From positions 1 to 64,000 of the forward strand of contig PQAM01000018.1 in assembly GCA_003104975.1 (NCBI GenBank): a DNA stretch of 64,000 bases, in the 5' to 3' direction. Each line of letters opens with the position of its first letter. Positions within the stretch are counted from its first letter, which is position 1. The notes under the pieces were generated by a model, which had not been told where the DNA came from, did no database searches, and was given only the letters and a program-made list of their open reading frames with translations. Position numbers and translations under genes: made by a program. This stretch comes from Candidatus Methylomirabilota bacterium. Lineage in GTDB: Bacteria; Methylomirabilota; Methylomirabilia; Methylomirabilales; Methylomirabilaceae. Positions 1 to 64,000 of this stretch are shown one piece after another.

Positions 1-876
1 CCGGACAACCCCTTCGTCGGCGCCGTGCCCGGCCGGGACGAGATCTATGCGCTGGGTCTGCGGAACCCGTGGCGGTTTGCCTTCGACCGGGCGACGGGCG
101 AGCTGTATGTGGGGGATGTCGGGCAAGGCGCGTTCGAAGAGGTCGATCTGGTGACGCTCGGTGGCAACTACGGCTGGCGGGTGTTTGAGGGCGCGCACTG
201 CACGAACCTCGATCCGGCCCGCTGCAGTGAGGGCGGCTTCGTGCCGCCGATCGCGGAGTATGCGCACGTCGGCGACCGCTGCTCGATCACCGGCGGCTAC
301 GTCTACCGGGGGCATGCCTCGACGCTGCCGGTGGGGAGCTATCTGTTCGGCGACTTTTGCAGCGGGGAGCTGCTGCTGCTCAGCGGGGGGGTGCAGACCG
401 TCCTGCTCGATACCCCCCTGCTGATCTCATCCTTCGGCGAGGACGAAGCCGGGGAGTTGTATGTGGTGGATCTGACGGGGACCGTGTACCGCATGGTCAA
501 TCCGGAGGGTCCGCCGACTACCGGCCCGGATCTGGTCGGTACCTGGAGTCCGGTGAGCCAGATCTGTCGCAGGGGCAGGTGCCGGCTCATGGGTGCCGTC
601 AGGGTCTCGAACCAGGGGAACATGATGTCTCCCGCCTCCCGCCTGCGGGTGATCCTCTCGAACGATGCGGGCTTGGATGCGGGTGACACCGTACTGCGGG
701 AGATGATCATCAGACGGCTTCGGGTCGGACTGGGCCAGACCAGACCGGTGAATGTACTGCTTCCCATCGGGGTGAACATTTCGGGGAAATTTCTTTTTGC
801 CGTGATCGATGCGCTAAACAATGCGCCGGAGACAGATGAGACGAACAATACACCGATGATTGGGCCGATCCCGTAG
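1..876 (+). CDS. PQQ-dependent sugar dehydrogenase-like protein (GSDH family), 5' partial
   Basis: The reading frame is open through base 1, so the N-terminus lies outside the window. The visible part has motifs typical of soluble glucose/sorbosone dehydrogenase beta-propellers: [13 protein letters not shown] and NYGWRVFEG. The last roughly 100 residues (from GPDLVGTW to DETNNT) look like a CARDB-type immunoglobulin-like adhesion domain fused to the propeller. Family members oxidise sugars or similar substrates in the periplasm using PQQ, but many homologues have no known substrate and the catalytic residues upstream cannot be seen. It ends with TAG and no partner gene follows on the same strand. 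Confidence 0.8.
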
Positions 877-1149
877 GGGTCACGACGTCATCCCCTTTCT
901 CACAGTATCCTGCGATGACACCACGTCATCACTCCTCATTTCGAGCCGGCGCCACTTCTCCGTTGATTCGTACAGATTCTCCACCCAACGAACACCTTCT
1001 GTTTGCAGTCGGGGGGTAGGTCTACACTACATCGGGGTTCGATGAGGGCGCGGCTGTCCTCATCCATATTTACAGAGATCATGGGGCCGAAAATCGCCGC
1101 AGGGTAGATGTTCGTGCGTAAGTTGGGCTAAAGGCCGAGACGACCACTA

Positions 1150-1872
1150 CTACATAAAAAATGAGGTGGGGATGTTCATCCCCTCCTCATGATGGCCGAG
1201 CCTGAAGAGACCGCCTACGGCGTCCACGGTGCCGAAGCCGACATCGTACATGGAGGTTGAGTTGTTGAAGGTATCGGCGACGATAAAGTGATACTCGTCA
1301 TCACAGAACCAGAGACCATGCGGTTCAGGCGCCCCCCGCAAGAGCCCGATATTCGGATCGTGCCCCGCCTCAAGCAGTTCGGCGCTGACAGCCGCCGTGG
1401 CAGCCCCCCCCATATGGCTGACAAACCGGTCATCGCGGTTGTCGGCGCCCGGAGCCACCATCACATGGGCATTGGTGGCGCCTGAGCGGAACTGGCTGAT
1501 CAGCGTCTTGGCGTTCGCATCCATCAACGACAGGCGATTGTCGTGCCAGTTCGTCGAGATGGCAATATCTCGCGTCGGCGTGTGACCGGGCCAGGCATTA
1601 CGCGGGTTATTGCCCACATCGGGGATGCGGGTGATACCCCAGGTCGCGGTATGAATGACCTGATATGCGCCGTCGAAGTCTTTGACCGACTTGTTTTTGA
1701 TCTTCGTGGTCTTCTCGCCCACCTCCTCCTGACTCTGGGTGCTGACCCATATTTCATCACCGATCCCTGGAACGGGCGGGGGCCCAAGCGGATGCTTGTG
1801 CGCCCGCGTCAGACCGGCCACGTCGTTCGGACCTTTCGGTGTACTGTCGGCAGCACAGACCTCGACCGTCAT
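1150..1872 (-). CDS. Truncated beta-propeller-like protein with N-terminal cupredoxin remnant
   Basis: A 240-residue product is possible from the ATG at 1872, but this ATG is the methionine of a type-1 copper motif (CKIHPYM). In-frame codons continue upstream to a TGA at 1942-1944, adding residues such as APGCNKYICKIHP without a start codon, so the original N-terminus (signal peptide and most of a cupredoxin domain) has been lost. The rest contains short stretches resembling surface-propeller repeats (DIAISTNWHDNRLSLMD, HGLWFCDDEYHFIVADTFNN). I infer a decayed periplasmic copper/propeller protein. It could still be translated from 1872. No clear ribosome site precedes that ATG. Confidence 0.45.
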   Translation of the reverse strand: MTVEVCAADSTPKGPNDVAGLTRAHKHPLGPPPVPGIGDEIWVSTQSQEEVGEKTTKIKNKSVKDFDGAYQVIHTATWGITRIPDVGNNPRNAWPGHTPTRDIAISTNWHDNRLSLMDANAKTLISQFRSGATNAHVMVAPGADNRDDRFVSHMGGAATAAVSAELLEAGHDPNIGLLRGAPEPHGLWFCDDEYHFIVADTFNNSTSMYDVGFGTVDAVGGLFRLGHHEEGMNIPTSFFM

Positions 1873-2061
1873 ATACGGGTGGATCTTACAGATATACTTG
1901 TTACATCCCGGCGCCAGACCGGTGGTCTGACAGGAGGCGGATCACAGCAGATACAATCGTCTAAGCCGACAGCCTTTTGACCGATGCTGATATCCGGATA
2001 GAAAAACCCCGATGGGCTCTGAAGGTAGGATGGTGGGAGCGATTGGTCCGTCTGATCGAGT

Positions 2062-2298
2062 TCAGCGATGGAAACGACGCTTCAGTCTTTCGTAGCCTTC
2101 TCGTCCGCTGAGATAGAAGCCGACTCCGAACATTCCCCAGCTCAGCAGCAGCACGAGCAAAGCCGCGTTCAGTTTCATCGTACCGGAGAGTGGAAGAAAT
2201 GGAATAACGAGATAGGCCGGATAGACGAGGAAACTTGCAGCGATCAAGATAACGCCCGCAATGAACCGAACGCGCCGATCAGCTCCGCCGGGTGTCAC
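2062..2298 (-). CDS. Small two-helix membrane protein (transporter-suffix-like)
   Basis: A 78-residue protein with a basic N-terminus (ADRRVR), two hydrophobic helices (about residues 11-34 and 42-63) and a basic C-terminal tail (EGYERLKRRF). The pattern resembles short 'transporter suffix' membrane proteins found in many bacteria, whose function is unknown. It stands alone between the propeller remnant and the lytic transglycosylase gene, on the same strand as both. Function not assigned. Confidence 0.55.
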   Translation of the reverse strand: MTPGGADRRVRFIAGVILIAASFLVYPAYLVIPFLPLSGTMKLNAALLVLLLSWGMFGVGFYLSGREGYERLKRRFHR

Positions 2299-2412
2299 AA
2301 ATGAGCCGTGAATAACGTTGGCGGAAGTCGCCCCTCGCCGTTATCGAGCCATGCGTCACGCGACCCGCGGTCGCACGGCCCCTCTACACCAGTAGCACGC
2401 GGAACCGCCTCG

Positions 2413-4293
2413 TTAGCTCTCGCTGACGCGAATCCTCAGCTCTTGACCGATTAACAGTGTCGCCTTATGTCCCAGATCGTTCCAGCGGCGAAGTTCATCA
2501 GGCGTGACATCATGAACCCTGGCGATTTCCCACAGGGTATCGCCTCTTCTTACCCGGTAACGAACATGGGCGGCGGACGCTCGGGTTGACCGACCTTTCT
2601 CGCGCTGACCGTTGGAAGCCTGCGCAACGACCCGTAACGCCAGACCCGGCTTGAGCATGGCCCGGCGGTCTAGATCATTCCACCGGCGCAGCGCGTCGAG
2701 ATCAACGCCATACGTCCTGGCGATCTTGTACAGCGTATCACCACGCTTGACGACATGGACGCCGGAAGGGGAAGAGGAGGGCGTGGTCTTCTTGTTGACC
2801 GCTACGGAACGACCCCTGGACCCGCCGCGCCCTGCAGCCGCCATGGCCGCTCCGGTCGCCTTCCTTCTCTTGGCGCCTTGTCGCTTCTCTGCTGTCCTGG
2901 ACGGCTTGCGATCCGTGTAACGGGGGAGCCGATCAAGGTTAGCCATCAGGATCTCCCCGGTGCCCGGCGGCAGCAGAATCTGGTGCTCAGCGGCATGCAC
3001 CGGGGTGACCCCGCGCATGAGGGCCGGATTCAGATCGCGCAGCAGATCGGACGACACGCCTACCGCCTGAGCAACGGAACTCAGTTTAATGGCTCCAGGC
3101 ACGGTCACCCGCTCGACCTCCCAGGGTTCCTCAACCGGTGCGACAAAACCGTACTGATCAGGATCCTTGGCAATAATCGTCGCCGCCATGAAGGCCGGAA
3201 CAAACAGCTCGGTTTCTTTGGGAAGCCTCAACGACCAGAAGTCGGTCGTTCCCTGGGTTTCGATGGCTCGCTGAACCCGGTGCTCGCCGGCGTTATACGC
3301 CGCCAGCGCCAAGGGCCAGGATTGAAACATCTCGTACAGATCTTTCAGGTACGCGGCTGCCGCTCTCGTGGCCTTTTCCGGGTCCCGTCGCTCATCAAGC
3401 CAGTAGTTGACCCGCATGCCGTACCGATTCCCGGTGGCCTTGATAAACTGCCAGATCCCGGAGGCCTTGGCCCTGGAGTATGCACGGGAGTTGAAACCGC
3501 TTTCGACGTATGCCAGATTGACAAGATCTTCCGGAAGCCCCTGCTCTCGAAAGATTTCGCGCATCATCGGCAGGTACCGGCCGGAACGCTCGAGAGCTCG
3601 ACTCATCACCCCCCATTTGCGGGTTTGATAGTACTCGATATACTCCTGGACCCGTTCGTTGAGTACGATCGGTACGTCAAAGTCGCTCAGATCCAGGTCG
3701 GGAAGCGACACCACTGCCCCGCTGGGAGATACCGCCGTCGGTTCGTCATCGGACACGACCAGATCAGGGGTCGCTTCCGTGTCCGCTTCGTTCTCCTCCT
3801 CCTGCTCATCGACCCGGCTATCGGCAACCGGACCCGCCGAGGCGCCGGTCAATGCCGCCTTGAGGCGCGCCGTCTCTTCGATCAGTTGCAGGCGAAGATC
3901 CTCGGGGGTCGCCGCCTGAGGGAGCATAGCCAGGATGCGTATTGATGCCTCCAGCTCCTGCCGGGCCGCCGCTCGGTCTCTCGCCGCCAGGGCCTGCATC
4001 CCCTTAGATGAATGGACCAAGCCGTTGCGGATCGCGTCGTCGTTGTTGTCGACCATTTGGAGCGTCCCGTCAAGCGTATCGCCCCGAGGTTGGATCGGCG
4101 GCGTACTCGATGGTAAGACAACCGCGGCGGTCGGTTGATGACCGATGGGGATCGGTACCGGCGGGAGTTGAGCGGCGCTATGGTTATCAATCGGATGGGT
4201 GGAGGGGCGGGCTGGAGTCGGGGCGAGAAACGATGTCCCGACTGCAATAGCGATCGCGATCCCCAGGAGCCTTCGGGAGAATCGATGGTCCAT
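2413..4293 (-). CDS. mltD: Membrane-bound lytic murein transglycosylase D-like protein with LysM repeats
   Basis: A 626-residue exported enzyme expected to cleave peptidoglycan glycan strands in the periplasm. The ATG at 4293 is chosen because GGAGGT lies five bases upstream; an upstream in-frame TTG at 4323 has no such site. An N-terminal signal sequence (MDHRFSRRLLG then a hydrophobic stretch) is followed by a low-complexity linker, then an SLT catalytic domain: the catalytic glutamate is in AYVESGFN, with GIWQFI and LALAAYNAGEHRV further on. A divergent LysM-like segment and two clear LysM modules (VKRGDTLYKIARTYGV and VRRGDTLWEIARVHDV) at the C-terminus bind glycan. Monocistronic by appearance. 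Confidence 0.9.
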   Translation of the reverse strand: MDHRFSRRLLGIAIAIAVGTSFLAPTPARPSTHPIDNHSAAQLPPVPIPIGHQPTAAVVLPSSTPPIQPRGDTLDGTLQMVDNNDDAIRNGLVHSSKGMQALAARDRAAARQELEASIRILAMLPQAATPEDLRLQLIEETARLKAALTGASAGPVADSRVDEQEEENEADTEATPDLVVSDDEPTAVSPSGAVVSLPDLDLSDFDVPIVLNERVQEYIEYYQTRKWGVMSRALERSGRYLPMMREIFREQGLPEDLVNLAYVESGFNSRAYSRAKASGIWQFIKATGNRYGMRVNYWLDERRDPEKATRAAAAYLKDLYEMFQSWPLALAAYNAGEHRVQRAIETQGTTDFWSLRLPKETELFVPAFMAATIIAKDPDQYGFVAPVEEPWEVERVTVPGAIKLSSVAQAVGVSSDLLRDLNPALMRGVTPVHAAEHQILLPPGTGEILMANLDRLPRYTDRKPSRTAEKRQGAKRRKATGAAMAAAGRGGSRGRSVAVNKKTTPSSSPSGVHVVKRGDTLYKIARTYGVDLDALRRWNDLDRRAMLKPGLALRVVAQASNGQREKGRSTRASAAHVRYRVRRGDTLWEIARVHDVTPDELRRWNDLGHKATLLIGQELRIRVSES

Positions 4294-4451
4294 CGTGACC
4301 TCCGGTCGGGGTTGCTGGGCCAACGTCGGCTGGAAGCAGGTAACCGTGACAATCCGCTCGGTCTCAGAAGCTCCTGCCGTAACGAGCGATGTACGGTCTT
4401 ATACCTTGCCTTCGACCGTTTGTCAAGCATTTCCAAGCGGGTCAGTATACA

Positions 4452-4787
4452 TCAGGGCGCTGTTCGCAACGACTCGTCTACCCAGGCGAGGTAGTCGGGG
4501 GATCCGTCCAGAATAGGGATGGCGATCACCTCCGGCACCGTGTATGAGTGCACCCCTTTTACGACCTTAATAATAGAGGGGAGGAGTTCACTGCGGCTCT
4601 TCACCACCAGCAGCGCCTCCTTCTGGCGTTCAATCACCCCCTGCCATTGAAAAAGCGAGGAAACCCCAGTGACGATGTTGACGCAGGCCGCTAACCGAGA
4701 CTCAACCAACGTCTTCCCGATCGTCTCCGCCTCCTGTGTGGAGCCCGCCGTAATAAGGACGACGATGTGTGTTGTTGCTGATCCCAT
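4452..4787 (-). CDS. cutA: Divalent-cation tolerance protein CutA
   Basis: At 111 residues it has the usual CutA size and a full set of family signatures: ITAGSTQEAETIGKTLVE near the N-terminus, LAACVNIV, the SLFQWQGVIE core and the C-terminal YTVPEVIAIPI. CutA forms a very stable cytoplasmic trimer associated with copper and other divalent metals; its biochemical role is not settled. GGAGAGGGAG directly precedes the ATG. It is divergent from dnaK, and the 268-bp intergenic region holds the dnaK control region. Confidence 0.93.
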   Translation of the reverse strand: MGSATTHIVVLITAGSTQEAETIGKTLVESRLAACVNIVTGVSSLFQWQGVIERQKEALLVVKSRSELLPSIIKVVKGVHSYTVPEVIAIPILDGSPDYLAWVDESLRTAP

Positions 4788-4928
4788 CTCCCTCTCCTTT
4801 CTTGAAGAAACTATAGCGAATCGTCTATTTGTCCTTAATATTCAATATATTATGGACACATTAGCCGATTGTCGAAGATGGGTCAAGGGGTTTTCTGTAG
4901 AGCCCGTTGATACCAGGGTCGCATAATC

Positions 4929-4944
4929 TAACAAATTTTTGTTA
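4929..4944. repeat. Short palindrome upstream of the dnaK promoter
   Basis: TAACAAA-TT-TTTGTTA is a perfect inverted repeat with 7-base arms, seven bases upstream of the -35 element of dnaK. Its position suits an activator or repressor site, or an AT-rich upstream element. No known regulator consensus was recognised. Confidence 0.4.
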
Positions 4945-4950
4945 AATATT

Positions 4951-4971
4951 CTTGACACTGATGGACTAATG
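4951..4971 (+). promoter_or_regulatory. HAIR-like operator for HspR
   Basis: CTTGACA-N7-ACTAATG matches the HspR-associated inverted repeat (CTTGAGT-N7-ACTCAAG) at 10 of 14 positions with the exact 7-base spacing. It overlaps the -35 box of dnaK, where a repressor would block RNA polymerase. The gene for an HspR-like regulator is in the same cluster (8738-9124), which supports autoregulation. Degenerate, hence moderate confidence. Confidence 0.5.
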
Positions 4972-4980
4972 TTATATCTT
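4952..4980 (+). promoter_or_regulatory. Predicted sigma-70 promoter of the dnaK operon
   Basis: A perfect -35 TTGACA (4952-4957), a 17-base spacer and TATCTT (4975-4980) as -10. The predicted start leaves about 70 bases of leader before the GTG of dnaK. No CIRCE element (TTAGCACTC-N9-GAGTGCTAA) is visible, in keeping with HspR rather than HrcA control. Confidence 0.6.
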
Positions 4981-5055
4981 ACTGGGTGAAAAGAGCGAGA
5001 CAAACCCGGTCGCCATTCAATTAGTAACGACAATTTCTTGTAAGGAGGGTACAAG

Positions 5056-6975
5056 GTGGCAAAGGTTCTCGGTATCGATCTCGGAACAACGAACTCGGTG
5101 ATGGCCATTATGGAGGCGGGAGACCCGGTGGTGGTCCCCAATGCCGAAGGCGGTCGACTGACCCCGTCGGTCGTGGCCTTCTCCAAGGAGGGCGAGCGGC
5201 TGGTCGGTCAGGTTGCCAAGCGGCAGGCCACTACGAACCCTGAAAATACGATCTTTTCGATCAAGCGCTTCATGGGTCGACGTTCTGAGGAGGTCGGCCA
5301 GGAGATCAAGTTGGTGCCGTACAAGGTGGTTCGGGCCGGCAATGGTGATGCGTCAGTTGAGGTAAGAGGGAAAGGCTATTCACCGCCGGAGATCTCCGCC
5401 ATGATCCTCCAGAAGATGAAGACGGATGCCGAGGCCTATCTTGGGGAGAAGATTACACAGGCGGTGATCACCGTTCCGGCCTATTTTAACGACTCCCAGC
5501 GGCAGGCCACCAAGGATGCCGGTAAGATCGCCGGTCTCGAGGTGCTTCGAATTGTGAACGAGCCGACGGCGGCGGCGCTGGCCTACGGCCTGGATAAGAA
5601 GAAGGACGAAAAGATCGCCGTCTACGACCTGGGGGGCGGGACATTCGATATCTCGATCCTGGAGTTGGGCGAAGGGGTCTTTGAGGTCAAATCGACCAAC
5701 GGCGATACCCACCTCGGAGGCGACGACTTCGACGAACGGATCATCTCGTGGCTGGTGGAGGAATTCAAGAAAGATCAGGGAATCGACCTGCGGAAGGACC
5801 GGATGGCGCTTCAGCGCCTGAAGGAGGCGGCGGAAAAGGCCAAGTGCGAGCTGAGTACGGTGTTGGAGACCGAGATCAATCTGCCGTTTATTACGGCCGA
5901 TGCCTCCGGCCCCAAGCACCTGAGCATCAAGCTGACACGGGCGAAGCTCGAGCAGTTGGTCGAGGATCTGATCCAGCGCTCCGTAGGACCCTGTCGGCAG
6001 GCACTGAAGGATGCCGGGCTCGATCCTCGTGATATCGACGAGGTCGTCCTGGTGGGCGGCCAGACCAGGATGCCGAAGGTCCAGCAGCTTGTGCGTGAGC
6101 TCTTTGGGAAGGAGCCGCATAAGGGGGTCAATCCCGATGAGGTGGTCGCGGTGGGCGCCGCGATCCAGGCCGGCGTACTCGTGGGCGATGTCAAAGACGT
6201 GGTCCTCCTGGATGTGACGCCGCTTTCGCTGGGGATCGAGACCTTGGGCGGGGTGATGACGCGGCTGATCGAACGCAATACCACCATCCCCACCCGCAAG
6301 GGCGAAACCTTTACGACGGCGGCCGACAATCAGACCAGCGTGGAGATTCATGTCCTCCAGGGAGAGCGGCAACTGGCCCGAGACAGCCGGACGTTAGGCC
6401 GGTTCCACCTGGTGGGCATCCCGCCGGCCCCGCGCGGCATTCCGCAGGTCGAGGTGACCTTCGATATCGACGCCAACGGTATCCTCAATGTCGCCGCCAA
6501 GGACCTGGCCACCGGCAAGGAACAGAAGATTACAATTACGGCCAGCTCCGGCTTGACCAAAGATGAGATCGAGCGGATGGTCAAGGACTCCGAGCGGTGC
6601 GCCGAGGAAGACAAGAAGCGTCGTGAGGAAATCGAGGTCCGAAACCAACTCGACAGCCTCTGCTACCAGACGGAGAAGATGCTGAACGAGAATCGCGAAA
6701 AGCTCCCGATCGCCGAGCTTGGCACCCTGGAGACCGCCATCAACGCCGGCAAAGAGGCGCTGAAGGGCGAAGAGATCGGGAAGCAACGCGAGGCGCTTGA
6801 TCAACTCACCAAGGCGTCTCACCGGCTGGCCGAACTGCTCTACCAGCAGGCCCAGAGCAAACAGCAGGCCGACGCCGGCGGGCAGGCTCAGGGTGAGCCG
6901 TCGCAGGGGGCGCCGGAGGGCGGCGTGGTTGATGCCGAGTTTGAGGATCTCGGCGATAAAGGCGACAAGAAATGA
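5056..6975 (+). CDS. dnaK: Chaperone DnaK (Hsp70)
   Basis: The 639-residue cytoplasmic Hsp70 chaperone that binds exposed hydrophobic peptides in an ATP cycle with DnaJ and GrpE. It starts at GTG, preceded by a strong AAGGAGGGT site. The nucleotide-binding domain shows [10 protein letters not shown] at residue 6, [24 protein letters not shown] and [12 protein letters not shown]. The substrate domain follows with [13 protein letters not shown] and ends in an acidic tail with EFEDLGD. First gene of the dnaK-hsp20-dnaJ-hspR cluster. grpE is not in the cluster, which is unusual but not rare. Confidence 0.98.
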
Positions 6976-6998
6976 CAGAAAGAAAGGAGGTAAAACAG

Positions 6999-7451
6999 AT
7001 GGCGATCGTACGATGGGATCCATTCCGCGACGTCATGACGCTCCAAGAACGGATGAACCGCCTGTTCGACCAGGCGCTGTCCCGGACCCGGACGGATGAC
7101 GAGGAGGGGTTGACGACCTCCATGTGGTCGCCGGCCGTGGATATCTTCGAGACCCCGGACAGCATCGTCATGAAGGCGGAGCTGCCTGGGGTGAGCCGGG
7201 ATAACATCGACATCCAGGTGCAGGACAATAGCCTGATGCTGAAAGGCGAGCGGAAGTTCGAGCGCGAGGTGAAGGAGGAAAATTATCTTCGAATCGAGCG
7301 CGCATACGGGGCGTTTCACCGCGCCTTCAATCTGCCGACCGACATCCAGCAGGACAAGATCAAGGCGGTGTTCAAGGACGGCGTGCTGGAAGTGACCATG
7401 CCGAAAGCGGAAGAGGCGAAGCCCAAACAAGTCAAGATTGACGTCAAGTGA
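6999..7451 (+). CDS. Small heat-shock protein, Hsp20/alpha-crystallin family
   Basis: A 150-residue holdase of the Hsp20 family. The start at 6999 is chosen because AAGGAGG lies just upstream; an earlier in-frame ATG at 6972 overlaps the end of dnaK and lacks a site. The alpha-crystallin domain runs from about WSPAVDIFET to the end, with ELPGVSRDNIDIQV, GAFHRAFNLP (the conserved F-R-R/F-LP region) and the C-terminal GVLEVTMPK signature. It lies 23 bases after dnaK and is probably co-transcribed; it would hold unfolding proteins for DnaK/DnaJ. Confidence 0.95.
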   Translation: MAIVRWDPFRDVMTLQERMNRLFDQALSRTRTDDEEGLTTSMWSPAVDIFETPDSIVMKAELPGVSRDNIDIQVQDNSLMLKGERKFEREVKEENYLRIERAYGAFHRAFNLPTDIQQDKIKAVFKDGVLEVTMPKAEEAKPKQVKIDVK

Positions 7452-7481
7452 CAGGCGATGACAAGGTAGCTACAAGGTTAA

Positions 7482-7564
7482 TAGACTGAAGGCTGAAGGC
7501 GTGTGGGGGTAACGCAGCGATCACACACCGGGTCGAGCATGTATAGCTTTCAGCCTTCAGTCTA
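7482..7564. repeat. Long inverted repeat between hsp20 and dnaJ
   Basis: Perfect 16-base arms TAGACTGAAGGCTGAA (7482-7497) and TTCAGCCTTCAGTCTA (7549-7564) enclose 51 bases that contain a further GTGTG/CACAC pair. As RNA it would form a strong stem ending 27 bases before the dnaJ ATG. There is no U-run, so it is not a standard terminator; an RNA processing or stability hairpin, or a remnant of a small mobile repeat, are the options. Confidence 0.6.
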
Positions 7565-7591
7565 CACGCCTAAGCAGTTGCCGGTACACGC

Positions 7592-8704
7592 ATGAATAAA
7601 CGGGATTACTATGAGGTCCTTGACGTCCGCAGGGGGGCCTCGGAGAAGGAGATCAAGCAGGCGTACCGGCGCCTGGCCAGGAAGTACCATCCCGACGTCA
7701 ACCCCAACAACAAGGCGGCTGAGGCGAAGTTCAAGGAGATCACCGAGGCGTATGAGGTCCTGAGCGATTCGGCCAAACGGGCCCAATATGACCAATTCGG
7801 GCATCAGGTCTTCGGCGCGGGGGCCGAGGCCGGGCGGCAGCCTGGAGGGGGACCGGGCGGGTTTGACTTTAGCCGATTCGACCTCGGGGGTCCAGGCGGG
7901 ATAGAGGACCTCTTTTCCGATCTGCTCGGCCGACATGGACAGGGGGTTCAGGCCGGACCGGCAAAGGGCGAGGATCTCCACTATACCGTTGATCTTCGGT
8001 TCGAGGATGCGATTCGGGGGCTGTCCACCGAAATCAGCCTTCAGCGACACGCCCCCTGTTCGTCCTGCTCAGGCACGGGCGGCAGAACAGGGGGGCAGTT
8101 TTATCCGTGCCCTGCCTGCGAAGGGAGCGGGCGCGCACGAGGGAGATTCGGGCTCTTTGGCGGACATCAGACCTGCTCAAGGTGCCGCGGGACCGGGAAG
8201 CTCCCGTCCTCCCTGTGCGACGCCTGTGGCGGCGCGGGGACGGTGCTCACAACCGAACGGATCGCCGTCAAGATCCCACCCGGTGTGGAAAACGGCTCGA
8301 ATGTCAGGGCCCAGGGCAAAGGACACGCGGGACGTCTGGGGGGACCGCCCGGAGATCTGTATATCGTGACACGTGTCCGTCCTCACCCCTTTTTCGAACG
8401 AAAGGGGGACAATATCTACTGCGAGGTCCCGATCTCGGTGACAGAGGCCGCGCTGGGGGCCAAGATCGAGGTTCCAACCGTCGACGGCAAGGCCTCGATG
8501 CGCATCCCCCCCGAGACGAGCAGCGGTCAGATCTTTCGCCTCCGCGAGATGGGGGTCCCGCATCTGAAGGGGACAGGGCGGGGCGACCAGTTCGTCACCG
8601 TAAAGATCATACTACCGCGCAACCTCGATACACGGTCGCAAGAGCTGTTCCGAGAGCTGGGGCGCCTGCATCCGGAGAACCCGAGACGCGCTATTTGGAA
8701 ATAA
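7592..8704 (+). CDS. dnaJ: Chaperone DnaJ (type I Hsp40)
   Basis: A 370-residue co-chaperone that delivers substrates to DnaK and stimulates its ATPase. The J domain has the HPD motif (RKYHPDVNP, about residue 31), followed by a Gly/Phe-rich linker ([12 protein letters not shown]). Four zinc-binding repeats are intact: [24 protein letters not shown] and CDACGGAG. The C-terminal substrate domain ([24 protein letters not shown]) is complete. It follows hsp20 after a 140-base gap containing an inverted repeat and precedes hspR by 33 bases. Confidence 0.97.
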
Positions 8705-8737
8705 CGGTGTGCACGCAGGCACGCTGAAGGGGGGATC

Positions 8738-9124
8738 ATGGTAACGCGACGACGGCGTCGATACTCGATCAGCGTCGTGGCCGAGATGTTCGATATCCAT
8801 CCGCAGACGCTGCGGGTCTATGAACGGGAAGGGCTGCTTCGACCGGCCCGCACCGAGGGGAATACGCGGGTCTATTCGCAGGACGATGTGGAACGGATCG
8901 AGCTCATCCTGCGACTGACCAAGGAACTGGGCGTCAATCTGGCTGGGGTGGAGGTGATCCTGAACATGCGCGACCGGATGGAACGGATGCAGCGGCAGAT
9001 GAACGAGCTGTTGCAGGCGATGGCCCAGGAATTCGATGCCGGGATGAAACATTGGGAGGACCGCGAGGAGGAGGGTCTGGTACCGGTCAAGAGACACGGG
9101 TTACTCCGCCGGATAAATCTGTAA
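8738..9124 (+). CDS. hspR: MerR-family heat-shock repressor HspR
   Basis: A 128-residue DNA-binding protein. The N-terminal MerR-type winged helix (YSISVVAEMFDIHPQTLRVYEREGL at about 9-33; shortened key part IHPQTLRVYEREG) is typical of HspR, as is the VYSQDDVERIELI wing and a C-terminal coiled coil (MRDRMERMQRQMNELLQ). HspR represses dnaK-type operons by binding HAIR sites with DnaK as co-repressor, releasing at heat shock. Its place at the end of the dnaK cluster and a HAIR-like site over the dnaK promoter fit that loop. Confidence 0.9.
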   Translation: MVTRRRRRYSISVVAEMFDIHPQTLRVYEREGLLRPARTEGNTRVYSQDDVERIELILRLTKELGVNLAGVEVILNMRDRMERMQRQMNELLQAMAQEFDAGMKHWEDREEEGLVPVKRHGLLRRINL

Positions 9125-9297
9125 CGGGTCACCGTTGTTCAGCCGGCTCATCCGTCGGGAAAATCGGTTGTGCGGTGTCCGGTTATCCTTGACAGGGTAC
9201 CGGTGCTGTACTAGCGTATACACAGAAGGAAGAGCACTAGATCGGCGCGGACGGGCACCTGGTGCCTTGTCGCACCCGGAGAGGAGAGAAGAGCAAC

Positions 9298-10143
9298 ATG
9301 AACAATACCCTGAAGACCACGGCCCTGCTCGGGTTACTGACCGGCCTGTTGATTCTGATCGGCGGTTATTTCGGCGGAACTCGGGGGATGAGTCTGGCCT
9401 TTGTGCTGGCCTTTGTCATGAACTTCGGGGCCTACTGGTTCTCGGACCGGATCGTCCTGGCGATGTACCGCGCCCAGCCCGTCACCGAGGCGGAAGCGCC
9501 GGACCTGTACAGGATCGTCCAGGGGCTGGCGATGAGGGCCCATATGCCGATGCCCCGCGTCTATATTATTCCCAGCGAGGCCCCAAACGCGTTTGCGACC
9601 GGGCGCGACCCTGAGCACGCGGCCGTCGCCGCCACACACGGCATCATGCGCATTCTGACCGAGGAAGAACTCGAGGGGGTGATGGCGCACGAATTGGCCC
9701 ATGTGCGCAATCGCGATACGCTGATCAGCACCGTCGCGGCGACACTCGCCGGTGTGATTGTGATGCTGGCCCGAATGGCGATGTGGATGCCGTTCTATGG
9801 CGGGGGCGGTCGGGATGACGACAATCGCGGAGGCGGCATGGGATTTCTGTTCCTGGCTATTCTGGCCCCCATCGCGGCAACCGTGATTCAACTGGCGATC
9901 TCGCGGTCGCGGGAGTTTCATGCCGACGAATCGGGCGCCAGGTTGACTCACAAGCCGTACGCCCTGGCCTCAGCCCTTCAGAAGCTTGAGATGGGCGCCG
10001 GCCGTATACCGATGGAGGCCAACCCGGCGACGTCGCACCTGTTTATCGTCAACCCGATTCGCGGGAACGCGCTCTTCAAGCTCTTCTCCACCCATCCGCC
10101 CATGGAGGAGCGCATTGCGCGCCTGCGGGCGCTGGTGGTCTGA
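9298..10143 (+). CDS. htpX: Membrane zinc metalloprotease HtpX
   Basis: At 281 residues this is a standard HtpX, an inner-membrane protease that degrades misfolded membrane proteins with FtsH. The ATG at 9298 has GGAGAGGAG upstream. Two N-terminal hydrophobic helices (about 8-24 and 30-50) come first; the zinc site [10 protein letters not shown] has H131, E132 and H135, and the third ligand glutamate is in [10 protein letters not shown]. Two more hydrophobic segments lie between them. It sits directly after the chaperone operon, consistent with a heat-shock role. Confidence 0.95.
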
Positions 10144-10167
10144 GGCGGTACGAGCAGACGGTCGCAC

Positions 10168-10812
10168 GTGAAGACCTTATCCCGAAGCGGGCCTCTGGCC
10201 CGCTTTTTTTCTCTCCTGGTAGTCGTCGTCTCGCTGGCCGCGTGCGCGTCAATCCCCGGCGGCGAGCGGACGTTGACGTTGCGTCCCGGACCTCAGCGAC
10301 TACCCACATTGCGGGCCCAGGGCGACCTGGTGATCGCGACCCTTCCGGGTGCGACCGTCACCGTAGAGCCGCTCACGGCCAAGGGTCTGGACGTCTACTA
10401 CGCCAGACGAGCCACCCTGCTGAACCCGTTTAACCTGTTTTCCACAAGGGCCAAGGGCCTGCTCGCCTTCGTTGTCCGCATTCACAATGTCGGACGGGAA
10501 CGGATCCATTTTGATCCGGGCCAGACCGCCCTGGTGGATCAGAAGGATCGCCGCTCGACAGCGCTTGGGTATGATGAACTGTATAGCCTCTTTTCAGAAC
10601 TGCATGCGTCGACCACTGCCCTGCGAGCACTGCAGGACACGGTGCTGACCAACCTGCTGGTCGTCCCCCCAAAGCTCGATCGGGAAGGTCTCCTTTTCTT
10701 CCCGGCACCCGATCCGGACGTGAAAACGGCCATCCTTGAGGTCGGCTCGTTCTACATCGGCTCGGCCGAGCAACTGCTGCTGTTCGAGTTTGAGGTCAAG
10801 CACCCGTCCTGA
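10168..10812 (+). CDS. Predicted lipoprotein of unknown function
   Basis: A 214-residue protein starting at GTG 10168 with a clear lipoprotein signal: basic start, hydrophobic core (FFSLLVVVVSLAAC) and a lipobox with Cys at about residue 26. The mature part contains LLAFVVRIHNVGRERIHFDP, reminiscent of an immunoglobulin-like fold seen in export or cell-envelope proteins, but no family was recognised. The start codon has no strong ribosome site. Oddly, codons 7-15 contain a perfect intrinsic terminator (10186-10210), so expression from htpX read-through should be low unless antitermination or coupled translation occurs. Confidence 0.75.
   Translation: MKTLSRSGPLARFFSLLVVVVSLAACASIPGGERTLTLRPGPQRLPTLRAQGDLVIATLPGATVTVEPLTAKGLDVYYARRATLLNPFNLFSTRAKGLLAFVVRIHNVGRERIHFDPGQTALVDQKDRRSTALGYDELYSLFSELHASTTALRALQDTVLTNLLVVPPKLDREGLLFFPAPDPDVKTAILEVGSFYIGSAEQLLLFEFEVKHPS
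10186..10210 (+). terminator. Intrinsic terminator inside the lipoprotein start region
   Basis: AGCGGGCC-TCT-GGCCCGCT followed by a run of seven T (10204-10210): an 8-bp GC-rich stem, 3-base loop and U-tract, ideal for Rho-independent termination of htpX. It lies within the signal-peptide codons of the next gene. Confidence 0.85.
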
Positions 10813-10869
10813 CCTCACACCACCACTCCGCTCACGGCTCGACACCCGTGAGATGACGCGCGAAATGGT

Positions 10870-10898
10870 TTGACAGGTAAAGGTCGGAATGGTATTGA
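10870..10898 (+). promoter_or_regulatory. Predicted promoter of the cyclophilin gene
   Basis: TTGACA (10870-10875), 17-base spacer, TATTGA (10893-10898). It lies about 50 bases before the ATG of the peptidyl-prolyl isomerase gene, which has a GAGAGGAGG ribosome site. Confidence 0.5.
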
Positions 10899-10946
10899 AA
10901 GCCGTGACAATTGCGATCCTAATTCTACCCTGAGAGGAGGAAGGTC

Positions 10947-11462
10947 ATGCAACGGGCAATTGGGGTGCTGGGAGTCGGGTTATTGCTGATGGGAGTGTAT
11001 GACGGGGCCGAGGCCGCACCGGCAAAAAGTTCCAGGGCGGTTATTGAGATGGCGACCGGGAAGATTGTGGTGGAGTTGTACGAGACTGATGCGCCGGGAA
11101 CCGTCGCGAACTTCATCAAGTTGATCAAGTCGGGCTTTTACAACGGTCTCAGCTTCCACCGCGTCGAGCCCGGCTTCGTCGTGCAGGGCGGTGATCCCAA
11201 CGGAAACGGAACCGGCGGCCCAGGGTACACGATCAAGGACGAGGTAAATGCCCGTAAACATGTGACTGGGGCGGTGGCCATGGCCAAGACCATGGCGCCC
11301 AACAGCGCCGGAAGCCAGTTCTATATCACCCTGGCGCCCCAGCCCATGCTCGACGGTCGATACACGGTATTCGGCCAGGTCGTGGAAGGGATGGATATCG
11401 TCGCGAAGATCAAGCGGGGCGACATCATGAAGAAGGTGACCGTTGTTGGGGCCGCCCAGTGA
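10947..11462 (+). CDS. Exported cyclophilin-type peptidyl-prolyl cis-trans isomerase
   Basis: A 171-residue protein with an N-terminal signal peptide (hydrophobic core GVLGVGLLLMGV, cleavage likely after AEA) followed by a short bacterial cyclophilin domain. Family motifs: FYNGLSFHRVEPGFVVQGGDPNGNG, read here as SFHRVEPGFVVQGGDP, then NSAGSQFYITL and YTVFGQVVEGMD. The enzyme catalyses proline isomerisation, here probably in the periplasm. It has its own predicted promoter and no operon partner. Confidence 0.93.
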   Translation: MQRAIGVLGVGLLLMGVYDGAEAAPAKSSRAVIEMATGKIVVELYETDAPGTVANFIKLIKSGFYNGLSFHRVEPGFVVQGGDPNGNGTGGPGYTIKDEVNARKHVTGAVAMAKTMAPNSAGSQFYITLAPQPMLDGRYTVFGQVVEGMDIVAKIKRGDIMKKVTVVGAAQ

Positions 11463-11481
11463 GCCGTCGTCGGCAAAGCTA

Positions 11482-11511
11482 TTGACATCTACACACAAAA
11501 GATGCGATTAT
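11482..11511 (+). promoter_or_regulatory. Predicted promoter of rpsU
   Basis: TTGACA (11482-11487), 18-base spacer, GATTAT (11506-11511), about 100 bases before rpsU. The leader ends in a GGGGGTGTAAGGGG ribosome site. Confidence 0.45.
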
Positions 11512-11610
11512 ACGTTGTTGGAAACCTGATATGATGGCTTCCAGGATCTACAACGAAGGTTCCTAAACCGCAGATCATCTCATCGCTATTGACAAGGGGG
11601 TGTAAGGGGA

Positions 11611-11808
11611 ATGGCGAGTGTGACGGTGAAGGAGGACGAGTCGTTTGAGGTCGCCCTCCGCCGTTTCAAAAAGCAGTGCGAAAAGGCCGGGGTACTGTCC
11701 GAACTGCGCAAGCGCGAACACTACGAGAAGCCCAGCGTCAAGCGCAAGAAAAAATCGATAGCCGCCAGGAAGAAAGCAGCGAAGCGTGTCCGCTTTGGCG
11801 TCGAGTAA
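11611..11808 (+). CDS. rpsU: 30S ribosomal protein bS21
   Basis: A 65-residue basic protein with the S21 pattern: [19 protein letters not shown] near the start, [11 protein letters not shown] and a lysine/arginine-rich tail ([16 protein letters not shown]). It binds the small subunit near the anti-Shine-Dalgarno region and assists initiation. It is followed 3 bases later by yqeY, a common pairing; rpsU-yqeY-dnaG-rpoD order, here with mutS2 inserted, is a well-known macromolecular-synthesis arrangement. Confidence 0.97.
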
Positions 11809-11811
11809 GAC

Positions 11812-12264
11812 GTGGGTGTGTTAAAGGCGCAATTGGCGGAGGATCTCAGGGCGGCCCTCAAGGGCAGCGATCGATTGAGGACGTCGGTACTGCGGCTGCT
11901 TCATGCGCTGATCAAGAACCGAGAAATAGAGAAGCGGGGAGAGTTGGACGACGCCGAGATCGTTCAGGCCGTAATCGCGTCGTGCAAAACCCGGAAAGAG
12001 GCCATCGAGCAGTACACGAAGGCGGGACGCCCTGAGCTGGCTGCCAAGGAGCAGGCCGAGCTGGCCATGTTAGAAGCCTACCTGCCCGCACCGCTCTCTC
12101 CGGAAGAACTCCGGAAAAAGGTGCAGGAAGCACTGGCCGCGGCGCAGGCCGGTTCTTTAAAGGATATGGGAAAGGTGATGGCGATTCTGATGCCCCAGAT
12201 CGCAGGCCGGGCCGATGGGAAGCTTGCCAGCCAACTGGTCAAGGAGGCCCTATCACAACACTGA
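11812..12264 (+). CDS. yqeY: GatB/YqeY domain protein
   Basis: A 150-residue protein starting at GTG three bases after rpsU. It shows the YqeY hallmarks: RTSVLRLLHALIKNREIEK, ELDDAEIVQAV, a KQRKEAIEQ-like segment (KTRKEAIEQYTKAGR), QAELAMLEAYLPAPLS and a C-terminal GKVMAILMPQIAGRADG. The domain is related to the tail of the GatB amidotransferase subunit and probably binds tRNA; its exact role is not established. Co-transcribed with rpsU. Confidence 0.93.
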   Translation: MGVLKAQLAEDLRAALKGSDRLRTSVLRLLHALIKNREIEKRGELDDAEIVQAVIASCKTRKEAIEQYTKAGRPELAAKEQAELAMLEAYLPAPLSPEELRKKVQEALAAAQAGSLKDMGKVMAILMPQIAGRADGKLASQLVKEALSQH

Positions 12265-12318
12265 TCGTCGCGCAATGGTTTCATCATCACGGCACGCCCG
12301 CACCGGAATGGATCGTTC

Positions 12319-12342
12319 AGGGGACTCGACATCGAGTCCCCT
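12319..12342. terminator. Perfect hairpin between yqeY and mutS2
   Basis: AGGGGACTCGA-CA-TCGAGTCCCCT has 11-base perfect arms and a 2-base loop, followed by TGTATGTTTCT. It could end the rpsU-yqeY transcript, although the downstream T content is modest. It lies 41 bases before the mutS2 ATG. Confidence 0.45.
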
Positions 12343-12382
12343 GTATGTTTCTGGCGATCCGCACATAAGGTCTCTGTGTTCG

Positions 12383-14797
12383 ATGAATCGGATTGATCAA
12401 CATACCCTTGACGTCCTGGAGTGGCCGGCCATCCAGACGCGATTGGCTGCCAGGACCGGATCGCCCCTAGGCCGGGAGTTGGCCCAGACCCTTCGCCCCC
12501 TTCCCACGCTGGAAGAGGCCGAAAACGTCCGGAACGAGGTGGCGGAGTTCCGGGTATTGTTGTCCAGGGAATCCGCGCTGCCCTTTGACCAACTGTGGGA
12601 TATCAGGGAATCGGTTCGGCGATCTCGCCCCGAAGGGGCCGTCCTTGCGGCGATCGACCTCGTCCGAATCGCCACATCGTTAGAGGCGTCGACGACGATT
12701 CGTCATACCATCGCCCGCTCCAGGGCGTTGTGCCCTCAGCTTGATGCCATCGCCTCGCAACTCGACGATCATGCCGATCTGGTCGAGGCGATTCACGCGG
12801 CGATCGACGCGGCCGGAGAGGTCAAGGATACGGCCAGCCGGAAGCTCCGCCAGCTCCGTCTCCGACTCCACGAGATCCGCAACCTGATCTATGCCCGATT
12901 ACAGTCGTTACTGACGACCCCTACCCTGCAGCCGTATATCGCCGAATCGCTTGTCACGCTTCGAAACGATCGCTATGTGATCCCCGTCAAACCAAACTAC
13001 CGGACCGCCTTCAAGGGCGTAGTCCAGGATCGATCGGTCAGCGGCGTGACCGTCTTTCTGGAACCGCAGGAGGTGGTCGATCTCAACAACCATTTGCGAC
13101 TGCTGCAGCGATCCGAAGCGGAAGAGATCCGACGGGTGCTGGCCGCGCTGACCGCGTCGCTTCGATCGCAAGCCGACACCGTACTCCTCACCATGCGGCT
13201 TACGGCCGATCTGGATGTCCGATGTGCGGGAGCCCGATTGGCCGACACGCTCGGCTGCGCCCCCGTCGCCCTGAAACCGACAGGCCCGCTGCGGTTGCGG
13301 GGGGCCAGACATCCGCTCTTGCTCGAGCAGATCGACGCGACCGGGGTCCATCACCCCATCCCGATCGACCTGCGTCTGGGCGACGGTTTTGATGCCCTGC
13401 TGATTACCGGACCGAATACCGGCGGCAAAACGGTGGCGCTGAAGACCGCCGGTCTGCTCTCGCTGATGGCGCAGGCCGGTTTGCATCTGCCGGCCTCGGC
13501 CGATTCCGAGGTCCCCTTTTTCAGCGGCGTCCTGGCGGATATCGGCGACGAGCAGAGTATCGAGCAAAGCCTCAGCACCTTCTCCTCCCATATCGGTCAG
13601 ATTCGGCGCGTCCTCGACGCGGCCCAGCCCGGGACCCTGGTGTTACTCGACGAACTCGGCGCGGGTACCGACCCGGTAGAGGGGGCGTGCCTGGGCATTG
13701 CGATTCTCGAGGCGCTGCTGGAGCGAGGCGCGCTGGTTGTGGCGACGACACACCTGGACGCCATCAAGGCCTATGCCTATTCGCACCCGCGAATCGAAAA
13801 CGGCTGTGTGGAGTTCGACCTTGACACGCTCAGACCGCTGTATAAATTATTAATTGGACTTTCCGGACGCAGCCACGGTCTGGCGATTGCGGCTCGGGTC
13901 GGCTTGCCGGCCGGTGTCATTCGACAGGCCGAGCGGTTGCTTGGCGAGGGGCGCGATCCCTTACGGCTGCTGTTGGATCGGCTGGAGGGCGAGCAGCAAC
14001 GTCTGACCCTGGAGCGCGAGGCGCTGACCCGTCAGGCGGCCGAGACAGCCAGGGCGCACGGTGAGGCCGAGGCACAACGGGATGCGGCACGGAGCCGGGC
14101 GGAGCACCTGTACCATCTCGCATGCCAACAGACCGAGAGCGCGGTCGCCGATGCCCGGGCCGAGATCGACCGACTGCTCCGGGAGTTCAGGTCGGCGCAG
14201 TTGCGTGGGCGGTCGGTGCAGCAGGTGCGCCGGCAACTGGGCGCGCTGGAACGCGAAACCAAGGTCAGGCTCAGTGATGCCGTCGGCGCGGAGCCTGTCC
14301 TGCGCAGCGTTGATGCGGCGACGGTCCGCGACGGGCAGCAGGTGGCGATCAAGGGTCTTGGGCAACACGGGGTCGTCGTCGGCACGCCCTCGCCCGCCGG
14401 TATCGTGGAGATCCGGCTTCCGCTTGGGAAGGTTCGGGTCCCGCTGGAAGCGATCGTCGCCTGCGGCGGCGCCGATCAGGGCGAGACGAGCCGGCCGATC
14501 CGGCTGGCCAGGGCAACGGATGATGTCAAGGGCGAACTGAACCTGATCGGGTGCGATGCGGCCGAGGCGGCCCGTCGCGTCGATCAGTATGTCGGCGACG
14601 CGTTCATCGTCGGACTGCCGACTGTTCGGATCATCCACGGAAAGGGATCGGGCGTCTTGAGAAAGACCGTCACCGAGTTATTGGCGGGCCACCCCCTGGT
14701 CGAGCGCTTTCGAGTAGCCGACTATCGGGAAGGGGGAATCGGCGTCACGATTGTCGAGTTGTATCCCCATGGCGTGCCCATGGGTGGAGCGGCATGA
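12383..14797 (+). CDS. mutS2: Endonuclease MutS2
   Basis: The 804-residue MutS2 family ATPase, which suppresses homologous recombination and rescues collided ribosomes in studied species. The ATG at 12383 begins the conserved NRIDQHTLDVLEWPAI; there is little ribosome site. The ATPase domain has Walker A GPNTGGKT at about residue 343 and Walker B LLDELGAGTDPVEG at about 419, followed by TTHLDAIKAYA. A long coiled-coil clamp follows, then the Smr nuclease domain (about 715-804) with LNLIGCDAAEA and the HGKGSGVLR core. Its end overlaps the region just before dnaG. Confidence 0.96.
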   Translation: MNRIDQHTLDVLEWPAIQTRLAARTGSPLGRELAQTLRPLPTLEEAENVRNEVAEFRVLLSRESALPFDQLWDIRESVRRSRPEGAVLAAIDLVRIATSLEASTTIRHTIARSRALCPQLDAIASQLDDHADLVEAIHAAIDAAGEVKDTASRKLRQLRLRLHEIRNLIYARLQSLLTTPTLQPYIAESLVTLRNDRYVIPVKPNYRTAFKGVVQDRSVSGVTVFLEPQEVVDLNNHLRLLQRSEAEEIRRVLAALTASLRSQADTVLLTMRLTADLDVRCAGARLADTLGCAPVALKPTGPLRLRGARHPLLLEQIDATGVHHPIPIDLRLGDGFDALLITGPNTGGKTVALKTAGLLSLMAQAGLHLPASADSEVPFFSGVLADIGDEQSIEQSLSTFSSHIGQIRRVLDAAQPGTLVLLDELGAGTDPVEGACLGIAILEALLERGALVVATTHLDAIKAYAYSHPRIENGCVEFDLDTLRPLYKLLIGLSGRSHGLAIAARVGLPAGVIRQAERLLGEGRDPLRLLLDRLEGEQQRLTLEREALTRQAAETARAHGEAEAQRDAARSRAEHLYHLACQQTESAVADARAEIDRLLREFRSAQLRGRSVQQVRRQLGALERETKVRLSDAVGAEPVLRSVDAATVRDGQQVAIKGLGQHGVVVGTPSPAGIVEIRLPLGKVRVPLEAIVACGGADQGETSRPIRLARATDDVKGELNLIGCDAAEAARRVDQYVGDAFIVGLPTVRIIHGKGSGVLRKTVTELLAGHPLVERFRVADYREGGIGVTIVELYPHGVPMGGAA

Positions 14798-14813
14798 AAA
14801 GGACACACCCACA

Positions 14814-16601
14814 GTGATCTCTGAGGAGGCGGTCGCCCGGGTGCTGGCGGGTACGGATATCGTGCAGCTCGTCGGCAGATACCTTCCTCTGAAGCCTTCC
14901 GGACGTTACTATAAGGCCCTCTGCCCCTTTCACAATGAAAAGACCCCATCATTTATCGTCAACCCGGAGCGTCAGATCTTCCACTGTTTCGGCTGCGGGG
15001 AGGGCGGGGATGCCATCGGGTTCCTGATGAAGCAGGAACGCTGGAGCTTCCCCGAGGCCATCCGGTCGCTGGCCGACCGGGCCGGAATCAGTCTGCCGGC
15101 ACGGCTCCAGCCCCACACAGGCGGCGGGACAGGACAGAGCGAACGCGCGCGTCCCGGGCTGCTGGAGATCCACAAGAGCACAGCGGAGTTCTTTCTCGCC
15201 CAGCTTCGGCATCCGACCATCGGGGCGCCCGCTCGGGCGTATCTGAAGGGCCGGGCCATTCCGGATTCGGTGGTCGAGCAGTTCGGGCTCGGGTATGCGG
15301 CCACATCCTGGGACGGGCTCCTGCGCCACCTGGTACGGAGGGGATTCTCCAAAAAGCAGGTCGAGGAGGCTGGGCTGGCGCTGCCGCGCAAGGAGAGCGG
15401 CGGGGCGTATGATCGTTTCCGGAACCGGCTGATGATCCCGATCTGCGATCCGACCGGACAGATCATCGCCTTTGGCGGCCGCGTCCTGGACGATGCCCTG
15501 CCGAAATACCTGAACTCGCCGGAAACCCCGCTCTACAGAAAGGGGGCGCACCTGTTCGGCCTGCACCTGGCGGCGCCGGCTATTCGCGAGCGAGGGTCGG
15601 TGCTTGTGGTGGAAGGGTATTTCGACCTGATCGCGCTGCACGCCCACGGGATGCCGCATACCGTGGCCGTTTTGGGTACGGCGCTGACGGCACAACAGAT
15701 CGCCCTGCTCCGCCGGCATGCGACCCGGGCCTTCCTGCTGTTCGATCCGGACCCGGCCGGGATTGCCGCCGCCAGACGGTGCGTCGAGAGCCTGCTCAAC
15801 AGCGGGCTGGAGTGGCGGGTCATCCTGCTTCCGGACGGCGAAGACCCCGACAGTTGCCTGCGGAAGCGCGGTCCGTCGGCCTTTGCCGATGCGGTCGCGC
15901 AATCGAAGGATCTGATGGAGTTTCTGCTTGATCGAAAGGTCTCGGGATTCGATCTGACCAGCCCAGACGGCCAGGCCAATGCGGTCAACACCGTCCTCCC
16001 CCTCCTGGGTGCCGTCGAGAATGAGATTACACGGCAGCGGTATGCGGAAAAATTGGCACGCCGCGTGTCGCTTTCGAATGAGGCCATTGTCCGAGAGCTG
16101 AACCTCCAGGTAAGAGGTCGCAAGCGGGACGCCATGCCGCCGTCGCTGCAACCCCGGGGGCTGCCGTCCATCGAGTGGAAGCTGATCCACCTGGCGCTTC
16201 ACCATCCCGGCGCGGCCCATCGTGTGCGGGAAGGCGTACGGCCGGAGGAGTTGCTGGATCGGACGCTTCGCCGGATCTTTCAATATGCGATTCTGGGGCC
16301 GGAGGCGGGTCGCGCCGCGATCCCCCTCGCCGCGATGGAACCGGAGGCCCAGCGGATGCTGACAGAGTTGCTCGCCACCGATCTCGAGGAGTATGAGGGG
16401 GAGGAGGCGATTGAGCGGGCCCTCACCGATTATCTTACGCGCCTGACGCTTAGGCGTACGCGCGAGCAAGGCGAGGAGCTCCGACGACAGATAGACGCGG
16501 CCGAACGGGCGGGTGATCATGCGGCGGTTGCGCAACTGCAGGCGCAGTTTCTGGCGCTCGGCAGAGATCGCACTCGACCTCACGCCAGGGCGGTCACGTA
16601 A
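14814..16601 (+). CDS. dnaG: DNA primase DnaG
   Basis: A 595-residue primase that makes RNA primers at the replication fork. The GTG at 14814 is preferred (AAAAGGA upstream, and homologues begin close to ISEEAVARVL); an earlier in-frame ATG at 14751 lies within mutS2. Zinc-binding site: CPFH (C37, H40) and CFGC (C58, C61). TOPRIM catalytic motifs: VVEGYFD at about 262 and FDPDPAG. The C-terminal helicase-binding region is present. Located 16 bases after mutS2 and 62 before rpoD, the classic dnaG-rpoD pair. Confidence 0.95.
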   Translation: MISEEAVARVLAGTDIVQLVGRYLPLKPSGRYYKALCPFHNEKTPSFIVNPERQIFHCFGCGEGGDAIGFLMKQERWSFPEAIRSLADRAGISLPARLQPHTGGGTGQSERARPGLLEIHKSTAEFFLAQLRHPTIGAPARAYLKGRAIPDSVVEQFGLGYAATSWDGLLRHLVRRGFSKKQVEEAGLALPRKESGGAYDRFRNRLMIPICDPTGQIIAFGGRVLDDALPKYLNSPETPLYRKGAHLFGLHLAAPAIRERGSVLVVEGYFDLIALHAHGMPHTVAVLGTALTAQQIALLRRHATRAFLLFDPDPAGIAAARRCVESLLNSGLEWRVILLPDGEDPDSCLRKRGPSAFADAVAQSKDLMEFLLDRKVSGFDLTSPDGQANAVNTVLPLLGAVENEITRQRYAEKLARRVSLSNEAIVRELNLQVRGRKRDAMPPSLQPRGLPSIEWKLIHLALHHPGAAHRVREGVRPEELLDRTLRRIFQYAILGPEAGRAAIPLAAMEPEAQRMLTELLATDLEEYEGEEAIERALTDYLTRLTLRRTREQGEELRRQIDAAERAGDHAAVAQLQAQFLALGRDRTRPHARAVT

Positions 16602-16663
16602 CAATCGGACATTACGGACAGCACATCGCTGAGAACTGATAGCTGGAGGTTAAGGGAGACAGA

Positions 16664-18628
16664 ATGGCAAACGCGCACAAGCCAAGACGACCGTCGCAGG
16701 CGACCCGATGGAAAACGCCTCACCAGGCCTCGCGTCCTCTTCAAGCGGCCCGCAAGCGGGGGGTCCAGAGCAAACAGCCCAAGACCGAGGCGGCCCCGAC
16801 GACCTCCCCGGTCAGGAATACCCGAAACGCTGCGGGCGCCAAAGACGCCAAGAAGCCGATGACGGCGGCCACCGAGGCGATGAGAGAGGGAATCAAGCCG
16901 CTGGTGTCGCTCGGGCGGAAAAAGGGCTACCTGACCTACGAAGAGGTGAATAGCTTTCTGCCGGAAGAGGTGACCTCCGGCGACCAGATCGATAAGATCC
17001 TGAATCTGTTCGATGAGATGGATATCGAGGTCGTCGATGAGGCCCAGCGCGCAAAGGCCGCCAGATCGCCTGCGCCCCAACGGGAAGAGGAAAGCGCCGA
17101 GGCGGAACCCGAGCTGATGCCGTCGACCGTCGGTCGAACCGACGACCCGGTTCGGATGTATCTGCGGGAGATGGGGAAAACCCCGCTGCTGACGCGTGAG
17201 GGAGAGATTCAGATTGCACGGCGGATCGAGGAAGGCCACAAAGAGGTTGCTGAGGCGGTCTGCCAGGCGGGGGTCGCAGTTCGGGAGATTGTCGAGATCG
17301 GAGAGCGGCTCTTGCACGGCAAGGCACGGATTTATGAGTTACTCTCGCTCAATGAGTTTGACGAGATCTCGGAGCAGAAAGAGCGCGAACTGCTGACCGA
17401 GCACACTCCGACTATCGAGGCCCTTCGGGATGAGCAGTTAACGATTGATAAGCTCCGGCGTCGATATCAGCGCGGCGTCGGGCGCCTCAGCGAACGGTGG
17501 CAGCAGAAAGCCCTGGACGAGTTGGCGCGCCGGAAGGCGGCGCAGGCCACGCTGATTCGACAGCTTCATGTGAACCAGCGCGTCATCGAACGGGTGGTGG
17601 CCCGGATTCGCAACCTCCTGGAACGGATCGAGTACGGCGAGCAGGAACTGCGGGAGGTGGCGCGGGTCCGCCGCCTGTCGATGGAGGATATCAAGGTCAT
17701 TTCAGGCAACGGCCGGGGCAGAACAACCGCCATACGAGAGATTCTGCGTCGAACCGGCCTCGACCGCAAGGGGCTGGATGAATGTGAACGCGACGTGACG
17801 GCCATCCAGCGCAAGATCCGGCGGGTTGAAGAAGAGGCCGATGCCACCGGCAAGGAGCTGCGATCGCTGCTGCATGCCATCACGAACGGCGAGCGAAAGG
17901 CGCATCTGGCCAAAAAGGAGATGGTAGAGGCCAATCTCCGCCTGGTGATCAGCATCGCCAAGAAATACACCAATCGCGGCCTCCAATTCCTCGACCTGAT
18001 TCAGGAAGGGAACATCGGCCTGATGCGGGCCGTCGATAAGTTTGAATACCAGCGAGGCTATAAGTTCAGCACCTACGCGACGTGGTGGGTCCGCCAGGCG
18101 ATCACACGGGCCATTGCCGATCAGGCCCGGACCATCCGGATCCCCGTTCACATGATCGAGACCATCAACAAACTGACGCGCGCCTCGCGGTACCTGGTCC
18201 AGGAGTTCGGCAGGGAGCCGACACCCGAGGAGATCGCCCAGAAGATCGATCTGCCGGTCGATAAGGTCAGGAAGGTTCTGAAGATTGCACAGGAGCCGAT
18301 CTCGCTGGAAACGCCCATCGGAGAGGAGGAGGGATCCCACCTGGGCGACTTCATCGAGGATAAGGCGGTCATCTCCCCCATCGACGCCGTCATCGGCATG
18401 AACCTGAGCGGTCAGACCGAGCAGGTCCTCGAAACCCTGACGGAACGGGAGCAAAAGATCCTGAAGCTCCGGTTCGGACTGGGGGATGGACGCGATCACA
18501 CCCTTGAGGAGGTCGGTCAGCAGTTCGACGTCACCCGCGAGCGAATCAGGCAGATCGAGGCCAAGGCGCTCCGGAAACTCCGCCATCCCACGCGGAGCAG
18601 AAAACTGAAGAGCTTTGTAGAATCCTAG
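16664..18628 (+). CDS. rpoD: Primary sigma factor RpoD (sigma-70)
   Basis: The 654-residue housekeeping sigma factor. A Lys/Ala/Pro-rich N-terminal extension precedes region 1.1 ([17 protein letters not shown]), region 1.2 ([18 protein letters not shown]), a long non-conserved insert, region 2 ([40 protein letters not shown] at about 415-480), region 3 and region 4 with the helix-turn-helix [27 protein letters not shown] precedes the ATG. It follows dnaG in one direction. Confidence 0.97.
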
Positions 18629-18682
18629 GACGGCAATCGGCGTGTCACAGTCGTCGGAATCATTGCCGATCGGGTGCCGTCC
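18628..18682. terminator. Possible stem-loop after rpoD
   Basis: GGACGGCA (18628-18635) pairs with TGCCGTCC (18675-18682), and inside it CGGCAAT pairs with ATTGCCG (18662-18668), giving alternative hairpins between rpoD and the tRNA gene. No U-tract, so it may be a processing site for a joint transcript. Confidence 0.3.
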
Positions 18683-18700
18683 GTCGCGCGTCGTCTGCTG

Positions 18701-18777
18701 GGGCCCATAGCTCAGTTGGTTAGAGCCCCCGGCTCATAACCGGGTCGTCCCTGGTTCGAGTCCAGGTGGGCCCACCA
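18701..18777 (+). tRNA. tRNA with CAU anticodon, probably tRNA-Ile2
   Basis: A 77-base cloverleaf with encoded CCA. Acceptor stem GGGCCCA/TGGGCCC is perfect, the D arm is GCTC-AGTTGGTTA-GAGC, the anticodon stem CCCGG/CCGGG holds loop CTCATAA with CAT at 18735-18737, and the T arm is CCTGG-TTCGAGT-CCAGG. The acceptor sequence resembles isoleucine tRNAs, so this is probably the AUA-decoding tRNA-Ile2 that needs lysidine at the anticodon C (TilS); elongator Met cannot be excluded. Base 26 is C, which is unusual. Confidence 0.92.
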
Positions 18778-18825
18778 CATTATGTACTGGCTACTACCAC
18801 TGGCCACTCATCACTGGGGTGCACC

Positions 18826-19530
18826 GTGCTTCAGGACTTAGAGCAGCTCATCGCACTGCAGGGGCTGGACGCGGAAATCGCCCTGCTGGAAGGGACCATT
18901 GCCACCATCCCGGGCCAGATCCGGAACATGGAGCAACAACTGATTCAGGCCAAGGCGGCCCTGGAGAAGGCGACCGCCGAGGTCGAGCAGCTTCAGAGGC
19001 TTCGCCGACAGAAAGAGCGCGATCTCGACGAGGCCGGCCGAGAGCTGAAAAGGCGCCAGGGTCGACTGTTCGAGATCAAGACCAACCAGGAATACACCGC
19101 TACTCTGAAAGAGGTCGAGGGGCTGAAACAGAAGATCTCGACGCTGGAAGAGGAGATTCTCATCGGGTTTGATGCCATCGACGGCGCGGTCGCGATCCGC
19201 AAGCAGGAGGAGGCAAAGGTCCGGGTGACCGAGGCGGAGTTCCTGAGGTACAAGCAGGCGCGGGAAGACGAACTGCGGTCACTCCAGGACCGCTTGTCGA
19301 CCGTACGGAAGACCAGGCAGGGGCGGTCGAGAGGCGTCGAGGCGTCCCTACTGCAGGTGTACCTTCGGCTGCTTAAGAGCCGGGACGGCCTGGCGGTGGC
19401 GAATACCACCGGGCGCTCCTGCGAAGGATGCCACGTGAGCCTCACGCCCCAGTTGTACAACGAGGTGCGCCGCAACGAGGCGATCCGCACCTGCGAAGGA
19501 TGCGGACGGATCCTCTATTGGAAGGGCTGA
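18826..19530 (+). CDS. Coiled-coil zinc-ribbon protein (COG1579, DUF164)
   Basis: A 234-residue protein starting at GTG 18826. Two long coiled-coil segments (LIALQGLDAEIALLEG onward, to about residue 165) form a hairpin, followed by a C4 zinc ribbon with CEGC at about 204 and CEGC again near the C-terminus (CEGCGRILYW). This family (HP0958 in Helicobacter, CdsZ-like in Chlamydia) binds proteins or RNA and has varied regulatory roles; no specific role can be inferred here. The next gene, an RNase HI, starts nearby in the same direction. Confidence 0.88.
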   Translation: MLQDLEQLIALQGLDAEIALLEGTIATIPGQIRNMEQQLIQAKAALEKATAEVEQLQRLRRQKERDLDEAGRELKRRQGRLFEIKTNQEYTATLKEVEGLKQKISTLEEEILIGFDAIDGAVAIRKQEEAKVRVTEAEFLRYKQAREDELRSLQDRLSTVRKTRQGRSRGVEASLLQVYLRLLKSRDGLAVANTTGRSCEGCHVSLTPQLYNEVRRNEAIRTCEGCGRILYWKG

Positions 19531-19595
19531 CGCCGGGGCGGGGCGCCGAGGCGCCGGATGCCGGCCCCGAGGCACGCCGGGGGGGGTCGCGACTG

Positions 19596-20027
19596 GTGAT
19601 TCACATCGACGGCGCGGCGCGCGGCAATCCCGGACCGGCCGGGATCGGCGTCATGCTGGACGGCGGGGCGGGACCGGTACGGACCCTCTACCGCTACATC
19701 GGCGAGACCACCAATAACGTGGCCGAATACGAAGCGCTTCTCCTGGCGTTACGGGAGGCACAAGGACTGCACCCCGCCGGCGTCAGGATTCGATCCGACT
19801 CGGAACTGCTGGTTCGACAGATTCAGGGCCGATATCGGGTCAAGAGCCCGCGCCTCGCGACGTTATACGCGCAGGCGCGTACCCTCATTCAGCAGCTCTC
19901 GACGGCCGACTGCCGGTTTTCGATCGAGCACATCGGTCGCGAGCTGAATCGTCAGGCGGACGCGCTGGCCAATCGCGCCATCGACGAAGCCCTGTCCGCG
20001 CTCCCCAACACGAGATCGCGATCATGA
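19596..20027 (+). CDS. RNase HI-like ribonuclease H
   Basis: A single-domain RNase H of 143 residues from GTG 19596, which has a run of eight G about nine bases upstream; a TTG at 19518 overlapping the previous gene is an alternative start. The four acidic catalytic residues are visible: D in IDGAARGNPGPAG, E in NNVAEYEALL, D in IRSDSELLV and D in NRQADALAN. It would remove RNA from RNA-DNA hybrids in the cytoplasm. The group resembles bacterial/archaeal type reverse-transcriptase-like RNases HI. Its stop overlaps the next small ORF by ATGA. Confidence 0.88.
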   Translation: MIHIDGAARGNPGPAGIGVMLDGGAGPVRTLYRYIGETTNNVAEYEALLLALREAQGLHPAGVRIRSDSELLVRQIQGRYRVKSPRLATLYAQARTLIQQLSTADCRFSIEHIGRELNRQADALANRAIDEALSALPNTRSRS

Positions 20028-20125
20028 CCGAACAGCATCGAACCGTCGCCGGATTCTTCCACGTTCAGCAGGCCGGCTGTTGCCGGGCGGCGAAGACGGC
20101 CCCGACCGTGGAGTGTATCGGATGA
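20024..20125 (+). CDS. Possible 33-residue small protein coupled to both neighbours
   Basis: An ORF of 34 codons beginning ATG ACC GAA, whose start overlaps the RNase H stop (ATGA at 20024-20027) and whose TGA overlaps the next gene's ATG (ATGA at 20122-20125). The product MTEQHRTVAGFFHVQQAGCC continues with AAKTAPTVECIG and has three cysteines. The double 4-base overlap suggests translational coupling; whether the peptide itself matters is unknown. No family recognised. Confidence 0.4.
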   Translation: MTEQHRTVAGFFHVQQAGCCRAAKTAPTVECIG

Positions 20126-20619
20126 AGCGCGGCGCACCGGGACAGCGAAGCGCGCACACCCCCCCAGCCAGATGCGCGGAGATCCTCGAGAACAGCCTGC
20201 ACGGGTTGGGTTTCGATCGGGTCATCCGTCACCTGGCGCTCCGTCGGGCCTGGGACCGGGCCGTCGCCCAGCGGATCAGGGAGCGGGCGACCGTCGAGGA
20301 CTTCAGGGGCGGGTGCCTGTACCTGTGCGTTGAGGATCCCATCTGGATGCATGAACTGCACATGTTGCGCCACCAGCTCAAGACCATCCTGAATGCGGAG
20401 GTCGGCGAGCCGGTCGTCACCGAGATTGTGCTGCGGATCGGCCGCATCCGTCGGCATGCGGACCGGACATACGCCCCCCGCGGTGGGCGGACGGAGGCCC
20501 GTACGGTTCCGCCTGAGATGGAGGCAGGCATCGCGACACTGCTGAACCCCCTTCAGGATTTGCCATGGTGTGATGCCGTCCAACGACTCTTCCGACGCTG
20601 GGCCGGGAGGTCGCCGTAA
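20122..20619 (+). CDS. DUF721 / DciA-like protein
   Basis: A 165-residue protein beginning at ATG 20122. The family pattern is present: LRRAWDRAVAQRIRERATVEDFRGGCLYLCVEDPIWMHELHML, seen here as WDRAVAQRIRERA, GCLYLCVEDPIWMHEL and HQLKTILN. DUF721 proteins include DciA, which loads or recruits the replicative helicase DnaB in bacteria lacking DnaC. A DNA-replication role is inferred from the family only. It is coupled to the preceding small ORF. Confidence 0.8.
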   Translation: MKRGAPGQRSAHTPPARCAEILENSLHGLGFDRVIRHLALRRAWDRAVAQRIRERATVEDFRGGCLYLCVEDPIWMHELHMLRHQLKTILNAEVGEPVVTEIVLRIGRIRRHADRTYAPRGGRTEARTVPPEMEAGIATLLNPLQDLPWCDAVQRLFRRWAGRSP

Positions 20620-20636
20620 TATCCATGCGACACGGC

Positions 20637-20665
20637 TTGCGAAAATCACGCACTTCAAGTACAAT
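20637..20665 (+). promoter_or_regulatory. Predicted promoter of lpxC
   Basis: TTGCGA (20637-20642), 17-base spacer, TACAAT (20660-20665), about 70 bases before the lpxC start; the leader ends in a TGAGGAGGG ribosome site. Confidence 0.55.
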
Positions 20666-20733
20666 CGCGGCTGATCCGCGTAACATAGCGTACATATCGT
20701 CTCAGACACAGCAGGTCTGAGGAGGGAATAATT

Positions 20734-21657
20734 GTGAGCCATCAGCGAACGCTTCAGAGGATCATCATCTGCGATGGGATCGGGCTGCATACCGGCCAGC
20801 CGGTCAAGATGACGCTTCGTCCCGCGCCATCGAATTCCGGTGTTGTGTTCAAGCGCACCGACCTTTCCCTTGCGCCGACCATCGAGGCCGTCCCCGCGCA
20901 CATCGTCGACGTCCATCATGCAACGACGATCGGCAAGGACGGCGTCACGGTCAGGACGATCGAGCACCTGATGGCGGCGCTCGCAGGAACCGGACTGGAC
21001 AACGTCCTGGTCGAGCTCGACGGTCCGGAGGTACCGGCCATGGACGGCAGCGCCGCACCGTTTGTCGAGTTGATCGGGAGGGTCGGCCTGAAGCGACAGA
21101 TGACGGCCAGGACCTACCTCAAGATCAAAGAGCGGTTGGTGGTCGAGACCGATCGTTCGAGTATTCAGATTGTGCCGTCGGAACGTCTGCAGGTCATCTA
21201 TACCATGCGCTTTGATCACCCGACCTTGGGGGAGCAGTCGGCCGCCTTCGACATTACCCGGGAACGATTCGCCAAAGAGATTGCGCCGTGCCGGACCTAC
21301 GGCTTCCTCAAAGACATCGAAGAGCTGCATCGCCGCAACCTGGGGCTGGGCGGATCGTTCGACAACGCCATCGTCATCGGCGACAGCGGGGTCCTGAACG
21401 GCGATCTCCGCTTCAGGGACGAATTGGTCCGCCATAAGGTCCTCGACCTGTTGGGGGATCTGTATCTGCTGGGCCAGCCGGTCGTCGGAACCATTATCGC
21501 ACACGGGGCGGGCCACTACCTGCACACCAGGCTTGTACGGGAGATCCAGCGTCACCTGGATCTGGAACATCTGGCCACGGCCCGCAGCGGCGTGATTGAG
21601 CGATGGGCCAGGCCGCTTCTACAGCCGGAACGGTCCCTCGAGGTCGCCCCCTCGTAA
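20734..21657 (+). CDS. lpxC: UDP-3-O-acyl-N-acetylglucosamine deacetylase LpxC
   Basis: The 307-residue zinc enzyme for the first committed step of lipid A synthesis, in the cytoplasm. It begins at GTG 20734 with GAGGAGGG upstream. Zinc ligands: H78 in TIEHLMAAL, then H and D in RHKVLDLLGDLYLLG; the catalytic general base region IIAHGAGH and the E in TIEHL-type motif, plus GPEVPAMDGSA, are all intact. Its presence shows that the organism makes lipid A and is diderm. Confidence 0.96.
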   Translation: MSHQRTLQRIIICDGIGLHTGQPVKMTLRPAPSNSGVVFKRTDLSLAPTIEAVPAHIVDVHHATTIGKDGVTVRTIEHLMAALAGTGLDNVLVELDGPEVPAMDGSAAPFVELIGRVGLKRQMTARTYLKIKERLVVETDRSSIQIVPSERLQVIYTMRFDHPTLGEQSAAFDITRERFAKEIAPCRTYGFLKDIEELHRRNLGLGGSFDNAIVIGDSGVLNGDLRFRDELVRHKVLDLLGDLYLLGQPVVGTIIAHGAGHYLHTRLVREIQRHLDLEHLATARSGVIERWARPLLQPERSLEVAPS

Positions 21658-21726
21658 TCGCGCTCCCGTACGCGATTCTTCACGTTCCGTCCCGTACCCC
21701 TCCCCTGCCGGGGGTCCGTCTCCGCC

Positions 21727-23460
21727 ATGAGAAACCTCGAAGTCGCCAGGCTGTTTCACGAGATCGCCGACCTGCTGGAGATCAAGGACGACAACGTCTT
21801 CAAGATCCGGGCCTACCGCCGCGCGGCCATGAACCTGGAGGCCTTGACCGAGGCGATCGAGGCGGTGGCGGCCCGCGGCGGCCTGGCCGAGATCGCGGGA
21901 ATCGGCAAGGACCTCGCGGCCAAGATCCGGCAGGCGCTCGAGACCGGACGTATCGATTATCTCGAGGAGTTGCGCGCGGAGATCCCCCGCGGCGTGGTCG
22001 AGCTGATGGCGATCCCGGGTGTCGGCCCCAAGACCGCCGCGCTCCTCTTTCACCGGCTTCAGGTCGATTCGGTCGAGCGGCTCGAGGCGCTCGCGCGGCA
22101 GGGCGCGCTCCTGGGTCTGCCCGGGATCAAACAGAAGACGGTCGACAATATCCTGAAGGGCATCCACGTCGTCAAGGCGGGGCGCGAGCGGATGCCGCTG
22201 GGACGGGCGCTGCCGCTGGCCCGTGAGCTGGTCCAGATCCTGGAAACGCTCCCCGATGTCAGGCAGATCAGCCTGGCCGGCAGCCTTCGGCGGATGCGCG
22301 AGACCGTCAAAGACTGTGATCTCCTGGCCACATCAACACATCCGGCCAAGGTCATGGCGGTCTTTACGTCGCTCCCACAGGTGGCCGAGGTCCTGCTTCA
22401 GGGCGACACCAAGGCGACCATCCGGCACCGCGAGGGGATCCAGGTCGATCTGCGGGTCGTCGAGCCGGACTGCTTCGGCGCGGCACTGCAGTACTTCACC
22501 GGTTCCAAGGCCCATAACATCCGGGTGCGCGAGCTGGCTGTCCGTAAGGGGCTGAAGGTCAGCGAGTACGGCGTCTTCAAAGAGGCGACCGGCCGGCGGA
22601 TCGCCGGCGCCAGTGAAGAGGAGGTCTATCTGGCGGTGGGCCTGCCGTACATCCCGCCAGAGCTTCGGGAAGACGGGGGCGAAATCGAGGCGGCGCTCGA
22701 CGGGCGGCTCCCCAACCTGCTGGAACTCCGCCACATTCGCGGCGATCTGCACGCCCACACCGACTGGACCGACGGCCATCACCCCTTGGAGGCGCTCATC
22801 GAAGCGGCCCAGCGGAAGGGGTACGAGTATATCATCGTCTCGGATCACTCCCACGCGGCTACCGTCGCCGGCGGCATCTCTGAGGCGCGACTGCTCGAAC
22901 AGATCGGGCAGATTCGCACCCTCAGAAAGAAATACACCACGATCCGGATCCTGGCAGGGAGTGAGTGCGATATCCTGGCCGACGGCAGTCTCGATTTCCC
23001 GGACCGGGTGCTGGCCCAACTGGACATCGTGGTCTGCGCCATTCATTCCCGGTTCAAGCAGGATCGGGCCGGGATGACCGCCCGGATCGTCAAGGCGCTC
23101 AGCAATCCCTATGCCCACATCTTCGCCCATCCGACCGGCCGTCTGATCGGTGAGCGCGATCCCTACGACGTCGACCTGGAAGCGGTCATGGCGGCGGCCA
23201 GGCAGCACGGTAAGGCCCTGGAGATCAACGCCCAGCCGTCGCGCCTCGACCTGAACGACCACCATGCACGGCGCGCGAAGGAACTGGGCGTGAAACTCGC
23301 CATCAGCACCGATACCCACCTCCTGGATCAGCTCGACAACATGGCCCTCGGCGTCGCCGTCGCCCGCCGCGGGTGGATTGAGAGATCGGACGTCATCAAT
23401 GCCTGGCCCGCAGACACACTCCTCGCCTGGGCCCGCAAGGATCGTCCACGCGTCGCCTAG
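21727..23460 (+). CDS. polX: DNA polymerase/3'-5' exonuclease PolX
   Basis: A 577-residue family X polymerase used in base-excision repair. The N-terminal part has helix-hairpin-helix motifs (IAGIGKDLAAKIRQ, IPGVGPKTAALL), then a nucleotidyltransferase core (SLAGSLRRMRETVKDCDLL with the metal-binding D residues, and IQVDLRVVEP). A C-terminal PHP phosphoesterase domain begins at about residue 338 (GDLHAHTDWTDGHH) and continues with SDHSHAA and HPTGRLIG. Both activities appear intact. Starts at ATG 21727, 69 bases after lpxC. Confidence 0.95.
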   Translation: MRNLEVARLFHEIADLLEIKDDNVFKIRAYRRAAMNLEALTEAIEAVAARGGLAEIAGIGKDLAAKIRQALETGRIDYLEELRAEIPRGVVELMAIPGVGPKTAALLFHRLQVDSVERLEALARQGALLGLPGIKQKTVDNILKGIHVVKAGRERMPLGRALPLARELVQILETLPDVRQISLAGSLRRMRETVKDCDLLATSTHPAKVMAVFTSLPQVAEVLLQGDTKATIRHREGIQVDLRVVEPDCFGAALQYFTGSKAHNIRVRELAVRKGLKVSEYGVFKEATGRRIAGASEEEVYLAVGLPYIPPELREDGGEIEAALDGRLPNLLELRHIRGDLHAHTDWTDGHHPLEALIEAAQRKGYEYIIVSDHSHAATVAGGISEARLLEQIGQIRTLRKKYTTIRILAGSECDILADGSLDFPDRVLAQLDIVVCAIHSRFKQDRAGMTARIVKALSNPYAHIFAHPTGRLIGERDPYDVDLEAVMAAARQHGKALEINAQPSRLDLNDHHARRAKELGVKLAISTDTHLLDQLDNMALGVAVARRGWIERSDVINAWPADTLLAWARKDRPRVA

Positions 23461-23704
23461 CCGCTCCGGGCACCCCGCAATCGCCCAACCCTTCTTCTTC
23501 CACTCCCTACTGCCCCTTTACCGTCCGAATCGCCTGCACGAGTTTTACGCGGCAATGATTCCAGCCGAAACGTCGCAGTTGACGTCATGCAGGGATACAG
23601 TTACAGTAATACCCTTCACCACCCGGTCTAAGATGACAACAGAGCAGAAGAGCACCGGTGTATATTCAACACGATACGATAGCATCAGCCACGCGGCAGC
23701 CTCC

Positions 23705-23851
23705 GTCTCCGCCTCCCCTTCGCCCCGGGTACCCGCCGGGTGCGGAGAGGGCGCGGGTGAGGGGGCAGACAACCGCGCGGGCTGACCCAGGTCGTCCCGT
23801 ATAGTAGGGGCGCTGCTTGCTGCGCCCTGTCGGGTTCACGAAGCGCGCATC
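23705..23851 (+). repeat. Dispersed repeat R1, copy 1
   Basis: This stretch contains CGCCCCGGGTACCCGCCGGG, then GAGGGGGCAGAC and GTAGGGGCGCTGCTTGC; the same string of elements recurs at 25629, 26764 and 29416 and, shortened, at 28772. Each copy includes an imperfect GGGTACCC palindrome. In this copy the right neighbour is the WYL gene; in others it is repeat R2. Bases 23461-23704 before it hold nothing recognisable. Confidence 0.75.
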
Positions 23852-23873
23852 AGTTAACCATGGTGGAGGCATC

Positions 23874-24857
23874 ATGCCGCGAAACGATCAGGTCACGCGC
23901 CAGTGGCAGCTTCTCCGACAGTTAGAAGGCGCCAGAGGCGCAACAATCGAGGAACTCGCCGAATCTCTGCCTGACGATGTGCCCAAACATCCCCGCACGA
24001 TACGACGGGACCTCGCCGCCCTCGAGAGCGCCGGCTTTCCCCTCCTCACCGAGCGGGTCGAGGGGCAGGTCCGCTGGAAGCTGATGGACGGCTTCCGACG
24101 TATCCCGACCCTGGCGTTTTCGCCAACTGAACTCATGGCGCTGATCTTCAGTCGCGACCTGCTCACACCCCTGGAAGGGACCGACATCAAGGCCGCTCTT
24201 GACTCCGCCCTGAATAAGGCCACCGCAGCGCTCCCGCCGCACGGTCACGCGTACGTGCGGCAGTTGCAGGGCTTCTTCTCGGTCGGACTGGGTCCGCACA
24301 AGGTCTATCGACACCACCAAGACACCATTAATCGGATCACACAGGCCATTACCCAGTTCCGCAGCCTCCAGATGCGATATTACTCCGCGTCCCGCAACGC
24401 CACAACCCGCAGAGAGGTCGATCCCTACCGCCTCTGGTATGCGGCCGGCGCCCTGTACCTGATCGCCTACTGTCGCTGGCGCCGGGAGGTACGCCTGTTC
24501 GCCGTGGACCGTATCCGGTCCCTGGCCATCACGGATCATCCATACCAAATGCCCCTGGGCTTTCATGTCGAGGCGTATGTGCAGGATGCCCTGGTGGTCA
24601 TGAGCGGGAAGCCGATCACGGTCGAGCTGCTGTTCAGTAGGTCCGCGGCCCCCTGGGTGAAGGATCGGCTGTGGCACCCGAGTCAGACCCTGACGCCGCT
24701 CAAGGGAGGACGGCTGAACATGACCCTCTCGGTCGCCGACTCACCCGAACTGATCGGATGGATTCTCAGCTTCGGCGGTCAGGTGCAGGTGCTCACGCCC
24801 ACAGCCCTGGCCGAACGGGTCCGCGACGAGGCCCGGCGGATTCTCAATCACAAGTGA
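23874..24857 (+). CDS. WYL-domain transcriptional regulator
   Basis: A 327-residue regulator starting at ATG 23874 (TGGTGGAGG upstream). An N-terminal helix-turn-helix of the DeoR/YafY type (RQWQLLRQLEGARGATIEELAE, with HPRTIRRDLAALESAGFPLL) is followed by a WYL ligand-sensing domain with YRLWYAAGALYLIAYC near residue 195 and a C-terminal WCX-type segment. WYL regulators often control CRISPR, defence or DNA-repair genes by sensing nucleotides or DNA fragments. The CRISPR-Cas operon is 6 kb downstream, so a link is possible but unproved. It sits between the R1 and R2 halves of a composite repeat. Confidence 0.85.
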   Translation: MPRNDQVTRQWQLLRQLEGARGATIEELAESLPDDVPKHPRTIRRDLAALESAGFPLLTERVEGQVRWKLMDGFRRIPTLAFSPTELMALIFSRDLLTPLEGTDIKAALDSALNKATAALPPHGHAYVRQLQGFFSVGLGPHKVYRHHQDTINRITQAITQFRSLQMRYYSASRNATTRREVDPYRLWYAAGALYLIAYCRWRREVRLFAVDRIRSLAITDHPYQMPLGFHVEAYVQDALVVMSGKPITVELLFSRSAAPWVKDRLWHPSQTLTPLKGGRLNMTLSVADSPELIGWILSFGGQVQVLTPTALAERVRDEARRILNHK

Positions 24858-24931
24858 CCCCGGATGTCACAAGGGGGCGGTACACTGTGCCGGATCGTTC
24901 CGGTCGTCCAGAGGAGGATCGCTCAGGCGAT

Positions 24932-25062
24932 CACGGTGATCGGGACCGACCGGGCACGTCCTGGTGGGGCGAGGAGAGATCAGCGTAGTGTCCCCCATAC
25001 GTCCCTTTTCAGTGATCGTCATTCCGGCCAAGCCCGCATCGCGGGCGCGAGCCGGAATCCAG
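24932..25062 (+). repeat. Dispersed repeat R2, copy a
   Basis: The element runs from CACGGTGATCGGGACCGACC through CGAGGAGAGATCAGCGTAG and CAGTGATCGTCATTCCGGCC to GCGCGAGCCGGAATCCAG. The last 45 bases form an imperfect palindrome (ATTCCGGC...GCCGGAAT). Close copies lie at 26925, 28849 and 30162, with partial ones at 29542 and, inverted, 41722. Confidence 0.8.
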
Positions 25063-25169
25063 AACATAGCAGGATTCCTGGATTCCCGCTTTGCGGAGTG
25101 ACAATACGTGGAACGTCAACTTCTTCGCCGAACTTATGACTCGGGACACCAGACGCAAAGACAATATTC

Positions 25170-25320
25170 CAGCTTGACGTCACAAACTGTGACCTCAAGT
25201 TCAAGTAGGAACCGGTCACAGTTTGTGACCGGTTCCGAGAAACACTGGAATCCGCGATGCCTTCCCTACGCCTTTAGTGAACACCGCGCGCTCATGGCAG
25301 TGAACGTACTGAACAGTCTC
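25170..25320 (+). pseudogene. ORF6N-domain gene fragment 1
   Basis: Translation of this segment gives SQFVTGSEKHWN then LPYAFSEHRALMAVNVLNS, which matches the middle of ORF6N DNA-binding proteins (SQ-VTS...YAFTEHG--ML-SVL-S). The N-terminal part is missing, and two TCACA-N3-TGTGA palindromes (25173-25199 and 25208-25236) sit side by side where other copies have one, suggesting a duplication or recombination at that point. Confidence 0.6.
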
Positions 25321-25385
25321 CGCACGCGGAGGATTTTATTGGGTAAGATCCCGGGGCCTGTGATCCAAGGTCAAAGAGGTAGTAC

Positions 25386-25623
25386 GTGATGAGCGAATCG
25401 CTGGCGTCGATGGAGCGAATTCACCGGGCGATTCTTGTCTTCCGTGGACAAAAGGTCATATTGGATCGCGACTTGGCGGTCCTCTACGGGGTGCCCAAAA
25501 GCGCTCAAACAGGCGGTAAAGAGAAACCTCGGCCGATTCCCCATGGACTTTATGTTTGTCCTGACTCCGGAGGAGTTTGCCGAATGGAGGTCACAGTTTG
25601 TGACCTCCAAGGCGGACCGATGA
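25386..25623 (+). pseudogene. ORF6N-domain gene, frameshifted
   Basis: The first frame encodes ERIHRAILVFRGQKVILDRD and LAVLYGVPKS, the N-terminus of an ORF6N protein. At the CCCAAAAGCG run (about 25496) the homology moves to the next frame: ALKQAVKRNLGRFP, then MFVLTPEEFAEWRSQFVTSK. A single-base indel therefore splits the gene. After SQFVTSKADR the sequence runs into repeat R1, so the C-terminal half is also lost. It contains palindrome 25585-25609. Confidence 0.75.
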
Positions 25624-25628
25624 TGCCG

Positions 25629-25757
25629 TTCGCCCTTCTCCTTCGCCCCCGGGTACCCCTTGGGTGTGGAGACGGCGGAGTTGAAGGTGAGGACGCGAAC
25701 GCGTAAGATAGCGCAGGTCATCAGGGATCGTAGGGGCGCTGCGTGCCGCGCCGTAAC
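25629..25757 (+). repeat. Dispersed repeat R1, copy 2
   Basis: CCTTCGCCCCCGGGTACCCC, GCGTAAGATAGCGCAGGTCA and GTAGGGGCGCTGCGTGCCGC align with the other R1 copies. It separates two ORF6N fragments. Confidence 0.7.
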
Positions 25758-25759
25758 TG

Positions 25760-25865
25760 ACGGCGCTTTCCCGCCGGACCCCATGTTCCAGCGCTCTGCG
25801 GAAGAGGCAAGTGTTTTGTGGTCGCAATTTGCGGCCTCAAAACCAGGACGTACTGAGCATCGAGG
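25760..25865 (+). pseudogene. ORF6N-domain gene fragment 2
   Basis: The segment encodes AFPPDPMFQRSAEEASVLWS followed by QFAASKPGR, matching the second quarter of ORF6N proteins (RFP-DFMF-LT-EE---LRSQFA-SK). Both ends are missing. A further TCACA-N3-TGTGA palindrome (25886-25912) lies just downstream. Confidence 0.55.
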
Positions 25866-25926
25866 AGGCCGAAGCGAACCGGACGTTCACAATCACAAAC
25901 TGTGATCTTGAAGCGGGTGGTGGCAG

Positions 25927-26472
25927 ATGAGCGAGGAACTGGAAGTCCTGAAGGCAGTCACGCGGCGGCTTACCGGGACCGGCATTCCCTACATGATCAC
26001 AGGATCGATGGCCGCGAACTTCTATGCCGTCCCGCGCATGACGCGCGATATCGATATCGTCGTGGACGTAGCCGAGTCCGACGTCGATCGGCTGATCGGA
26101 CTCTTTCAGGACGACTTCTACGTCGACCGGGACACGGTGCAGGAGGCCGTCAGGGCGAAGGGGATGTTCAACATCATCCATAACGCCTTCGTCATCAAGG
26201 TGGATTTTGTGGTCCGGAAAGACAGCGACTACCGACGCACGGAGTTCTCGCGGCGGAAGGGTGTGTCCGTGGAGGGTTGCGATCTGTTCCTTGTCGCGCC
26301 GGAGGACCTGATCATCTCCAAACTTGATTGGGCACGGGACAGCCACTCGGAGGTCCAACTCTCAGATGTCCGGAACCTTCTGGCTCGCGTAGAAGGCCTT
26401 GACCACGCCTACCTGGTGCACTGGATCACTCGTTTAGGTCTCGAGTCACTCTATCGGGAGGTCAGCAGATGA
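25927..26472 (+). CDS. Nucleotidyltransferase-fold protein, likely toxin-like component
   Basis: A 181-residue protein with a minimal nucleotidyltransferase signature: ITGSMAANFYA (GS motif) followed by RMTRDIDIVVD (D-x-D metal site) at about 38-42 and a third acidic residue in IKVDFVVRKD. A conserved C-terminal half (DLFLVAPEDLIISKLDWARD) is shared by DUF6036/AbiEii-like proteins. Such proteins can be the toxin of type IV-like toxin/antitoxin or phage-defence pairs. Its stop overlaps the next gene by ATGA. The activity is inferred only from the fold. Confidence 0.75.
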   Translation: MSEELEVLKAVTRRLTGTGIPYMITGSMAANFYAVPRMTRDIDIVVDVAESDVDRLIGLFQDDFYVDRDTVQEAVRAKGMFNIIHNAFVIKVDFVVRKDSDYRRTEFSRRKGVSVEGCDLFLVAPEDLIISKLDWARDSHSEVQLSDVRNLLARVEGLDHAYLVHWITRLGLESLYREVSR

Positions 26473-26735
26473 ACGATACCGCTCCGGAGATTGAGCGGAG
26501 ATTTCTGACAATGCTGCTGCGGCGTTCAGGGGAAGAACGCCTGAAGATGGGCTGCTCGATGCACGCGACAGCCCAGGCGCTGGTGAAAGCCTCGGCGCTG
26601 GAAAAGGACCCACAGGCCTCGCCGGCCACGCTTCGACGAGCGCTCTTCCTTCGCTTCTACGGGCATGAATTTACTGCCGAGACGCGCGAGCGGATCCTGC
26701 GTGCCGTGGAACGGGCAGATCGCAAGGGAAGCTAG
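26469..26735 (+). CDS. Small partner protein of the nucleotidyltransferase (unknown family)
   Basis: An 88-residue, mostly helical, charged protein (FLTMLLRRSGEERLKMGCSM, ALFLRFYGHEF, RERILRAVERADRK) whose ATG overlaps the nucleotidyltransferase stop. The overlap and size suggest a two-gene module in which this is the partner or antitoxin, but no antitoxin DNA-binding motif is recognised. The arrangement nucleotidyltransferase-first is opposite to many antitoxin-first pairs. Confidence 0.6.
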   Translation: MNDTAPEIERRFLTMLLRRSGEERLKMGCSMHATAQALVKASALEKDPQASPATLRRALFLRFYGHEFTAETRERILRAVERADRKGS

Positions 26736-26763
26736 TCGACCCGTAACAATCCGCGCCGCTCAA

Positions 26764-26924
26764 CCGTCTTCTCCGTTTTCCCTTCGTCCCCCGGGTACCC
26801 GCTGGGTGCGGAGAAGGCGAGGTTGAGGGGGGAAGCCAGCCAGATGGTGAGATGGCTCAGGTCCTCGCGTATTGTAGGGGCGCTGCTTGCTGCGCCCTGC
26901 CAGATCCACGAAGCGCCCATCGCG
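26764..26924 (+). repeat. Dispersed repeat R1, copy 3
   Basis: CGTCCCCCGGGTACCCGCTG, GGTGAGATGGCTCAGGTCCT and GTAGGGGCGCTGCTTGCTGC follow the same order as copy 1, ending in CACGAAGCGCCCATCG. Directly continued by R2 copy b. Confidence 0.75.
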
Positions 26925-27108
26925 CGGTGACCGGGACCGGCCAGGCGAAGCCCTGATGAGGTGAGGAGAGGCCAGCGTAGTGTCTCAGACGTCCCTTTTC
27001 AGTGATCGTCATTCCGGGCTTGACCCGGAATCCAGTCGTTCAGTATTGGATTCCGGTTTTCGCGGGAATACCGCATGCGCCGCTGGGGCGCCCGTAGGGA
27101 TGAAAGGT
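26925..27108 (+). repeat. Dispersed repeat R2, copy b
   Basis: GGTGACCGGGACCGGCCAGG through GTCCCTTTTCAGTGATCGTC and the ATTCCGGG-CTTGA-CCCGGAAT palindrome, then an additional tail (GGTTTTCGCGGGAATACCGC) shared with copy c. The 27109-27290 stretch that follows carries further GGGGAGAGG-type short repeats and no gene. Confidence 0.7.
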
Positions 27109-27427
27109 GGCGCCCTACACCCCTCACCTCAATCCTCTCCCCAGAGGGGAGAGGAGCCCTTTGTTATGAATCCCTCGCCCCCATGTGGGGGAGAGGGTGA
27201 GGGTGAGGGGGAACGGCGACTGCGCCGCCTACCATCGCAGTGATCGGAGGCGGGAGCAAAGCCTTGGCAGGGCGAGGAGGGGCGAAAAGGATGTTCGAGG
27301 CTGTGGCGCGCAGATCTCATATCTATATCCATCCAACTCGCGTTGAAATTATCGACCAATCCGATACGAACCATACGTGACTAACTATGGGAGCGTGGGC
27401 TTCAGGCTCCGGAAAGCCAGGTGACCA

Positions 27428-28036
27428 TTGAGAACATCAATACTGAAGTGCGTCCCGGCTGAGCGCATCGCGCAGGCGATCGTACTGGTCCGGGGACAAC
27501 GAGTGATGTTGGACAGGGACTTGGCGGCACTCTACGGAGTGGAAACCCGTGTGCTCAATCAGGCGGTGCGTCGGAACATAACGCGGTTCCCAGCGGATTT
27601 CATGGTCGTCCTGACCCGCGAGGAGATCCGGAACATATCACAAATTGTGACATGTTCAACTATTAAGCACGCTCGCAACGTGAGCGCGTTCACCGAGCAG
27701 GGAGTGGCGATGCTCTCAAGCGTCCTCAAGAGCGAGCACGCGATTGCGGTCAACATCGCCATCATACGGGCGTTCGTCTGACTGCGCGAGACGCTGTCCG
27801 TCCACAAAGAATTGGCCGCGAAACTGGGAGATCTGGAGCGCAAGATCGCCGGGCACGATGAGGGCATTCGCACGCTGTTTGAGGCCATCCGCGCCCTGAT
27901 GACCACGCCGGACAAGCCGCGTCGCTCGATCGGCTTCCGGGTCGAGGAGGCGGCAGCGTATGAGAAACGGCGGTTACGCCGCATCGCGGTGACGAGAGAT
28001 CGGGCCGACAAAGGCTTACTCAGGCAGCGGGGATGA
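27428..28036 (+). pseudogene. ORF6N-domain protein gene with one in-frame stop
   Basis: A full-length ORF6N-domain gene (about 202 codons) starting at TTG 27428. Motifs are intact on both sides of a TGA at 27779-27781: RIAQAIVLVRGQRVMLDRDL, ALYGVETRVLNQAVRRN, FTEQGVAMLSSVL before it, LRETLSVHKELAAKLGDLE and PDKPRRSIGFRVEE after it. Related copies have CGG/CGA (Arg) at this position in AF-(I/V)RLR, so one C-to-T change explains the stop. The palindrome 27631-27657 is present. ORF6N/KilA-N-type proteins are DNA-binding proteins common in phages and mobile elements; function unknown. Confidence 0.75.
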
Positions 28037-28045
28037 TGTGAGCGA

Positions 28046-28480
28046 CTATTCGAAGGGATCGGCAACATCGAGGAAGTCGAATTTCCTGAAGTCCCGATCG
28101 GATGTGTACAGCGTGCGTACCCCGTGCTGCCGGAGGAGGGCCGCCAGGTGAGCGTCGGGGACGAGGTTACCGCGTACAGGGAAGTGGGCGGTCACCCCAC
28201 GGTAGGTATCGAGGAACCCCTCAGCCTCAGAGAGTACACGTACGCGCGGCAGGCTGAGAAGCGACTCGACATTGCCGAGCGCTTCACTGGGCGAAAGCGG
28301 GCTGGCGAAAATACGCGGATGGGTAGTAATGCGGAGATAGGCTATGATCGTGGACCACGCGATGCAGAACAGGTCCGGATCTGCAACGCGCTGCTCCAAA
28401 AAGCGAGTGGCTTCTGCATGCTTTGGGGCGGACGTATCCGACGCGTAAAGGAAGATGTTGACGTCCACCGAATAACTCAT
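28046..28480 (-). CDS. VapC-type PIN-domain toxin
   Basis: A 144-residue PIN ribonuclease. Acidic active-site residues are visible: D in SVDVNIFLYASD near the N-terminus, E in SPSEALGNVE, and D residues in VPDAHLAALL and YTSDRDFRKF. Family members cleave tRNA or rRNA when the antitoxin is lost. It overlaps the antitoxin gene by 4 bases (28477-28480) and is transcribed after it, as is usual for VapBC. Confidence 0.88.
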   Translation of the reverse strand: MSYSVDVNIFLYASDTSAPKHAEATRFLEQRVADPDLFCIAWSTIIAYLRITTHPRIFASPLSPSEALGNVESLLSLPRVRVLSEAEGFLDTYRGVTAHFPVRGNLVPDAHLAALLRQHGVRTLYTSDRDFRKFDFLDVADPFE

Positions 28481-28716
28481 CTCTTGTCGCGGTCCAGGAC
28501 GCCGTACACCGCTTCTTTGTCGGAGAGATCAACCAGCGCACGCATGGGGTGGGAGGTCCAGTGAAGCTTGGACGGTTCGGGCGTAGGCTTCCGACGAGCC
28601 AAGGCTTCGGCCAGAAGCTGCGACACGATCTTGCCCAGGGAGCGCCCCTCCCGCGCCTGCAGCTTCTTGAGCTCTCTCAACAGTGGGGTATCGATGTCTA
28701 AGGTCGTTCGCGCCAT
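28477..28716 (-). CDS. VapB-type antitoxin
   Basis: A 79-residue protein with a ribbon-helix-helix N-terminus (MARTTLDIDTPLLRELKKLQ) and conserved REGRSLGKIVSQLLAEAL, typical of VapB antitoxins paired with PIN toxins. The C-terminal half would wrap and inhibit the toxin. The pair is likely autoregulated through the RHH domain. Confidence 0.85.
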   Translation of the reverse strand: MARTTLDIDTPLLRELKKLQAREGRSLGKIVSQLLAEALARRKPTPEPSKLHWTSHPMRALVDLSDKEAVYGVLDRDKR

Positions 28717-28771
28717 GATGTGATGATGCTACCATCGACGACATCCAATGTCAAACAGGATACCGACCCAA

Positions 28772-28848
28772 TGCCCTCTCCTCCGCCTTCCCTTCGCCCC
28801 CTTTGGGGAGAGAAGGCGGGGTTGAGGGGGAGACACCGGCTGCGCCGC
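28772..28848 (+). repeat. Dispersed repeat R1, shortened copy 4
   Basis: CCTTCCCTTCGCCCCCTTTG, then GGCGGGGTTGAGGGGGAGAC and CTGCGCCGCGC lead directly into R2 copy c; the middle part of R1 is missing. Confidence 0.55.
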
Positions 28849-29055
28849 GCATCATCGCGGGGATCGGGACCGACCGGGCACGTCCTGGTGGGGCGAGGAG
28901 AGGTCAGCGTAGTGTCGCATACGTCCTCTTTCAGTGATCGTCATTCCGGCCAAGCCCGCATCGCGGGCGCGAGCCGGAATCCAGTCGTTCGGCGCTGGAT
29001 TGCCGTTTTCGCGGGAATACCGCATGCACCTTCGGCGCGCCCATGGGCATGAAAG
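28849..29055 (+). repeat. Dispersed repeat R2, copy c
   Basis: ATCATCGCGGGGATCGGGAC through CAGTGATCGTCATTCCGGCC and the GCCGGAATCCAG end, then the same tail as copy b (CGTTTTCGCGGGAATACCGC). Confidence 0.75.
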
Positions 29056-29068
29056 TCCGAGGTGAGGC

Positions 29069-29194
29069 CTCCCGTGCCGCGATCGTCATTGCGAGCGACC
29101 AACGGGAGCGCGGCAATCGCATCGTTTTTGGGGCCGCGCAGAACGGTGAGATTGCTTCGGTCGCTGCGCTCCCTCGCAATGACCGACACGGGAG
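29069..29194. repeat. MITE-like palindromic element
   Basis: A 126-bp element with inverted ends CTCCCGTG (29069-29076) and CACGGGAG (29187-29194) and internal mirrored parts GTCATTGCGAGCGACC (29085) and CTCGCAATGAC (29173-29183). The CGTCATTGCGAG...CTCGCAATGAC pattern is a widespread non-coding repeat in environmental bacteria. It has no coding capacity. Confidence 0.7.
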
Positions 29195-29280
29195 ACTTTC
29201 TGGACAATGACGTTACGGGTATTATTGCACGTCAGTACCAGGCCAAACCTTGGTGGGGCGAGGAGAAGTGAAGGTGGACA

Positions 29281-29415
29281 ATGACCTCACGGCAGCGGAG
29301 AAGGCAGAGGTGATCACAAACTGTGATCACCTCCGATCACTCAAGTTCTCCCCCGCTCTCCCCTACGCTGCCGGACAAGCCACGTCGCTACTGGCTGCGC
29401 CGACTTCGAAAGAGA
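29281..29415 (+). pseudogene. ORF6N-domain gene remnant with internal deletion
   Basis: The segment encodes LTAAEKAEVITNCDHLRSLK and FSPALPYA, nearly identical to the copy at 30311, then breaks off and, in another frame, resumes with PDKPRR of the C-terminus. The N-terminus and the central helices are missing. It carries the 12-base-arm palindrome 29307-29333. Confidence 0.65.
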
Positions 29416-29577
29416 CCCTTCGCCCCCTTGGGGGAGAAGGTGAGGTTGAGGGGGCAGGACGCGAGAGCGTGAGATAGCCCAGGTCATCCCGTATCGTAGG
29501 GGCGCTGCTTGCCGCGCCCGGCCGAGTTTACGAAACGCGCCTCATCGCGGTGATCGGGACCGATCGGGCAGTGGTCG
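29416..29577 (+). repeat. Dispersed repeat R1 copy 5 joined to a partial R2
   Basis: ACCCTTCGCCCCCTTGGGGG, GAGATAGCCCAGGTCATCCC and GTAGGGGCGCTGCTTGCCGC are followed by the R2 opening TCATCGCGGTGATCGGGACC, which stops after about 30 bases where the ORF6N gene begins. The same 30 bases recur directly after that gene at 30167, so the gene is bracketed by a short direct duplication of the R2 start. Confidence 0.7.
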
Positions 29578-29599
29578 GATGACAAAAGGAGGTAAGTCG

Positions 29600-30178
29600 A
29601 TGCCGAGAAAGCAGGTGTCTACTTCACAAGCTGTCTGCCTCCCCGCCGAACGCATCGAGCGATCTATTCTCATGATCCGAGGCGAAAGGGTCATGCTTGA
29701 TGCGGATCTTGCCGAGCTGTACGGGGTCGAGACGCGCGTGCTCGTCCAGGCCGTCAAGCGGAATGCCGAGCGTTTCCCGCCGGACTTCGCCTTCGAATTG
29801 ACCGCAGAGGAGTTCAACATCTTGAGATCACAAATTGTGATCTCAAGATGGGGCGGCCGCCGGTATCTCCCCTATGCGTTTACAGAACATGGAATCGCCA
29901 TGTTATCGAGTGTACTGCACAGCCCGCGAGCCGTGCGTGCGAACATTGAGATCATGCGCGCTTTTATCCGGCTTCGTCGGATGCTTGCCTCCCATCAAGA
30001 CCTTGCCAAGCGACTGGACGAGTTAGAGCAGCGATACGACGCGCAATTCAAGACCGTATTTGATGCCATCCGCGCTCTGATGACCAACTCGGATAAGCCC
30101 CGCCGCTCGATCGGCTTCCGGGTCGAGGAGATGGCGGCGATGTACGGGAGGCGACGACGTCGCGCATCATCGCGGTGA
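29600..30178 (+). CDS. ORF6N-domain DNA-binding protein (intact copy)
   Basis: A 192-residue protein; the ATG at 29600 has AAAGGAGG upstream. The ORF6N domain (about 20-110) shows RSILMIRGERVMLDADLAEL, YGVETRVLVQAVKRN, RFPPDFAFELT and LPYAFTEHGIAMLSSVL, followed by a helical part and the C-terminal signature DKPRRSIGFRVEEMAAM. The last residues (GRRRRRASSR) are encoded by the start of the next repeat, so the natural C-terminus may have been replaced. It contains the longest palindrome (29818-29850). Role unknown; such proteins are frequent in phages and genomic islands and may act as regulators. Confidence 0.8.
   Translation: MPRKQVSTSQAVCLPAERIERSILMIRGERVMLDADLAELYGVETRVLVQAVKRNAERFPPDFAFELTAEEFNILRSQIVISRWGGRRYLPYAFTEHGIAMLSSVLHSPRAVRANIEIMRAFIRLRRMLASHQDLAKRLDELEQRYDAQFKTVFDAIRALMTNSDKPRRSIGFRVEEMAAMYGRRRRRASSR
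29818..29850. repeat. 33-bp palindrome within the ORF6N gene
   Basis: CATCTTGAGATCACA (15 bases), AAT, then TGTGATCTCAAGATG: perfect 15-base arms around a TCACA-N3-TGTGA core. It lies at the same place in the gene as palindromes with other arms in the sister copies (25173, 25208, 25585, 27631, 29307, 30512; also 25886). Confidence 0.9.
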
Positions 30179-30299
30179 TCGGGACCGACCGGGCACGTCC
30201 TGGTGGGGCGAGGAGAGGCCAGCGTAGTGTCTCAGGCGGCCCTTTTCAGTGATCGTCATTCCGGCCAAGCCCGCATCGCGGGCGCGAGCCGGAATCCAG
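30162..30299 (+). repeat. Dispersed repeat R2, copy d
   Basis: GCGCATCATCGCGGTGATCG through TGGGGCGAGGAGAGGCCAGC and CAGTGATCGTCATTCCGGCC to GAGCCGGAATCCAG. It separates two ORF6N genes and ends 12 bases before the second one's ATG. Confidence 0.75.
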
Positions 30300-30310
30300 G
30301 AGGTTGACCG

Positions 30311-30766
30311 ATGAGTGCACGGGGTGCTCTGAGTCCGGCGCCCAGCGTTGAGCGGCGCATTCTTTCCATCCGCGGTCAACGCGTGATGCTCGATGCTGAT
30401 CTGGCAGCCCTTTACGGGGTATCAACGCGGGTCCTCAACCAGGCGGTGAAACGGAACCCGGAACGCCTCCCCGAGGATTTCATGTTCCGTCTGACGGGAG
30501 CGGAGAAGGCAGAGGTGATCACAAACTGTGATCACCTCCGACCACTTAAGTTCTCCCCCGCTCTCCCCTATGCCTTTACCGAGCACGGGGCCATCATGCT
30601 GGCGAGCGTCCTCAATACACCAATCGCGGTTCAGGCCAGCGTGCAGGTCGTCCGGGCCTTCGTTCGGCTTCGGGAAATGCTGGGTAAACGATCGGCTTAC
30701 CGGTGTCTTGATGTAACAGCAGCCGACACTCAACGTAGGCTGATAGTGCAGATGGGATATGGATAA
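30311..30766 (+). CDS. ORF6N-domain protein, C-terminally truncated
   Basis: A 151-residue product from ATG 30311. Residues 14-120 match the ORF6N domain (SVERRILSIRGQRVMLDADL, LYGVSTRVLNQAVKRN, YAFTEHGAIMLASVLNTP), but homology ends at FVRLREML; the following residues (GKRSAYRCLDV...) are unrelated and the usual DKPRRSIGFRVEE end is absent. The reading frame then overlaps the start of cas3 by 8 bases. This marks the left edge of the CRISPR-Cas block. The palindrome 30512-30538 reads ITNCDHL here, in a different frame from most other copies. Confidence 0.7.
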   Translation: MSARGALSPAPSVERRILSIRGQRVMLDADLAALYGVSTRVLNQAVKRNPERLPEDFMFRLTGAEKAEVITNCDHLRPLKFSPALPYAFTEHGAIMLASVLNTPIAVQASVQVVRAFVRLREMLGKRSAYRCLDVTAADTQRRLIVQMGYG

Positions 30767-33437
30767 AGTATTGACAAGGCTTTGGGCGAAAACTTCCACG
30801 GATGGTGATGGTCGGTGGCATCCCCTTATCCTCCACATGTTGGATGTGGCCGCCAGCGCAGATGCCATCTTAGCGCGTGAACCCCAAGCCACTCGTGAAA
30901 GAATGGCGGCAATCCTTGGGCTGGGCTGGGAGGATGCCCGCCCGTGGTTGTTGCTCGTAGTGGCTTGCCATGACTTGGGAAAGGCTTGCCCTGGGTTTCA
31001 GGCTAAGTGGCCTGAACTGCTCGCTTCAACGGGACTGCGTCTGCCACGAAGTCCGAATACCAATATCCACCATGCGTTTGTGAGCCAGATTGCCCTGGCA
31101 GCATGGTTGCAAGAACGGGGATGGCCAGATGAATTGGCGGAGTTGGTAGCCGATGCAGTGGGGTGTCATCACGGAAGTCGGGCATCAGAAAAGGAAAAAG
31201 AAAAAGCTGATGCGGAAATATATGTCGGAGGGGGGGATCGACTCGAAGCAGTGCGGACAGGCTGGACTCAGGCCCGCCGTGACCTGTTAGAGGCTTTGCT
31301 GGAGGTTTTCAAGCCCAACACAATTCTCAGCAAGCAGACACTTTCTGGCCCTGACTTCATGTTGCTGTCTGGACTGACAAGCTTTGCCGACTGGATCGGC
31401 TCGGACGAAGACTGGTTCCCCTTCGGAAGCCCCGAAGACTGCAGAGATTTGGAAGCGTGGTTTCAAAAACGCAGAACCTGTGCTGACCAGGCTATGAGTG
31501 CAATCGGGTGGGAACCGAGAACCCCGCTGACCAAAGAATCAAAGTCTTTCACGGATGTCTTTGGCTTTGCGCCGCGCCCATTGCAACAGGCTGTTGACGA
31601 TGCACTCACCGAGTTGAAAAACCCCGCCATTCTCCTGCTAGAAGCGCCCATGGGTGAGGGCAAGACCGAGGCAGCATTCTTCGCTCATCTGGAATTACAG
31701 CGGAGTTTTGGGCATCGCGGTCTGTATGTAGCCCTGCCAACTAAGGCCACGGGCAATGCCATGTTCAAGCGAACCCTAAAATTCTTGAGCGATCAAGGGA
31801 TGAATCGAAGGCTTGATCTACAGCTTGTGCATAGTGGTGTGCTACTGAACGACACATTTCAGGAGCTGAAAGTATCAGGCATATACGATTCCGAGAAGGG
31901 AGGCGAAGTCCGTGCCGGAGAATGGTTCACGAACAAGAAACGGGCGCTACTCTCTGAATACGGAGTGGGAACGGTGGATCAGGCCCTTCTGCCCATTCTG
32001 CCGGTGCGACACAACTTCGTTCGCCTGTGGGGCCTTGCGAATCGCGTGGTCGTCTTCGACGAGATCCACGCCTATGATGCCTATACGGGCACGCTTCTGG
32101 TTCACCTGCTGCGATGGCTCCTGACGTTGGGGTCATCGGTGGTGCTTCTCTCCGCAACCCTGCCTCCATCGATTCGCCGCAAGTTGGCGGAGATAGTTGG
32201 TTCCGCGCTACCGGAACCTGAGAAGCCCTACCCCCGCTTATCTATCTTCTGTCCTGGTGAGAAACCACGCCAGGAACATTTTCAAGCTGACCCTCAACGC
32301 CGTTTGACGGTACGGCTACAGGGACTTCAGACAGATTTGCCAGCCATGCTTGCGGCGTTGGAGGAGGGTCTTGCCGATGGTGGCATGGGGCTGGCACTCG
32401 TCAATACAGTCCAGCGCGCTCAAGACCTATACCAACTCTTCCCCGAAGGCGAGCGGCTGGAGCGTGAAGGCCAGTGTATCGGCAAACGCCTGTCCGATGG
32501 CACGGAAGTGCTTCTCTTTCATGCTCGCTTCCCAGCAGACCGACGGCAGAGACACGAGGATCAGGCCTTGGAGACTTTTGGGGAATCCACGAATCGAACC
32601 GGTCGCAAAATCCTCATCGCCACCCAAGTGGCGGAACAGAGCCTGGACTTGGATTTCGATTTGATCGCAACCGACCTCGCACCTATCGACCTCGTGCTGC
32701 AACGTGCGGGGCGCTTGTGGCGGCATGCGAGATCATCCAGACCCGTTTCCGAACCGAAGCTACTGGTTGCGGGATTGGCTGGCGAAGAACCACCCTCGTT
32801 CGGAAAACCTCTCTGGTGGGGATCGGTGTACCGTGAGGACATTGTGTTACGAACCTGGATTCTGCTTCGAGAAGGAGAGAGACAGACTTTGATACTTCCA
32901 GATGAGATCGACACCTTGGTACAAGAGGTCTATGAAGAGCAGGTGGTCGTGCCAGAGTTTCTAGAAGAGCGGATGAACAAGGCAGTGCTTGCCGAGGGAG
33001 AAGCCATATCTCATCGTCAGCGAGCAAACCAGGCAATCATCGGGTTGCCCGACGACGCATCCTGGAACGACCCAGCGAGGTTCGTGCTTTATGACGAAGA
33101 CGAACCCGGCGTCCATCGAACCCTCATGGCCCAAACCAGGATTGGCGAAGACTCGGCTGTGGCGATCCCGTTATGGTTGGAAGACGGATTCGATTCTCAG
33201 AAGACGCCAAACTTCGCAATGTCCAAAGCGTGGTTTCTTCGGGGCGTCAGTCTTTCGCAGAAGTCGGTAGTCAAGAAACTGAAGGCGTCGGGGGTACCAG
33301 AGGGCTGGAAGGCATCGCCGCTCTTGCGCAATTGCTTTCCCCTAGTACTAGAAACCGATGGTCGTTGGACAGTAGACGCGTCGGTGCGACTTGATGATGA
33401 CTTGGGATTGGTGTACGAGACGAAGGAGCCCAAATGA
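30759..33437 (+). CDS. cas3: CRISPR-associated nuclease/helicase Cas3 (type I-E)
   Basis: The 892-residue effector that is recruited by Cascade and degrades target DNA. An N-terminal HD nuclease has the metal motif ACHDLGKA and an upstream HPLILHMLDVA; the superfamily 2 helicase shows motif I APMGEGKTEAAF, the DExH box FDEIHAYD, motif III LSATLPP and motif VI QRAGRLWRH. First gene of a tightly packed cas operon; its stop overlaps the next start (ATGA at 33434). The upstream ribosome site is weak. Confidence 0.95.
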   Translation: MDKVLTRLWAKTSTDGDGRWHPLILHMLDVAASADAILAREPQATRERMAAILGLGWEDARPWLLLVVACHDLGKACPGFQAKWPELLASTGLRLPRSPNTNIHHAFVSQIALAAWLQERGWPDELAELVADAVGCHHGSRASEKEKEKADAEIYVGGGDRLEAVRTGWTQARRDLLEALLEVFKPNTILSKQTLSGPDFMLLSGLTSFADWIGSDEDWFPFGSPEDCRDLEAWFQKRRTCADQAMSAIGWEPRTPLTKESKSFTDVFGFAPRPLQQAVDDALTELKNPAILLLEAPMGEGKTEAAFFAHLELQRSFGHRGLYVALPTKATGNAMFKRTLKFLSDQGMNRRLDLQLVHSGVLLNDTFQELKVSGIYDSEKGGEVRAGEWFTNKKRALLSEYGVGTVDQALLPILPVRHNFVRLWGLANRVVVFDEIHAYDAYTGTLLVHLLRWLLTLGSSVVLLSATLPPSIRRKLAEIVGSALPEPEKPYPRLSIFCPGEKPRQEHFQADPQRRLTVRLQGLQTDLPAMLAALEEGLADGGMGLALVNTVQRAQDLYQLFPEGERLEREGQCIGKRLSDGTEVLLFHARFPADRRQRHEDQALETFGESTNRTGRKILIATQVAEQSLDLDFDLIATDLAPIDLVLQRAGRLWRHARSSRPVSEPKLLVAGLAGEEPPSFGKPLWWGSVYREDIVLRTWILLREGERQTLILPDEIDTLVQEVYEEQVVVPEFLEERMNKAVLAEGEAISHRQRANQAIIGLPDDASWNDPARFVLYDEDEPGVHRTLMAQTRIGEDSAVAIPLWLEDGFDSQKTPNFAMSKAWFLRGVSLSQKSVVKKLKASGVPEGWKASPLLRNCFPLVLETDGRWTVDASVRLDDDLGLVYETKEPK

Positions 33438-34966
33438 GCCAATTTAACTTGATCGATGAGAAATGGATACCCGTGCGATTCTCCGATGGAAGCCGCGACG
33501 AACTGGGTATTCGTGACACCCTCCTGCGATCAAAAGAGATCGCGGCCATCGAGGACCCATCACCCTTGGTGGTGGTGGCCCTGCACCGCTTTCTGCTCGC
33601 ACTTCTGTACCGTGCTCTGGAAGGGCCGACCGACATCGAGCAGGCCAAGGCTCTGTTTAGGGACGGGCTGCCAAGCGAAAAAATCACGGCCTACTTGGAA
33701 AAGTGGCAGGATCGGTTCTGGTTGTTTGATGAGGGGTATCCCTTTTATCAAGTTTCTGCTTACGAGCCGCAAGAAAAGAAAGAATGGAAGTCATGGCCAG
33801 CAATTGCGGCTGAACATAACGCCAACAACGCAAAAGTACTTTTTGATCACATCGAGATTGCCGCCGCTGGACCGACTCCGTCGCGGATGGCAGCTCGGTG
33901 GCTTGTCGCTTGCCAGACATTCGCTCTTGGCGGAGGGAACAGCGATTTCGTCTACACGAAGACTGCGCCGTCGGCGACTGCTGCCATGGTTCTACCCTTG
34001 GGGATACACCTCCACGATACGCTGCTGGTCTCTCTTGTGCCCGAGAACAAGGAAGTGCTTGCAGATGATCGGCCCATCTGGGAGCAAGAACCGGTCCCAC
34101 TTGCGTCGCTAAAAAATGGCATCGCAAGACCGGCAATGGGTGTAGTGGATTTATATACATGGTTGGCGCGGTCGATCACATTTCATCTTGATGGAAATGG
34201 TGAGACGCTGAGTGAACTGGCATTTGCCTCGGGAGTCGAATGTTCTTCAGAAGGCTACATTGACCCTATGCTTGGCTACAGGATTGACGACAAGTGGGGG
34301 AGGCTACCCATTCAATTTCGTCATCGGGGGCTTTGGCGAGACTTCGACTCCTTACTGCCCGACGATTCACATCTGGCACCCAAGGTAATCGAGCATGCGT
34401 CGGTATTGAGCCGGTCGAACCGGGACCGAATCCCACGATCGGTGTTAGTCCTCGGTCAGGCGAATAACAAGGCAAAGATCGAGTATTGGCGCATGGAGCG
34501 GTTTGCACTGCCAGAGGCGCTGACTGGGGACCGATTCATCCGAACGGAAATCCGGCAACTTCTTAAAGAAGCAGAGGACGCACAAAAATCTCTCTGGTTG
34601 GCCTGTCGCTCATACGCACGAGATATTCTAAGTCGAGGGGAACGAGAGCCTGACAAAAAAGATATTAAGGCATTTGTGGAACAGATGCCGGTGAATTCCT
34701 GGTACTGGTCCACCCTTGAATCTCGCTTTCACGACATCTTGCGCGAGTACACCCTCGAACGCGATTTCGAGGACATCCGCTGTCAGTGGTTAGAGTCCGT
34801 CAGGGGTACCCTCAAGAAAGCATGGGGCCAGCACCGCGCCTCGGTTTCGATGGGCGATGCTTGGGCGATCCGTGCCCTCGTGAAAGCCGAAGGACCGGTG
34901 TTACGCAAGCTGAAGGAACTGAACGACGAGATTGCCAAACTTGAACCGCGGAAGGAGGTCCTGTGA
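33434..34966 (+). CDS. casA: Type I-E Cascade large subunit Cse1/CasA (Cas8e)
   Basis: A 510-residue large subunit responsible for PAM recognition and Cas3 recruitment. The N-terminus FNLIDEKWIPVRFSDGS and LGIRDTLLRSKEI are the usual Cse1 opening; a central region with LLALLYRALEGP, GLPSEKITAYLEKWQDRFWLF and PFYQV also fits, and the C-terminal four-helix bundle is present. It lies between cas3 and cse2 with overlapping starts and stops. Confidence 0.93.
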   Translation: MSQFNLIDEKWIPVRFSDGSRDELGIRDTLLRSKEIAAIEDPSPLVVVALHRFLLALLYRALEGPTDIEQAKALFRDGLPSEKITAYLEKWQDRFWLFDEGYPFYQVSAYEPQEKKEWKSWPAIAAEHNANNAKVLFDHIEIAAAGPTPSRMAARWLVACQTFALGGGNSDFVYTKTAPSATAAMVLPLGIHLHDTLLVSLVPENKEVLADDRPIWEQEPVPLASLKNGIARPAMGVVDLYTWLARSITFHLDGNGETLSELAFASGVECSSEGYIDPMLGYRIDDKWGRLPIQFRHRGLWRDFDSLLPDDSHLAPKVIEHASVLSRSNRDRIPRSVLVLGQANNKAKIEYWRMERFALPEALTGDRFIRTEIRQLLKEAEDAQKSLWLACRSYARDILSRGEREPDKKDIKAFVEQMPVNSWYWSTLESRFHDILREYTLERDFEDIRCQWLESVRGTLKKAWGQHRASVSMGDAWAIRALVKAEGPVLRKLKELNDEIAKLEPRKEVL

Positions 34967-35481
34967 GTACATTCATCGAATGGCTGGAAAACCTAAACGA
35001 AAAAGACACCAAGGTGCGAGCGGTATTGAGGCGTAGTCTTGCTTTTGATCCGGGAGCATTTGTGCCCGCTTATCCCTATGTTGAACCCTTCCTGAAAGGC
35101 GAGGACAACTCCTGGCGGAGGGGAATGCTCTACCTTGTGGCCGGCCTTTGGGCTGCACACTGGTTGCAGGGCCGTCAGGGCGCACCGATGCCCATCGGGA
35201 GGGCCTGTGCGGCATACCAGGCGGCAAGCAACTCCGCCAGCACCGAACGCCGCTTCATCACGCTGCTTGATTCGGACGGTGATCAGTTGCCCCATAGGCT
35301 GCGTCAGATAATTGGGCTGCTCAAGGAATACGCCATCGACTTTGAAGCCCTGCTGCAAGGGCTGTTGTATTGGAACGACGACCGCAAACGCACTCAAAAC
35401 TCCTGGGCGCGCGATTTCTACCGGCATTTGAATACCGAAACAGAAGAACAACTCACGACCCAAGAGGAGGTATCGCTGTGA
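34963..35481 (+). CDS. casB: Type I-E Cascade small subunit Cse2/CasB
   Basis: A 172-residue helical small subunit starting at GTG 34963, overlapping the casA stop. Features of the family: VRAVLRRSLAFDPG near the start, YLVAGLWAAHW, and RLRQIIGLLKEYAIDFEALL with YWNDDRK. Two copies line the Cascade belly and stabilise the R-loop. Confidence 0.9.
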   Translation: MSTFIEWLENLNEKDTKVRAVLRRSLAFDPGAFVPAYPYVEPFLKGEDNSWRRGMLYLVAGLWAAHWLQGRQGAPMPIGRACAAYQAASNSASTERRFITLLDSDGDQLPHRLRQIIGLLKEYAIDFEALLQGLLYWNDDRKRTQNSWARDFYRHLNTETEEQLTTQEEVSL

Positions 35482-36644
35482 AGACGCTCATCGAGATTCA
35501 CGCCCTGCAGAACTTTGCCCCGTCGAACCTGAACCGTGATGACACCGGTGCGCCGAAGGACGCCCTTTTTGGTGGGACCCGCCGCGCGCGTGTGTCCAGC
35601 CAGTGTCTCAAGCGGGCGGTGCGCCAGTACTTCAAGGGATTAGTCGAGAACGGGTCGCTGGCGTCGGACGATGTCGCCCTCCGCACCAAACGCGTCCTGG
35701 ATGCCATAACAAAATCCTTAGTCGAAAAGGGGCGCGCTAAAGTGGAAGCGACCGAGAAGGTACGCCAAGCACTGGCGGCCATAGAGCTTTCCGTCAAGGA
35801 GGATGGAAAGAGCGAATACCTCTTATTTTTGGGACAGCACGAAATCGCCAGCATAGCCGACATCATTGATGAGAAGTGGAATTCCATTACTGCAGCCGAT
35901 ACTCACCCTACAGAGGGAAAGAAGGCAGGCAAGGCGAAGAAGCAAGCCGCTCAGATCGCTGATCCAGAACTGAAGAAGGCGCTCGACAAAGTGTTCAACG
36001 GCGGCAAGGCTGTGGATGTCGCGCTCTTCGGACGCATGCTGGCCGATATGCCCGAGAAAAACCAGAACGCAGCATGTCAGGTGGCCCATGCCATCTCGAC
36101 TCACTCCGTCGAGCGTGAGTTTGATTTCTATACTGCGGTGGACGACCTGAAGCCAGAAGACACCGCTGGCGCCGACATGATGGGTACGGTCGAGTTCAAT
36201 GCCGCCTGTTTCTATCGCTACGCCGTGGTGGATTGGGAAACGCTGGTGGCAAATCTCCAAGGGGACAGGGAGCTGGCAGCCAGGGGACTACGGGCCTTTC
36301 TGGAAGGATTTATTGTCGCCGAACCTACCGGCAAGCAAAACACTTTTGCGGCTCATAATCCGCCCGAGTTCGTGGCTGTGTCAGTGCGTCGCAACACCGC
36401 ACCCCACAATCTTGCCAACGCCTATGAAACAGCTATTCGCGCAAAGAAGGATGAGTCGCTCACCAGAAGGTCGGCAGAGGAGCTTGCCAAGAAAGCAAAG
36501 GCTCTGCGTGCTGTATACGGTGGTGAGGAGAAAACCTTTGTCATTAATCTGGCCGAGGCCACACTTGATGGATACGGTAGTCCTATGACTTCCCTGAAGG
36601 ATCTCCTCGACAATAGCTTAAAAGCCGTAGCCGTAAAGGAGTAA
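35478..36644 (+). CDS. casC: Type I-E Cascade backbone subunit Cas7e/CasC
   Basis: A 388-residue backbone subunit (six copies wrap the crRNA). The GTG at 35478, overlapping the cse2 stop (GTGA) with AAGAGGAGG upstream, gives the conserved start KTLIEIHALQNFAPSNLNRD; a longer frame runs back to 35370 but lies in cse2. DALFGGTRRARVSSQCLKRA is a signature. Includes the thumb region and the C-terminal GYGSPMTSLKDLLD. Confidence 0.94.
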   Translation: MKTLIEIHALQNFAPSNLNRDDTGAPKDALFGGTRRARVSSQCLKRAVRQYFKGLVENGSLASDDVALRTKRVLDAITKSLVEKGRAKVEATEKVRQALAAIELSVKEDGKSEYLLFLGQHEIASIADIIDEKWNSITAADTHPTEGKKAGKAKKQAAQIADPELKKALDKVFNGGKAVDVALFGRMLADMPEKNQNAACQVAHAISTHSVEREFDFYTAVDDLKPEDTAGADMMGTVEFNAACFYRYAVVDWETLVANLQGDRELAARGLRAFLEGFIVAEPTGKQNTFAAHNPPEFVAVSVRRNTAPHNLANAYETAIRAKKDESLTRRSAEELAKKAKALRAVYGGEEKTFVINLAEATLDGYGSPMTSLKDLLDNSLKAVAVKE

Positions 36645-36647
36645 GGT

Positions 36648-37325
36648 ATGCCTACCTTACTGCTATGTCTGGTGGGTCCCATGCAGTCGTGGGGTACCAC
36701 TAGCCGCTTTGATCAACGCGATACCGGGAAGGAGCCCAGCAAGTCCGGTGTACTCGGATTGCTGGCTGCTGCGCTGGGAATTGACCGCGAGAATTGGACC
36801 GAACTGGAACCGCTCACGCGCTTAGTAATGGGGGTCCGTCATGATCGTCCGGGTGTCCCCAGGCGCGACTATCAAACAGCGGGCTGTGCAGCATCCGATA
36901 CCATCATTAAGGCGGATGGAACTCAGTCCAAAGATGGGGTCGTTTCCCAGCGTTTCTATCTTGCCGATGCAGCTTTTCTAGTGGGACTGGAATGCGAGGA
37001 CCGATCTCTTCTGGAAAGGATTCACGCCGCTCTGCGCGATCCCGTCTGGCCCTTGGCGCTGGGCCGCAAATCCTACGTACCCTCCGAACCGATCTGGATT
37101 GAGAACGGTGTGCAGGATGTTCCATTGCGAGACGCCTTGACACGATGGCCGTGGATCTCCACACGGCGAAAATGGGAAGAGTCCCCCGAGAAGCTATTAG
37201 CCTCCTTCGAGTCCAAAGACGGCTCAGGCGTACTCAAAATGGACCAGCCGTTGTCGTCGTTTGCCGAACGCCGATTCGGGGCGCGTTACATGCGCTCGGA
37301 GTGGATTCCCTCCCTCATGAGGTAA
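36648..37325 (+). CDS. casD: Type I-E Cascade subunit Cas5e/CasD
   Basis: A 225-residue RAMP-fold protein that caps the 5' handle of crRNA. Start PTLLLCLVGPMQSWGTTSRFDQRDTGKEPSKSGVLGLLAAALG-type motif: key parts GPMQSWG, RFDQRDTGKEPSKSGV and the later YYL-like QRFYLADAAFLVGLE and LGRKSYVPSEPIW. Three bases after casC. Confidence 0.93.
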   Translation: MPTLLLCLVGPMQSWGTTSRFDQRDTGKEPSKSGVLGLLAAALGIDRENWTELEPLTRLVMGVRHDRPGVPRRDYQTAGCAASDTIIKADGTQSKDGVVSQRFYLADAAFLVGLECEDRSLLERIHAALRDPVWPLALGRKSYVPSEPIWIENGVQDVPLRDALTRWPWISTRRKWEESPEKLLASFESKDGSGVLKMDQPLSSFAERRFGARYMRSEWIPSLMR

Positions 37326-37328
37326 CCC

Positions 37329-38003
37329 ATGTTTCTGCATAGAATCCATCTTGATCCGCGTTGTAGGGAGGCCAGACGAGACCTGTCCGATCCCTACCAG
37401 CTTCATGCCACATTGTGTCGGGCCTTCTGCCCGCCGGACCGTGAATGCCCGGAAGGTGAAATCTTGTGGAGGCTCGAGCCGGAGACCGATCCCGATGGTT
37501 GTCCCCGGATTCTTGTTCAGAGCCGAACGATCTCGGACTGGACAGGAATCGGCGTGAAGGGATGGCTGGCGAAGGCGGATCCGCCCATCGATCTGAAGAG
37601 CCGCCTCAAACTTGATTCACTCAAGATCGGTCAGCGCTTTCGTTTCAGGCTGCGGGCCAATCCTTGCGTCACCCGTAATAGCAAGCGACTAGGATTGCTA
37701 CGACTAGAGGAACAAGAACAATGGATTGCGCGAAAAGGACACCTGCACGGATTTTCGCTTCCACAACTGCCTTTCTTTGATCTCACGGAAGCACAACGGG
37801 AGCGGATTGATGTACGGGTTTCCCAAGAACAGATGCTCCGGGGTACACAGCATGCTGGAAATAGTATTCGGATTTTTTCGGTACTCTACGACGGGGTTCT
37901 CTTGGTAAACGAACCAGCCAAATTCAGGAATACCCTGCAAACAGGCATCGGGCACGGCAAGGTTTTGGGATTGGGGCTCCTATCGGTGGGACCAATAGTA
38001 TGA
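37329..38003 (+). CDS. casE: crRNA endonuclease Cas6e/CasE
   Basis: A 224-residue RNase that cuts pre-crRNA within each repeat and keeps the 3' hairpin. N-terminal HRIHLDP and the likely catalytic histidine in PYQLHATLCRAF; a glycine-rich loop (TGIGHGKVLGLGLLSVG) near the C-terminus and SVLYDGVLLV are characteristic. Its substrate is the hairpin repeat of the adjacent array (CCCCACGCGCGTGGGG stem). Follows casD by three bases. Confidence 0.93.
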   Translation: MFLHRIHLDPRCREARRDLSDPYQLHATLCRAFCPPDRECPEGEILWRLEPETDPDGCPRILVQSRTISDWTGIGVKGWLAKADPPIDLKSRLKLDSLKIGQRFRFRLRANPCVTRNSKRLGLLRLEEQEQWIARKGHLHGFSLPQLPFFDLTEAQRERIDVRVSQEQMLRGTQHAGNSIRIFSVLYDGVLLVNEPAKFRNTLQTGIGHGKVLGLGLLSVGPIV

Positions 38004-38078
38004 GGACACTCTGGTATCGGGTCGGCCAAGGCCTTCGGGTGCGGGCTGATGTTGGTGCGACGATTGTGATGCATACGT

Positions 38079-39288
<1,210 letters not shown>

Positions 39289-39379
39289 CATAATGATGTC
39301 GGGCTTCCCGATCAGGAGATCAGTCCGTAAAATTGTAGGCTGATAAATATCGGCGTGAAATCAGCGAGTTAGAGGAAGT
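39289..39379 (+). promoter_or_regulatory. CRISPR leader
   Basis: The 91 bases between cas2 and the first repeat are richer in A/T than their surroundings (GTAAAATTGTAGGCTGATAA). As the side next to cas1-cas2 it should be the leader with the array promoter and integration signals; no clear -35/-10 pair was chosen. Confidence 0.6.
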
Positions 39380-39896
39380 GTGTTCCCCACGCGCGTGGGG
39401 ATGAACCGTTGCGGAATCGGATCACGGACTGGGTGAACGCGTGTTCCCCACGCGCGTGGGGATGAACCGCCTATGACGTGATCGTGGCCCGCGTCAATGC
39501 GGTGTTCCCCACGCGCGTGGGGATGAACCGTGGTATGGATGTGAAAGAGACTTGCAGGTACGGTGTTCCCCACGCGCGTGGGGATGAACCGGCTGTCAAG
39601 GGATTGTGCCGGGGCGTCAAACAGTGTTCCCCACGCGCGTGGGGATGAACCGACCCCGAGCTTCGTCCACAGGACCGTCTCCTCGTGTTCCCCACGCGCG
39701 TGGGGATGAACCAGCCGCTTTCCTGCCGTGGCTCGGTGATCCGACGTGTTCCCCACGCGCGTGGGGATGAACCGGCGAAAGCCAGAGCAAAAACCTCAGC
39801 GTAAGGGTGTTCCCCACGCGCGTGGGGATGAACCGGCCACGCTCGTGCCCAATGTGATTGCCTATTCGTGTTCCCCACGCGCGTGGGGATGAACCG
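39380..39896 (+). CRISPR. Type I-E CRISPR array, 9 repeats and 8 spacers
   Basis: Nine 29-base repeats start at 39380, 39441, 39502, 39563, 39624, 39685, 39746, 39807 and 39868, exactly 61 bases apart, with eight 32-base spacers. The repeat opens GTGTTCCCCACGCG and closes GTGGGGATGAACCG; its stem CCCCACGCG/CGCGTGGGG is the Cas6e hairpin. Repeat six ends in A (39713) in place of G; the others are identical. All spacers differ and none was seen elsewhere in the window. The uniform distal repeat suggests a young or recently shortened array. Confidence 0.98.
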
Positions 39897-39937
39897 GGCA
39901 CGATAAGCGCACTCCCACCAATGTTAAATCTGTTAGA

Positions 39938-40117
39938 TGGCGTGACGTGAGGACGGATACACAGGTCCGTCCCTGCAAGATGTCATGACCGTCCCGCCAG
40001 GAGCACACCACTAAAAGGTTTCCACTGCGGGGTGACCGACGATCTGACATCGGACCCGGGTGGACGCACCCGAGGGCGCAATGAATTGCGCCCCTACAGA
40101 TCACCCGGGCGCGGGGA
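39938..40117 (+). repeat. Dispersed repeat R3, copy i
   Basis: The element opens with GGCGTGACGTGAGGACGGAT, includes CCAGGAGCACACCACTAAAA, TCTGACATCG, a hairpin GGGCGCAA-TGAA-TTGCGCCC and CACCCGGGCGCGGG. Nearly the whole sequence recurs at 44316; partial or diverged copies are at 40961, 41573 and 43469. It lies between the CRISPR array and the first toxin/antitoxin unit. Confidence 0.85.
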
Positions 40118-40145
40118 GCAACACCTATATTTGGAGGAGCAGACC

Positions 40146-40382
40146 TTATAATTCGTCTCGCTCCTCGGGTTTCACATCCCTTACCTTGGCCATGGCGCGC
40201 TCAAATTTCCTGCGACTGCCCCGCGTGGCGCGTTCATTCAGATACTCAGCGGTCGTCAGCGCTGATAATTTCTCCGCCAGTGCCGTGGTGATCAGTTGGT
40301 TGATCGACACGTCTTCTTTCTTGGCCAATTCCCGGACACTCTTATGAAGCGAGGCCGGGAGACGCAAGCTGATCGTGCTCAT
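40146..40382 (-). CDS. Ribbon-helix-helix antitoxin of a PIN toxin pair
   Basis: A 78-residue protein starting with ISLRLPASLHKSVRELAKKE and containing DVSINQLITTALAEKLSAL, the HicB/CopG-type ribbon-helix-helix signature. The C-terminal tail is basic and would contact the toxin. Its ATG overlaps the stop of the upstream PIN gene by four bases, so the toxin comes first, as is usual for this PIN subfamily (COG1569). Confidence 0.8.
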   Translation of the reverse strand: MSTISLRLPASLHKSVRELAKKEDVSINQLITTALAEKLSALTTAEYLNERATRGSRRKFERAMAKVRDVKPEERDEL

Positions 40383-40804
40383 GGCACACCTCCTATCGCT
40401 CGTAGAAACTCTTTGGGCGTTACCACACGAATACCAAATTGCTCTGCTCCTGCGAAATCGCGAACGTTATAAGTCACGATGACATCGCATCCAGCCGTCA
40501 CGGCAAGTTCCAACACATGATCGTCTTGCGGATCCTTCAGGAATGGCCGCCAGAGGAAGTGAATAGCACGCTTACGAGCCACACGACAGATATAATCGAG
40601 GATATCATCAATGTCTGCGTGAGTCAGTCCAACTTCCCGCGCGATCCGTTTCGCCGCATCCTCCCATTCCACGATCAGCGGAACCGAGATGGTGATGTCA
40701 AACATCCCACGGTCTAGTAACATGAACAGTCGGTGGGACGCGCCCCGGCGTGAACGCAGAGCGGAGATAAACACGTTGGTATCGATAACGATCTGCCGCT
40801 TCAT
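40379..40804 (-). CDS. PIN-domain toxin (COG1569-type)
   Basis: A 141-residue PIN nuclease. The ATG at 40804 gives KRQIVIDTNVFISALRSRRG, the standard start; the open frame extends upstream without a good site. Active-site acids: D in VIDTNVF, E in LIVEWEDA, D in DPQDDHVLELAV and D in VTYNVRDFAGA. Probably an RNase toxin held by the downstream RHH antitoxin. Confidence 0.85.
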   Translation of the reverse strand: MKRQIVIDTNVFISALRSRRGASHRLFMLLDRGMFDITISVPLIVEWEDAAKRIAREVGLTHADIDDILDYICRVARKRAIHFLWRPFLKDPQDDHVLELAVTAGCDVIVTYNVRDFAGAEQFGIRVVTPKEFLRAIGGVP

Positions 40805-40960
40805 TTCGGTATCATATACGATACCGTTCCATCGGTCAAGATGATCGTCACCGAAGTCGGCAACGATGGCACTGCGAAGGCCACCCCTTACAGCCGCCAG
40901 CAAGTTAGCGGCACATCATCCCACACCCTTGTGCGAAAGGGAGGAAGGCTGGTGGACGGG

Positions 40961-41148
40961 CACAAGGGTGGATACGCAGGGCCGCCCCTATAGGAGGTAA
41001 TGGCCTCCCCGGTAGGGGTAAACTGTCAAAAGGGTGTCTACCGGTGGGGTGATTGACGACCTGACATCGAACGGGGAGGGACACACCCCAGGGCGCAATG
41101 CATTGCGCCCCTACAGGTCACCCGGGCGCGGGTGAGGGGATTGACGGA
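40961..41148 (+). repeat. Dispersed repeat R3, diverged copy ii
   Basis: Aligned parts: CAAAAGGGTGTCTACCGGTG, GGGTGATTGACGACCTGACA, the hairpin GGGCGCAA-TGCA-TTGCGCCC and CACCCGGGCGCGGG followed by GGGGATTGAC. It lies between the PIN pair and the AbrB-type gene. Bases 40805-40960 hold the region upstream of the PIN gene with no other gene. Confidence 0.7.
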
Positions 41149-41203
41149 GGCCTGAGCGGCCGGAATGAGAAATGGGGTAGCGGAGCGTGCGATGGTTACG
41201 AGG

Positions 41204-41482
41204 TTAACCAGCGGACCTTAATGACTTCCTCGACGGCTCGGAACTCCTGATCGTACGGCGGAGTTCCTCGCGATGCTCTTGCCGGAGATCACCCGTCAAC
41301 GAGAAGGATCCCGTGAGAAAGCCGGTGGCAGCGGCGATCGGGTCGGTGGGGACTGGCGACAGGATCAATCGTCCCTCCTCTTCGGTCAACTGGACTTTTG
41401 CGCCCGGTTTCAAGCCGAGCTTGCGGCGAATGGCCTTCGGGACCAGCACTTGACCCTTTTGGGACAGTTGGGTAATAGGCAT
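41204..41482 (-). CDS. AbrB/MazE-type DNA-binding protein, orphan antitoxin
   Basis: A 92-residue protein from ATG 41482 with a SpoVT/AbrB swapped-hairpin domain: ITQLSQKGQVLVPKAIRRKL and LKPGAKVQLTEEEGRLIL. The C-terminal part (GFLTGSFSLTGDLRQEHREE) resembles the toxin-binding tail of antitoxins paired with PIN toxins, but no toxin gene is adjacent on either side. It may be an antitoxin that lost its partner. Confidence 0.8.
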   Translation of the reverse strand: MPITQLSQKGQVLVPKAIRRKLGLKPGAKVQLTEEEGRLILSPVPTDPIAAATGFLTGSFSLTGDLRQEHREELRRTIRSSEPSRKSLRSAG

Positions 41483-41572
41483 GGTTTTTCCTCCAATTCT
41501 AAAAAACGGTAACATAACAATATGTCGTATGCAATTATCTTTTTCGGTTCCTCTATGGCACGGGATGTCGGA

Positions 41573-41646
41573 CGAGCATGAACCCACCCCAAGGCGCAAT
41601 GAATTGCGCCCCTACAAAGCAACCGGACGCGGGCGCGTGGATTGAC
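41573..41646 (+). repeat. Partial R3 copy iii ending in a CRISPR-like motif
   Basis: AGGCGCAA-TGAA-TTGCGCCC, then CGGACGCGGGCGCGTGGATT and GAC. The last 20 bases resemble the 3' half of type I-C CRISPR repeats (GGGCGCGTGGATTGAAAC). Confidence 0.65.
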
Positions 41647-41658
41647 CCTTCGAGTGCC

Positions 41659-41720
41659 GCTCGTGTCCGGCGTCGGAAGTACGGTAAGGGAGGCATGGGA
41701 ATCCAGCACCCCTATGATGG
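41659..41720 (+). repeat. Repeat R4, copy 1
   Basis: GCTCGTGTCCGGCGTCGGAA, GTACGG and TGGGAATCCAGCACCCC-TATGATGG recur with few changes at 43400-43461. In both places R4 follows a CRISPR-like GCGCGTGGAT element by about 20 bases. Confidence 0.65.
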
Positions 41721-41721
41721 C

Positions 41722-41766
41722 CTGGATTCCGGCTCGCGCCCGCGTTGCGGGCTGGGCCGGAATGAC
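41722..41766 (-). repeat. R2 core in inverted orientation
   Basis: CTGGATTCCGGCTCGCGCCC through GGGCCGGAATGAC is the reverse complement of the R2 palindrome end found at 25018, 28940 and 30258. It links the ORF6N island and the TA island. Confidence 0.7.
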
Positions 41767-41811
41767 GGCAGGAAAGAGGAGTCTCTCGGCCGGCGTCACG
41801 CCAGCGCGCTG

Positions 41812-42198
41812 CTAATGGCGGGAGTGCGTCCTCAGGAACTCGACGATCGCGGTCTTCCCGATCTTCCCTTGCGCTAGATCCAGAACGGTCTCGACCAGCA
41901 GCTCATTAGAGACCTTTACTTCAACCTCGTTTAGCTCAAGAAAGACCATTGCCGCAGCGGTACCGACGCGCCTGTTGCCGTCAACAAACGGGTGGTTTTG
42001 CACAATATGGAACAGGTAGGCAGCCGCCATCTCGAAAAGATCGGTATGCAGGAACTCGCCACCAAAGCTTGCCTGAGGCATGGCGACGGCTGGCTGCAAC
42101 AGACCCATGTCCCGGATGCCGGCGCTGCCGCCATACCGCTCGATCATATCCCGATGGATTCCGATAACCTCATCAAGGCTCAGAAAGACGACCGACAT
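41812..42198 (-). CDS. doc: Doc-type Fic-fold toxin
   Basis: A 128-residue death-on-curing protein. It has the Fic/Doc motif HPFVDGNRRVGTAAA with the catalytic H and the Doc-type residues, and the N-terminal LDEVIGIHRDMIERYGG. Doc phosphorylates elongation factor Tu and stops translation when free. It follows its AbrB-type antitoxin by 3 bases. Confidence 0.92.
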   Translation of the reverse strand: MSVVFLSLDEVIGIHRDMIERYGGSAGIRDMGLLQPAVAMPQASFGGEFLHTDLFEMAAAYLFHIVQNHPFVDGNRRVGTAAAMVFLELNEVEVKVSNELLVETVLDLAQGKIGKTAIVEFLRTHSRH

Positions 42199-42201
42199 GC
42201 G

Positions 42202-42429
42202 CTAATCTGCCAGGCGTTTCAGGGCCTTGCCGTAGCGTGTGTTGACCTTCTCCAGTGCGGTTCGAAATCGTATGTCTCGCTCCGGATCACGCACCGGGGT
42301 CACGATCAGACACTTGCCGTCGGTCGTCACCGATAGGGGGGTGTCGGCATTGATCTCAAGAAGGTCTAACACCCCGCGATCGATCACAAGGGCCAGGCTG
42401 TTACCATGCTTGGCCAGGTGCTTCACCAT
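42202..42429 (-). CDS. AbrB/MazE-type antitoxin of Doc
   Basis: A 75-residue protein from ATG 42429, preceded by AGGAGGG. The AbrB domain is VKHLAKHGNSLALVIDRGVL followed by INADTPLSVTTDGKCLIVTP; the tail (FRTALEKVNTRYGKALKRL) fits the Phd-like toxin-binding segment of antitoxins paired with Doc. An upstream in-frame ATG is possible, but the ribosome site favours this one. Confidence 0.85.
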   Translation of the reverse strand: MVKHLAKHGNSLALVIDRGVLDLLEINADTPLSVTTDGKCLIVTPVRDPERDIRFRTALEKVNTRYGKALKRLAD

Positions 42430-42533
42430 AGCGATCCCTCCTCTCATGGTGACTTGTCGTACTAACAGTGTAGTATCCCCTCTGTTCGGTGTCAACTCGG
42501 CTGGTCAACGCGCATACGCCGGGCTCCACGTCC

Positions 42534-42565
42534 GTCGCGCCCCGCGCGGGCGCGTGGATTGAAAC
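42534..42565 (+). repeat. Solitary type I-C-like CRISPR repeat
   Basis: A 32-base sequence that begins GTCGCGCCCCGCGCGG and ends GCGCGTGGATTGAAAC, the form of type I-C repeats, including the conserved GTGGATTGAAAC end. No second repeat lies at a spacer distance. The resident cas genes are type I-E and their repeat is unrelated. It lies just beyond the left (3') end of the MazEF unit. Confidence 0.75.
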
Positions 42566-42635
42566 GGGAGCGTAGCGGCCCTCGTGATGGAGGTCAGAGG
42601 TTGCTACTCGCCTTGGGGTTAGGATGCGGCAGACC

Positions 42636-42986
42636 TCAATCCTCGACGATGTCAAGGATCTCCCTGATTGATTCGGCTACCCTGGCCATCAGAGGGTTGG
42701 AGAGCCGGACTATCGGGCCTTGAATGAGGCGCCGATTGTCGATCGCCCGGAGTTGGTCGATCAACAGGTCGGAGTCACGGCGTAGCCTGCCGGAGGCGGG
42801 GACACGAATCCTGAGCGGCTCGGCGTCGGCAACCACGTTGGTGGTCAGCGGAATAATGATCGTTGATGGATGGGTGGCATCGAGGAGGGCCTGAGACTGG
42901 ACGATAAGGACAGGGCGCGTTTTGCCTGGCTCAGTACCGCGTTGAGGGTCTAAATCGGCCAACCAGACCTCGCCCCTATTCGGCAT
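42636..42986 (-). CDS. mazF: MazF/PemK-type endoribonuclease toxin
   Basis: A 116-residue mRNA interferase; the ATG at 42986 gives PNRGEVWLADLDPQRGTEPG, and KTRPVLIVQSQ, TIIIPLTTNV and DQLRAIDNRRL complete the PemK pattern. It cleaves mRNA at specific sequences when the antitoxin is degraded. It overlaps the antitoxin gene by 11 bases. Confidence 0.92.
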   Translation of the reverse strand: MPNRGEVWLADLDPQRGTEPGKTRPVLIVQSQALLDATHPSTIIIPLTTNVVADAEPLRIRVPASGRLRRDSDLLIDQLRAIDNRRLIQGPIVRLSNPLMARVAESIREILDIVED

Positions 42987-43215
42987 CAGGATCTCGCTCG
43001 ATGGCGGCGAACTCGGCGTTGATGCGCATGCTCTCCTCCCGGATCTTCCGCGAGACGTCAACGAGGCGCTTGGCGCGCAGACGCGCGCGGGTCTCGCGGT
43101 TCATCTGTTCAATGGCGTGTCGGATGTACTTGGCCCGGGATACCTTGAGGGCTTCGGCGCACCGGCTACTGGCCTCGAGGAGATCATCGGGAAGTTTGAG
43201 AGAAATCGCTCCCAT
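42976..43215 (-). CDS. Antitoxin of the MazF-type toxin (RHH family)
   Basis: A 79-residue protein with a ribbon-helix-helix opening (ISLKLPDDLLEASSRCAEAL, KVSRAKYIRHAIEQM) followed by a charged tail. It precedes and overlaps mazF, the standard order, and would repress the operon and neutralise the toxin. Confidence 0.85.
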   Translation of the reverse strand: MGAISLKLPDDLLEASSRCAEALKVSRAKYIRHAIEQMNRETRARLRAKRLVDVSRKIREESMRINAEFAAIERDPDAE

Positions 43216-43357
43216 GGGTCACCTATAAGATATATGGTTTCAATATCATATGAAAATATCCCATGTGGATCTACGATGCAAGTCTTTTCTCCTCGCTTCG
43301 TGAAAGGAGGCGCACCAACACCCTTGCAGTTTCCCGGGTTCGGGTCCCGACACTCGC

Positions 43358-43389
43358 GCCGCGGCCCGCGCGGGCGCGTGGATGGAAAC
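43358..43389 (+). repeat. Degenerate type I-C-like CRISPR repeat
   Basis: GCGGCCCGCGCGGGCGCG followed by TGGATGGAAAC: the same repeat as 42534 with TT-to-TG in GTGGATTGAAAC and changes near the 5' end. Single; R4 copy 2 follows 11 bases later. Confidence 0.6.
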
Positions 43390-43399
43390 GACGAGCACA

Positions 43400-43461
43400 G
43401 CTCGTGTCCGGCGCCAGAAGTGCGGTCAGCGGGGGGTGGGAATCCCGCACCCCGATGATGG
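43400..43461 (+). repeat. Repeat R4, copy 2
   Basis: GCTCGTGTCCGGCGCCAGAA, GTGCGG and TGGGAATCCCGCACCCC-GATGATGG; about 85 % like copy 1 by eye. Confidence 0.65.
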
Positions 43462-43468
43462 AGGGAGG

Positions 43469-43532
43469 GATGCGCACCCTGGGGCGCAATGAATTGCGCC
43501 CCTGCAGATCACCCGGGCGCGGGCGCGTGGAT
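43469..43532 (+). repeat. Partial R3 copy iv ending in a CRISPR-like motif
   Basis: CACCCTGGGGCGCAA-TGAA-TTGCGCCC, then CACCCGGGCGCGGGCGCG and TGGATT. It ends 30 bases before the stop codon of the VapC-type gene. Confidence 0.7.
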
Positions 43533-43561
43533 TCCAGCAGGTCAGTGTCACGGAAATCTCT

Positions 43562-43993
43562 TCAACGGTTCACAGGCAGGTCTTCGACCCAACAGAGGAC
43601 TCGTTCCAAGGGGGTACCGGTTAAGGCCTCTACGAGCTTACGGTCGCTGGTGACGAGTTGGGCGTCGAGAGTGATCGCCAGCGCGAGATAGATGCAGTCG
43701 TACAAGCTGTGTTGGAGTTCCAGCGCCATGTCGAATGCGGTAAGGAGTACGGGCTCATCGGCATGCAACCTTACCGGCAATCTCGACACCTCGCGCTGTA
43801 ACGCGTGGGCTTCCCGGGGCGTAATCTCCCCTCGTCGGACAAGCTTACATAGAACGCTATTGAGCTCTAACTGGAAGAGTGCGGGCGCGTGCAGCACGGT
43901 CCCCGCTGCTCGCAGCCGTCGTGCGGCCTCACTGTGGACCTCAGGAATGAACCATTTCACGCCGATACTCGCATCGACCACATAGGCGCTCAC
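43562..43993 (-). CDS. VapC-type PIN-domain toxin (second)
   Basis: A 143-residue PIN ribonuclease: D in YVVDASIGVKWFIPE, E in FQLELNSVL, and D residues in YDCIYLALAITLDAQLVTSDRK (visible as SLYDCIYLAL and QLVTSDRK). Toxin of the pair with the FitA-type antitoxin that overlaps its start by four bases. Confidence 0.9.
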   Translation of the reverse strand: MSAYVVDASIGVKWFIPEVHSEAARRLRAAGTVLHAPALFQLELNSVLCKLVRRGEITPREAHALQREVSRLPVRLHADEPVLLTAFDMALELQHSLYDCIYLALAITLDAQLVTSDRKLVEALTGTPLERVLCWVEDLPVNR

Positions 43994-44223
43994 CGATTGC
44001 GATCCTCTCGAATGAGCAGTGCGCTGTCACTGAATCTGCGACCGGAACGCTTGAAGCGGTTAAACATGCGATCAATGCGCTTCCACGCCGCGCCGGCATC
44101 AGGCACGGCCTCCTCCAGGATCGTCTTGGCTTCGGCTTGCAGTGAGCGTTTGTGCTGAGCCGCCCGGCTCTTGAGCCGCTCGACGACCCGATCATTCAAA
44201 TTCCGGACCAAGAGTTGCGCCAT
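43990..44223 (-). CDS. FitA-type antitoxin
   Basis: A 77-residue RHH protein starting at ATG 44223 (GGAGGTG upstream): AQLLVRNLNDRVVERLKSRA and HKRSLQAEAKTILEEAV are the FitA/VapB plasmid-stability signature. Binds the operator and covers the PIN toxin. Confidence 0.88.
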   Translation of the reverse strand: MAQLLVRNLNDRVVERLKSRAAQHKRSLQAEAKTILEEAVPDAGAAWKRIDRMFNRFKRSGRRFSDSALLIREDRNR

Positions 44224-44315
44224 ACACCACCTCCCTATTGTTATGAATGAACCTCTGCTAGCACAATGATAGCGCGCAACTCGCACATGGTCAACGGGCT
44301 CTTAGTCTGTACGAT

Positions 44316-44508
44316 GCTGTGACGTGAGGATGGACGCACAGGTCCGTTCCTGCTGGATGTCATGACCTTCCCGCCAGGAGCACACCACTAAAAGGTTTCC
44401 ACTGCGGGGTGACTGACGACCTGACATCGCAGCGGGAAGGGCACGCACCTGGAGCGCAATGAATTGCGCCCCTACAGGTCACCCGGGCGCGGGCGCGTGG
44501 ATTGAAAA
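44316..44508 (+). repeat. Dispersed repeat R3, copy v, ending in a CRISPR-like motif
   Basis: Near-full-length match of copy i: GCTGTGACGTGAGGATGGAC, CCAGGAGCACACCACTAAAA, GGTTTCCACTGCGGGGTGAC, the hairpin AGCGCAA-TGAA-TTGCGCC and CACCCGGGCGCGGGCGCG then TGGATTGAAAAC. It closes the TA island; the ABC-F gene follows. Confidence 0.85.
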
Positions 44509-44530
44509 CCGGCTGCAGGCCCCTTGACGT

Positions 44531-44560
44531 TTGACGGCACGGCCCGCGTCCCCCTATACT
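44531..44560 (+). promoter_or_regulatory. Predicted promoter of the ABC-F gene
   Basis: TTGACG (44531-44536), 18-base spacer, TATACT (44555-44560). The ATG is only 11 bases after the -10, so the transcript would start about four bases before the start codon (near-leaderless). Confidence 0.55.
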
Positions 44561-44570
44561 GAGAGTACCC

Positions 44571-46544
44571 ATGATTTCCATTCAACAGGTATCTAAGCGC
44601 TTCGGCGGCCGCGTCCTGTTCAAGGACGCCTCCCTGCGGATCGGCCTTGAGGACCGGGTCGCGCTGGTCGGACCCAACGGAGCGGGGAAAACCACCCTCC
44701 TGGAGATGATCGCGGGACGCATCGCCCCCGACAGCGGCGTCATTGCGATCAACAACAAGGCCGTGATCGGTTACCTGACCCAGGAGTTGGAGGCCCATCA
44801 GGGTCGGTCGGTGTTGGAGGAGGTGCTGACCGGCGGCTCGGAGGCATCCTCGATTGAGCGGCATCTCCGCCTGCTGGAGGAGGAGATCGCGACGGCCCCG
44901 CCGGAGGCGGTCGACGAACTGCTCTCCCATTACGGCGACCTCCAGACCAAGTACGAGCAGCTCGGCGGGTATGCCCTGGAGGCCCGGGCCAAAGAGATCC
45001 TTACCGGTCTCGGGTTCAAGGAAAAACATTTCTCCCGCACCCTGGATCATTTCTCCGGCGGCCAGCGGATGCGCGCATCGCTGGCCCGATTGCTGCTTTC
45101 CTCTCCTGATGCCCTGCTGCTGGACGAGCCGACGAACCATCTGGATCTGGAGTCGGTCATCTGGCTGGAGAAGTTCCTGGCCGGATACGCCGGCGCGATC
45201 CTGCTGATCTCCCACGATCGGAACTTCATGAACCGACTGGTCAACCGGGTGGTGGAGGTGGAACACCGGCAACTGATCGCCTATACCGGCAACTACGATC
45301 AGTATGTCTCCGCCAAGGCCGAGGCCAAGCAGATCCTGGAGGCGACCGCCAAGAACCAGCAGAAAAGGATCGAGGAGACCCAGGCCTTCATCGACCGGTT
45401 CCGGTATAAGGCGACCAAGGCCCGCCAGGTCCAGAGTCGGATCAAGCTGCTGGAGAAGATGGACAAGGTGGAGCTGACCCCTCAGCAAAAACGGGTCCGG
45501 TTCTCGTTTCCGGAGCCGCCACGGAGCGGGGAGACGGTGATCCGGCTGATCAACGTCGATAAGTCCTATGACGGTAACCCGGTCTACCGCGACCTGAATG
45601 TCGAACTACGCCGGGGAGAGCGCGTGGCCCTCATCGGTCCCAATGGGGCGGGGAAATCGACGCTGCTCAAGCTGCTGGCGGGCGTCCTGCCCTTCGAGCG
45701 GGGGGAGCGGGTGTTGGGCCATCACGTGACGACCGCCTATTATGCCCAGCACCAGTTGGAGCTGTTGACCCCTGCCAATACGGTCCTGGACGAGATCACC
45801 GCGGCCGCGCCCACGGAAGAGTCGTCCTTCCTGCGGGCCATTCTGGGTCGATTTCTCTTCTCCGGCGACGACGTCAAAAAGAAGGTGGCCATCCTGTCCG
45901 GCGGAGAGAAGAGCCGACTGGCCCTGGCCAAGATGTTGATCCGACCGGCTAATCTTCTCCTGTTGGACGAGCCGACCAACCACCTGGATATTCCCTCTCG
46001 CGATGTCCTGGAGGAGGCGCTGCGCGATTTTCCGGCCACAATCTGTTTCATCACGCATGACCGGCACTTTATCCGGGCCGTGGCCAACCGGATCATCGAT
46101 GTGCGGGACGGCGCAGCCACGCCCTATGCCGGGGATTACGATTACTACCTCTACAAGCAGCACCTGATGGCGGAAGAGACGGCCGACCGCTCTCAACCTC
46201 AACCCGCACCGACTAAGGGGCCGGTCCAGCCGGCACAGCGGCCCGAAGTGAAGGAGGGGCCGGCGAGGGAACGAAAGACCAAGGGGCAAAAACGGGCCGA
46301 GGCCGAGACGCGAAACCGAATGCACCGGCAGTCGAGCCTGCTGCGGTCGTCGCTGTCCACAATCGAGGCGGAGGTGGCCGAGGCCGAAAAGATCCTGGAG
46401 GAGCTGTCCCATACGCTCGCCGACCCGGAGACCTACCGAAATAAGGAGCGGTTCCGCGATGCGCTGGACCGACACGCGCAGACCAAGCGGAGGGTGGCCG
46501 AATTGACGGCCGAATGGGATCGCCTCTCCGGCCAGATTGCGTGA
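44571..46544 (+). CDS. ABC-F family ATPase
   Basis: A 657-residue protein with two ATP-binding cassettes and no membrane segment. Cassette 1: Walker [10 protein letters not shown], signature [10 protein letters not shown], Walker [16 protein letters not shown]. Cassette 2: [37 protein letters not shown]. The P-site linker (about residues 240-310) and a C-terminal coiled coil (Uup-type) are present. ABC-F proteins act on ribosomes, in translation control or antibiotic resistance. It has no ribosome site in the predicted 4-base leader. Confidence 0.93.
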
Positions 46545-46769
46545 CAACGCGGGCCGTGAGCCTGAAGATCCCGGGCCGTAGAGACGTTGAGTGGCATATT
46601 TTATGCTACACTTTTTGTGTAAGACGTTGAACTCTGATTCACCGACTGCGGCTCGATCAGCGCTTTTCATCCCTACTGGAACGAAAGACCTTGACAGCGG
46701 CGCTTCGACGTCTGCAGTATAATGATATAGGGGAGCAGACCCTGTGGTTCGGGGTCCTGGAGCACATCG

Positions 46770-47399
46770 ATGAGTACTTATCCAATCGGTACCTGTCAGT
46801 CCTGCGGGGCGCGCAAGGTGCCCGGCGCCAGCGCCTGCTGGCAATGCGGTGTCGTATTCGCAATCCTGCCGACGACGCCGGCGACGCCGGGACGTTGGGT
46901 CAAGCTGCCGTGGGCGGGGGTCCTCCCTCTGGGGCTCTTTTTCCTGCCATGGGTGATTGTGGGCCGATACGCCGGCCATCGGGTCATCTCGGTTGCCGGC
47001 CTGGAGCTGGCGCTTGGCCAGTCGCTGAGAGGCCGTCCCGTCCCGCATGAGCCGATCCTGTGGCTGATTCCCTGCGTCTCGCTTCTCTTGGCGGTCCTGC
47101 TGTTTCGAGCCTATCGACGGGCACCAGAGCCTGGGCGCTGGCTGCTGATCGCGGCCACTGCCGGGGTCGGGTTTCTGCTGCTTGCGATCAAGACGGTGCA
47201 GTGGTTATTGATCGAGCCTCCCTCCGAGGCGGTCTGGGTCATTCATTGGTTGACCAGCGAATATCTGGTCAGCATCTCGGCCTTTTTGATATCGGCGTTC
47301 ACCGCCCTGCGAGCCTGGATCGACGCGAAGGGTCCGCAGCCGCTATCGTCCCCCTCTTCCCCCGAAGATACTCCACTCGACGAAGAGCAGTTTCCATAG
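46770..47399 (+). CDS. Zinc-ribbon membrane protein of unknown function
   Basis: A 209-residue protein with an N-terminal zinc ribbon (CQSCGARKVPGASACWQCG, four cysteines) followed by four hydrophobic segments (about 47-64, 95-112, 124-143, 168-188) and an acidic Pro/Ser-rich tail. No family recognised. The 225-bp gap before it contains TTGACA (46691) and TATAAT (46718), 21 bases apart, too far for a clear promoter. Confidence 0.65.
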   Translation: MSTYPIGTCQSCGARKVPGASACWQCGVVFAILPTTPATPGRWVKLPWAGVLPLGLFFLPWVIVGRYAGHRVISVAGLELALGQSLRGRPVPHEPILWLIPCVSLLLAVLLFRAYRRAPEPGRWLLIAATAGVGFLLLAIKTVQWLLIEPPSEAVWVIHWLTSEYLVSISAFLISAFTALRAWIDAKGPQPLSSPSSPEDTPLDEEQFP

Positions 47400-47405
47400 C
47401 GCCGG

Positions 47406-48509
47406 TCACGGTCGAGTCTCCTGCGTCCATCCATTTCCCGACGGGTTTGCACGAGTAGGATTCTTCGCACCCAACCCGTCCGGTATGCCGGCCTGCCGTG
47501 CATGACTCGGCGCAAGCAGGCGCATAGGCGTGGATGCACCGGCCGGCATCGTGTGAGACCGATCGAACGGCTCCAGCCTGCCCTCCTTGCCGGCCTGATC
47601 CCGATATACGAGCGCATTCCTCTCGAAATCGTATTCCGGGATGTCCGGATCGTTCCATCTCGTCAGGAAGTATTGGTAGAGGGGCGTATACAGGCTCTCC
47701 GGATGGGGGACGTGCTGGAACAGGTATTCCGGCATCATCTCCACATCCATAGCGGAGGGGTAATAGCGCATCCAGATATAGTCGCCGAGAATCGCCAGCT
47801 TCAGAAACGGCGGATCCTGGTACAGCTTCAGTGTGATGGTCTTCCGGACCTCTTTCAACGTCCTGAGAAACTCAATGCTCTTGGAGATCTGCTCTCGAAG
47901 GTGCGCCTCCGTCACATCGGGGTGGAGGATGGCCCTGGCGCGCGCCCGCGCACCCTCGCTCTCGGGGTCGAGGAGCATGATCTTTGCCTCACGGCAATGG
48001 TGGAGCACGCTATGTAAGTCGCCATTCGGCTCGACGAAGGTTCTGAATCCTGTGGAGCCGATCAGCATGAGGTCGCGGCCAAGGCCCTGCCGCTCCTTCA
48101 TCCGCCTGATCCGCCGTGCGGCAAAGCGCCGGCCGCTACGCGTGGCGCCTAGTAGGCCGGCACGCCTCGCGACCTGGGCGAACCGGCGATCGCGCCAGCG
48201 CCTCCCCATCACCTCCATCAGCATCATCAGCAGCACCGCCACGGTGATCTCGACCGACAGGATGAGGGTCTTCTCATCCTCAATCAAGGACCAGTAGTAG
48301 ACAACGTGCGGGACCCAGGAGCGGGCGATGGTGGGGAGCGAGAGGGCGATCGCGGCGCTCGCGACGACGACGACGATGTGATAGGCCAGATGCGCCGACC
48401 GTTCGGCGACGCCGGCCACGAGCGTCGCCACACCGCCGGCGAGGTGCGCGGTAGTCCGCCTGACGACATGTGCCACTCCCGCAGTGCGTTCATCGGGGTG
48501 GTGAAGCAT
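47406..48509 (-). CDS. Membrane protein with PLD-like C-terminal domain
   Basis: A 367-residue protein from ATG 48509, preceded by AAAAAGGAGG. Two hydrophobic segments (about 42-60 and 80-100) are followed by a basic stretch and a soluble domain: LIGSTGFRTFVEPNGDLHSV, EAKIMLLDPESEGARARARA, and FLKLAILGDYIWMRYYP. This arrangement resembles phospholipase-D-like domains that lack a usable HKD motif (DUF5919-type). Enzymatic activity cannot be claimed. Confidence 0.55.
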   Translation of the reverse strand: MLHHPDERTAGVAHVVRRTTAHLAGGVATLVAGVAERSAHLAYHIVVVVASAAIALSLPTIARSWVPHVVYYWSLIEDEKTLILSVEITVAVLLMMLMEVMGRRWRDRRFAQVARRAGLLGATRSGRRFAARRIRRMKERQGLGRDLMLIGSTGFRTFVEPNGDLHSVLHHCREAKIMLLDPESEGARARARAILHPDVTEAHLREQISKSIEFLRTLKEVRKTITLKLYQDPPFLKLAILGDYIWMRYYPSAMDVEMMPEYLFQHVPHPESLYTPLYQYFLTRWNDPDIPEYDFERNALVYRDQAGKEGRLEPFDRSHTMPAGASTPMRLLAPSHARQAGIPDGLGAKNPTRANPSGNGWTQETRP

Positions 48510-48828
48510 AAAGACCTCCTTTTTGCGTTGCTTAGCCGATAGCTGATAGGCAATAGCTGGTAGCCGGAACGGATGGAATGCCGATGGTGAGGCTACATAG
48601 CAGCAAGGCCTATGCCAGTTGCCGTCAGACCGGTTGTAAGTATCAGACGGATGGGCGTCGGAAGGAGGTCGAGCAGGTTTCGGTGGGCGCTGGAGACCGG
48701 ATAGATCGCAACTGGGTATGTAACAATTACTCCGCACTCCACCTTTTCCGGCTAGGCAGGAGGAATGCGGAGGGTGTACAATCCGGGTATGAGGCGACGA
48801 CAACGCACCGAGACAGGTGGGCCCTGCC
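48510..48828. other. Intergenic region between divergent genes
   Basis: 319 bases separating the PLD-like gene and the DUF72 gene. It contains TAGCTGATAGG-CAATAGCTGGTAG short direct repeats near 48540 and one promoter-like site; no gene or stable hairpin is seen. Confidence 0.5.
48753..48782 (+). promoter_or_regulatory. Possible promoter of the DUF72 gene
   Basis: TAGGCA (48753-48758), 18 bases, TACAAT (48777-48782), about 45 bases before the ATG. The -35 is poor. Confidence 0.3.
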
Positions 48829-49587
48829 ATGGCGCGGGTTAGAGTCGGGACCTGCGGTTTTGCCATGGGGCAGCCGGAGTACTACAGAACCTTCCCGGTT
48901 GTCGAGATTCAACAGACCTTCTATAAACTGCCGCGCATCGCGACGGGTGCGCGATGGCGGGCCGGGGCGCCGACCGGATTCGAATTGACGATGAAGGCGT
49001 GGCAGCTTATCACACACGAGCCTTCGAGCCCCACCTATCGCCGCTTGGCCCGACCGATCCCCCACGAATCGAAAGATCACTACGGCGCCTTCCGACCGAC
49101 CGAGGAGGTCGCCGCCGCCTGGACCCAGACGCGGGCATTGGCGACCGCCCTGGGCGCCTCGATCATTGTCTTTCAGTGCCCGCCGCGCTTTACCCCGACG
49201 CCCGAGCATATCGAGAACCTGCGCCGTTTCTTTACGACTATCGACCGCACCGGCTGGCACGCTGCCTGGGAGCCGCGAGGAGACTGGACGGCCGATACCA
49301 TTCAGGGCCTGTGCCGCGAGTTGGATCTGGTGCACGTGGTCGATCCGCTCAAGGAGACGCCGCGTCACGGCGCGATCCGCTATTTCAGGCTGCATGGCCT
49401 GACCGGGTACCGATATGTCCATACCGATCAGGACCTCGATCGGCTGGAGGACGCATGCCGCGGCGATCTACCCACCTACTGCCTGTTCAACAATCTCTTC
49501 ATGGCCGAGGATGCACTGCGATTTCAGGCGCGGCTGGGGCGGAAGGCGGAGCGGTCGCGGCTGCGCGTCGTCAGGGCGGCGCGCTAA
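48829..49587 (+). CDS. DUF72 family protein
   Basis: A 252-residue TIM-barrel-like protein of the DUF72 (YecE) family: VRVGTCGFAMGQPEYYRTFPVVEIQQTFYK (key parts VRVGTCGF and VEIQQTFY), GFELTMKAWQLITH, FQCPPRFTPTPEH, HAAWEPRG and YFRLHGLTGYRY. The biochemical function is unknown. The start could also be 12 bases upstream. Followed six bases later by queG. Confidence 0.85.
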   Translation: MARVRVGTCGFAMGQPEYYRTFPVVEIQQTFYKLPRIATGARWRAGAPTGFELTMKAWQLITHEPSSPTYRRLARPIPHESKDHYGAFRPTEEVAAAWTQTRALATALGASIIVFQCPPRFTPTPEHIENLRRFFTTIDRTGWHAAWEPRGDWTADTIQGLCRELDLVHVVDPLKETPRHGAIRYFRLHGLTGYRYVHTDQDLDRLEDACRGDLPTYCLFNNLFMAEDALRFQARLGRKAERSRLRVVRAAR

Positions 49588-49593
49588 CCCCGG

Positions 49594-50772
49594 ATGAGCA
49601 CGACACCACAGGCACTGGAAGGGGTCGCGCCGACGCCTGAGCGGTTGGCGGAGGCGATCAAGGAGGAGGCGCGCCGGCTGGGATTCGAACTGGTCGGCAT
49701 CGCGCCGATCGAGGACCCGCTGCACGAGCAGGCATTTGCCGACTGGCTGCAAGCGGGCTACCACGGCGAGATGGCCTACATGGCGCGCACCGAACAGGCC
49801 AGACGCCATCCGAGCAGTTGGCTGCCGTGGGCGCGTTCGGTCGTCTCTGTCGCCATGCACTATCACACCCCCTTCCCGCGCGAGACCCACGACACAGGCG
49901 CACCCAGGGGATGGATCTCGCGCTATGCGTGGGGGGACGACTATCATACGATGATGGAGAGCCGACTTGAGGCCCTGTTGGGCTTCATTCGCAGCGTCGT
50001 CGGCGGGACGGTCCAGGGCAAGGTCTACGTCGATACCGGACCGGTGCTGGAGCGGGAGGTTGCGGTCCGGGCCGGGATCGGGTGGATCGGCAAGAATACG
50101 CATCTGATCTCGCCGAAGCATGGCTCCTATTTTTTTCTAGGCGAGCTGTTTCTGGATCTCGCGCTGCCGACGGATCAGCCGATCCGGGATCGATGCGGCT
50201 CGTGCGATCTCTGTCTGAAGGCCTGTCCCACCGATGCCTTTGTCGGTCCCTATCGACTGGATGCGCGGCGCTGCATCTCGTACCTGACCATCGAGTTGAA
50301 AGGGCGCATCCCGGCCGAGATGCGGCCGCTGATCGGCGATCACATCTTTGGCTGCGACATCTGTCAGGAGGTCTGCCCCTACAATATCAACATCGGGGCC
50401 TCGAAGGAGGCCGCATTTCACCCTCGTGAGGGGCTGCATGCGCCGGAGTTGATCCCGCTGCTCGCACTCGGCGACGATCAGTTCCGATCGCAATTCAAGG
50501 GAAGTCCCATCAAGCGTTCAAAGCGACGGGGTCTGCTGCGCAACGTGGCCGTGGCGCTCGGCAATATCACGCCTCAGAAGTCTGTCCCGGCCCTGGCGAC
50601 GCTCCTGTCCGATTCGGAGCCGCTGGTCCGGGGCCATGCCGCCTGGACCCTGGGACAGATCGGCACGCCCGAGGCACGGACGGCGCTGGATGGGGCACGT
50701 ACCCGCGAAACCGATCCGGACGTACAGGCCGAGATCACGCAGGCGCTGATCGCCTGCGCGCTTTCACCGTAA
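49594..50772 (+). CDS. queG: Epoxyqueuosine reductase QueG
   Basis: A 392-residue cobalamin- and Fe-S-dependent enzyme that performs the last step of queuosine synthesis in tRNA. Motifs: GFELVGIAPIE near the N-terminus, RAGIGWIGKNTHLISPKHGSYFFLGE, seen as GIGWIGKNT, then two [4Fe-4S] clusters CGSCDLCLKACPTDAF and FGCDICQEVCPYN. A C-terminal HEAT-like repeat tail (SDSEPLVRGHAAWTLGQIG) binds tRNA. Its 3' end overlaps the convergent methyltransferase gene by 38 bases. Confidence 0.95.
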   Translation: MSTTPQALEGVAPTPERLAEAIKEEARRLGFELVGIAPIEDPLHEQAFADWLQAGYHGEMAYMARTEQARRHPSSWLPWARSVVSVAMHYHTPFPRETHDTGAPRGWISRYAWGDDYHTMMESRLEALLGFIRSVVGGTVQGKVYVDTGPVLEREVAVRAGIGWIGKNTHLISPKHGSYFFLGELFLDLALPTDQPIRDRCGSCDLCLKACPTDAFVGPYRLDARRCISYLTIELKGRIPAEMRPLIGDHIFGCDICQEVCPYNINIGASKEAAFHPREGLHAPELIPLLALGDDQFRSQFKGSPIKRSKRRGLLRNVAVALGNITPQKSVPALATLLSDSEPLVRGHAAWTLGQIGTPEARTALDGARTRETDPDVQAEITQALIACALSP

Positions 50773-51457
50773 CCCTGGCCCGGATGGTCAATGCTCGCCC
50801 GCCGCGCTCCAGATAGGCCAGGAATCCCCGCCAGCGGCTTTCGGCTTTCCACTTGCCGATCAGACCCGACTCCTCCACATAGGCCATGGCGTCGATCGGG
50901 GCGCTGAAGGTCAACCGCTCGCACTCGACCTCACGATAGACCGGATCGAATCCCGCCGCCGCAAGCGCCGTGTCGACGTCCGCCTCCCCGTAGGCAAATC
51001 GGGAACTCCGGCCGGTCTCGTGCCACTGGTCTTTGTGCAGGGTTGAAAAGGCGATGCACGCGTCCGGCCGCAGCACCGCGGCCGCCCGGCGCAGGATCTC
51101 GTTCGACATACACAGATGGGCGACCACCAGGTCGATCGGTCCGAACTCGCTGTAGTCGGTCCGTTCGGCATCGCAACACACAAACGTGACGTGATTCAGG
51201 CCACGGGCGCGCGCGCGCTGCGTCGCCTGCTCGATCGCCCCGTCCGACCAGTCGACACCGATCAACCGGCCCGCCTCCTCTGCCAGGGCGAAGGTCAGTC
51301 GCCCAGTGCCGCATCCGACATCCAGCACGGTCCGTCCGCGCAGCAACTCTTCCCGTATCAGGCGCACAAACGCCTCACTGAGAAGGCCGTGTCTCGCCTC
51401 GCGCCCCTCGCCTGGCCGATAGACGCGCTCGATGCGCTGCTCGTTCCATTCGCTCAT
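50735..51457 (-). CDS. SAM-dependent methyltransferase (class I)
   Basis: A 240-residue enzyme from ATG 51457 (GAAGGGGTG upstream). Motif I VLDVGCGTGRLTFALAEEAG, motif II acidic VDWSDGAIEQA, and motif IV-like FGPIDLVVAHLCM define the Rossmann fold. The substrate is unknown; the rest does not match a specific subgroup. The gene is convergent with and overlaps queG by 38 bases. Confidence 0.85.
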   Translation of the reverse strand: MSEWNEQRIERVYRPGEGREARHGLLSEAFVRLIREELLRGRTVLDVGCGTGRLTFALAEEAGRLIGVDWSDGAIEQATQRARARGLNHVTFVCCDAERTDYSEFGPIDLVVAHLCMSNEILRRAAAVLRPDACIAFSTLHKDQWHETGRSSRFAYGEADVDTALAAAGFDPVYREVECERLTFSAPIDAMAYVEESGLIGKWKAESRWRGFLAYLERGGRALTIRARVTVKARRRSAPA

Positions 51458-51546
51458 ACGCACCCCTTCCTGGATTCTGTGGTATGTCAGTATCCCAAAA
51501 CTGTAAGGCTTTGGGAAGGGGCGACACGGCGGCCGGCGGCGCACCC

Positions 51547-51575
51547 TTGACAGGCCCACAACAAGGGTATATATA
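51547..51575 (+). promoter_or_regulatory. Predicted promoter of the arsR-hyf-like operon
   Basis: A perfect TTGACA (51547-51552), 17-base spacer and TATATA (51570-51575). The start of transcription should fall near 51582, next to an inverted repeat that suits the ArsR-family regulator. Confidence 0.65.
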
Positions 51576-51586
51576 TATAGTAATAT

Positions 51587-51598
51587 TTGCAGATGCAA
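51587..51598 (+). promoter_or_regulatory. Candidate ArsR-type operator
   Basis: TTGCA-GA-TGCAA within ATATTTGCAGATGCAATAAT; the same half-site repeats in ATATGCAAT at 51601. ArsR/SmtB repressors bind such AT-rich 12-2-type dyads. The site overlaps the expected transcription start. Confidence 0.55.
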
Positions 51599-51629
51599 TA
51601 ATATGCAATTACGTGACGATCGGACAACC

Positions 51630-51980
51630 ATGAGACAGCAACTGAGCAACTTCAAGGCGGATTTCTTTAAGGCGTTGGCGCATCCGCTGAGGATCTCGAT
51701 CCTGGACGCGTTGCGGACCGGAGAGTTCACGGTGAACGAGATCAGCCGGCAATTCTCGATCGAGCCGGCCAACGCCTCGCAGCAGCTTGCGGTTCTCCGC
51801 AATAAGGGGATTGTGGTGGCCCGTAAGGAGGGGTCGAGCGTCTACTATTCCGTCGGCGACCCGTCGCTCTTCAAGCTGCTTGATGCCGCACGAGAAATCT
51901 TCAACAACCATCTGATCGGCGTCCGCGGGATGCTTGAGGAGATCCGACTCGAGCAGACGCAGACACCCAAGCGCCGCTGA
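51630..51980 (+). CDS. ArsR-family transcriptional regulator
   Basis: A 116-residue winged-helix repressor. The start at 51630 is preferred (CGGA upstream), 51603 is possible. ALAHPLRISILDALRTGEFT, EISRQFSIEPANASQQLAVL and VVARKEGSSVYYSVGDPSLF form the HTH and wing. It lacks the ELCVCDL metal site of ArsR, so it responds to some other signal. It precedes the hydrogenase-4-like genes and probably controls them and itself through the adjacent dyad. Confidence 0.88.
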   Translation: MRQQLSNFKADFFKALAHPLRISILDALRTGEFTVNEISRQFSIEPANASQQLAVLRNKGIVVARKEGSSVYYSVGDPSLFKLLDAAREIFNNHLIGVRGMLEEIRLEQTQTPKRR

Positions 51981-52030
51981 GCCGGACACGGACATCGGCG
52001 CAGTGAGGTCATCGGAGAACGCGGGTTGAG

Positions 52031-52549
52031 ATGCTGGCACTCGTGAGAAAGATCTGGACAACCCCGGTGGTGACGGAGCCGCTGGGACGGACCGATGACG
52101 ACGGACAGATCGAGACCGTAGCGCGGCAGATTAACGAGCGCGCGCGGCGCCTCTTCGGACGCTCGCTTCACATCCGCCAGGTGGATGCGGGCTCGTGCAA
52201 CGGATGCGAACTGGAAATCGGCGCATTGAATAATCCCTACTATGACCTGGAGCGCTTTGGGATGCATTTCGTCGCCTCGCCGCGCCACGCGGATTGTCTG
52301 CTGGTCACGGGGCCGGTGACGCGTAATATGGCCGATCCCCTCAAGCGCACCTATGACGCTACCCCGGATCCGAAGATCGTCGTCGCCGTCGGCGACTGCG
52401 CCAGGGACTGCGGGATCTTTGCGGGCGGCTATGGGGTCGTCGGACCGGTATCGGCTGTGGTGCCGGTCGATGTCGTGGTCGGCGGCTGCCCGCCGCCCCC
52501 GTCGCACATCCTGGCCGGGATCCTGACGGCGCTCGAAAGCCGAGGATAG
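52031..52549 (+). CDS. hyfI: Hydrogenase-4-like small subunit (HyfI/NuoB family)
   Basis: A 172-residue NuoB-type subunit that holds the proximal [4Fe-4S] cluster. All ligands are present: DAGSCNGCELEI (two), VGDCARDCG (third) and GGCPPPP (fourth). The N-terminal 50 residues are membrane-distal. It comes before hyfB here, whereas E. coli hyf has it near the end. First gene of the complex after arsR (50-base gap). Confidence 0.88.
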   Translation: MLALVRKIWTTPVVTEPLGRTDDDGQIETVARQINERARRLFGRSLHIRQVDAGSCNGCELEIGALNNPYYDLERFGMHFVASPRHADCLLVTGPVTRNMADPLKRTYDATPDPKIVVAVGDCARDCGIFAGGYGVVGPVSAVVPVDVVVGGCPPPPSHILAGILTALESRG

Positions 52550-52593
52550 GCGCGTCGGTATGGTCGATCTACAGATGGCTCGATAGTGTGACG

Positions 52594-54627
52594 ATGGCGC
52601 CTGGTGAGACGGTGACCGTGAACCTGCTGCTCCTCGCCCTCGGCGGCTTCGGCGCCGGCGCAGCGGGGGCGCTCCTGGCAGCGCGCGAGCCGGCTATCTC
52701 GCGATGGGTGGGGCATGCGGGCGCGCTGATCGGCGCCATGGCTGCCTGTGCATTGGGCGTGGCGGGCCTGGCCGGCGGGACGCTGAACGTCGTGATCCCG
52801 GCGCTGCTGCCCATTGGAGGGTTCTCGCTCGGGATGGATCGCCTCAGCGCATTCTTTGTCCTGGTCATTGCGACGGCGGCGATCCCGTCCGCCGTCTACG
52901 CCGTCGCCTATACCCACAGCTACGAGGGTCGATCGTCGCTGGCGGGGATGGGGCTCGGCTTGAACACCTTTCTCGCAGCAATGGTGCTCGTCGTGCTGGC
53001 CCGCAACGCACTGACCTTCCTGGTCATGTGGGAGGCGATGTCGCTGGCATCCTATTTCCTCGTCATGACCGAGGCGGAGAACCGAGAGACGGAGCAGGCG
53101 GGCTGGCTCTATCTGGTCACGACGCATGCGGGCTTTGCCTGTCTGCTGATCGGGTTCCTCCTGATGGCGCACGGAACCGGGACGATGGTCCTTGGCGAAT
53201 GGCGCGCCGCATCGACGGCAGTGGACGGTCCGACGCGTGACGCGATCTTCATCCTGCTCGCGCTCGGCTTTGGGACCAAGGCGGGCGTGGTCCCGCTGCA
53301 TATCTGGCTCCCAAAGGCCCACCCGGCAGCCCCCAGTCACGTCTCTGCCCTGATGTCGGGGGTGATGATTAAACTCGGCGTCTACGGACTGATTCGGATA
53401 GGGTTCGACTGGCTCGGGGTCGGCGCGTCCTGGTGGGGCGGGACGGTTTTGGTCGTTGCGGCCCTGAGCGCGGTACTCGGTGTGCTGTATGCGTTGGTCG
53501 AACAGGATCTCAAGGGCCTGCTCGCCTATTCCAGTGTCGAAAATATCGGCATTATCCTGATCGGGGTGGGGGCCGGGATGCTGTTTCGAAGCTATCGCCT
53601 CGATGCCCTGGCCTCGCTGGCGCTGATCGCGGGCCTGTATCACGCGCTCAATCACGCTATATTCAAGCCCCTCCTCTTCATGGGCGCCGGCGCCGTGATC
53701 CATGCGACCGGCACCAGAAACATGGAGGAGATGGGCGGGCTCATCAAGCGGATGCCGCAGACCGCCGCCTGTTTTCTCGCCGGATCGATCGCCATTGCGG
53801 CGCTGCCGCCGTTCAACGGCTTTGTCAGCGAGTGGCTGATGTTTCAGTCGCTCCTGCTCAGTTTCGAGATTCCGATCACCGGGGTCAATCTGCTCTTTGC
53901 GTTGTCGATCGCCGCACTTGCGCTGACCGGCGGGCTGGCGGCCGCCTGTTTCGTCAAGGCCTTCGGCATCTCGTTTCTGGCGCTCCCGCGCAGCCCGGCG
54001 GCCGAACAGGCGCATGAGGCGCCGCGGATGATGCGCGCGCCGATGGCGCTCGCAGCCATGGCCTGTCTTGCGCTGGGGGTGGCGCCGGTCGGTCTGTTGG
54101 GGCTGCTCAATGCGACGGTGGCCGACCTGATCGGAACCCCTGCGGATATGCGCTTCAACTGGAACGGCATTGTCGCCAATGATGCGTTCGCGATCGTATC
54201 GCCGCTGTGGATTGCCGTCGCGCTGGTCTCGTTGCCGGCGCTGGTCCTGATGACGATGCGCATCATCGGGTCAGGCGGGGGGTCGCGCACATACGAGACC
54301 TGGGGGTGCGGGCGCGCGCTGCAGACCGCACGCTTTGAATATACCGGGGCGGCGTTCGCCAATCCCTTCAAGCGGGTCTTCGCGCCCCTGTACCGTCCGG
54401 TGCGGGAGCTGGACATTCGGTTTCACCCGGAATCCCGAATGTTCGTTGAGACGATCACCTACCGCGATCAGATACGCTCGATCTTCGAAGAGGCGCTGTA
54501 TGGCCCGATCGTCAGGCTGGTGCAGCGCGGCGCGCAGCGGGCGCGCATCGTGCAGTCGGGCAACGTCCATCTCTACCTGGTGTATATCTTCGCGGCGCTG
54601 GTGGCGCTGCTGGCATTGGCGGGGTAG
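52594..54627 (+). CDS. hyfB: Hydrogenase-4-like membrane subunit B (antiporter-like)
   Basis: A 677-residue Mrp/NuoL-type proton-translocating subunit with about 16 membrane helices. The core includes NALTFLVMWEAMSLASYFLV (with the conserved E), GFGTKAGVVPLHIWLPKAHP (K and H), HVSALMSGVMIKLGVYGLIR, and HALNHAIFKPLLFMGAGAV. A C-terminal soluble tail (GLGRALQTARFEYTG-type; here CGRALQTARFEYTGAAFANP) follows. GTG 52588 is an alternative start. Confidence 0.9.
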   Translation: MAPGETVTVNLLLLALGGFGAGAAGALLAAREPAISRWVGHAGALIGAMAACALGVAGLAGGTLNVVIPALLPIGGFSLGMDRLSAFFVLVIATAAIPSAVYAVAYTHSYEGRSSLAGMGLGLNTFLAAMVLVVLARNALTFLVMWEAMSLASYFLVMTEAENRETEQAGWLYLVTTHAGFACLLIGFLLMAHGTGTMVLGEWRAASTAVDGPTRDAIFILLALGFGTKAGVVPLHIWLPKAHPAAPSHVSALMSGVMIKLGVYGLIRIGFDWLGVGASWWGGTVLVVAALSAVLGVLYALVEQDLKGLLAYSSVENIGIILIGVGAGMLFRSYRLDALASLALIAGLYHALNHAIFKPLLFMGAGAVIHATGTRNMEEMGGLIKRMPQTAACFLAGSIAIAALPPFNGFVSEWLMFQSLLLSFEIPITGVNLLFALSIAALALTGGLAAACFVKAFGISFLALPRSPAAEQAHEAPRMMRAPMALAAMACLALGVAPVGLLGLLNATVADLIGTPADMRFNWNGIVANDAFAIVSPLWIAVALVSLPALVLMTMRIIGSGGGSRTYETWGCGRALQTARFEYTGAAFANPFKRVFAPLYRPVRELDIRFHPESRMFVETITYRDQIRSIFEEALYGPIVRLVQRGAQRARIVQSGNVHLYLVYIFAALVALLALAG

Positions 54628-54634
54628 GCGACCG

Positions 54635-55579
54635 ATGCCGACACAGATCCTGATCGAGGCGATGCAGTTGCTGATCGTGGGCCTCGGCGCGCCGCTGCTG
54701 ACGGGATTGGTTCGGCGGGTGAAGGCGCGGCTGCAAGGGCGGCGCGGGGCCGGTGTGCTGCAGCCGTATGCCGATCTGCGGAAGCTGTTGGCGAAAGAGC
54801 CGGTCGTATCCGAGACGACCTCGTGGCTCTTCCGGTTTACGCCGTACCTGCTGGCAGCGACGATGCTGCTCTCGGCGCTGCTCGTTCCGCTGCTCACCAC
54901 CCAGACGCCGCTCCGTTTTCTCGGCAATATCATCGTACTGATGTACCTCTTCCTGCTCGGCACCTTCTTTCTGGCGCTGGCGGGGCTGGACGCCGGCAGT
55001 GCGTTCGGCGGGATGGGGTCCAGTCGTGAGACGGCCGTTGCCGCCCTGGCCGAGCCGACCGTGATGATCGCGATCTTCGCAATGGCCTTTCGTACCGGGA
55101 GTACGAGTCTTGATGAGATTGTCCGACGCGGCGCGTCCGATTCGCTGCTGCTGCTGACCCCCGGGCACCTGCTCGCGTTTCTGGCCTTCTTTATCGTCGC
55201 GCTCGCAGAGACCGGCCGATTGCCGGTGGACAATCCCGCGACGCACCTGGAGCTGACGATGATTCATGAGGCGATGGTGCTGGAGTATTCGGGGCGGTAT
55301 CTGATGCTGATCGAATGGGCCGCCGGCATGAAACTGCTCATCTTCCTGGCGCTGTTGTCGAATCTGTTCTTTCCGTGGGGGATTGCCTCGACCGTGACGC
55401 CGCCCGCGCTCGCTGTCGCCTGTATCGCGCTGATCGTCAAGATCGGCGCGCTGGCGATCGGGATCGCGGCGCTCGAAACCTCAGTGGCCAAGTTGCGGCT
55501 GTTCCGGTTGCCGGCGTTGTTGAGCAGCTCGTTTGCGCTGGCCCTGCTGGCCGTCATCTCGTTTTTGTTCGTGAAATAG
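54635..55579 (+). CDS. hyfC: Hydrogenase-4-like membrane subunit C (NuoH family)
   Basis: A 314-residue integral membrane subunit, start at ATG 54635. GLGAPLLTGLVRRVKARLQG and GRRGAGVLQPYADLRKLLAKE are NuoH/HycD signatures; ETGRLPVDNPATHLELTMIHEAMVLEYSGR is the conserved quinone-module loop (visible as LPVDNPATHLELTMIHE). It links the peripheral arm to the membrane arm. Confidence 0.92.
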   Translation: MPTQILIEAMQLLIVGLGAPLLTGLVRRVKARLQGRRGAGVLQPYADLRKLLAKEPVVSETTSWLFRFTPYLLAATMLLSALLVPLLTTQTPLRFLGNIIVLMYLFLLGTFFLALAGLDAGSAFGGMGSSRETAVAALAEPTVMIAIFAMAFRTGSTSLDEIVRRGASDSLLLLTPGHLLAFLAFFIVALAETGRLPVDNPATHLELTMIHEAMVLEYSGRYLMLIEWAAGMKLLIFLALLSNLFFPWGIASTVTPPALAVACIALIVKIGALAIGIAALETSVAKLRLFRLPALLSSSFALALLAVISFLFVK

Positions 55580-56248
55580 GTGGGGTCGGTGGCGTCCGAA
55601 CTCTTTCCGAAGCTGATTACGTTGCTCGCCTTCACGACCCTGGGGACGGCCTTTCTGCTGATTGTGGGCCGGGACCTGGCGGGTCAGGTCCGGCTCCTCG
55701 CGGCGCAATCGCTGACCCTGGCGATTGCCGCGGCGGTTGTGGCCGCATTCACGAGCAGTGCGGAGTTGGCCGGCGTGGCCGCGGTGCTCGGATTCTTGAA
55801 GGTATTCGTCATCCCGCGTGTCCTGAATCGCGCGGTCACAAAGATCGGCTTGCAGCCGGCCGCGCTGCCGTATCTGGGGACCCCGGCGACACTGGTCGTG
55901 TGCGGCGGCCTGGTCACGATCGCATTCTATGTGATGGCCCCCGTCGCCGCGGCCAACCCGCTTCCCACGGCAGAGGCGATTCCGATCGCCTTCGCCGGCG
56001 TATTTATCGGCTTTTTTGTGATGGTGAACCGCCGGCGCGCCCTCACGCAGATCCTCGGCTTTCTGATGCTCGAGAACAGCATCTTTCTGCTCGTACTGCT
56101 GACCACGTATGGGGTCCCGTTCATTGTGGAGATGGGGGTCTTTCTGGACGTGTTGGTAGCGGTCTTGATTATGGAGGTCTTCGTCTATCGCATCAAAGAG
56201 AACTTTGATTCGATTGAAGTCGACCGGCTGGGGAGACTGCGGGGATGA
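55580..56248 (+). CDS. hyfE: Hydrogenase-4-like membrane subunit E
   Basis: A 222-residue membrane protein (219 if the second GTG, 55589, is used). About seven hydrophobic helices; FLKVFVIPRVLNRAV, MVNRRRALTQILGFLMLENS and VFVYRIKENFDSIEVDRLGRL match HyfE (NuoK-like at the C-terminal part). It overlaps hyfF by ATGA. Confidence 0.85.
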   Translation: MGSVASELFPKLITLLAFTTLGTAFLLIVGRDLAGQVRLLAAQSLTLAIAAAVVAAFTSSAELAGVAAVLGFLKVFVIPRVLNRAVTKIGLQPAALPYLGTPATLVVCGGLVTIAFYVMAPVAAANPLPTAEAIPIAFAGVFIGFFVMVNRRRALTQILGFLMLENSIFLLVLLTTYGVPFIVEMGVFLDVLVAVLIMEVFVYRIKENFDSIEVDRLGRLRG

Positions 56249-57705
56249 GCCTGATCGCGCTGCTGCTGATACCGCTGATCGGATCGGCCCTGATCATGCT
56301 GGTGCGTTCGCGGGTGTGGTTCGAGTCCGTCCACACCGTCGCCGCCCTTGTCGGACTGGCCGCCGGTCTTATGACGGCGGCGCGGGTGTGGCAGGGCGAG
56401 GTACCGACGGCGATCGGCGGGCTGCTTCGCGCCGACGGGCTCTCAGCGTTGATGGTCGTGGTGATCACCCTGCTGGGGGCGATCGCCGCCCTGTACGGGC
56501 TCGGATACATCCGGACCGAATATGACGATACCCGCCTGTCCAGCGTACGCAGTTTCTTCGGGCTCTTTCACCTGTTTATCTTTACCATGCTGCTGGCGGT
56601 GACGACGGATAACCTCGGTATCATGTGGGTGGCTATTGAAGGGACGACCCTGGCGACCGCCTTTCTGGTCAACCTGCACGATACGCCCCGGTCGTTGGAG
56701 GCGGCCTATAAGTACCTCATCCTCTCCTCGGTGGGGATCGCCCTCGCCTTCATCGGCACGGCGCTGTTGTATTACGCCGGCGCATCCCGCGCAGGCGAGA
56801 TTGCGGTGAACTGGACCTCGCTGAAGGACGCAGCGTCATCGCTGAATCCCCAGGTGGTCCGACTGGCGTTCGCCTTTATCGTCGTCGGTTACGGGACCAA
56901 GGCGGGCCTGGCGCCGATGCATACGTGGCTACCGGACGCCCACAGTGAGGCGCCAGCCCCGATCAGCGCGCTGATGTCGGGCGTCCTGCTTAATGTGGGG
57001 CTGTACGCCCTGATGCGTTTCAAGGTGGTGGTGGATATCGCGGTCGGCGCGCACTTTGCCGGCCGCTGGCTGTTGGGCATCGGGTTGCTGTCGCTGGCGG
57101 TCGCGGCGGTTTTTCTGATCGTCCCGCGCAACTACAAACGGATGCTGGCCTATTCGAGCGTCGAACATATCGGCGTCATCTGCATGGGATTGGGATTCGG
57201 CGGTTACTGGGGCGTCCTGGGCGCACTTCTGCACGTCATCAATCATGCGCTGTCGAAGTCATTGCTGTTTCTCTTGTCGGGCAACATCCTGCTGAAATAT
57301 CAGACGACCGATATCCGACGGGTACGTGGGCTGTTACGGGCCTCGCCCCTGACGGCCTGCGCGTTTGCCGCCGGCACGTTTGCGCTGCTGGGCCTCCCTC
57401 CATTCGGGCCGTTTATGAGCGAGTTTCTGATCTTTCGCGCAGGCGTCGAGAACGGCTCCGTATGGGTGGTAATCCTGGGGGTGGCGCTGCTCGCGGTCAT
57501 ATTTGCCGGCATGCTCGGCAGCGTTAATCGGATGCTGTACGGTGAGCCCCCGGAGAAGATGGAGCCCGGCGATGTACTGACGTGGTCGTTGGCGCCGCTG
57601 GTCGTCAACTTTGCCTTATTGCTTGTGCTCGGACTGACCTTTCCGGATACGATCGCTGCGGCCCTGGAACAGGCGCTCCGGGTGCTCGGGGTGTCTCATG
57701 CGTGA
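56245..57705 (+). CDS. hyfF: Hydrogenase-4-like membrane subunit F (NuoN/antiporter-like)
   Basis: A 486-residue proton-channel subunit: NLGIMWVAIEGTTLATAFLV (conserved E), YGTKAGLAPMHTWLPDAHSEA, and HVINHALSKSLLFLLSGNIL. This second antiporter-like subunit is what distinguishes Hyf-type from Hyc-type complexes. Its start overlaps the hyfE stop and its end overlaps hyfG by 8 bases. Confidence 0.92.
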   Translation: MSLIALLLIPLIGSALIMLVRSRVWFESVHTVAALVGLAAGLMTAARVWQGEVPTAIGGLLRADGLSALMVVVITLLGAIAALYGLGYIRTEYDDTRLSSVRSFFGLFHLFIFTMLLAVTTDNLGIMWVAIEGTTLATAFLVNLHDTPRSLEAAYKYLILSSVGIALAFIGTALLYYAGASRAGEIAVNWTSLKDAASSLNPQVVRLAFAFIVVGYGTKAGLAPMHTWLPDAHSEAPAPISALMSGVLLNVGLYALMRFKVVVDIAVGAHFAGRWLLGIGLLSLAVAAVFLIVPRNYKRMLAYSSVEHIGVICMGLGFGGYWGVLGALLHVINHALSKSLLFLLSGNILLKYQTTDIRRVRGLLRASPLTACAFAAGTFALLGLPPFGPFMSEFLIFRAGVENGSVWVVILGVALLAVIFAGMLGSVNRMLYGEPPEKMEPGDVLTWSLAPLVVNFALLLVLGLTFPDTIAAALEQALRVLGVSHA

Positions 57706-59281
57706 TCTGTACGGCGTCGCCCGGCAGCTTCGCGCGACGGGCCTGACGCAGGTCGATCCGTACGCGCACCCGCCGCGGGAGGTGCGTGTCGGCATCGAGC
57801 GGGAAAGGCTGCCTGCGTTTGCCGAGTATGTGCGCGATCGGTTCGAGGCGACACCCGAACTGATCGTCGCCGAAGACACCCGAACGGAGCGTGGTGCCTT
57901 TACGCTACGCTACCTGTTTGAATTCGGGCGAGCTGATCTGTTCGTCGTGGTATCGATGGCGGTCCCGGAGGAGGATCGTCGATTCCCGTCGCTTGCCACC
58001 CGCTGGTATCTGGCCGGCCGATTTGAGCGCGAGATCCACGATCTGTTCGGTCTTATCCCGACCGGTCATCCCGATCTTCGGCGACTGCCGCTGCACCAGT
58101 TCTGGCCCGCCGCGTATCATCCCCTGCTGCAGGATGCGCCGTCGCCGCCCGTCTTCGCGGACGACGGCACGCCCTTTCCATTTCACCGCGTGGAGGGTGA
58201 GGGGATCCATGAGGTCACCGTCGGTCCGGTACACGCGGGGATTATTGAACCGGGCCACTTCCGATTCAGCGTCGAAGGGGAGACCATCGTCAATCTCGAG
58301 ACCCGACTCTATTTCGTCCACAAGGGGATCGAGCGTCTGTTTGAGTCGGTCCCGCTGAGACGCGCGGTAGAGCTGGCCGAACGGATTTCCGGCGACAGCA
58401 GCGTGGCGCACGCGCTGGCGTTCTGCCAGGCGCTTGAATCGGCGGCGGACCTGCAGATCCCGCCGCGCGCGGCCTGGCTGCGCGTCATCCTGCTGGAACT
58501 GGAACGACTTTATAATCACGTCGCGGATGTCGGCGCGATCTGCACGGATACGGGCTTTGCGGTCGCCAATGCCCACGCGATGCGGCTGCGCGAAGATCTG
58601 CTCCGCCTGAACGTCCGACTGGTCGGCCATCGCTTGCTGCGCGGGGCGCTGATGGCGGGCGGCGTCGCGTGCGACGTGACGGCCGAACAGATCGCAGACG
58701 CACGCGAGACGGTCCGACACACGGTCAGCGACTTCGACGAGGTCGTCGAGATCGCATTGCACAATAACCTGGTACTGGACCGGCTGCATGGGACGGGACG
58801 TCTGTCGACACAGACCGCGCGCGAACTACAGGTCGTCGGGCCGGCGGCGCGCGCCAGCGGTATTGATCGGGATGCCCGACGGGATCATCCCTTTGCGGCC
58901 TATGCGGACCTGCCGCCGCGCGTGCCGGTATACAGTGAGGGCGATGTCTGGGCACGACTGATGGTGCGGGTCGACGAGGCGCGAGAGGCTGCCCGTCTGA
59001 TCATGCGGGCCCTGGACGGGCTCCCTGAGGGGACGATCGCGGTACCGCTGTCGGCGCTGCCGGGCGGCGCGAGCGGGTTCGGTCTGGTTGAGGGGTGGCG
59101 CGGACCCATATGGCACTGGCTGGTCGCCGGCGAGGGCAATCGGCTGGCGCGCGTGAAGGTCAAAGACCCGTCCTTCGCCAACTGGCCGGCGCTGCATTAC
59201 GCAATTCTCAAGAACATCGTGCCCGATTTCCCGCTTGTCAATAAGAGCTTCAATCTGTCGTACGCAGGAAACGATCTGTAG
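57698..59281 (+). CDS. hyfG: Hyf/Ehr large subunit lacking the NiFe-binding cysteines
   Basis: A 527-residue NuoC-NuoD fusion. The N-terminal NuoC part has GRFEREIHDLFGLIPTGHPD (about 108-127). The NuoD/NiFe-large-subunit part starts near 160. In hydrogenase-3/4 the L1 motif is ER-CGIC; here it is ERISGDSSVAHAL (about 227), with both cysteines replaced by Ser. The C-terminal L2 motif DPCxxC is VKDPSFANWPALH (about 487). So no Ni-Fe site can form. This matches the definition of Ehr (energy-converting hydrogenase-related) complexes; the electron donor and acceptor are unknown. Confidence 0.92.
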   Translation: MRDLYGVARQLRATGLTQVDPYAHPPREVRVGIERERLPAFAEYVRDRFEATPELIVAEDTRTERGAFTLRYLFEFGRADLFVVVSMAVPEEDRRFPSLATRWYLAGRFEREIHDLFGLIPTGHPDLRRLPLHQFWPAAYHPLLQDAPSPPVFADDGTPFPFHRVEGEGIHEVTVGPVHAGIIEPGHFRFSVEGETIVNLETRLYFVHKGIERLFESVPLRRAVELAERISGDSSVAHALAFCQALESAADLQIPPRAAWLRVILLELERLYNHVADVGAICTDTGFAVANAHAMRLREDLLRLNVRLVGHRLLRGALMAGGVACDVTAEQIADARETVRHTVSDFDEVVEIALHNNLVLDRLHGTGRLSTQTARELQVVGPAARASGIDRDARRDHPFAAYADLPPRVPVYSEGDVWARLMVRVDEAREAARLIMRALDGLPEGTIAVPLSALPGGASGFGLVEGWRGPIWHWLVAGEGNRLARVKVKDPSFANWPALHYAILKNIVPDFPLVNKSFNLSYAGNDL

Positions 59282-59403
59282 GATCGTCTCCCTCGTCCCC
59301 CTGTCGTAGCGCCTTCAGCTTTACAAGCCCCCGTATTTCCGATAAGCTAGGCTGTTATTGTCGTGCCCTGTAATGTAATGCAGAGCGCAAGGAGGAGCCG
59401 ACG

Positions 59404-60855
59404 GTGAAGGGGTTGCTCGACAATCTCGACCTGAGGGCGAAACTGCTCGTGATGATGTTCTCGCTCCTGCTGCTGACGCTTGCCTCGCTCTTCGTCCTGT
59501 ACTGGTATGCGGAGCTGGCGCTGATCGAGCAGGTCGAGAAGCACACAACCGATCTGTCCACCGCCATTCAGATCAGTGTGGAGCGTCTGACCTCGCAGGA
59601 ACGGACCGACGAGGCGCGGCTGCAGGATTACGTGAGCCGCCTGCAACGAAAAGGGGTCAACGAGATCTCGATCGTCAGCAATGAGCAGGAGGTCATCGCC
59701 AGCAGCAATCCGAAACGGGTGGGCGCCACGATCGACCCCAGTCGTCGGGATCTGTTTATCACCGCCCGGCTGGGAGAGGTGCTCGCCAACGAAAAGGGCC
59801 AAAAGACCTACAACCTGCTCGTCCCGATTGTGGTGGGGAATCAGCGGATGGGCTATGCGCTGATCAGCATGGTGCTGGATGATTTTGCCCAGCTCTCGCA
59901 ACTGAACTTCATCAAGCGGCTCGTCGCCACCGTGCTGGTCTTCGGCTTCGGCATCGGCGCCTCGCTCATTCTGTCCTGGAAGTATACCAGGCCGATCGAT
60001 CGGGTGGTTCAGGCGGCGCGCCGGGTCGCCCAAGGCGATCTTGAGGAGACGTTGCCGGTCGAGCGCCACGATGAAATCGGCGAGCTGACGGTCAGCTTCA
60101 ACGACATGGTGCGCAAGCTCCGAGCCAACAAGGAGCTGGAGCAGCGCCTGCACCAGGCCGAGCGCCTTTCCAGCATCGGCCAGTTGGCCTCCGGCATTGC
60201 ACACGAGATCCGGAATCCCTTGAACTTCATCAATCTGAGCATCGATCACCTGCAGAGTCGGTTTTCGCCGACCGATCTCGGCTCACGAGAGGAATTTACC
60301 CATCTGGTGTCGAGGGTGAAAAGCGAGATTCACCGCTTGAATACGATGATTACCAACTTTCTCACCTACGGCAAACCGCTCAAGCTTCAGCCGCGCCCGT
60401 GCGACCTGACCTCGTTGCTTCATGATGTCGTGAAGATGGCCGGCGGCCGGGCTGTCGAGCAGGGGATTGAGATCGATTGTGGCGCGCTGGACACGCTGTT
60501 GATGGCATCGGTAGACGGGGAACAGATCCGGACCTGCCTTGTCAATGTGCTGGTCAATGCCTTCCAGGCCATGCCTCGGGGCGGGAAGCTGACAATTACC
60601 GCGAGGCGGGTGACGGAGGCCGGAAGCCGAGGCTACCTCGAGATCTGCTTCCGGGATACCGGACACGGGATCGCCGCAGAAGACCTGCCGAGGGTGTTCG
60701 AGCCGTACTTCACGACGAAGGAGGTCGGGATCGGATTGGGATTGGCCCTGACGAAGAAGATCGTCGAGGAGCACGGCGGAACGATCGTGCTGGACAGTAT
60801 TCGTGACCAGGGCACCACGGTGAGTATTCGGTTGCCGGCGGAGGAAAAGAGCTGA
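59404..60855 (+). CDS. Membrane sensor histidine kinase
   Basis: A 483-residue kinase starting at GTG 59404 (AAGGAGGAG upstream). TM1 at about 14-40, an extracytoplasmic sensor domain of about 130 residues, TM2 at about 168-192, then HAMP (TRPIDRVVQAARRVAQGDLE), a dimerisation/phosphoacceptor domain with H267 in GIAHEIRNPLNF, and HATPase motifs NAFQAMPRGG, DTGHGIAAEDL and FTTKEVGIGLGLAL. It overlaps the response-regulator gene by one base (ATG starts in its TGA), so the pair works together. Confidence 0.93.
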   Translation: MKGLLDNLDLRAKLLVMMFSLLLLTLASLFVLYWYAELALIEQVEKHTTDLSTAIQISVERLTSQERTDEARLQDYVSRLQRKGVNEISIVSNEQEVIASSNPKRVGATIDPSRRDLFITARLGEVLANEKGQKTYNLLVPIVVGNQRMGYALISMVLDDFAQLSQLNFIKRLVATVLVFGFGIGASLILSWKYTRPIDRVVQAARRVAQGDLEETLPVERHDEIGELTVSFNDMVRKLRANKELEQRLHQAERLSSIGQLASGIAHEIRNPLNFINLSIDHLQSRFSPTDLGSREEFTHLVSRVKSEIHRLNTMITNFLTYGKPLKLQPRPCDLTSLLHDVVKMAGGRAVEQGIEIDCGALDTLLMASVDGEQIRTCLVNVLVNAFQAMPRGGKLTITARRVTEAGSRGYLEICFRDTGHGIAAEDLPRVFEPYFTTKEVGIGLGLALTKKIVEEHGGTIVLDSIRDQGTTVSIRLPAEEKS

Positions 60856-62297
60856 TGGGGGACGGGCGGATCCTGGTGGTCGATGACGAGGGACCTCAGC
60901 GGGAGATCCTTCGGACCATTCTATCGACTGAAGGCTACGCGGTCGAGACGGCGCCCGGGGGAACGGAGGCCCTGCGGCGCTGTCAGGAGAGTCCGTTTGA
61001 CCTGGTGTTGACCGATCTTCGAATGCCGGGAACCGACGGCCTGGCGCTTGTAGAGCGGCTGATCCGCGACGACCCCCCCACCCTGGTCATCCTGATGACC
61101 GCCTACGGCTCTCTGGACTCGGTCGAGCAGGCGCTCAAGAAGGGCGCGTTCGACTATCTGACCAAGCCGCTGGAACGGGAGGAGTTGCTGCTGACGGTGA
61201 AACGGGCCTTTGAGCGCATCCAGTTGGGTCGGGAGAATCGGTTGTTGCGACAGCAGGTGGAGGAGCGCTTTCGGATCGAGGGGATCGTGGGCAGCCACTT
61301 TCGCATGCAGGAGATTTTCGAGAAGATTCGAAGGGTCTCGAACAGCAATTCGACCGTCCTCCTCGTCGGCGAGAGCGGAACCGGCAAGGAGCTGATCGCC
61401 AGGACCATCCATCGACAGAGCCCGCGCAGAGATCACCCCTTTATCGCCGTCAACTGCGCAGCCATCCCGGAGAGTCTGCTGGAAAGTGAGATCTTCGGCC
61501 ACGAGCGGGGCGCGTTCACCGGGGCGGTGGACCGTCGGGCCGGCTGCTTTGAACTGGCACACGGCGGGACCATCTTCCTGGACGAGGTTGCTGAAATGCA
61601 ACTGCCGATCCAGGCGAAATTCCTGCGCGTCCTGCAGGGAGAGACATTCAGAAGGCTGGGGGGGAAACAGGAGATCGATGTCGACGTGCGCGTCATCGCT
61701 GCTACTAATCGAGACCCGGTCGAGGCGGTGAAGGACGGGCTGCTTCGGGAGGATCTGTTCTATCGACTGAACGTGGTCTCCATCGTGATCCCGCCCCTGC
61801 GCGAGCGAAGCACCGACATCCCCCAACTGGTCGAGTATTTCATCAAGAAGCACAGCGACATTGCGGGAAAGCCGATCCGGGGGATCAGTACCGGGGCGAT
61901 GCGCCTCCTCATGAACTACCACTGGCCCGGCAATGTCCGGCAACTGGAGGCGGTGATCGAGCGGGCGATCCTGCTCTCTGAAGGACCTGAGATCACGCAT
62001 TACGATCTCCCCATCGAGGTTCGATTCTTCGACCTCCCGGTTCTACCGGCCCCAACGAGCGCGCCCGGCGGCAAGTTTACGATCGAGATCCCGGAACAGG
62101 GAATCTCCTTTGAGGCGCTGGAGCGCGACCTGATTCTGCAGGCGATGGAGAGGTCCGACTGGGTGATCACCAAGGCGGCGCGTCTCTTGGGGCTCAGTTA
62201 CCGGACACTGCAGTATCGTTTGGAAAAATTTCAGATCAAGCGGGACCCGAAAACCGCTCCTCTCGCGTCCGAGAGCGGATCAACCAGGCAGTTCTAA
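60855..62297 (+). CDS. NtrC-family sigma-54-dependent response regulator
   Basis: A 480-residue activator. Receiver domain with the phospho-acceptor D54 (LVLTDLRMPGTDG); AAA+ domain with Walker A GESGTGKEL, the sigma-54 contact loop GAFTGA (about 216-221) and Walker B GGTIFLDEVAEM; C-terminal Fis-type HTH (AARLLGLSYRTLQYRLEKF). It would activate sigma-54 promoters on phosphorylation by the preceding kinase. No sigma-54 site (TGGCAC-N5-TTGC) was recognised nearby, so the targets are unknown. Confidence 0.93.
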   Translation: MGDGRILVVDDEGPQREILRTILSTEGYAVETAPGGTEALRRCQESPFDLVLTDLRMPGTDGLALVERLIRDDPPTLVILMTAYGSLDSVEQALKKGAFDYLTKPLEREELLLTVKRAFERIQLGRENRLLRQQVEERFRIEGIVGSHFRMQEIFEKIRRVSNSNSTVLLVGESGTGKELIARTIHRQSPRRDHPFIAVNCAAIPESLLESEIFGHERGAFTGAVDRRAGCFELAHGGTIFLDEVAEMQLPIQAKFLRVLQGETFRRLGGKQEIDVDVRVIAATNRDPVEAVKDGLLREDLFYRLNVVSIVIPPLRERSTDIPQLVEYFIKKHSDIAGKPIRGISTGAMRLLMNYHWPGNVRQLEAVIERAILLSEGPEITHYDLPIEVRFFDLPVLPAPTSAPGGKFTIEIPEQGISFEALERDLILQAMERSDWVITKAARLLGLSYRTLQYRLEKFQIKRDPKTAPLASESGSTRQF

Positions 62298-62319
62298 CGA
62301 CAGAAAGGGGGAATGTGAG

Positions 62320-62415
62320 TGGGAAGCGTGGTCAAGAAGCGCCGACAAAAGATGAGTAAACATAAGCACAAGAAGCTGCTGAAGCGGACCAGGCACCAGC
62401 GTCGGAAGAAGTAGA
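62320..62415 (+). CDS. AURKAIP1/COX24-domain small basic protein
   Basis: A 31-residue protein starting at GTG 62320 (AAGGGGG seven bases upstream). The sequence GSVVKKRRQKMSKHKHKKLL then KRTRHQRRKK fits the DUF1713/COX24_C family, also found in the mitochondrial ribosome protein AURKAIP1. It is therefore probably a ribosome-associated or RNA-binding small protein. It is too short for most gene callers. It lies 22 bases after the response-regulator gene. Confidence 0.85.
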
Positions 62416-62545
62416 ACCGGACATTAAACGTTCGAGCGGTTCGGTCGTTCTAAGGAATAGATTCGGGATGACGTGCTCTGCAAGAGTGCCGTTGCTGGGC
62501 CGGACCGGTCGGACGGGGGATGATTCCTGGTGAGAGACAAAGGCC

Positions 62546-63097
62546 TTGCGCGAGGCAGATTTCGAACTGATCGATCGATTCTTGCAGGGCGATGGGACGG
62601 CATTCGACGAACTGGTCCGGAGGCGCCAGCGGGAAGTATATAATTTGGCCTACCGAATGACCAGACATGCGGAAGATGCACGGGACATTTCGCAGGAGGC
62701 CTTCTTGCAGGTGTACCGAAACTTGAATCGATTTGATCGCCGCTCCAGTCTCTCGACGTGGCTGTATCGGATCGTCGTGAATCTCTGCCTCAATCATTTG
62801 AGTCGGGGCTCTCGGAAGCTCTATACGACGGGCGACCAGCATCCCGATCCGACCGATGCGTCGGAGGGGTCGCTCGCGCTCCTGGAGGACAGAGAGCGGA
62901 ACGATGCACTGGCCCGTGCCATCGAGACGTTGCCGCCGCAACAGCGGGCGAGCCTGACGTTACGGGTGCATCATCACCTTGCGCACCGGGAGATCGCCGA
63001 AATTCTGGGGGTCTCTGAGGCAACGGCCAAGGTGCACTATTTTCACGCTGTGCAGGCGCTGCGGCGCAAGCTGGCGGACTGGCGCGAAGTCCCGTAA
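62546..63097 (+). CDS. ECF-type RNA polymerase sigma factor
   Basis: A 183-residue sigma factor of the RpoE type. TTG 62546 is the only possible start; a TGA lies in frame at 62531. Region 2: FDELVRRRQREVYNLAYRMT, DARDISQEAFLQVYRNL, STWLYRIVVNLCLN. Region 4: LPPQQRASLTLRVHHHLAHR, EIAEILGVSEATAKVHYFHA. A zinc-finger anti-sigma gene follows 22 bases later, the common pair. Confidence 0.92.
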   Translation: MREADFELIDRFLQGDGTAFDELVRRRQREVYNLAYRMTRHAEDARDISQEAFLQVYRNLNRFDRRSSLSTWLYRIVVNLCLNHLSRGSRKLYTTGDQHPDPTDASEGSLALLEDRERNDALARAIETLPPQQRASLTLRVHHHLAHREIAEILGVSEATAKVHYFHAVQALRRKLADWREVP

Positions 63098-63119
63098 GGG
63101 AAAAAGGACGGCTATCGTC

Positions 63120-63827
63120 ATGCGATGCGAGGATGTCGAGTGTACGCTGCTCGGGTTGATCGAGGGTGAGTTGCCGGCGGTGCAGCGCACTGAGGTGCTC
63201 GGCCATCTTGACGGCTGTACGGCGTGTACCGCCGACCTCTCCGCCTATCGCGCTCTCCTGGCGCGCGTCGAGGTCGACTCGGTCCCCGAGCCGTCGCCAC
63301 GCTACTGGGAAGAGTTTCTACCTTCTCTGAAGCGGCGTATCCGGCAAGAGGCATACGAACGCACGCCGACACCCGGTAGCCGGTGGACCCATGCGGGATC
63401 ATGGTTGACCTTCAGGCCGCGCCTGATAGCCGGTCTGGCGGTCGCGGCGGTGTCACTTTTTGTGGTGGTCAGACTCCCGGGCCTTCTACCTGGAGGGGTG
63501 TCCTTTCAGAGGACACCGGTTGCGACCGAAAAGGTCGCAGGGGAGCACGGTAAACGATACACAGGGGCGATGGCGCCTCATCCAAATGGCGGGAATCAAC
63601 AGTCCGGCGAACCGCTTATGGTAGCGGGAGAGGTCGTCGACGAGCCGTCGGTCCTGGTGGCGGCGCTGCAGCGGCTTGGCTGGGCGGATGAGGTTGGGGA
63701 TCAACTTGAGACGGCCTGGATCCTACGGCCGGAATCCGACCCGGCAGACTCGTTCGCCTCGCTGGATGAAAAGGAGCGGCAGCTTCTGCTGGAACACCTG
63801 AACCAGCTTCAATGGTCGGAATCATGA
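63120..63827 (+). CDS. Zinc-finger anti-sigma factor, membrane-anchored
   Basis: A 235-residue protein from ATG 63120. N-terminal anti-sigma zinc finger HLDGCTACTADL (H-x3-C-x2-C) following MRCEDVECTLLGLIEGEL, one membrane helix (LIAGLAVAAVSLFVVVRL at about 101-118) and a periplasmic tail. It would hold the adjacent ECF sigma at the membrane and release it in response to an envelope signal. Its stop overlaps the next start (ATGA). Confidence 0.85.
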   Translation: MRCEDVECTLLGLIEGELPAVQRTEVLGHLDGCTACTADLSAYRALLARVEVDSVPEPSPRYWEEFLPSLKRRIRQEAYERTPTPGSRWTHAGSWLTFRPRLIAGLAVAAVSLFVVVRLPGLLPGGVSFQRTPVATEKVAGEHGKRYTGAMAPHPNGGNQQSGEPLMVAGEVVDEPSVLVAALQRLGWADEVGDQLETAWILRPESDPADSFASLDEKERQLLLEHLNQLQWSES

Positions 63828-64000
63828 CACAGTCACAGGGATACCGTTCGGTCCGATCGTGGTCGGTCCCGCTGGTCGTTGTTGGGCTGCTCCGGCTGGC
63901 GGGTCCGTCCCCCGACGCCACGGCGCAGCCGTTTGCGCCCGGTCCGCCACGGTCGCCCGATGCCCCAGAGGGACGGCGCCTAATTGAGACCATCAAGATT
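63824..64000 (+). CDS. Exported protein, 3' partial, downstream of anti-sigma gene
   Basis: The first 59 codons of a protein with a signal sequence (VRSWSVPLVVVGLLRLAGPS), then a Pro-rich stretch and EGRRLIETIKI at the window edge. Its ATG overlaps the anti-sigma stop. Genes at this position often encode periplasmic metal- or stress-sensing (Spy/CpxP-like) proteins, but the visible part is not enough to tell. Confidence 0.6.
   Translation, partial: MTQSQGYRSVRSWSVPLVVVGLLRLAGPSPDATAQPFAPGPPRSPDAPEGRRLIETIKI

Follow-up and report, generated by a model that had tools for sequence, protein, structure and literature searches.

The window analysed here, a stretch of 64,000 nucleotides from a Candidatus Methylomirabilota bacterium (assembly GCA_003104975.1, contig PQAM01000018.1), contains a toxin–antitoxin (TA) island at 39929–44508, in which five TA units are each flanked by repeats. 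The island is adjoined by type I-E cas genes and ends at an ABC-F gene. Its features are listed below; G numbers denote genomes of the genus Candidatus Methylomirabilis.

35370–39288, plus strand: type I-E cas genes adjoining the island (PADLOC matches)
35370–36644, plus strand: Cas7e (PADLOC match)
36648–37325, plus strand: Cas5e (PADLOC match)
38079–39002, plus strand: Cas1e (PADLOC match)
38980–39288, plus strand: Cas2e (PADLOC match)
39380–39895, plus strand: type I-E CRISPR array, 9 repeats of 28 nt with a 61-nt period
39929–40119, plus strand: R3i, a long R3 copy terminating in a strongly degenerate I-C repeat
40146–40807, minus strand: TA unit 1, HicB-like RHH antitoxin (40146–40382) and PIN_3 toxin (40379–40807), from Pfam
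40980–41144, plus strand: R3ii, terminating in a degenerate I-C repeat (about 41112–41144)
about 41194–41253: PIN toxin remnant of unit 2 (blastn against G008)
41204–41485, minus strand: TA unit 2, lone MazE/AbrB antitoxin (Pfam)
41560–41648, plus strand: R3iii, including a degenerate I-C repeat (about 41616–41648)
41812–42435, minus strand: TA unit 3, Fic/Doc toxin (41812–42198, Pfam) and AbrB/MazE-like antitoxin (42202–42435)
42534–42565, plus strand: IC1, a solitary type I-C CRISPR repeat with the same sequence as the G005 array repeats
42636–43215, minus strand: TA unit 4, PemK/MazF toxin (42636–42989, Pfam) and RHH antitoxin (42976–43215)
43358–43389, plus strand: IC2, a solitary degenerate I-C repeat (36.9 bits in the I-C scan)
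43463–43538, plus strand: R3iv, including a degenerate I-C repeat (43507–43538)
43562–44223, minus strand: TA unit 5, PIN/VapC toxin (43562–43993) and FitA-type RHH antitoxin (43990–44223), from Pfam
44306–44508, plus strand: R3v, terminating in a degenerate I-C repeat (44477–44508) directly ahead of the ABC-F gene
44571–46544, plus strand: ABC-F gene, the right-hand anchor of the island

The initial annotation had recognised five consecutive TA units on the minus strand, and both their coordinates and their content prove correct, with Pfam assigning them to TA families. They comprise four pairs and one orphan antitoxin, all predicted from Pfam to be type II modules. The antitoxin of unit 3 scores below its Pfam cut-off (17.3 bits versus 24.7), as does the RHH antitoxin of unit 4, and the Doc/AbrB pair of unit 3 is a conserved unit in relatives. 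Unit 2 is a MazE unit from which the PIN toxin gene has been deleted, 60 bp of that gene still aligning to G008 by blastn. In all three broken pairs recognised (G000, G013 and G005) the toxin is gone and the antitoxin is retained. G005 also holds a zeta relic, a broken toxin beside which no antitoxin is recognised, and this case tells against the recombination and addiction reading given below. The shared orientation of the units holds in the window and is a local property: in relatives, Phd/VapC units and units of HVO_A0114, which we take to be an antitoxin, are reversed.

The repeats reported at these units are equally real. R3 is present in five copies over 73 nt, R3i and R3v matching over a further 131 nt (88%), and R3 matches longer than 40 nt in the same genome are confined to the five island copies. 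Each R3 consists of a palindrome joined to a degenerate type I-C CRISPR repeat; R3 and the copies annotated as 'I-C-like' share their right ends, and the latter are whole I-C repeats. The repeat end, GGGCGCGTGGATTGAAAC, occurs three times in this genome at no more than one mismatch, always inside the island, and four times in the window at no more than two mismatches, versus 0.00 in 100 shuffles. The I-C matrix scan does not list R3i, R3ii or R3iii, and the I-C part of R3i and R3ii is recognisable by homology to R3v only. The window repeats are I-C repeats in array orientation, and the solitary repeats other than IC1 are more or less degenerate. Two of them, IC2 and R3iv, lie to the left of unit 5. 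Regular repeat–spacer periodicity is absent in the window, where gaps measure 117–992 nt; the G009 island keeps one repeat–spacer–repeat at normal spacing. The suspicion that some of the repeats are CRISPR-like was sound, and they can now be identified as fossils of a type I-C array, a structure which occupies this locus in relatives and there adjoins islands of like kind.

The inner palindrome of R3 behaves differently from its I-C part. On its own it is dispersed over 20 sites outside the island in the same genome (E <= 0.01) and is REP-like in being a short palindrome at many genomic sites. A link between the palindrome and TA genes was rejected: with PIN genes representing the TA families, and two overlapping core hits on contig C8 counted once, a PIN gene is found within 500 bp of one of the 20 outside copies (0.37 expected) and within 2 kb of two (1.19 expected). 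Random placement of R3 with respect to TA genes, which the initial annotation had named as evidence against a cassette system, therefore applies to the palindrome as judged by PIN genes; it does not apply to the I-C part, which is restricted to the island in this genome.

TA units with solitary I-C repeats are found in 10 of 15 genomes of Candidatus Methylomirabilis, mostly fragmentary assemblies with one closed. The members of this genus are methane-oxidising bacteria. The islands usually have the trailer of an I-C array on one side and the ABC-F gene on the other, the latter matched at E <= 1e-100 in 12 of the 15 genomes, that of the window included. A matrix trained partly on the solitary island repeats themselves yields 29 solitary plus-strand hits of at least 10 bits in 12 islands (37.8 kb), versus 0.18 expected from resampled sequence; this count leaves out array members at regular spacing, and rises to 31 if the repeats terminating the arrays of G008 and G004 are added. 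On the minus strand there are two hits, both of 11.9 bits, at one orthologous site in G008 and in G014, a genome which nearly duplicates G008 in these comparisons. The G006 island has four further solitary I-C repeats. Related genomes had been proposed as the place to look for the repeat end, and it is indeed present there, on island, array or cas contigs with the exception of one degenerate copy at G009:C13. The idea that Doc-family TA units carry a repeat of their own was rejected, since no I-C repeat of at least 16 bits is found at the Doc locus of G011 or at six Doc loci outside the genus (L181–L186, about 3.3 kb each, taken from six of 14 out-of-genus genomes whose Doc match reaches E <= 1e-30).

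Exactly one TA unit or relic is contained in 23 of 24 curated repeat-to-repeat intervals that measure 400 nt or more, a count for which the repeat and gene coordinates and the 400-nt threshold were set by hand after viewing the data, which includes R3i, R3ii, R3iii and one G006 repeat known from alignment only, and which is generous in accepting HVO_A0114 and the zeta relic, itself below cut-off, as TA. Stricter naming, without HVO_A0114 (two intervals) and the zeta relic, gives 20 of 24. TA-free intervals measure 34–343 nt, with one of 719 nt. G003, with one repeat, and G012, where the contig ends, contribute no interval, and the stretches from the last repeat to the ABC-F gene, containing 0–3 units, were left out.

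Comparison of the islands indicates that single TA units have been gained, lost and reordered between genomes of the genus, several of the changes falling at a repeat. As strains differ by single units, identical islands without unit exchange, the outcome named as counter-evidence in the initial annotation, are not what is found. In several alignments homology stops at the repeat. At the right edge of AbrB, G009, G005, G006 and G010 are nearly identical as far as the repeat, beyond which lie the ABC-F gene in G009, PIN/MazE in both G005 and G006, and HEPN/MNT in G010. The left edge of Phd/VapC is common to G008, G010 and G006 from repeat base 1 or 2, with three different left neighbours, and the homology of PIN between G004 (HTH to the left) and G006 (AbrB to the left) starts within the repeat. 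The part of G009 that runs from within a repeat as far as the ABC-F gene aligns with the part between repeat and ABC-F gene in G004, a pattern that deletion of PIN/MazE between two repeats would leave. Phd/VapC is the rightmost unit in G005, G010, G003 and G006 and the leftmost in G008 and G014; in G008 it has on both sides a 184-bp segment terminating in the repeat, which is single in G006. Doc/AbrB is 77.4% identical between G006 and G008, versus 90.2% for ABC-F, and 95.8% between G008 and G009, versus 87.1% for ABC-F, a contrast counted in favour of unit-wise exchange. The exchange in G006 seems to break within AbrB, which counts against the repeats as its boundaries.

The CRISPR–Cas genes beside the islands vary in type: I-C in G004, I-E in the window and I-G in G006, with left-side genes common to the window, G004 and G008. 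The repeat of the I-E array (no more than two mismatches) is found only at the window locus among the 15 genomes. Cas8c/Csd1, the criterion for an I-C effector, is matched in five of the 15 (G004, G005, G008, G012 and G013); the genome of the window and G009 have no Cas8c match.

We hold with moderate confidence that the island is the trailer of a former I-C array containing TA operons, most of them lodged singly between solitary relic repeats, in which recombination between repeats shuffles the units and addiction retains them. The repeats, with their neighbouring duplicated tracts, would provide the homology on which ordinary recombination acts. The initial annotation had offered simple homology sites for shuffling as an alternative, and this is the proposal which now fits best. 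Recombination between repeats would delete unprotected spacers and collapse runs of repeats to single ones. Selection would oppose the removal of a TA unit, since the toxin is set free once the antitoxin is lost, and units would thus persist between single repeats. Their movement would draw on the same homology, to judge from the 184-bp direct repeats that flank the relocated Phd/VapC in G008. The TA trailer may, as a by-product, remain in place whilst the adjoining CRISPR–Cas module (I-C, I-E or I-G) is exchanged. More tentatively, and as a possibility rather than an expectation, the repeats could act as homology or capture sites for units moving as blocks, with an addiction-locked trailer docking I-C, I-E and I-G modules in turn. 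Were this true, the island would be both a CRISPR locus stabilised by addiction and a cassette system needing no recombinase of its own.

The TA genes may instead have entered a decaying array singly, the leftover repeats having no role in moving or keeping them. This we consider rather unlikely, although several observations agree with it. Homology-block ends as a whole are no closer to repeats than are random intergenic positions, the difference being non-significant on both sides: the median distance is 66.5 nt for 48 left ends and 52 nt for 46 right ends, whereas the null medians are 35.0 and 34.5, and fractions of 0.998 and 0.955 of the null medians, respectively, are equally low or lower (G014, G012, G001, alignments below 200 bp and ends lying 30 nt or less from the end of a slice left out). 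It is consequently the individual alignments that support repeats as boundaries. A right-hand repeat is not recognised for nine units at the end of the island next to ABC-F (one each in G008, G014, G013 and G010, three in G005 and two in G003), and an I-C repeat is also missing to the left of Doc/AbrB in G003. A MazF/RHH pair in G009, homologous to unit 4 of the window (80.7% over 670 bp), lies beyond the ABC-F gene without a repeat, the homology ending about 60 nt short of the window repeats. Inspection of four genomes by eye shows the 110-nt flank to be better conserved than the hairpin portion of the repeat, and TA genes are common in regions with CRISPR loci, according to PMC4390879. Against passive accumulation stand the single unit in 23 of 24 long intervals, the identical units whose differing neighbours meet at the repeat, and the duplicated segments terminating in the repeat around a relocated unit.

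Site-specific capture, in which an integron-like integrase or Cas1–Cas2 would recognise the I-C repeat end and collect TA cassettes, is improbable. In its favour are edges that in some alignments meet the repeat almost to the base, the single orientation of 29 solitary repeats versus two weak minus-strand hits, and integron-integrase matches over the cut-off in two of the 15 genomes. TA units, however, occur in both orientations, and no recombinase common to the islands was found. Among the matches listed, those over the cut-off are at G013:C37 and G009:C13, neither an island contig. All those in the genome of the window fall below it, the best being on contig C10 and one weak match lying on the island contig, C18, 185 kb away. 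An ORF of G009 looks integrase-like by eye and has no Pfam match; some proteins were entered in that check as their first ~150 residues. Pairs of attC R-cores number 0–1 per island strand, and as loci with integrase matches themselves show only 0–2, this simple motif has little power. Repeats around the integrase loci gave no support for an integron. In G007 a homologue of unit 1 (85.9 and 82.3% protein identity) lies near integrase fragments, and an attC-array-like repeat family was not found at that locus. The integron analogy of the initial annotation is not supported. Cas1–Cas2 integrates at the CRISPR leader, whilst the units lie at the trailer, and the genomes of the window and G009 have no Cas8c match.

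A CreTA-like arrangement, in which solitary repeats yield crRNA-like guides through which Cascade represses TA promoters and so ties TA to CRISPR, would suit the several repeats some 90–300 bp upstream of antitoxin genes and the ectopic degenerate repeats that CreTA employs (PMC9458426), but is most improbable, as the units are protein pairs, Cas8c is unmatched in the genome of the window, and the 34 nt following 30 solitary repeats match their own islands, the only sequences searched, at a mean of 14.0 versus 14.4 when shuffled (one of the 30, in G009, beating all 60 of its shuffles), so that guides are rejected at this sensitivity.

Should the former-trailer reading be right, it would provide a simple route by which CRISPR loci collect TA genes, would help to explain a change of CRISPR subtype beside one island within a genus, and would leave a fossil record of earlier CRISPR systems. 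A published description of TA units between solitary CRISPR trailer repeats was not found in the literature searched, and parallels exist with several known systems. Integron and superintegron cassette arrays are rich in TA pairs; like them, the islands consist of small tandem TA units with a repeated element between, subject to gain, loss and reordering. Unlike them, the repeats are CRISPR repeats, unit orientation is mixed, no integrase adjoins the islands and attC sites are not enriched, albeit in a weak test. In CRISPR arrays, repeats at the trailer end are degenerate and spacers are lost by recombination between repeats. The islands share this degeneracy and, on the reading above, the loss of spacers, but TA operons occupy the places of spacers. 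CreTA, an RNA pair regulated through Cascade (PMC9458426), likewise associates ectopic degenerate CRISPR repeats with addiction; in contrast to CreTA, the islands hold protein pairs, with no guide match and, in the genome of the window, no Cas8c match. A further parallel is found in the Sulfolobales, where vapBC pairs are interspersed in cas gene cassettes and a role in maintenance has been suggested for them (PMC4390879); here too, protein TA pairs are mixed into a CRISPR–Cas locus. Such a role is hard to test elsewhere, whereas one unit in each of 23 of 24 long intervals, strain differences of whole units and the retention of the antitoxin alone in the three broken pairs make it testable in these islands. 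Compared with the Sulfolobales pairs, which lie among cas genes, the units described here lie between trailer CRISPR repeats, are exchanged between genomes, and persist where Cas8c is gone.

The toxin–antitoxin (TA) island beside the ABC-F gene (44571–46544, plus strand) is built of units separated by repeats related to the type I-C CRISPR repeat. The arrangement described in the initial annotation, five TA units on the minus strand, each lying between plus-oriented repeats, was confirmed in the window by repeat comparison and Pfam searches. The boundaries of these units are, from left to right:

R3i
R3ii
R3iii
IC1 (42534–42565)
IC2 with R3iv
R3v

Here R3 is a long repeat comprising a palindrome and an I-C part, and IC a solitary I-C repeat. 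Because R3 ends on its right in a degenerate type I-C CRISPR repeat and IC1 is an I-C repeat, identical to the array repeats of the related genome G005, one kind of element is common to the boundaries of all five units, with the I-C part recognisable in R3i and R3ii by homology only. A search of the organism's own genome (G000; 3.0 Mb, 19 contigs) placed all five copies of R3 within the island, to which the I-C repeat end (at most one mismatch) is likewise confined; Cas8c had no match in this genome. The inner palindrome of R3 is dispersed, recurring at 20 other places in the same genome, where it has no link to PIN genes. The island itself holds two PIN genes in 4.6 kb, one of them below the cut-off, against 0.06 expected from 41 genome-wide. 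A possible lead on the palindrome is a gene in G009 (contig C13; L176, 3997–4707) which looks like a REP-associated transposase; a lone degenerate I-C-like repeat lies about 0.7 kb from it (5371–5402).

Of the 15 genomes of the genus (G000–G014), 12 contain a match to the ABC-F gene at E ≤ 1e-100. Type I-C arrays lie to its left on the same contig in G004, G005, G008 and G013, joined in G004 by the I-C cas genes, and TA units with solitary I-C repeats occupy the stretch between the last regular array repeats and ABC-F. A weight matrix trained partly on solitary island repeats found 29 solitary plus-strand repeats of at least 10 bits (31 if two terminal array repeats are counted) in 12 islands totalling 37.8 kb, against 0.18 expected; the minus strand gave two weak matches. 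In 10 of the 15 genomes one or more solitary repeats accompany the TA units, and units have been gained, lost and reordered among these genomes:

G008 and G014: IC, Phd/VapC, IC, IC, Doc/AbrB, IC, PIN/MazE, ABC-F
G013: MazE with broken PIN, IC, Doc/AbrB, IC, VapC/FitA, ABC-F
G004: HVO_A0114, IC, PIN/MazE, IC, ABC-F
G005: IC, HVO_A0114, IC, IC, zeta relic, IC, Doc/AbrB, IC, PIN/MazE, IC, PIN/RHH, FitA with broken VapC, Phd/VapC, ABC-F
G009: I-C leader-like sequence, IC, another Phd/VapC, ORF integrase-like by eye, weak HsdR-like fragment, IC, spacer, IC, Doc/AbrB, IC, ABC-F, MazF/RHH
G010: IC, HEPN/MNT, IC, Phd/VapC, ABC-F
G003: I-G relic, Doc/AbrB, IC, a third Phd/VapC, Phd/VapC, ABC-F
G006 (75 kb from ABC-F): IC, IC, Doc/AbrB, IC, PIN/MazE, IC, Phd/VapC, IC

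About 12 kinds of unit can be distinguished by our own grouping, some named by eye or below the cut-off (the zeta relic and Phd in G008 and G009 fall below it); the RHH protein of G005 matches no Pfam family, and HVO_A0114 in G004 and G005 is taken here to be an antitoxin. G006 is a single closed contig (2,752,854 bp), and the G012 locus is interrupted by contig ends. No I-C repeat match was obtained in G001, G002, G007 or G011, nor a Doc match in G001. Outside the genus, a Nitrospirae MAG carries a solitary I-C-like repeat (L085, 11368–11399; 42.5 bits) flanked by a transposase fragment and a Mut7-C/PIN-like ORF, each identified by eye.

In 23 of 24 hand-curated repeat-to-repeat intervals of at least 400 nt there is a single TA unit or relic, the exception being G005 377–1095; leaving out HVO_A0114 and the zeta relic lowers the count to 20 of 24. 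One interval of 2693 nt, in G009, holds other fragments besides its TA unit, and the remaining TA-free intervals measure 34–343 nt. Counting against this pattern are nine units at the ABC-F end with no recognised right-hand repeat (one each in G008, G014, G013 and G010, three in G005 and two in G003).

In several alignments the repeat forms the edge of the shared unit. Upstream of AbrB, G009, G005, G006 and G010 (where the contig begins) are almost identical as far as the I-C repeat, and beyond it lie ABC-F, PIN/MazE, PIN/MazE and HEPN/MNT, respectively. Phd/VapC and its left repeat are common to G008, G010 and G006 from the repeat's first or second base, with three different left neighbours, and PIN/MazE homology between G004 and G006 starts inside the repeat, the left neighbour being HTH or AbrB. 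From inside the repeat to ABC-F, G009 aligns with G004 (85.9% over 256 bp, including the ABC-F start), the pattern that loss of PIN/MazE between two repeats would leave. Homology-block ends overall are not nearer to repeats than random intergenic positions (medians 66.5 nt for 48 left ends and 52 nt for 46 right ends, against nulls of 35.0 and 34.5); gaps between genes are short, and homology frequently stops some 50–70 nt ahead of the repeat. A MazF/RHH pair homologous to window unit 4 (42636–43215) lies right of ABC-F in G009 without an I-C repeat (C28; L077, about 17107–17776, ABC-F on plus), its homology ending about 60 nt before the repeats of the window are reached. The case for repeats as edges thus rests on the individual alignments.

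The identities also point to exchange of single units. Between G006 and G008, Doc/AbrB is 77.4% and ABC-F 90.2% identical; between G008 and G009 the values are 95.8% and 87.1%. Identities of PIN/MazE (correlation 0.79, 10 pairs) and Phd/VapC (0.92, 15) track those of ABC-F more closely than Doc/AbrB does (0.57, 28). Doc/AbrB falls into two allele groups, G000 (41812–42435), G003 and G006 versus G005, G008, G009, G013 and G014. The promoter side of the G006 copy resembles the second group, and recombination inside AbrB is therefore likely. G008 has two copies (94.6% identical) of a 184-bp segment with the repeat at its end, one to the left of Phd/VapC and the other to the left of Doc; G006 has a single copy. 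Phd/VapC is the right-hand end unit in G005, G010, G003 and G006 and the left-hand end unit in G008 and G014. Both the duplication and the changed position would fit movement by homologous recombination. Recombination between repeats may delete unprotected spacers and shuffle units, which addiction would hold in place. As addiction predicts, all three broken pairs recognised (PIN in G000 and G013, VapC in G005) have lost the toxin and kept the antitoxin; for the zeta relic of G005, a broken toxin, no antitoxin was recognised.

Left of the island stand cas genes of type I-C in G004, of type I-E in the window and of type I-G in G006. To the left of the I-C cas genes, both G004 and the G008 cas contig carry homologues of the window genes at 23.8–30.7 kb, which suggests that the CRISPR type was replaced in place. 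One such gene is 30299–30682, left of the I-E cas genes, corresponding to L075 2073–2654 in G004, left of the I-C cas genes (PADLOC PDC-S05 match). In G006 (C1:2334000–2352000; L174), the I-G cas genes and array directly adjoin the TA island, with 36 nt, one spacer length, between the last I-G repeat and the first I-C relic. The I-G repeat (at most 3 mismatches of 30) has 24 copies in this array and one in G003, and none elsewhere in the genus. Island relics of it differ at 5 (G003), 8 (G005) and 9 (G013) of 36 positions, and three weaker matches have 13 mismatches, with 0.25 expected at 13 or fewer. The I-E repeat (at most 2 mismatches) is confined to the window's array. A possible I-E relic in G008 and G014 (L049, about 858–877; L050, 40–59; ABC-F on plus) has 2 mismatches in 20 and 8 in 28, with 0.85 matches expected at a looser threshold of 5 in 20.

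CreTA-type guides were not supported. The proposed likeness to integron cassettes was not borne out either: searches for the integrase family, attC-core pairs (a weak test) and repeats around integrase loci found no integron features. Among the matches listed, integron integrases exceeded the cut-off in 2 of the 15 genomes, and those of G000 are fragments that fall below it. Matches in the genus include:

G000:C10:180–1123 and 673454–673819
G013:C37:5082–6026
G007:C27:59363–60215

A close homologue of the window's RHH/PIN_3 unit lies near integrase-like fragments in G007 (C27; L194, 17890–18548), a genome with no I-C repeat match. No published description of TA operons between CRISPR repeats was recognised in the titles and abstract openings of the matches listed, a scope that takes in few subscription papers. 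Of known associations, vapBC pairs are scattered through the cas gene cassettes of Sulfolobales, where they were suggested to help keep the locus in place (PMC4390879); PMC3519859 describes a RelE-like gene adjoining cas1 and cites earlier speculation, and CreTA is covered in PMC9458426.

Follow-up and report, generated by a model that had tools for sequence, protein, structure and literature searches.

The Ehr complexes reportedly received their name between 2005 (Coppi) and 2013 (Marreiros). Known examples come from Sulfobacillus (PMC4378227), Methylacidiphilum (ehrABCDLS; PMC6688271) and Geobacter (GSU0739-45; PMC7894505), and in each of them genes for HyfB-, HyfC-, HyfE- and HyfF-like membrane subunits are clustered with genes for a large and a small subunit, the large subunit having lost the cysteines of its L1 and L2 motifs. 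Ehr has been described as ligand-less, and its function as unassigned (among others PMC4378227, PMC6349859). The family and its ligand loss are what is known, and the complex described here is a further member with the same cluster and the same missing cysteines. New here are a correction of the L2 site, the absence of HypD from the whole genome, a conserved replacement pocket and, above all, an association of relatives with c-di-AMP riboswitches.

The locus lies in a stretch of 64,000 nucleotides (contig PQAM01000018.1, positions 1 to 64,000; hereafter the window) from the genome of a methane-oxidising bacterium, Candidatus Methylomirabilis, which has 3.0 Mb and is 99.99% complete, and its best orthologues, 83-86% identical, are labelled Candidatus Methylomirabilis as well. 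At 51603-59281 (+), six genes of a hydrogenase-4-like complex follow on an ArsR regulator gene with tight spacing; the order is ArsR, small subunit, HyfB, HyfC, HyfE, HyfF and fused 30/49 kDa large subunit. The features are as follows:

51547..51602, + strand: candidate promoter, TTGACA ... TATATA, just 5' of the ArsR start
51583-51602, + strand: imperfect AT-rich palindrome, ATATTTGCAGATGCAATAAT, just 5' of the ArsR start
51603..51980, + strand: ArsR-family regulator, cysteine-free (HTH_5 / HTH_metalloreg)
52031..52549, + strand: small subunit, HyfI/HycG/NuoB-like (Oxidored_q6)
52588..54627, + strand: HyfB-like antiporter subunit, GTG start (NF005086, 711 bits, above cut-off)
54635..55579, + strand: HyfC/HycD/NuoH-like membrane anchor (NADHdh; HycD E 2.1e-51)
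55580..56248, + strand: HyfE-like membrane subunit, GTG start (NF008556, 92.9 bits, cut-off of 136 not reached)
56245..57705, + strand: HyfF-like antiporter subunit (NF005044, 488 bits, cut-off not reached)
57698..59281, + strand: large subunit, EhrL/HyfG-like (Complex1_30kDa fused to Complex1_49kDa)
58379..58402, + strand: former L1 site ERISGDSS, residues 228-235, aligned with HycE DRVCGICG
59252..59269, + strand: former L2 site NLSYAG, residues 519-524, aligned with HycE DPCYSC

A QueG gene lies 5' of the operon, which is followed on its 3' side by genes for a sensor histidine kinase and a response regulator of the sigma-54 type. HyfB, HyfF and HycE of E. coli hydrogenase-4 (Hyf) and formate hydrogenlyase-1 (FHL-1) are homologous to subunits of the window complex, and in alignments its membrane subunits were 39.7% (HyfB), 42.3% (HyfF), 32% (HyfC) and 25% (HyfE) identical to those of E. 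coli. Unlike these E. coli systems, however, the window complex has no Ni ligands, no C-terminal extension on its large subunit, no maturation genes and none of the HyfA, HyfD and HyfH subunits of the E. coli hyf operon; a preliminary description of this DNA had already reported that HyfA/HyfH-like genes were missing, and ORF, domain and family-profile annotation of the operon agreed. The Mbs/Mbx and Mbh complexes of Pyrococcus, which have a larger subunit set, share with the window a group 4-derived arm with antiporter subunits, but the window has no separate ferredoxin-type subunit. Compared with the known Ehr, the window operon differs in starting with an ArsR gene, followed by a small subunit without a ferredoxin domain, and in belonging to a genome entirely without HypD.

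The preliminary description had assigned the complex to the Ehr type, and we came to the same assignment, as the L1/L2 ligands are gone and a six-gene cluster combines antiporter-like (NuoL/HyfB, HyfF), NuoH-like and HyfE-like subunits with the large and small subunits, as in the described Ehr complexes. The phylogeny that it had proposed as a check split Ehr from the Hyc/Hyf and Nuo large subunits with a support of 1.000. A search of genome contigs gave 47 related loci, and orthologues were found in Methylomirabilota (including Rokubacteria), Acidobacteriota, Deltaproteobacteria, Latescibacterota, Chloroflexota and Bacillota, with further matches on ~100 plasmids of Rhizobium, Azospirillum, Burkholderia, Cupriavidus, Rhodococcus and others. 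A wider tree added two neighbouring branches, one linked to fluoride riboswitches and carrying GPVR and SFGL motifs, the other a Chloroflexota branch in which none of the four Ni ligands is lost (L1 and L2 both read C-x2-C, and the protein ends CYxC-x-D-R-stop). HypD was undetectable in 8 of the 11 genomes sampled for this four-Cys branch, whose assemblies may be incomplete.

The large-subunit ORF (57698-59281, +) is intact and encodes 527 amino acids. Its closest solved relative is E. coli HycE, and FHL HycE (7z0s_E) was also the best match of the predicted fold, with a TM of 0.85; the AlphaFold model has a pLDDT of 82 and a pTM of 0.86, although residues 159-208 and 510-527, which contain two of the pocket motifs, are below pLDDT 50. 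Loss of both L1 cysteines, as first described, was evident from the alignment of ERISGDS with DRVCGIC of HycE (7z0s), in which S231 and S234 replace the cysteines. The L2 cysteines are also lost as claimed, but they had been placed wrongly, at DPSFANW, since DPCYSC of HycE aligns with NLSYAG at residues 519-524. DPSFANW (490-496) was rejected as L2, because its counterparts are ATYANW in HycE and PSF motifs in complex I, a stretch that true hydrogenases and complex I share with the window protein. The four Ni-ligand positions are therefore occupied in the alignment by S231, S234, S521 and G524, and the CxxC hallmark of group 4 [NiFe]-hydrogenases is found at neither L1 nor L2. The C-terminal residue, L527, sits opposite the arginine of DPCYSCTDR in HycE, the point of proteolytic maturation in the large subunits of hydrogenases, and therefore no C-terminal extension is left to process.

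HypD is required to build the NiFe cofactor. Maturation genes had been reported missing from the operon, and none was found near it; moreover, a search in which control genomes behaved as expected did not find HypD anywhere in the 99.99% complete genome, and this genome-wide lack is a stronger argument than the missing operon genes. In the genomes of 99 relatives, the large subunit had a match at E<=1e-60 in 53 and HypD was present in 6. Three of the 53 matches were in family f5, which also contains true group 4 hydrogenases, and the other 50 matching genomes belong to the window's genus and family f7. Outside family f5, HypD was found in none of 50 Ehr-bearing genomes (the window's own and 49 related ones). 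Because of the 47 related loci and the matches in 53 of 99 relatives, a large subunit without Ni ligands is no chance event. If the complex were a functional hydrogenase with an atypical metal centre, it would have to operate with all four ligands replaced, no extension to process and no HypD in any of these 50 genomes, and we consider this highly unlikely, even though the Chloroflexota sister branch still has all four ligands and EhrL of Desulfotomaculum ruminis was reported with four cysteines (PMC3569383).

The residues that took the place of the ligands are strongly conserved. In 24 sequences, down to ~40% identity, GPVHAGIIEPGHFRF, ER-SGD and NKSFNLSY-GNDL-stop show little or no variation. 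In 37 Ehr sequences, the mean consensus frequency was 0.90 in the L1 and L2 segments and 0.62 in the domain, and of 20000 segment pairs drawn at random, 158 were at least as conserved. Motifs of the remodelled pocket are GPVHAG-IIEPGHFRF, ER-SGD and NKSFNLSYAGNDL-COOH, and Ehr-specific residues include A180, I183, D233, N515, K516, N519, S521, G524 and L527. Among Methylomirabilis copies with unsaturated dS, dN/dS was 0.10-0.13. Judged by its sequence, the Ehr complex is no relic, because the replacement motifs are near-invariant across phyla and dN/dS is ~0.1. Decay has been suggested for Geobacter Ehr, as a nonfunctional complex under relaxed selection (PMC13194489), and would be in keeping with the ligand loss and with missense mutations that arose in Geobacter during long-term electrode growth (PMC13194489). 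For the window lineage, such a reading is already contradicted by the selection data; it is very improbable given that all ORFs are intact in many phyla, that the motifs hold at ~40% overall identity and that Geobacter proteomes contain Ehr proteins (PMC7894505).

The fold and the arm architecture of the complex are also those of respiratory complex I, whose large, small, NuoH-like and antiporter subunits have homologs in the window and whose large subunit likewise ends at the former cleavage position. The complex might thus be a quinone reductase in which another electron donor replaces the NADH module. This seems to us improbable, as the NADH module is missing and NuoI, NuoE, NuoF and NuoG are all absent from the operon, and as the quinone His/Tyr pair is not conserved: the columns of T. 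thermophilus Nqo4 His38 and Tyr87, the quinone-binding residues of complex I, hold I183 and G232, and all 37 Ehr sequences compared have the isoleucine. The invariant E184 aligns with E21 of Mbh, the glutamate that takes part in proton transfer there.

The small subunit, whose best PDB matches are MbhJ (from Pyrococcus Mbh, its best solved match) and HycG, retains all four [4Fe-4S] ligands (C56, C59, C123 and C153 in the cysteine table), as the preliminary description had it, and has an additional C89 and C127. A role of Cys127 as a ligand of an O2-tolerant [4Fe-3S] cluster was rejected, the spacing being C-x3-C here and C-x4-C in Hyd-1. The subunit occurs in a short form (the window, Pseudomonadota and Rhodococcus) and in a long form that carries a double [4Fe-4S] ferredoxin domain at its N-terminus (Bacillota and many Chloroflexota). 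The pump residues of the membrane arm are likewise retained, in agreement with the first reading of the sequence (E149, K231, K262 and K360 in HyfB; E132, K219 and K338 in HyfF); at position 250, HyfF has Asn where many antiporter subunits carry Lys, as does E. coli HyfF.

The main rival to our favoured reading is a non-redox ion exchanger, in which the large and small subunits would be a structural or regulatory cap and HyfB/HyfF a cation/proton antiporter (cf. Mrp). It draws on two members, M. branderi (L110) and Allomeiothermus (L094), in which the small subunit has none of the four Fe-S cysteines left and the membrane genes are open, on the window-type small subunit without a ferredoxin module, and on the c-di-AMP and fluoride riboswitches described below, which point to ion stress and less to metabolism. 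However, the four cysteines are retained in nearly all small subunits across phyla, the ferredoxin domain added in many members hardly suits a cap without redox function, and both cysteine-less members are on long branches of the wider tree. We regard this exchanger as doubtful.

The redox partner had been left unassigned in the preliminary description, and that statement stands. No further redox gene was consistently linked to the complex in relatives, and the Bacillota neighbourhoods have no redox gene in common beyond the six. In Methylovirgula, the Ehr operon has a cluster of ATP synthase genes as its neighbour, which fits an ion-translocating complex. One candidate is a formate dehydrogenase that feeds Ehr and so drives ion pumping with formate: an FDH-Ehr complex with ion translocation coupled to redox was proposed for Margulisbacteria and Saganbacteria (PMC6349859), Ehr of Geobacter becomes more abundant on formate (PMC7894505), and the window's own genome has an FdhA. 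Against this, neither the window operon nor those of the annotated relatives examined have an fdh gene as a neighbour, and FdhA was not found at E<=1e-150 in the Ehr genomes G039 (100% complete), G001 (99%), G050 (94%) and G037 (93%). With several near-complete Ehr genomes lacking a recognisable FdhA, formate dehydrogenase was rejected as an obligatory partner, and an FDH-Ehr complex in the window organism is unlikely.

The ArsR protein of the window contains no cysteine, and its conserved start is probably the ATG at 51630. Its best PDB match is Rv0081 of Mycobacterium tuberculosis (6jmi, E 4.8e-19). ArsR orthologues lie 5' of the operon in 12 loci; a stretch like ATATTTGCAGATGC(A/G)ATAA precedes arsR in L036, L037 and L048, and the palindrome at 51583-51602 is a possible ArsR operator. 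The Rv0081-Rv0087 locus has the order ArsR regulator, two oxidoreductases, HycD, HycP, HycQ and HycE (PMC6901956), and the window operon has this type of gene order together with an Rv0081-like regulator, the comparison with Rv0082-Rv0087 being one of gene lists. According to He 2011, as cited in PMC6901956 and PMC6177252, the locus is co-regulated by Rv0081, MprA and DosR. From the gene order and the regulator match, we infer that the ‘formate hydrogenlyase’ of M. tuberculosis would be an Ehr of the window type.

Riboswitches beside the operons of relatives gave an indication of function. In two Chloroflexota loci, whose large subunits are 74% (L058) and 71% (L082) identical to that of the window, arsR and the small-subunit gene are separated by a c-di-AMP riboswitch (RF00379; 84.7 and 85.1 bits, respectively), and in three more (L149, L150 and L151), which belong to the four-Cys branch still carrying all four Ni ligands, it lies directly before hyfB. 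The two groups are on separate branches and have unlike gene orders. Overall, the riboswitch was directly 5' of the operon in 5 of 22 Chloroflexota loci, for which a rough binomial estimate gave 7e-12, a figure to be read with the loci being related by descent and the independent events fewer than five. The 9.4 Mb genome of L058 has no other c-di-AMP riboswitch; the genome totals are two for L082, three for L149, nine for L150 and four for L151. In Bacillus, c-di-AMP riboswitches control K+ uptake genes (kdpFABC), according to PMC6488665. Among the papers listed in literature searches, none linked c-di-AMP riboswitches to these operons.

Fluoride riboswitches (RF01734) were found directly before the complex in L112, L113, L111, L110 (a plasmid of M. 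branderi) and L168 (a Chloroflexota locus), all in the GPVR/SFGL branch; formate hydrogenlyase genes behind crcB-motif RNAs had probably been noticed earlier, since PMC2864571 contains both terms. The window has no riboswitch, its sole Rfam match being a tRNA, and no c-di-AMP riboswitch was found in its own genome, which does encode a diadenylate cyclase. The riboswitches beside relatives suggest that the Ehr family may help cells to cope with ion and pH stress. The preliminary description had suggested that the membrane part could couple ion transport to a new reaction; the c-di-AMP and fluoride contexts in relatives strengthen this idea without proving it.

The reading we favour, with a probability of about one half, is that the window Ehr is a redox-linked ion-translocating complex with one [4Fe-4S] cluster that serves pH or cation homeostasis. 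HyfB, HyfC, HyfE and HyfF would form the ion-translocating arm, as in hydrogenase-4 and complex I, and the large/small pair upon it would be a connecting module unable to bind Ni-Fe. Electrons would probably pass from a soluble low-potential donor (presumably ferredoxin in relatives with the fused ferredoxin domain) to the single small-subunit cluster and may leave it for an acceptor in the remodelled pocket, and this step would drive or gate the movement of H+, Na+ or K+. The task of the complex would lie in pH or cation balance during ion or redox stress and not in hydrogen metabolism; for Methylomirabilis, such a role would be one carried over from relatives, because its own genome has no c-di-AMP riboswitch. 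Further observations count against the favoured reading. Of the five c-di-AMP cases, three are in the branch with Ni ligands; the cysteine loss in L110 and L094 argues against obligatory electron flow there; and the rise of Geobacter Ehr with formate fits a metabolic role equally.

A wider and more tentative view is that Ehr complexes in general are ion-homeostasis machines derived from a hydrogenase, with a conserved new pocket in place of the Ni-Fe one, and tuned to ion stress, of which some members could be cluster-free and work without electron transfer. The ion-stress signals in such a view are c-di-AMP in Chloroflexota, fluoride in the sister branch and Rv0081-like ArsR regulators in others. 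Ehr is found in methanotrophs, soil Acidobacteriota, Chloroflexota, rhizobia, acetogens and, apparently, the tubercle bacillus; the family was named ~20 years ago, its function is still unassigned, and descriptions of it also speak of a missing link between hydrogenases and complex I. Its replacement pocket, being conserved, offers exact residues for mutation, and the riboswitch contexts offer a cheap and concrete hypothesis, namely that Ehr may serve its hosts under ion or pH stress and not in hydrogen metabolism.

A riboswitch was observed immediately upstream of several operons: a c-di-AMP riboswitch before the Ehr or Ehr-like operon in five Chloroflexota, and a fluoride riboswitch at five loci of the sister branch next to Ehr, at several of which crcB, inorganic diphosphatase, enolase or DUF190 genes accompany it.

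Riboswitches immediately 5' of the operons of relatives (L-numbers, loci)
c-di-AMP, Ehr or Ehr-like operon:
L058:4139-4276
L082:3931-4066
L150:783-919
L151:2642-2779
L149:8581-8720 (-)
Fluoride, sister-branch operon:
L112:2858-2928
L113:2971-3041
L111:2863-2933
L110:4600-4673
L168:5224-5307

Ehr-near Chloroflexota large subunits (L149-L154, L158, L159, L161, L162 and L164) were found to keep all four Ni ligands and to have no C-terminal extension, and HypD was not detectable in 8 of the 11 genomes encoding such a subunit. The window's own genome (G000) has three NuoD-type paralogues (C4:204769-217385 and C10:626258-627769), one with a stop codon within the matching stretch. The first part of the window contains Cas3, Cse1 and CT1975-like genes (30759-38003), a type I-E-like CRISPR-Cas operon.

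On two plasmids, the Ehr-like small subunits have lost all four [4Fe-4S] cysteines, despite operons that appear intact.

Small subunits without [4Fe-4S] cysteines
L110:9848-10642, M. branderi plasmid
L094:15275-16147, Allomeiothermus plasmid

On a Methylovirgula plasmid, an ATP synthase cluster (L093:1645-8207), whose gene order appears to resemble that of Na+-type N-ATPases, adjoins the Ehr operon in divergent orientation.

Two extra cysteines of the window's small subunit (52031-52549), C89 and C127, co-occur in nine ArsR-type small subunits, where the pair possibly forms a disulfide or an additional ligand.
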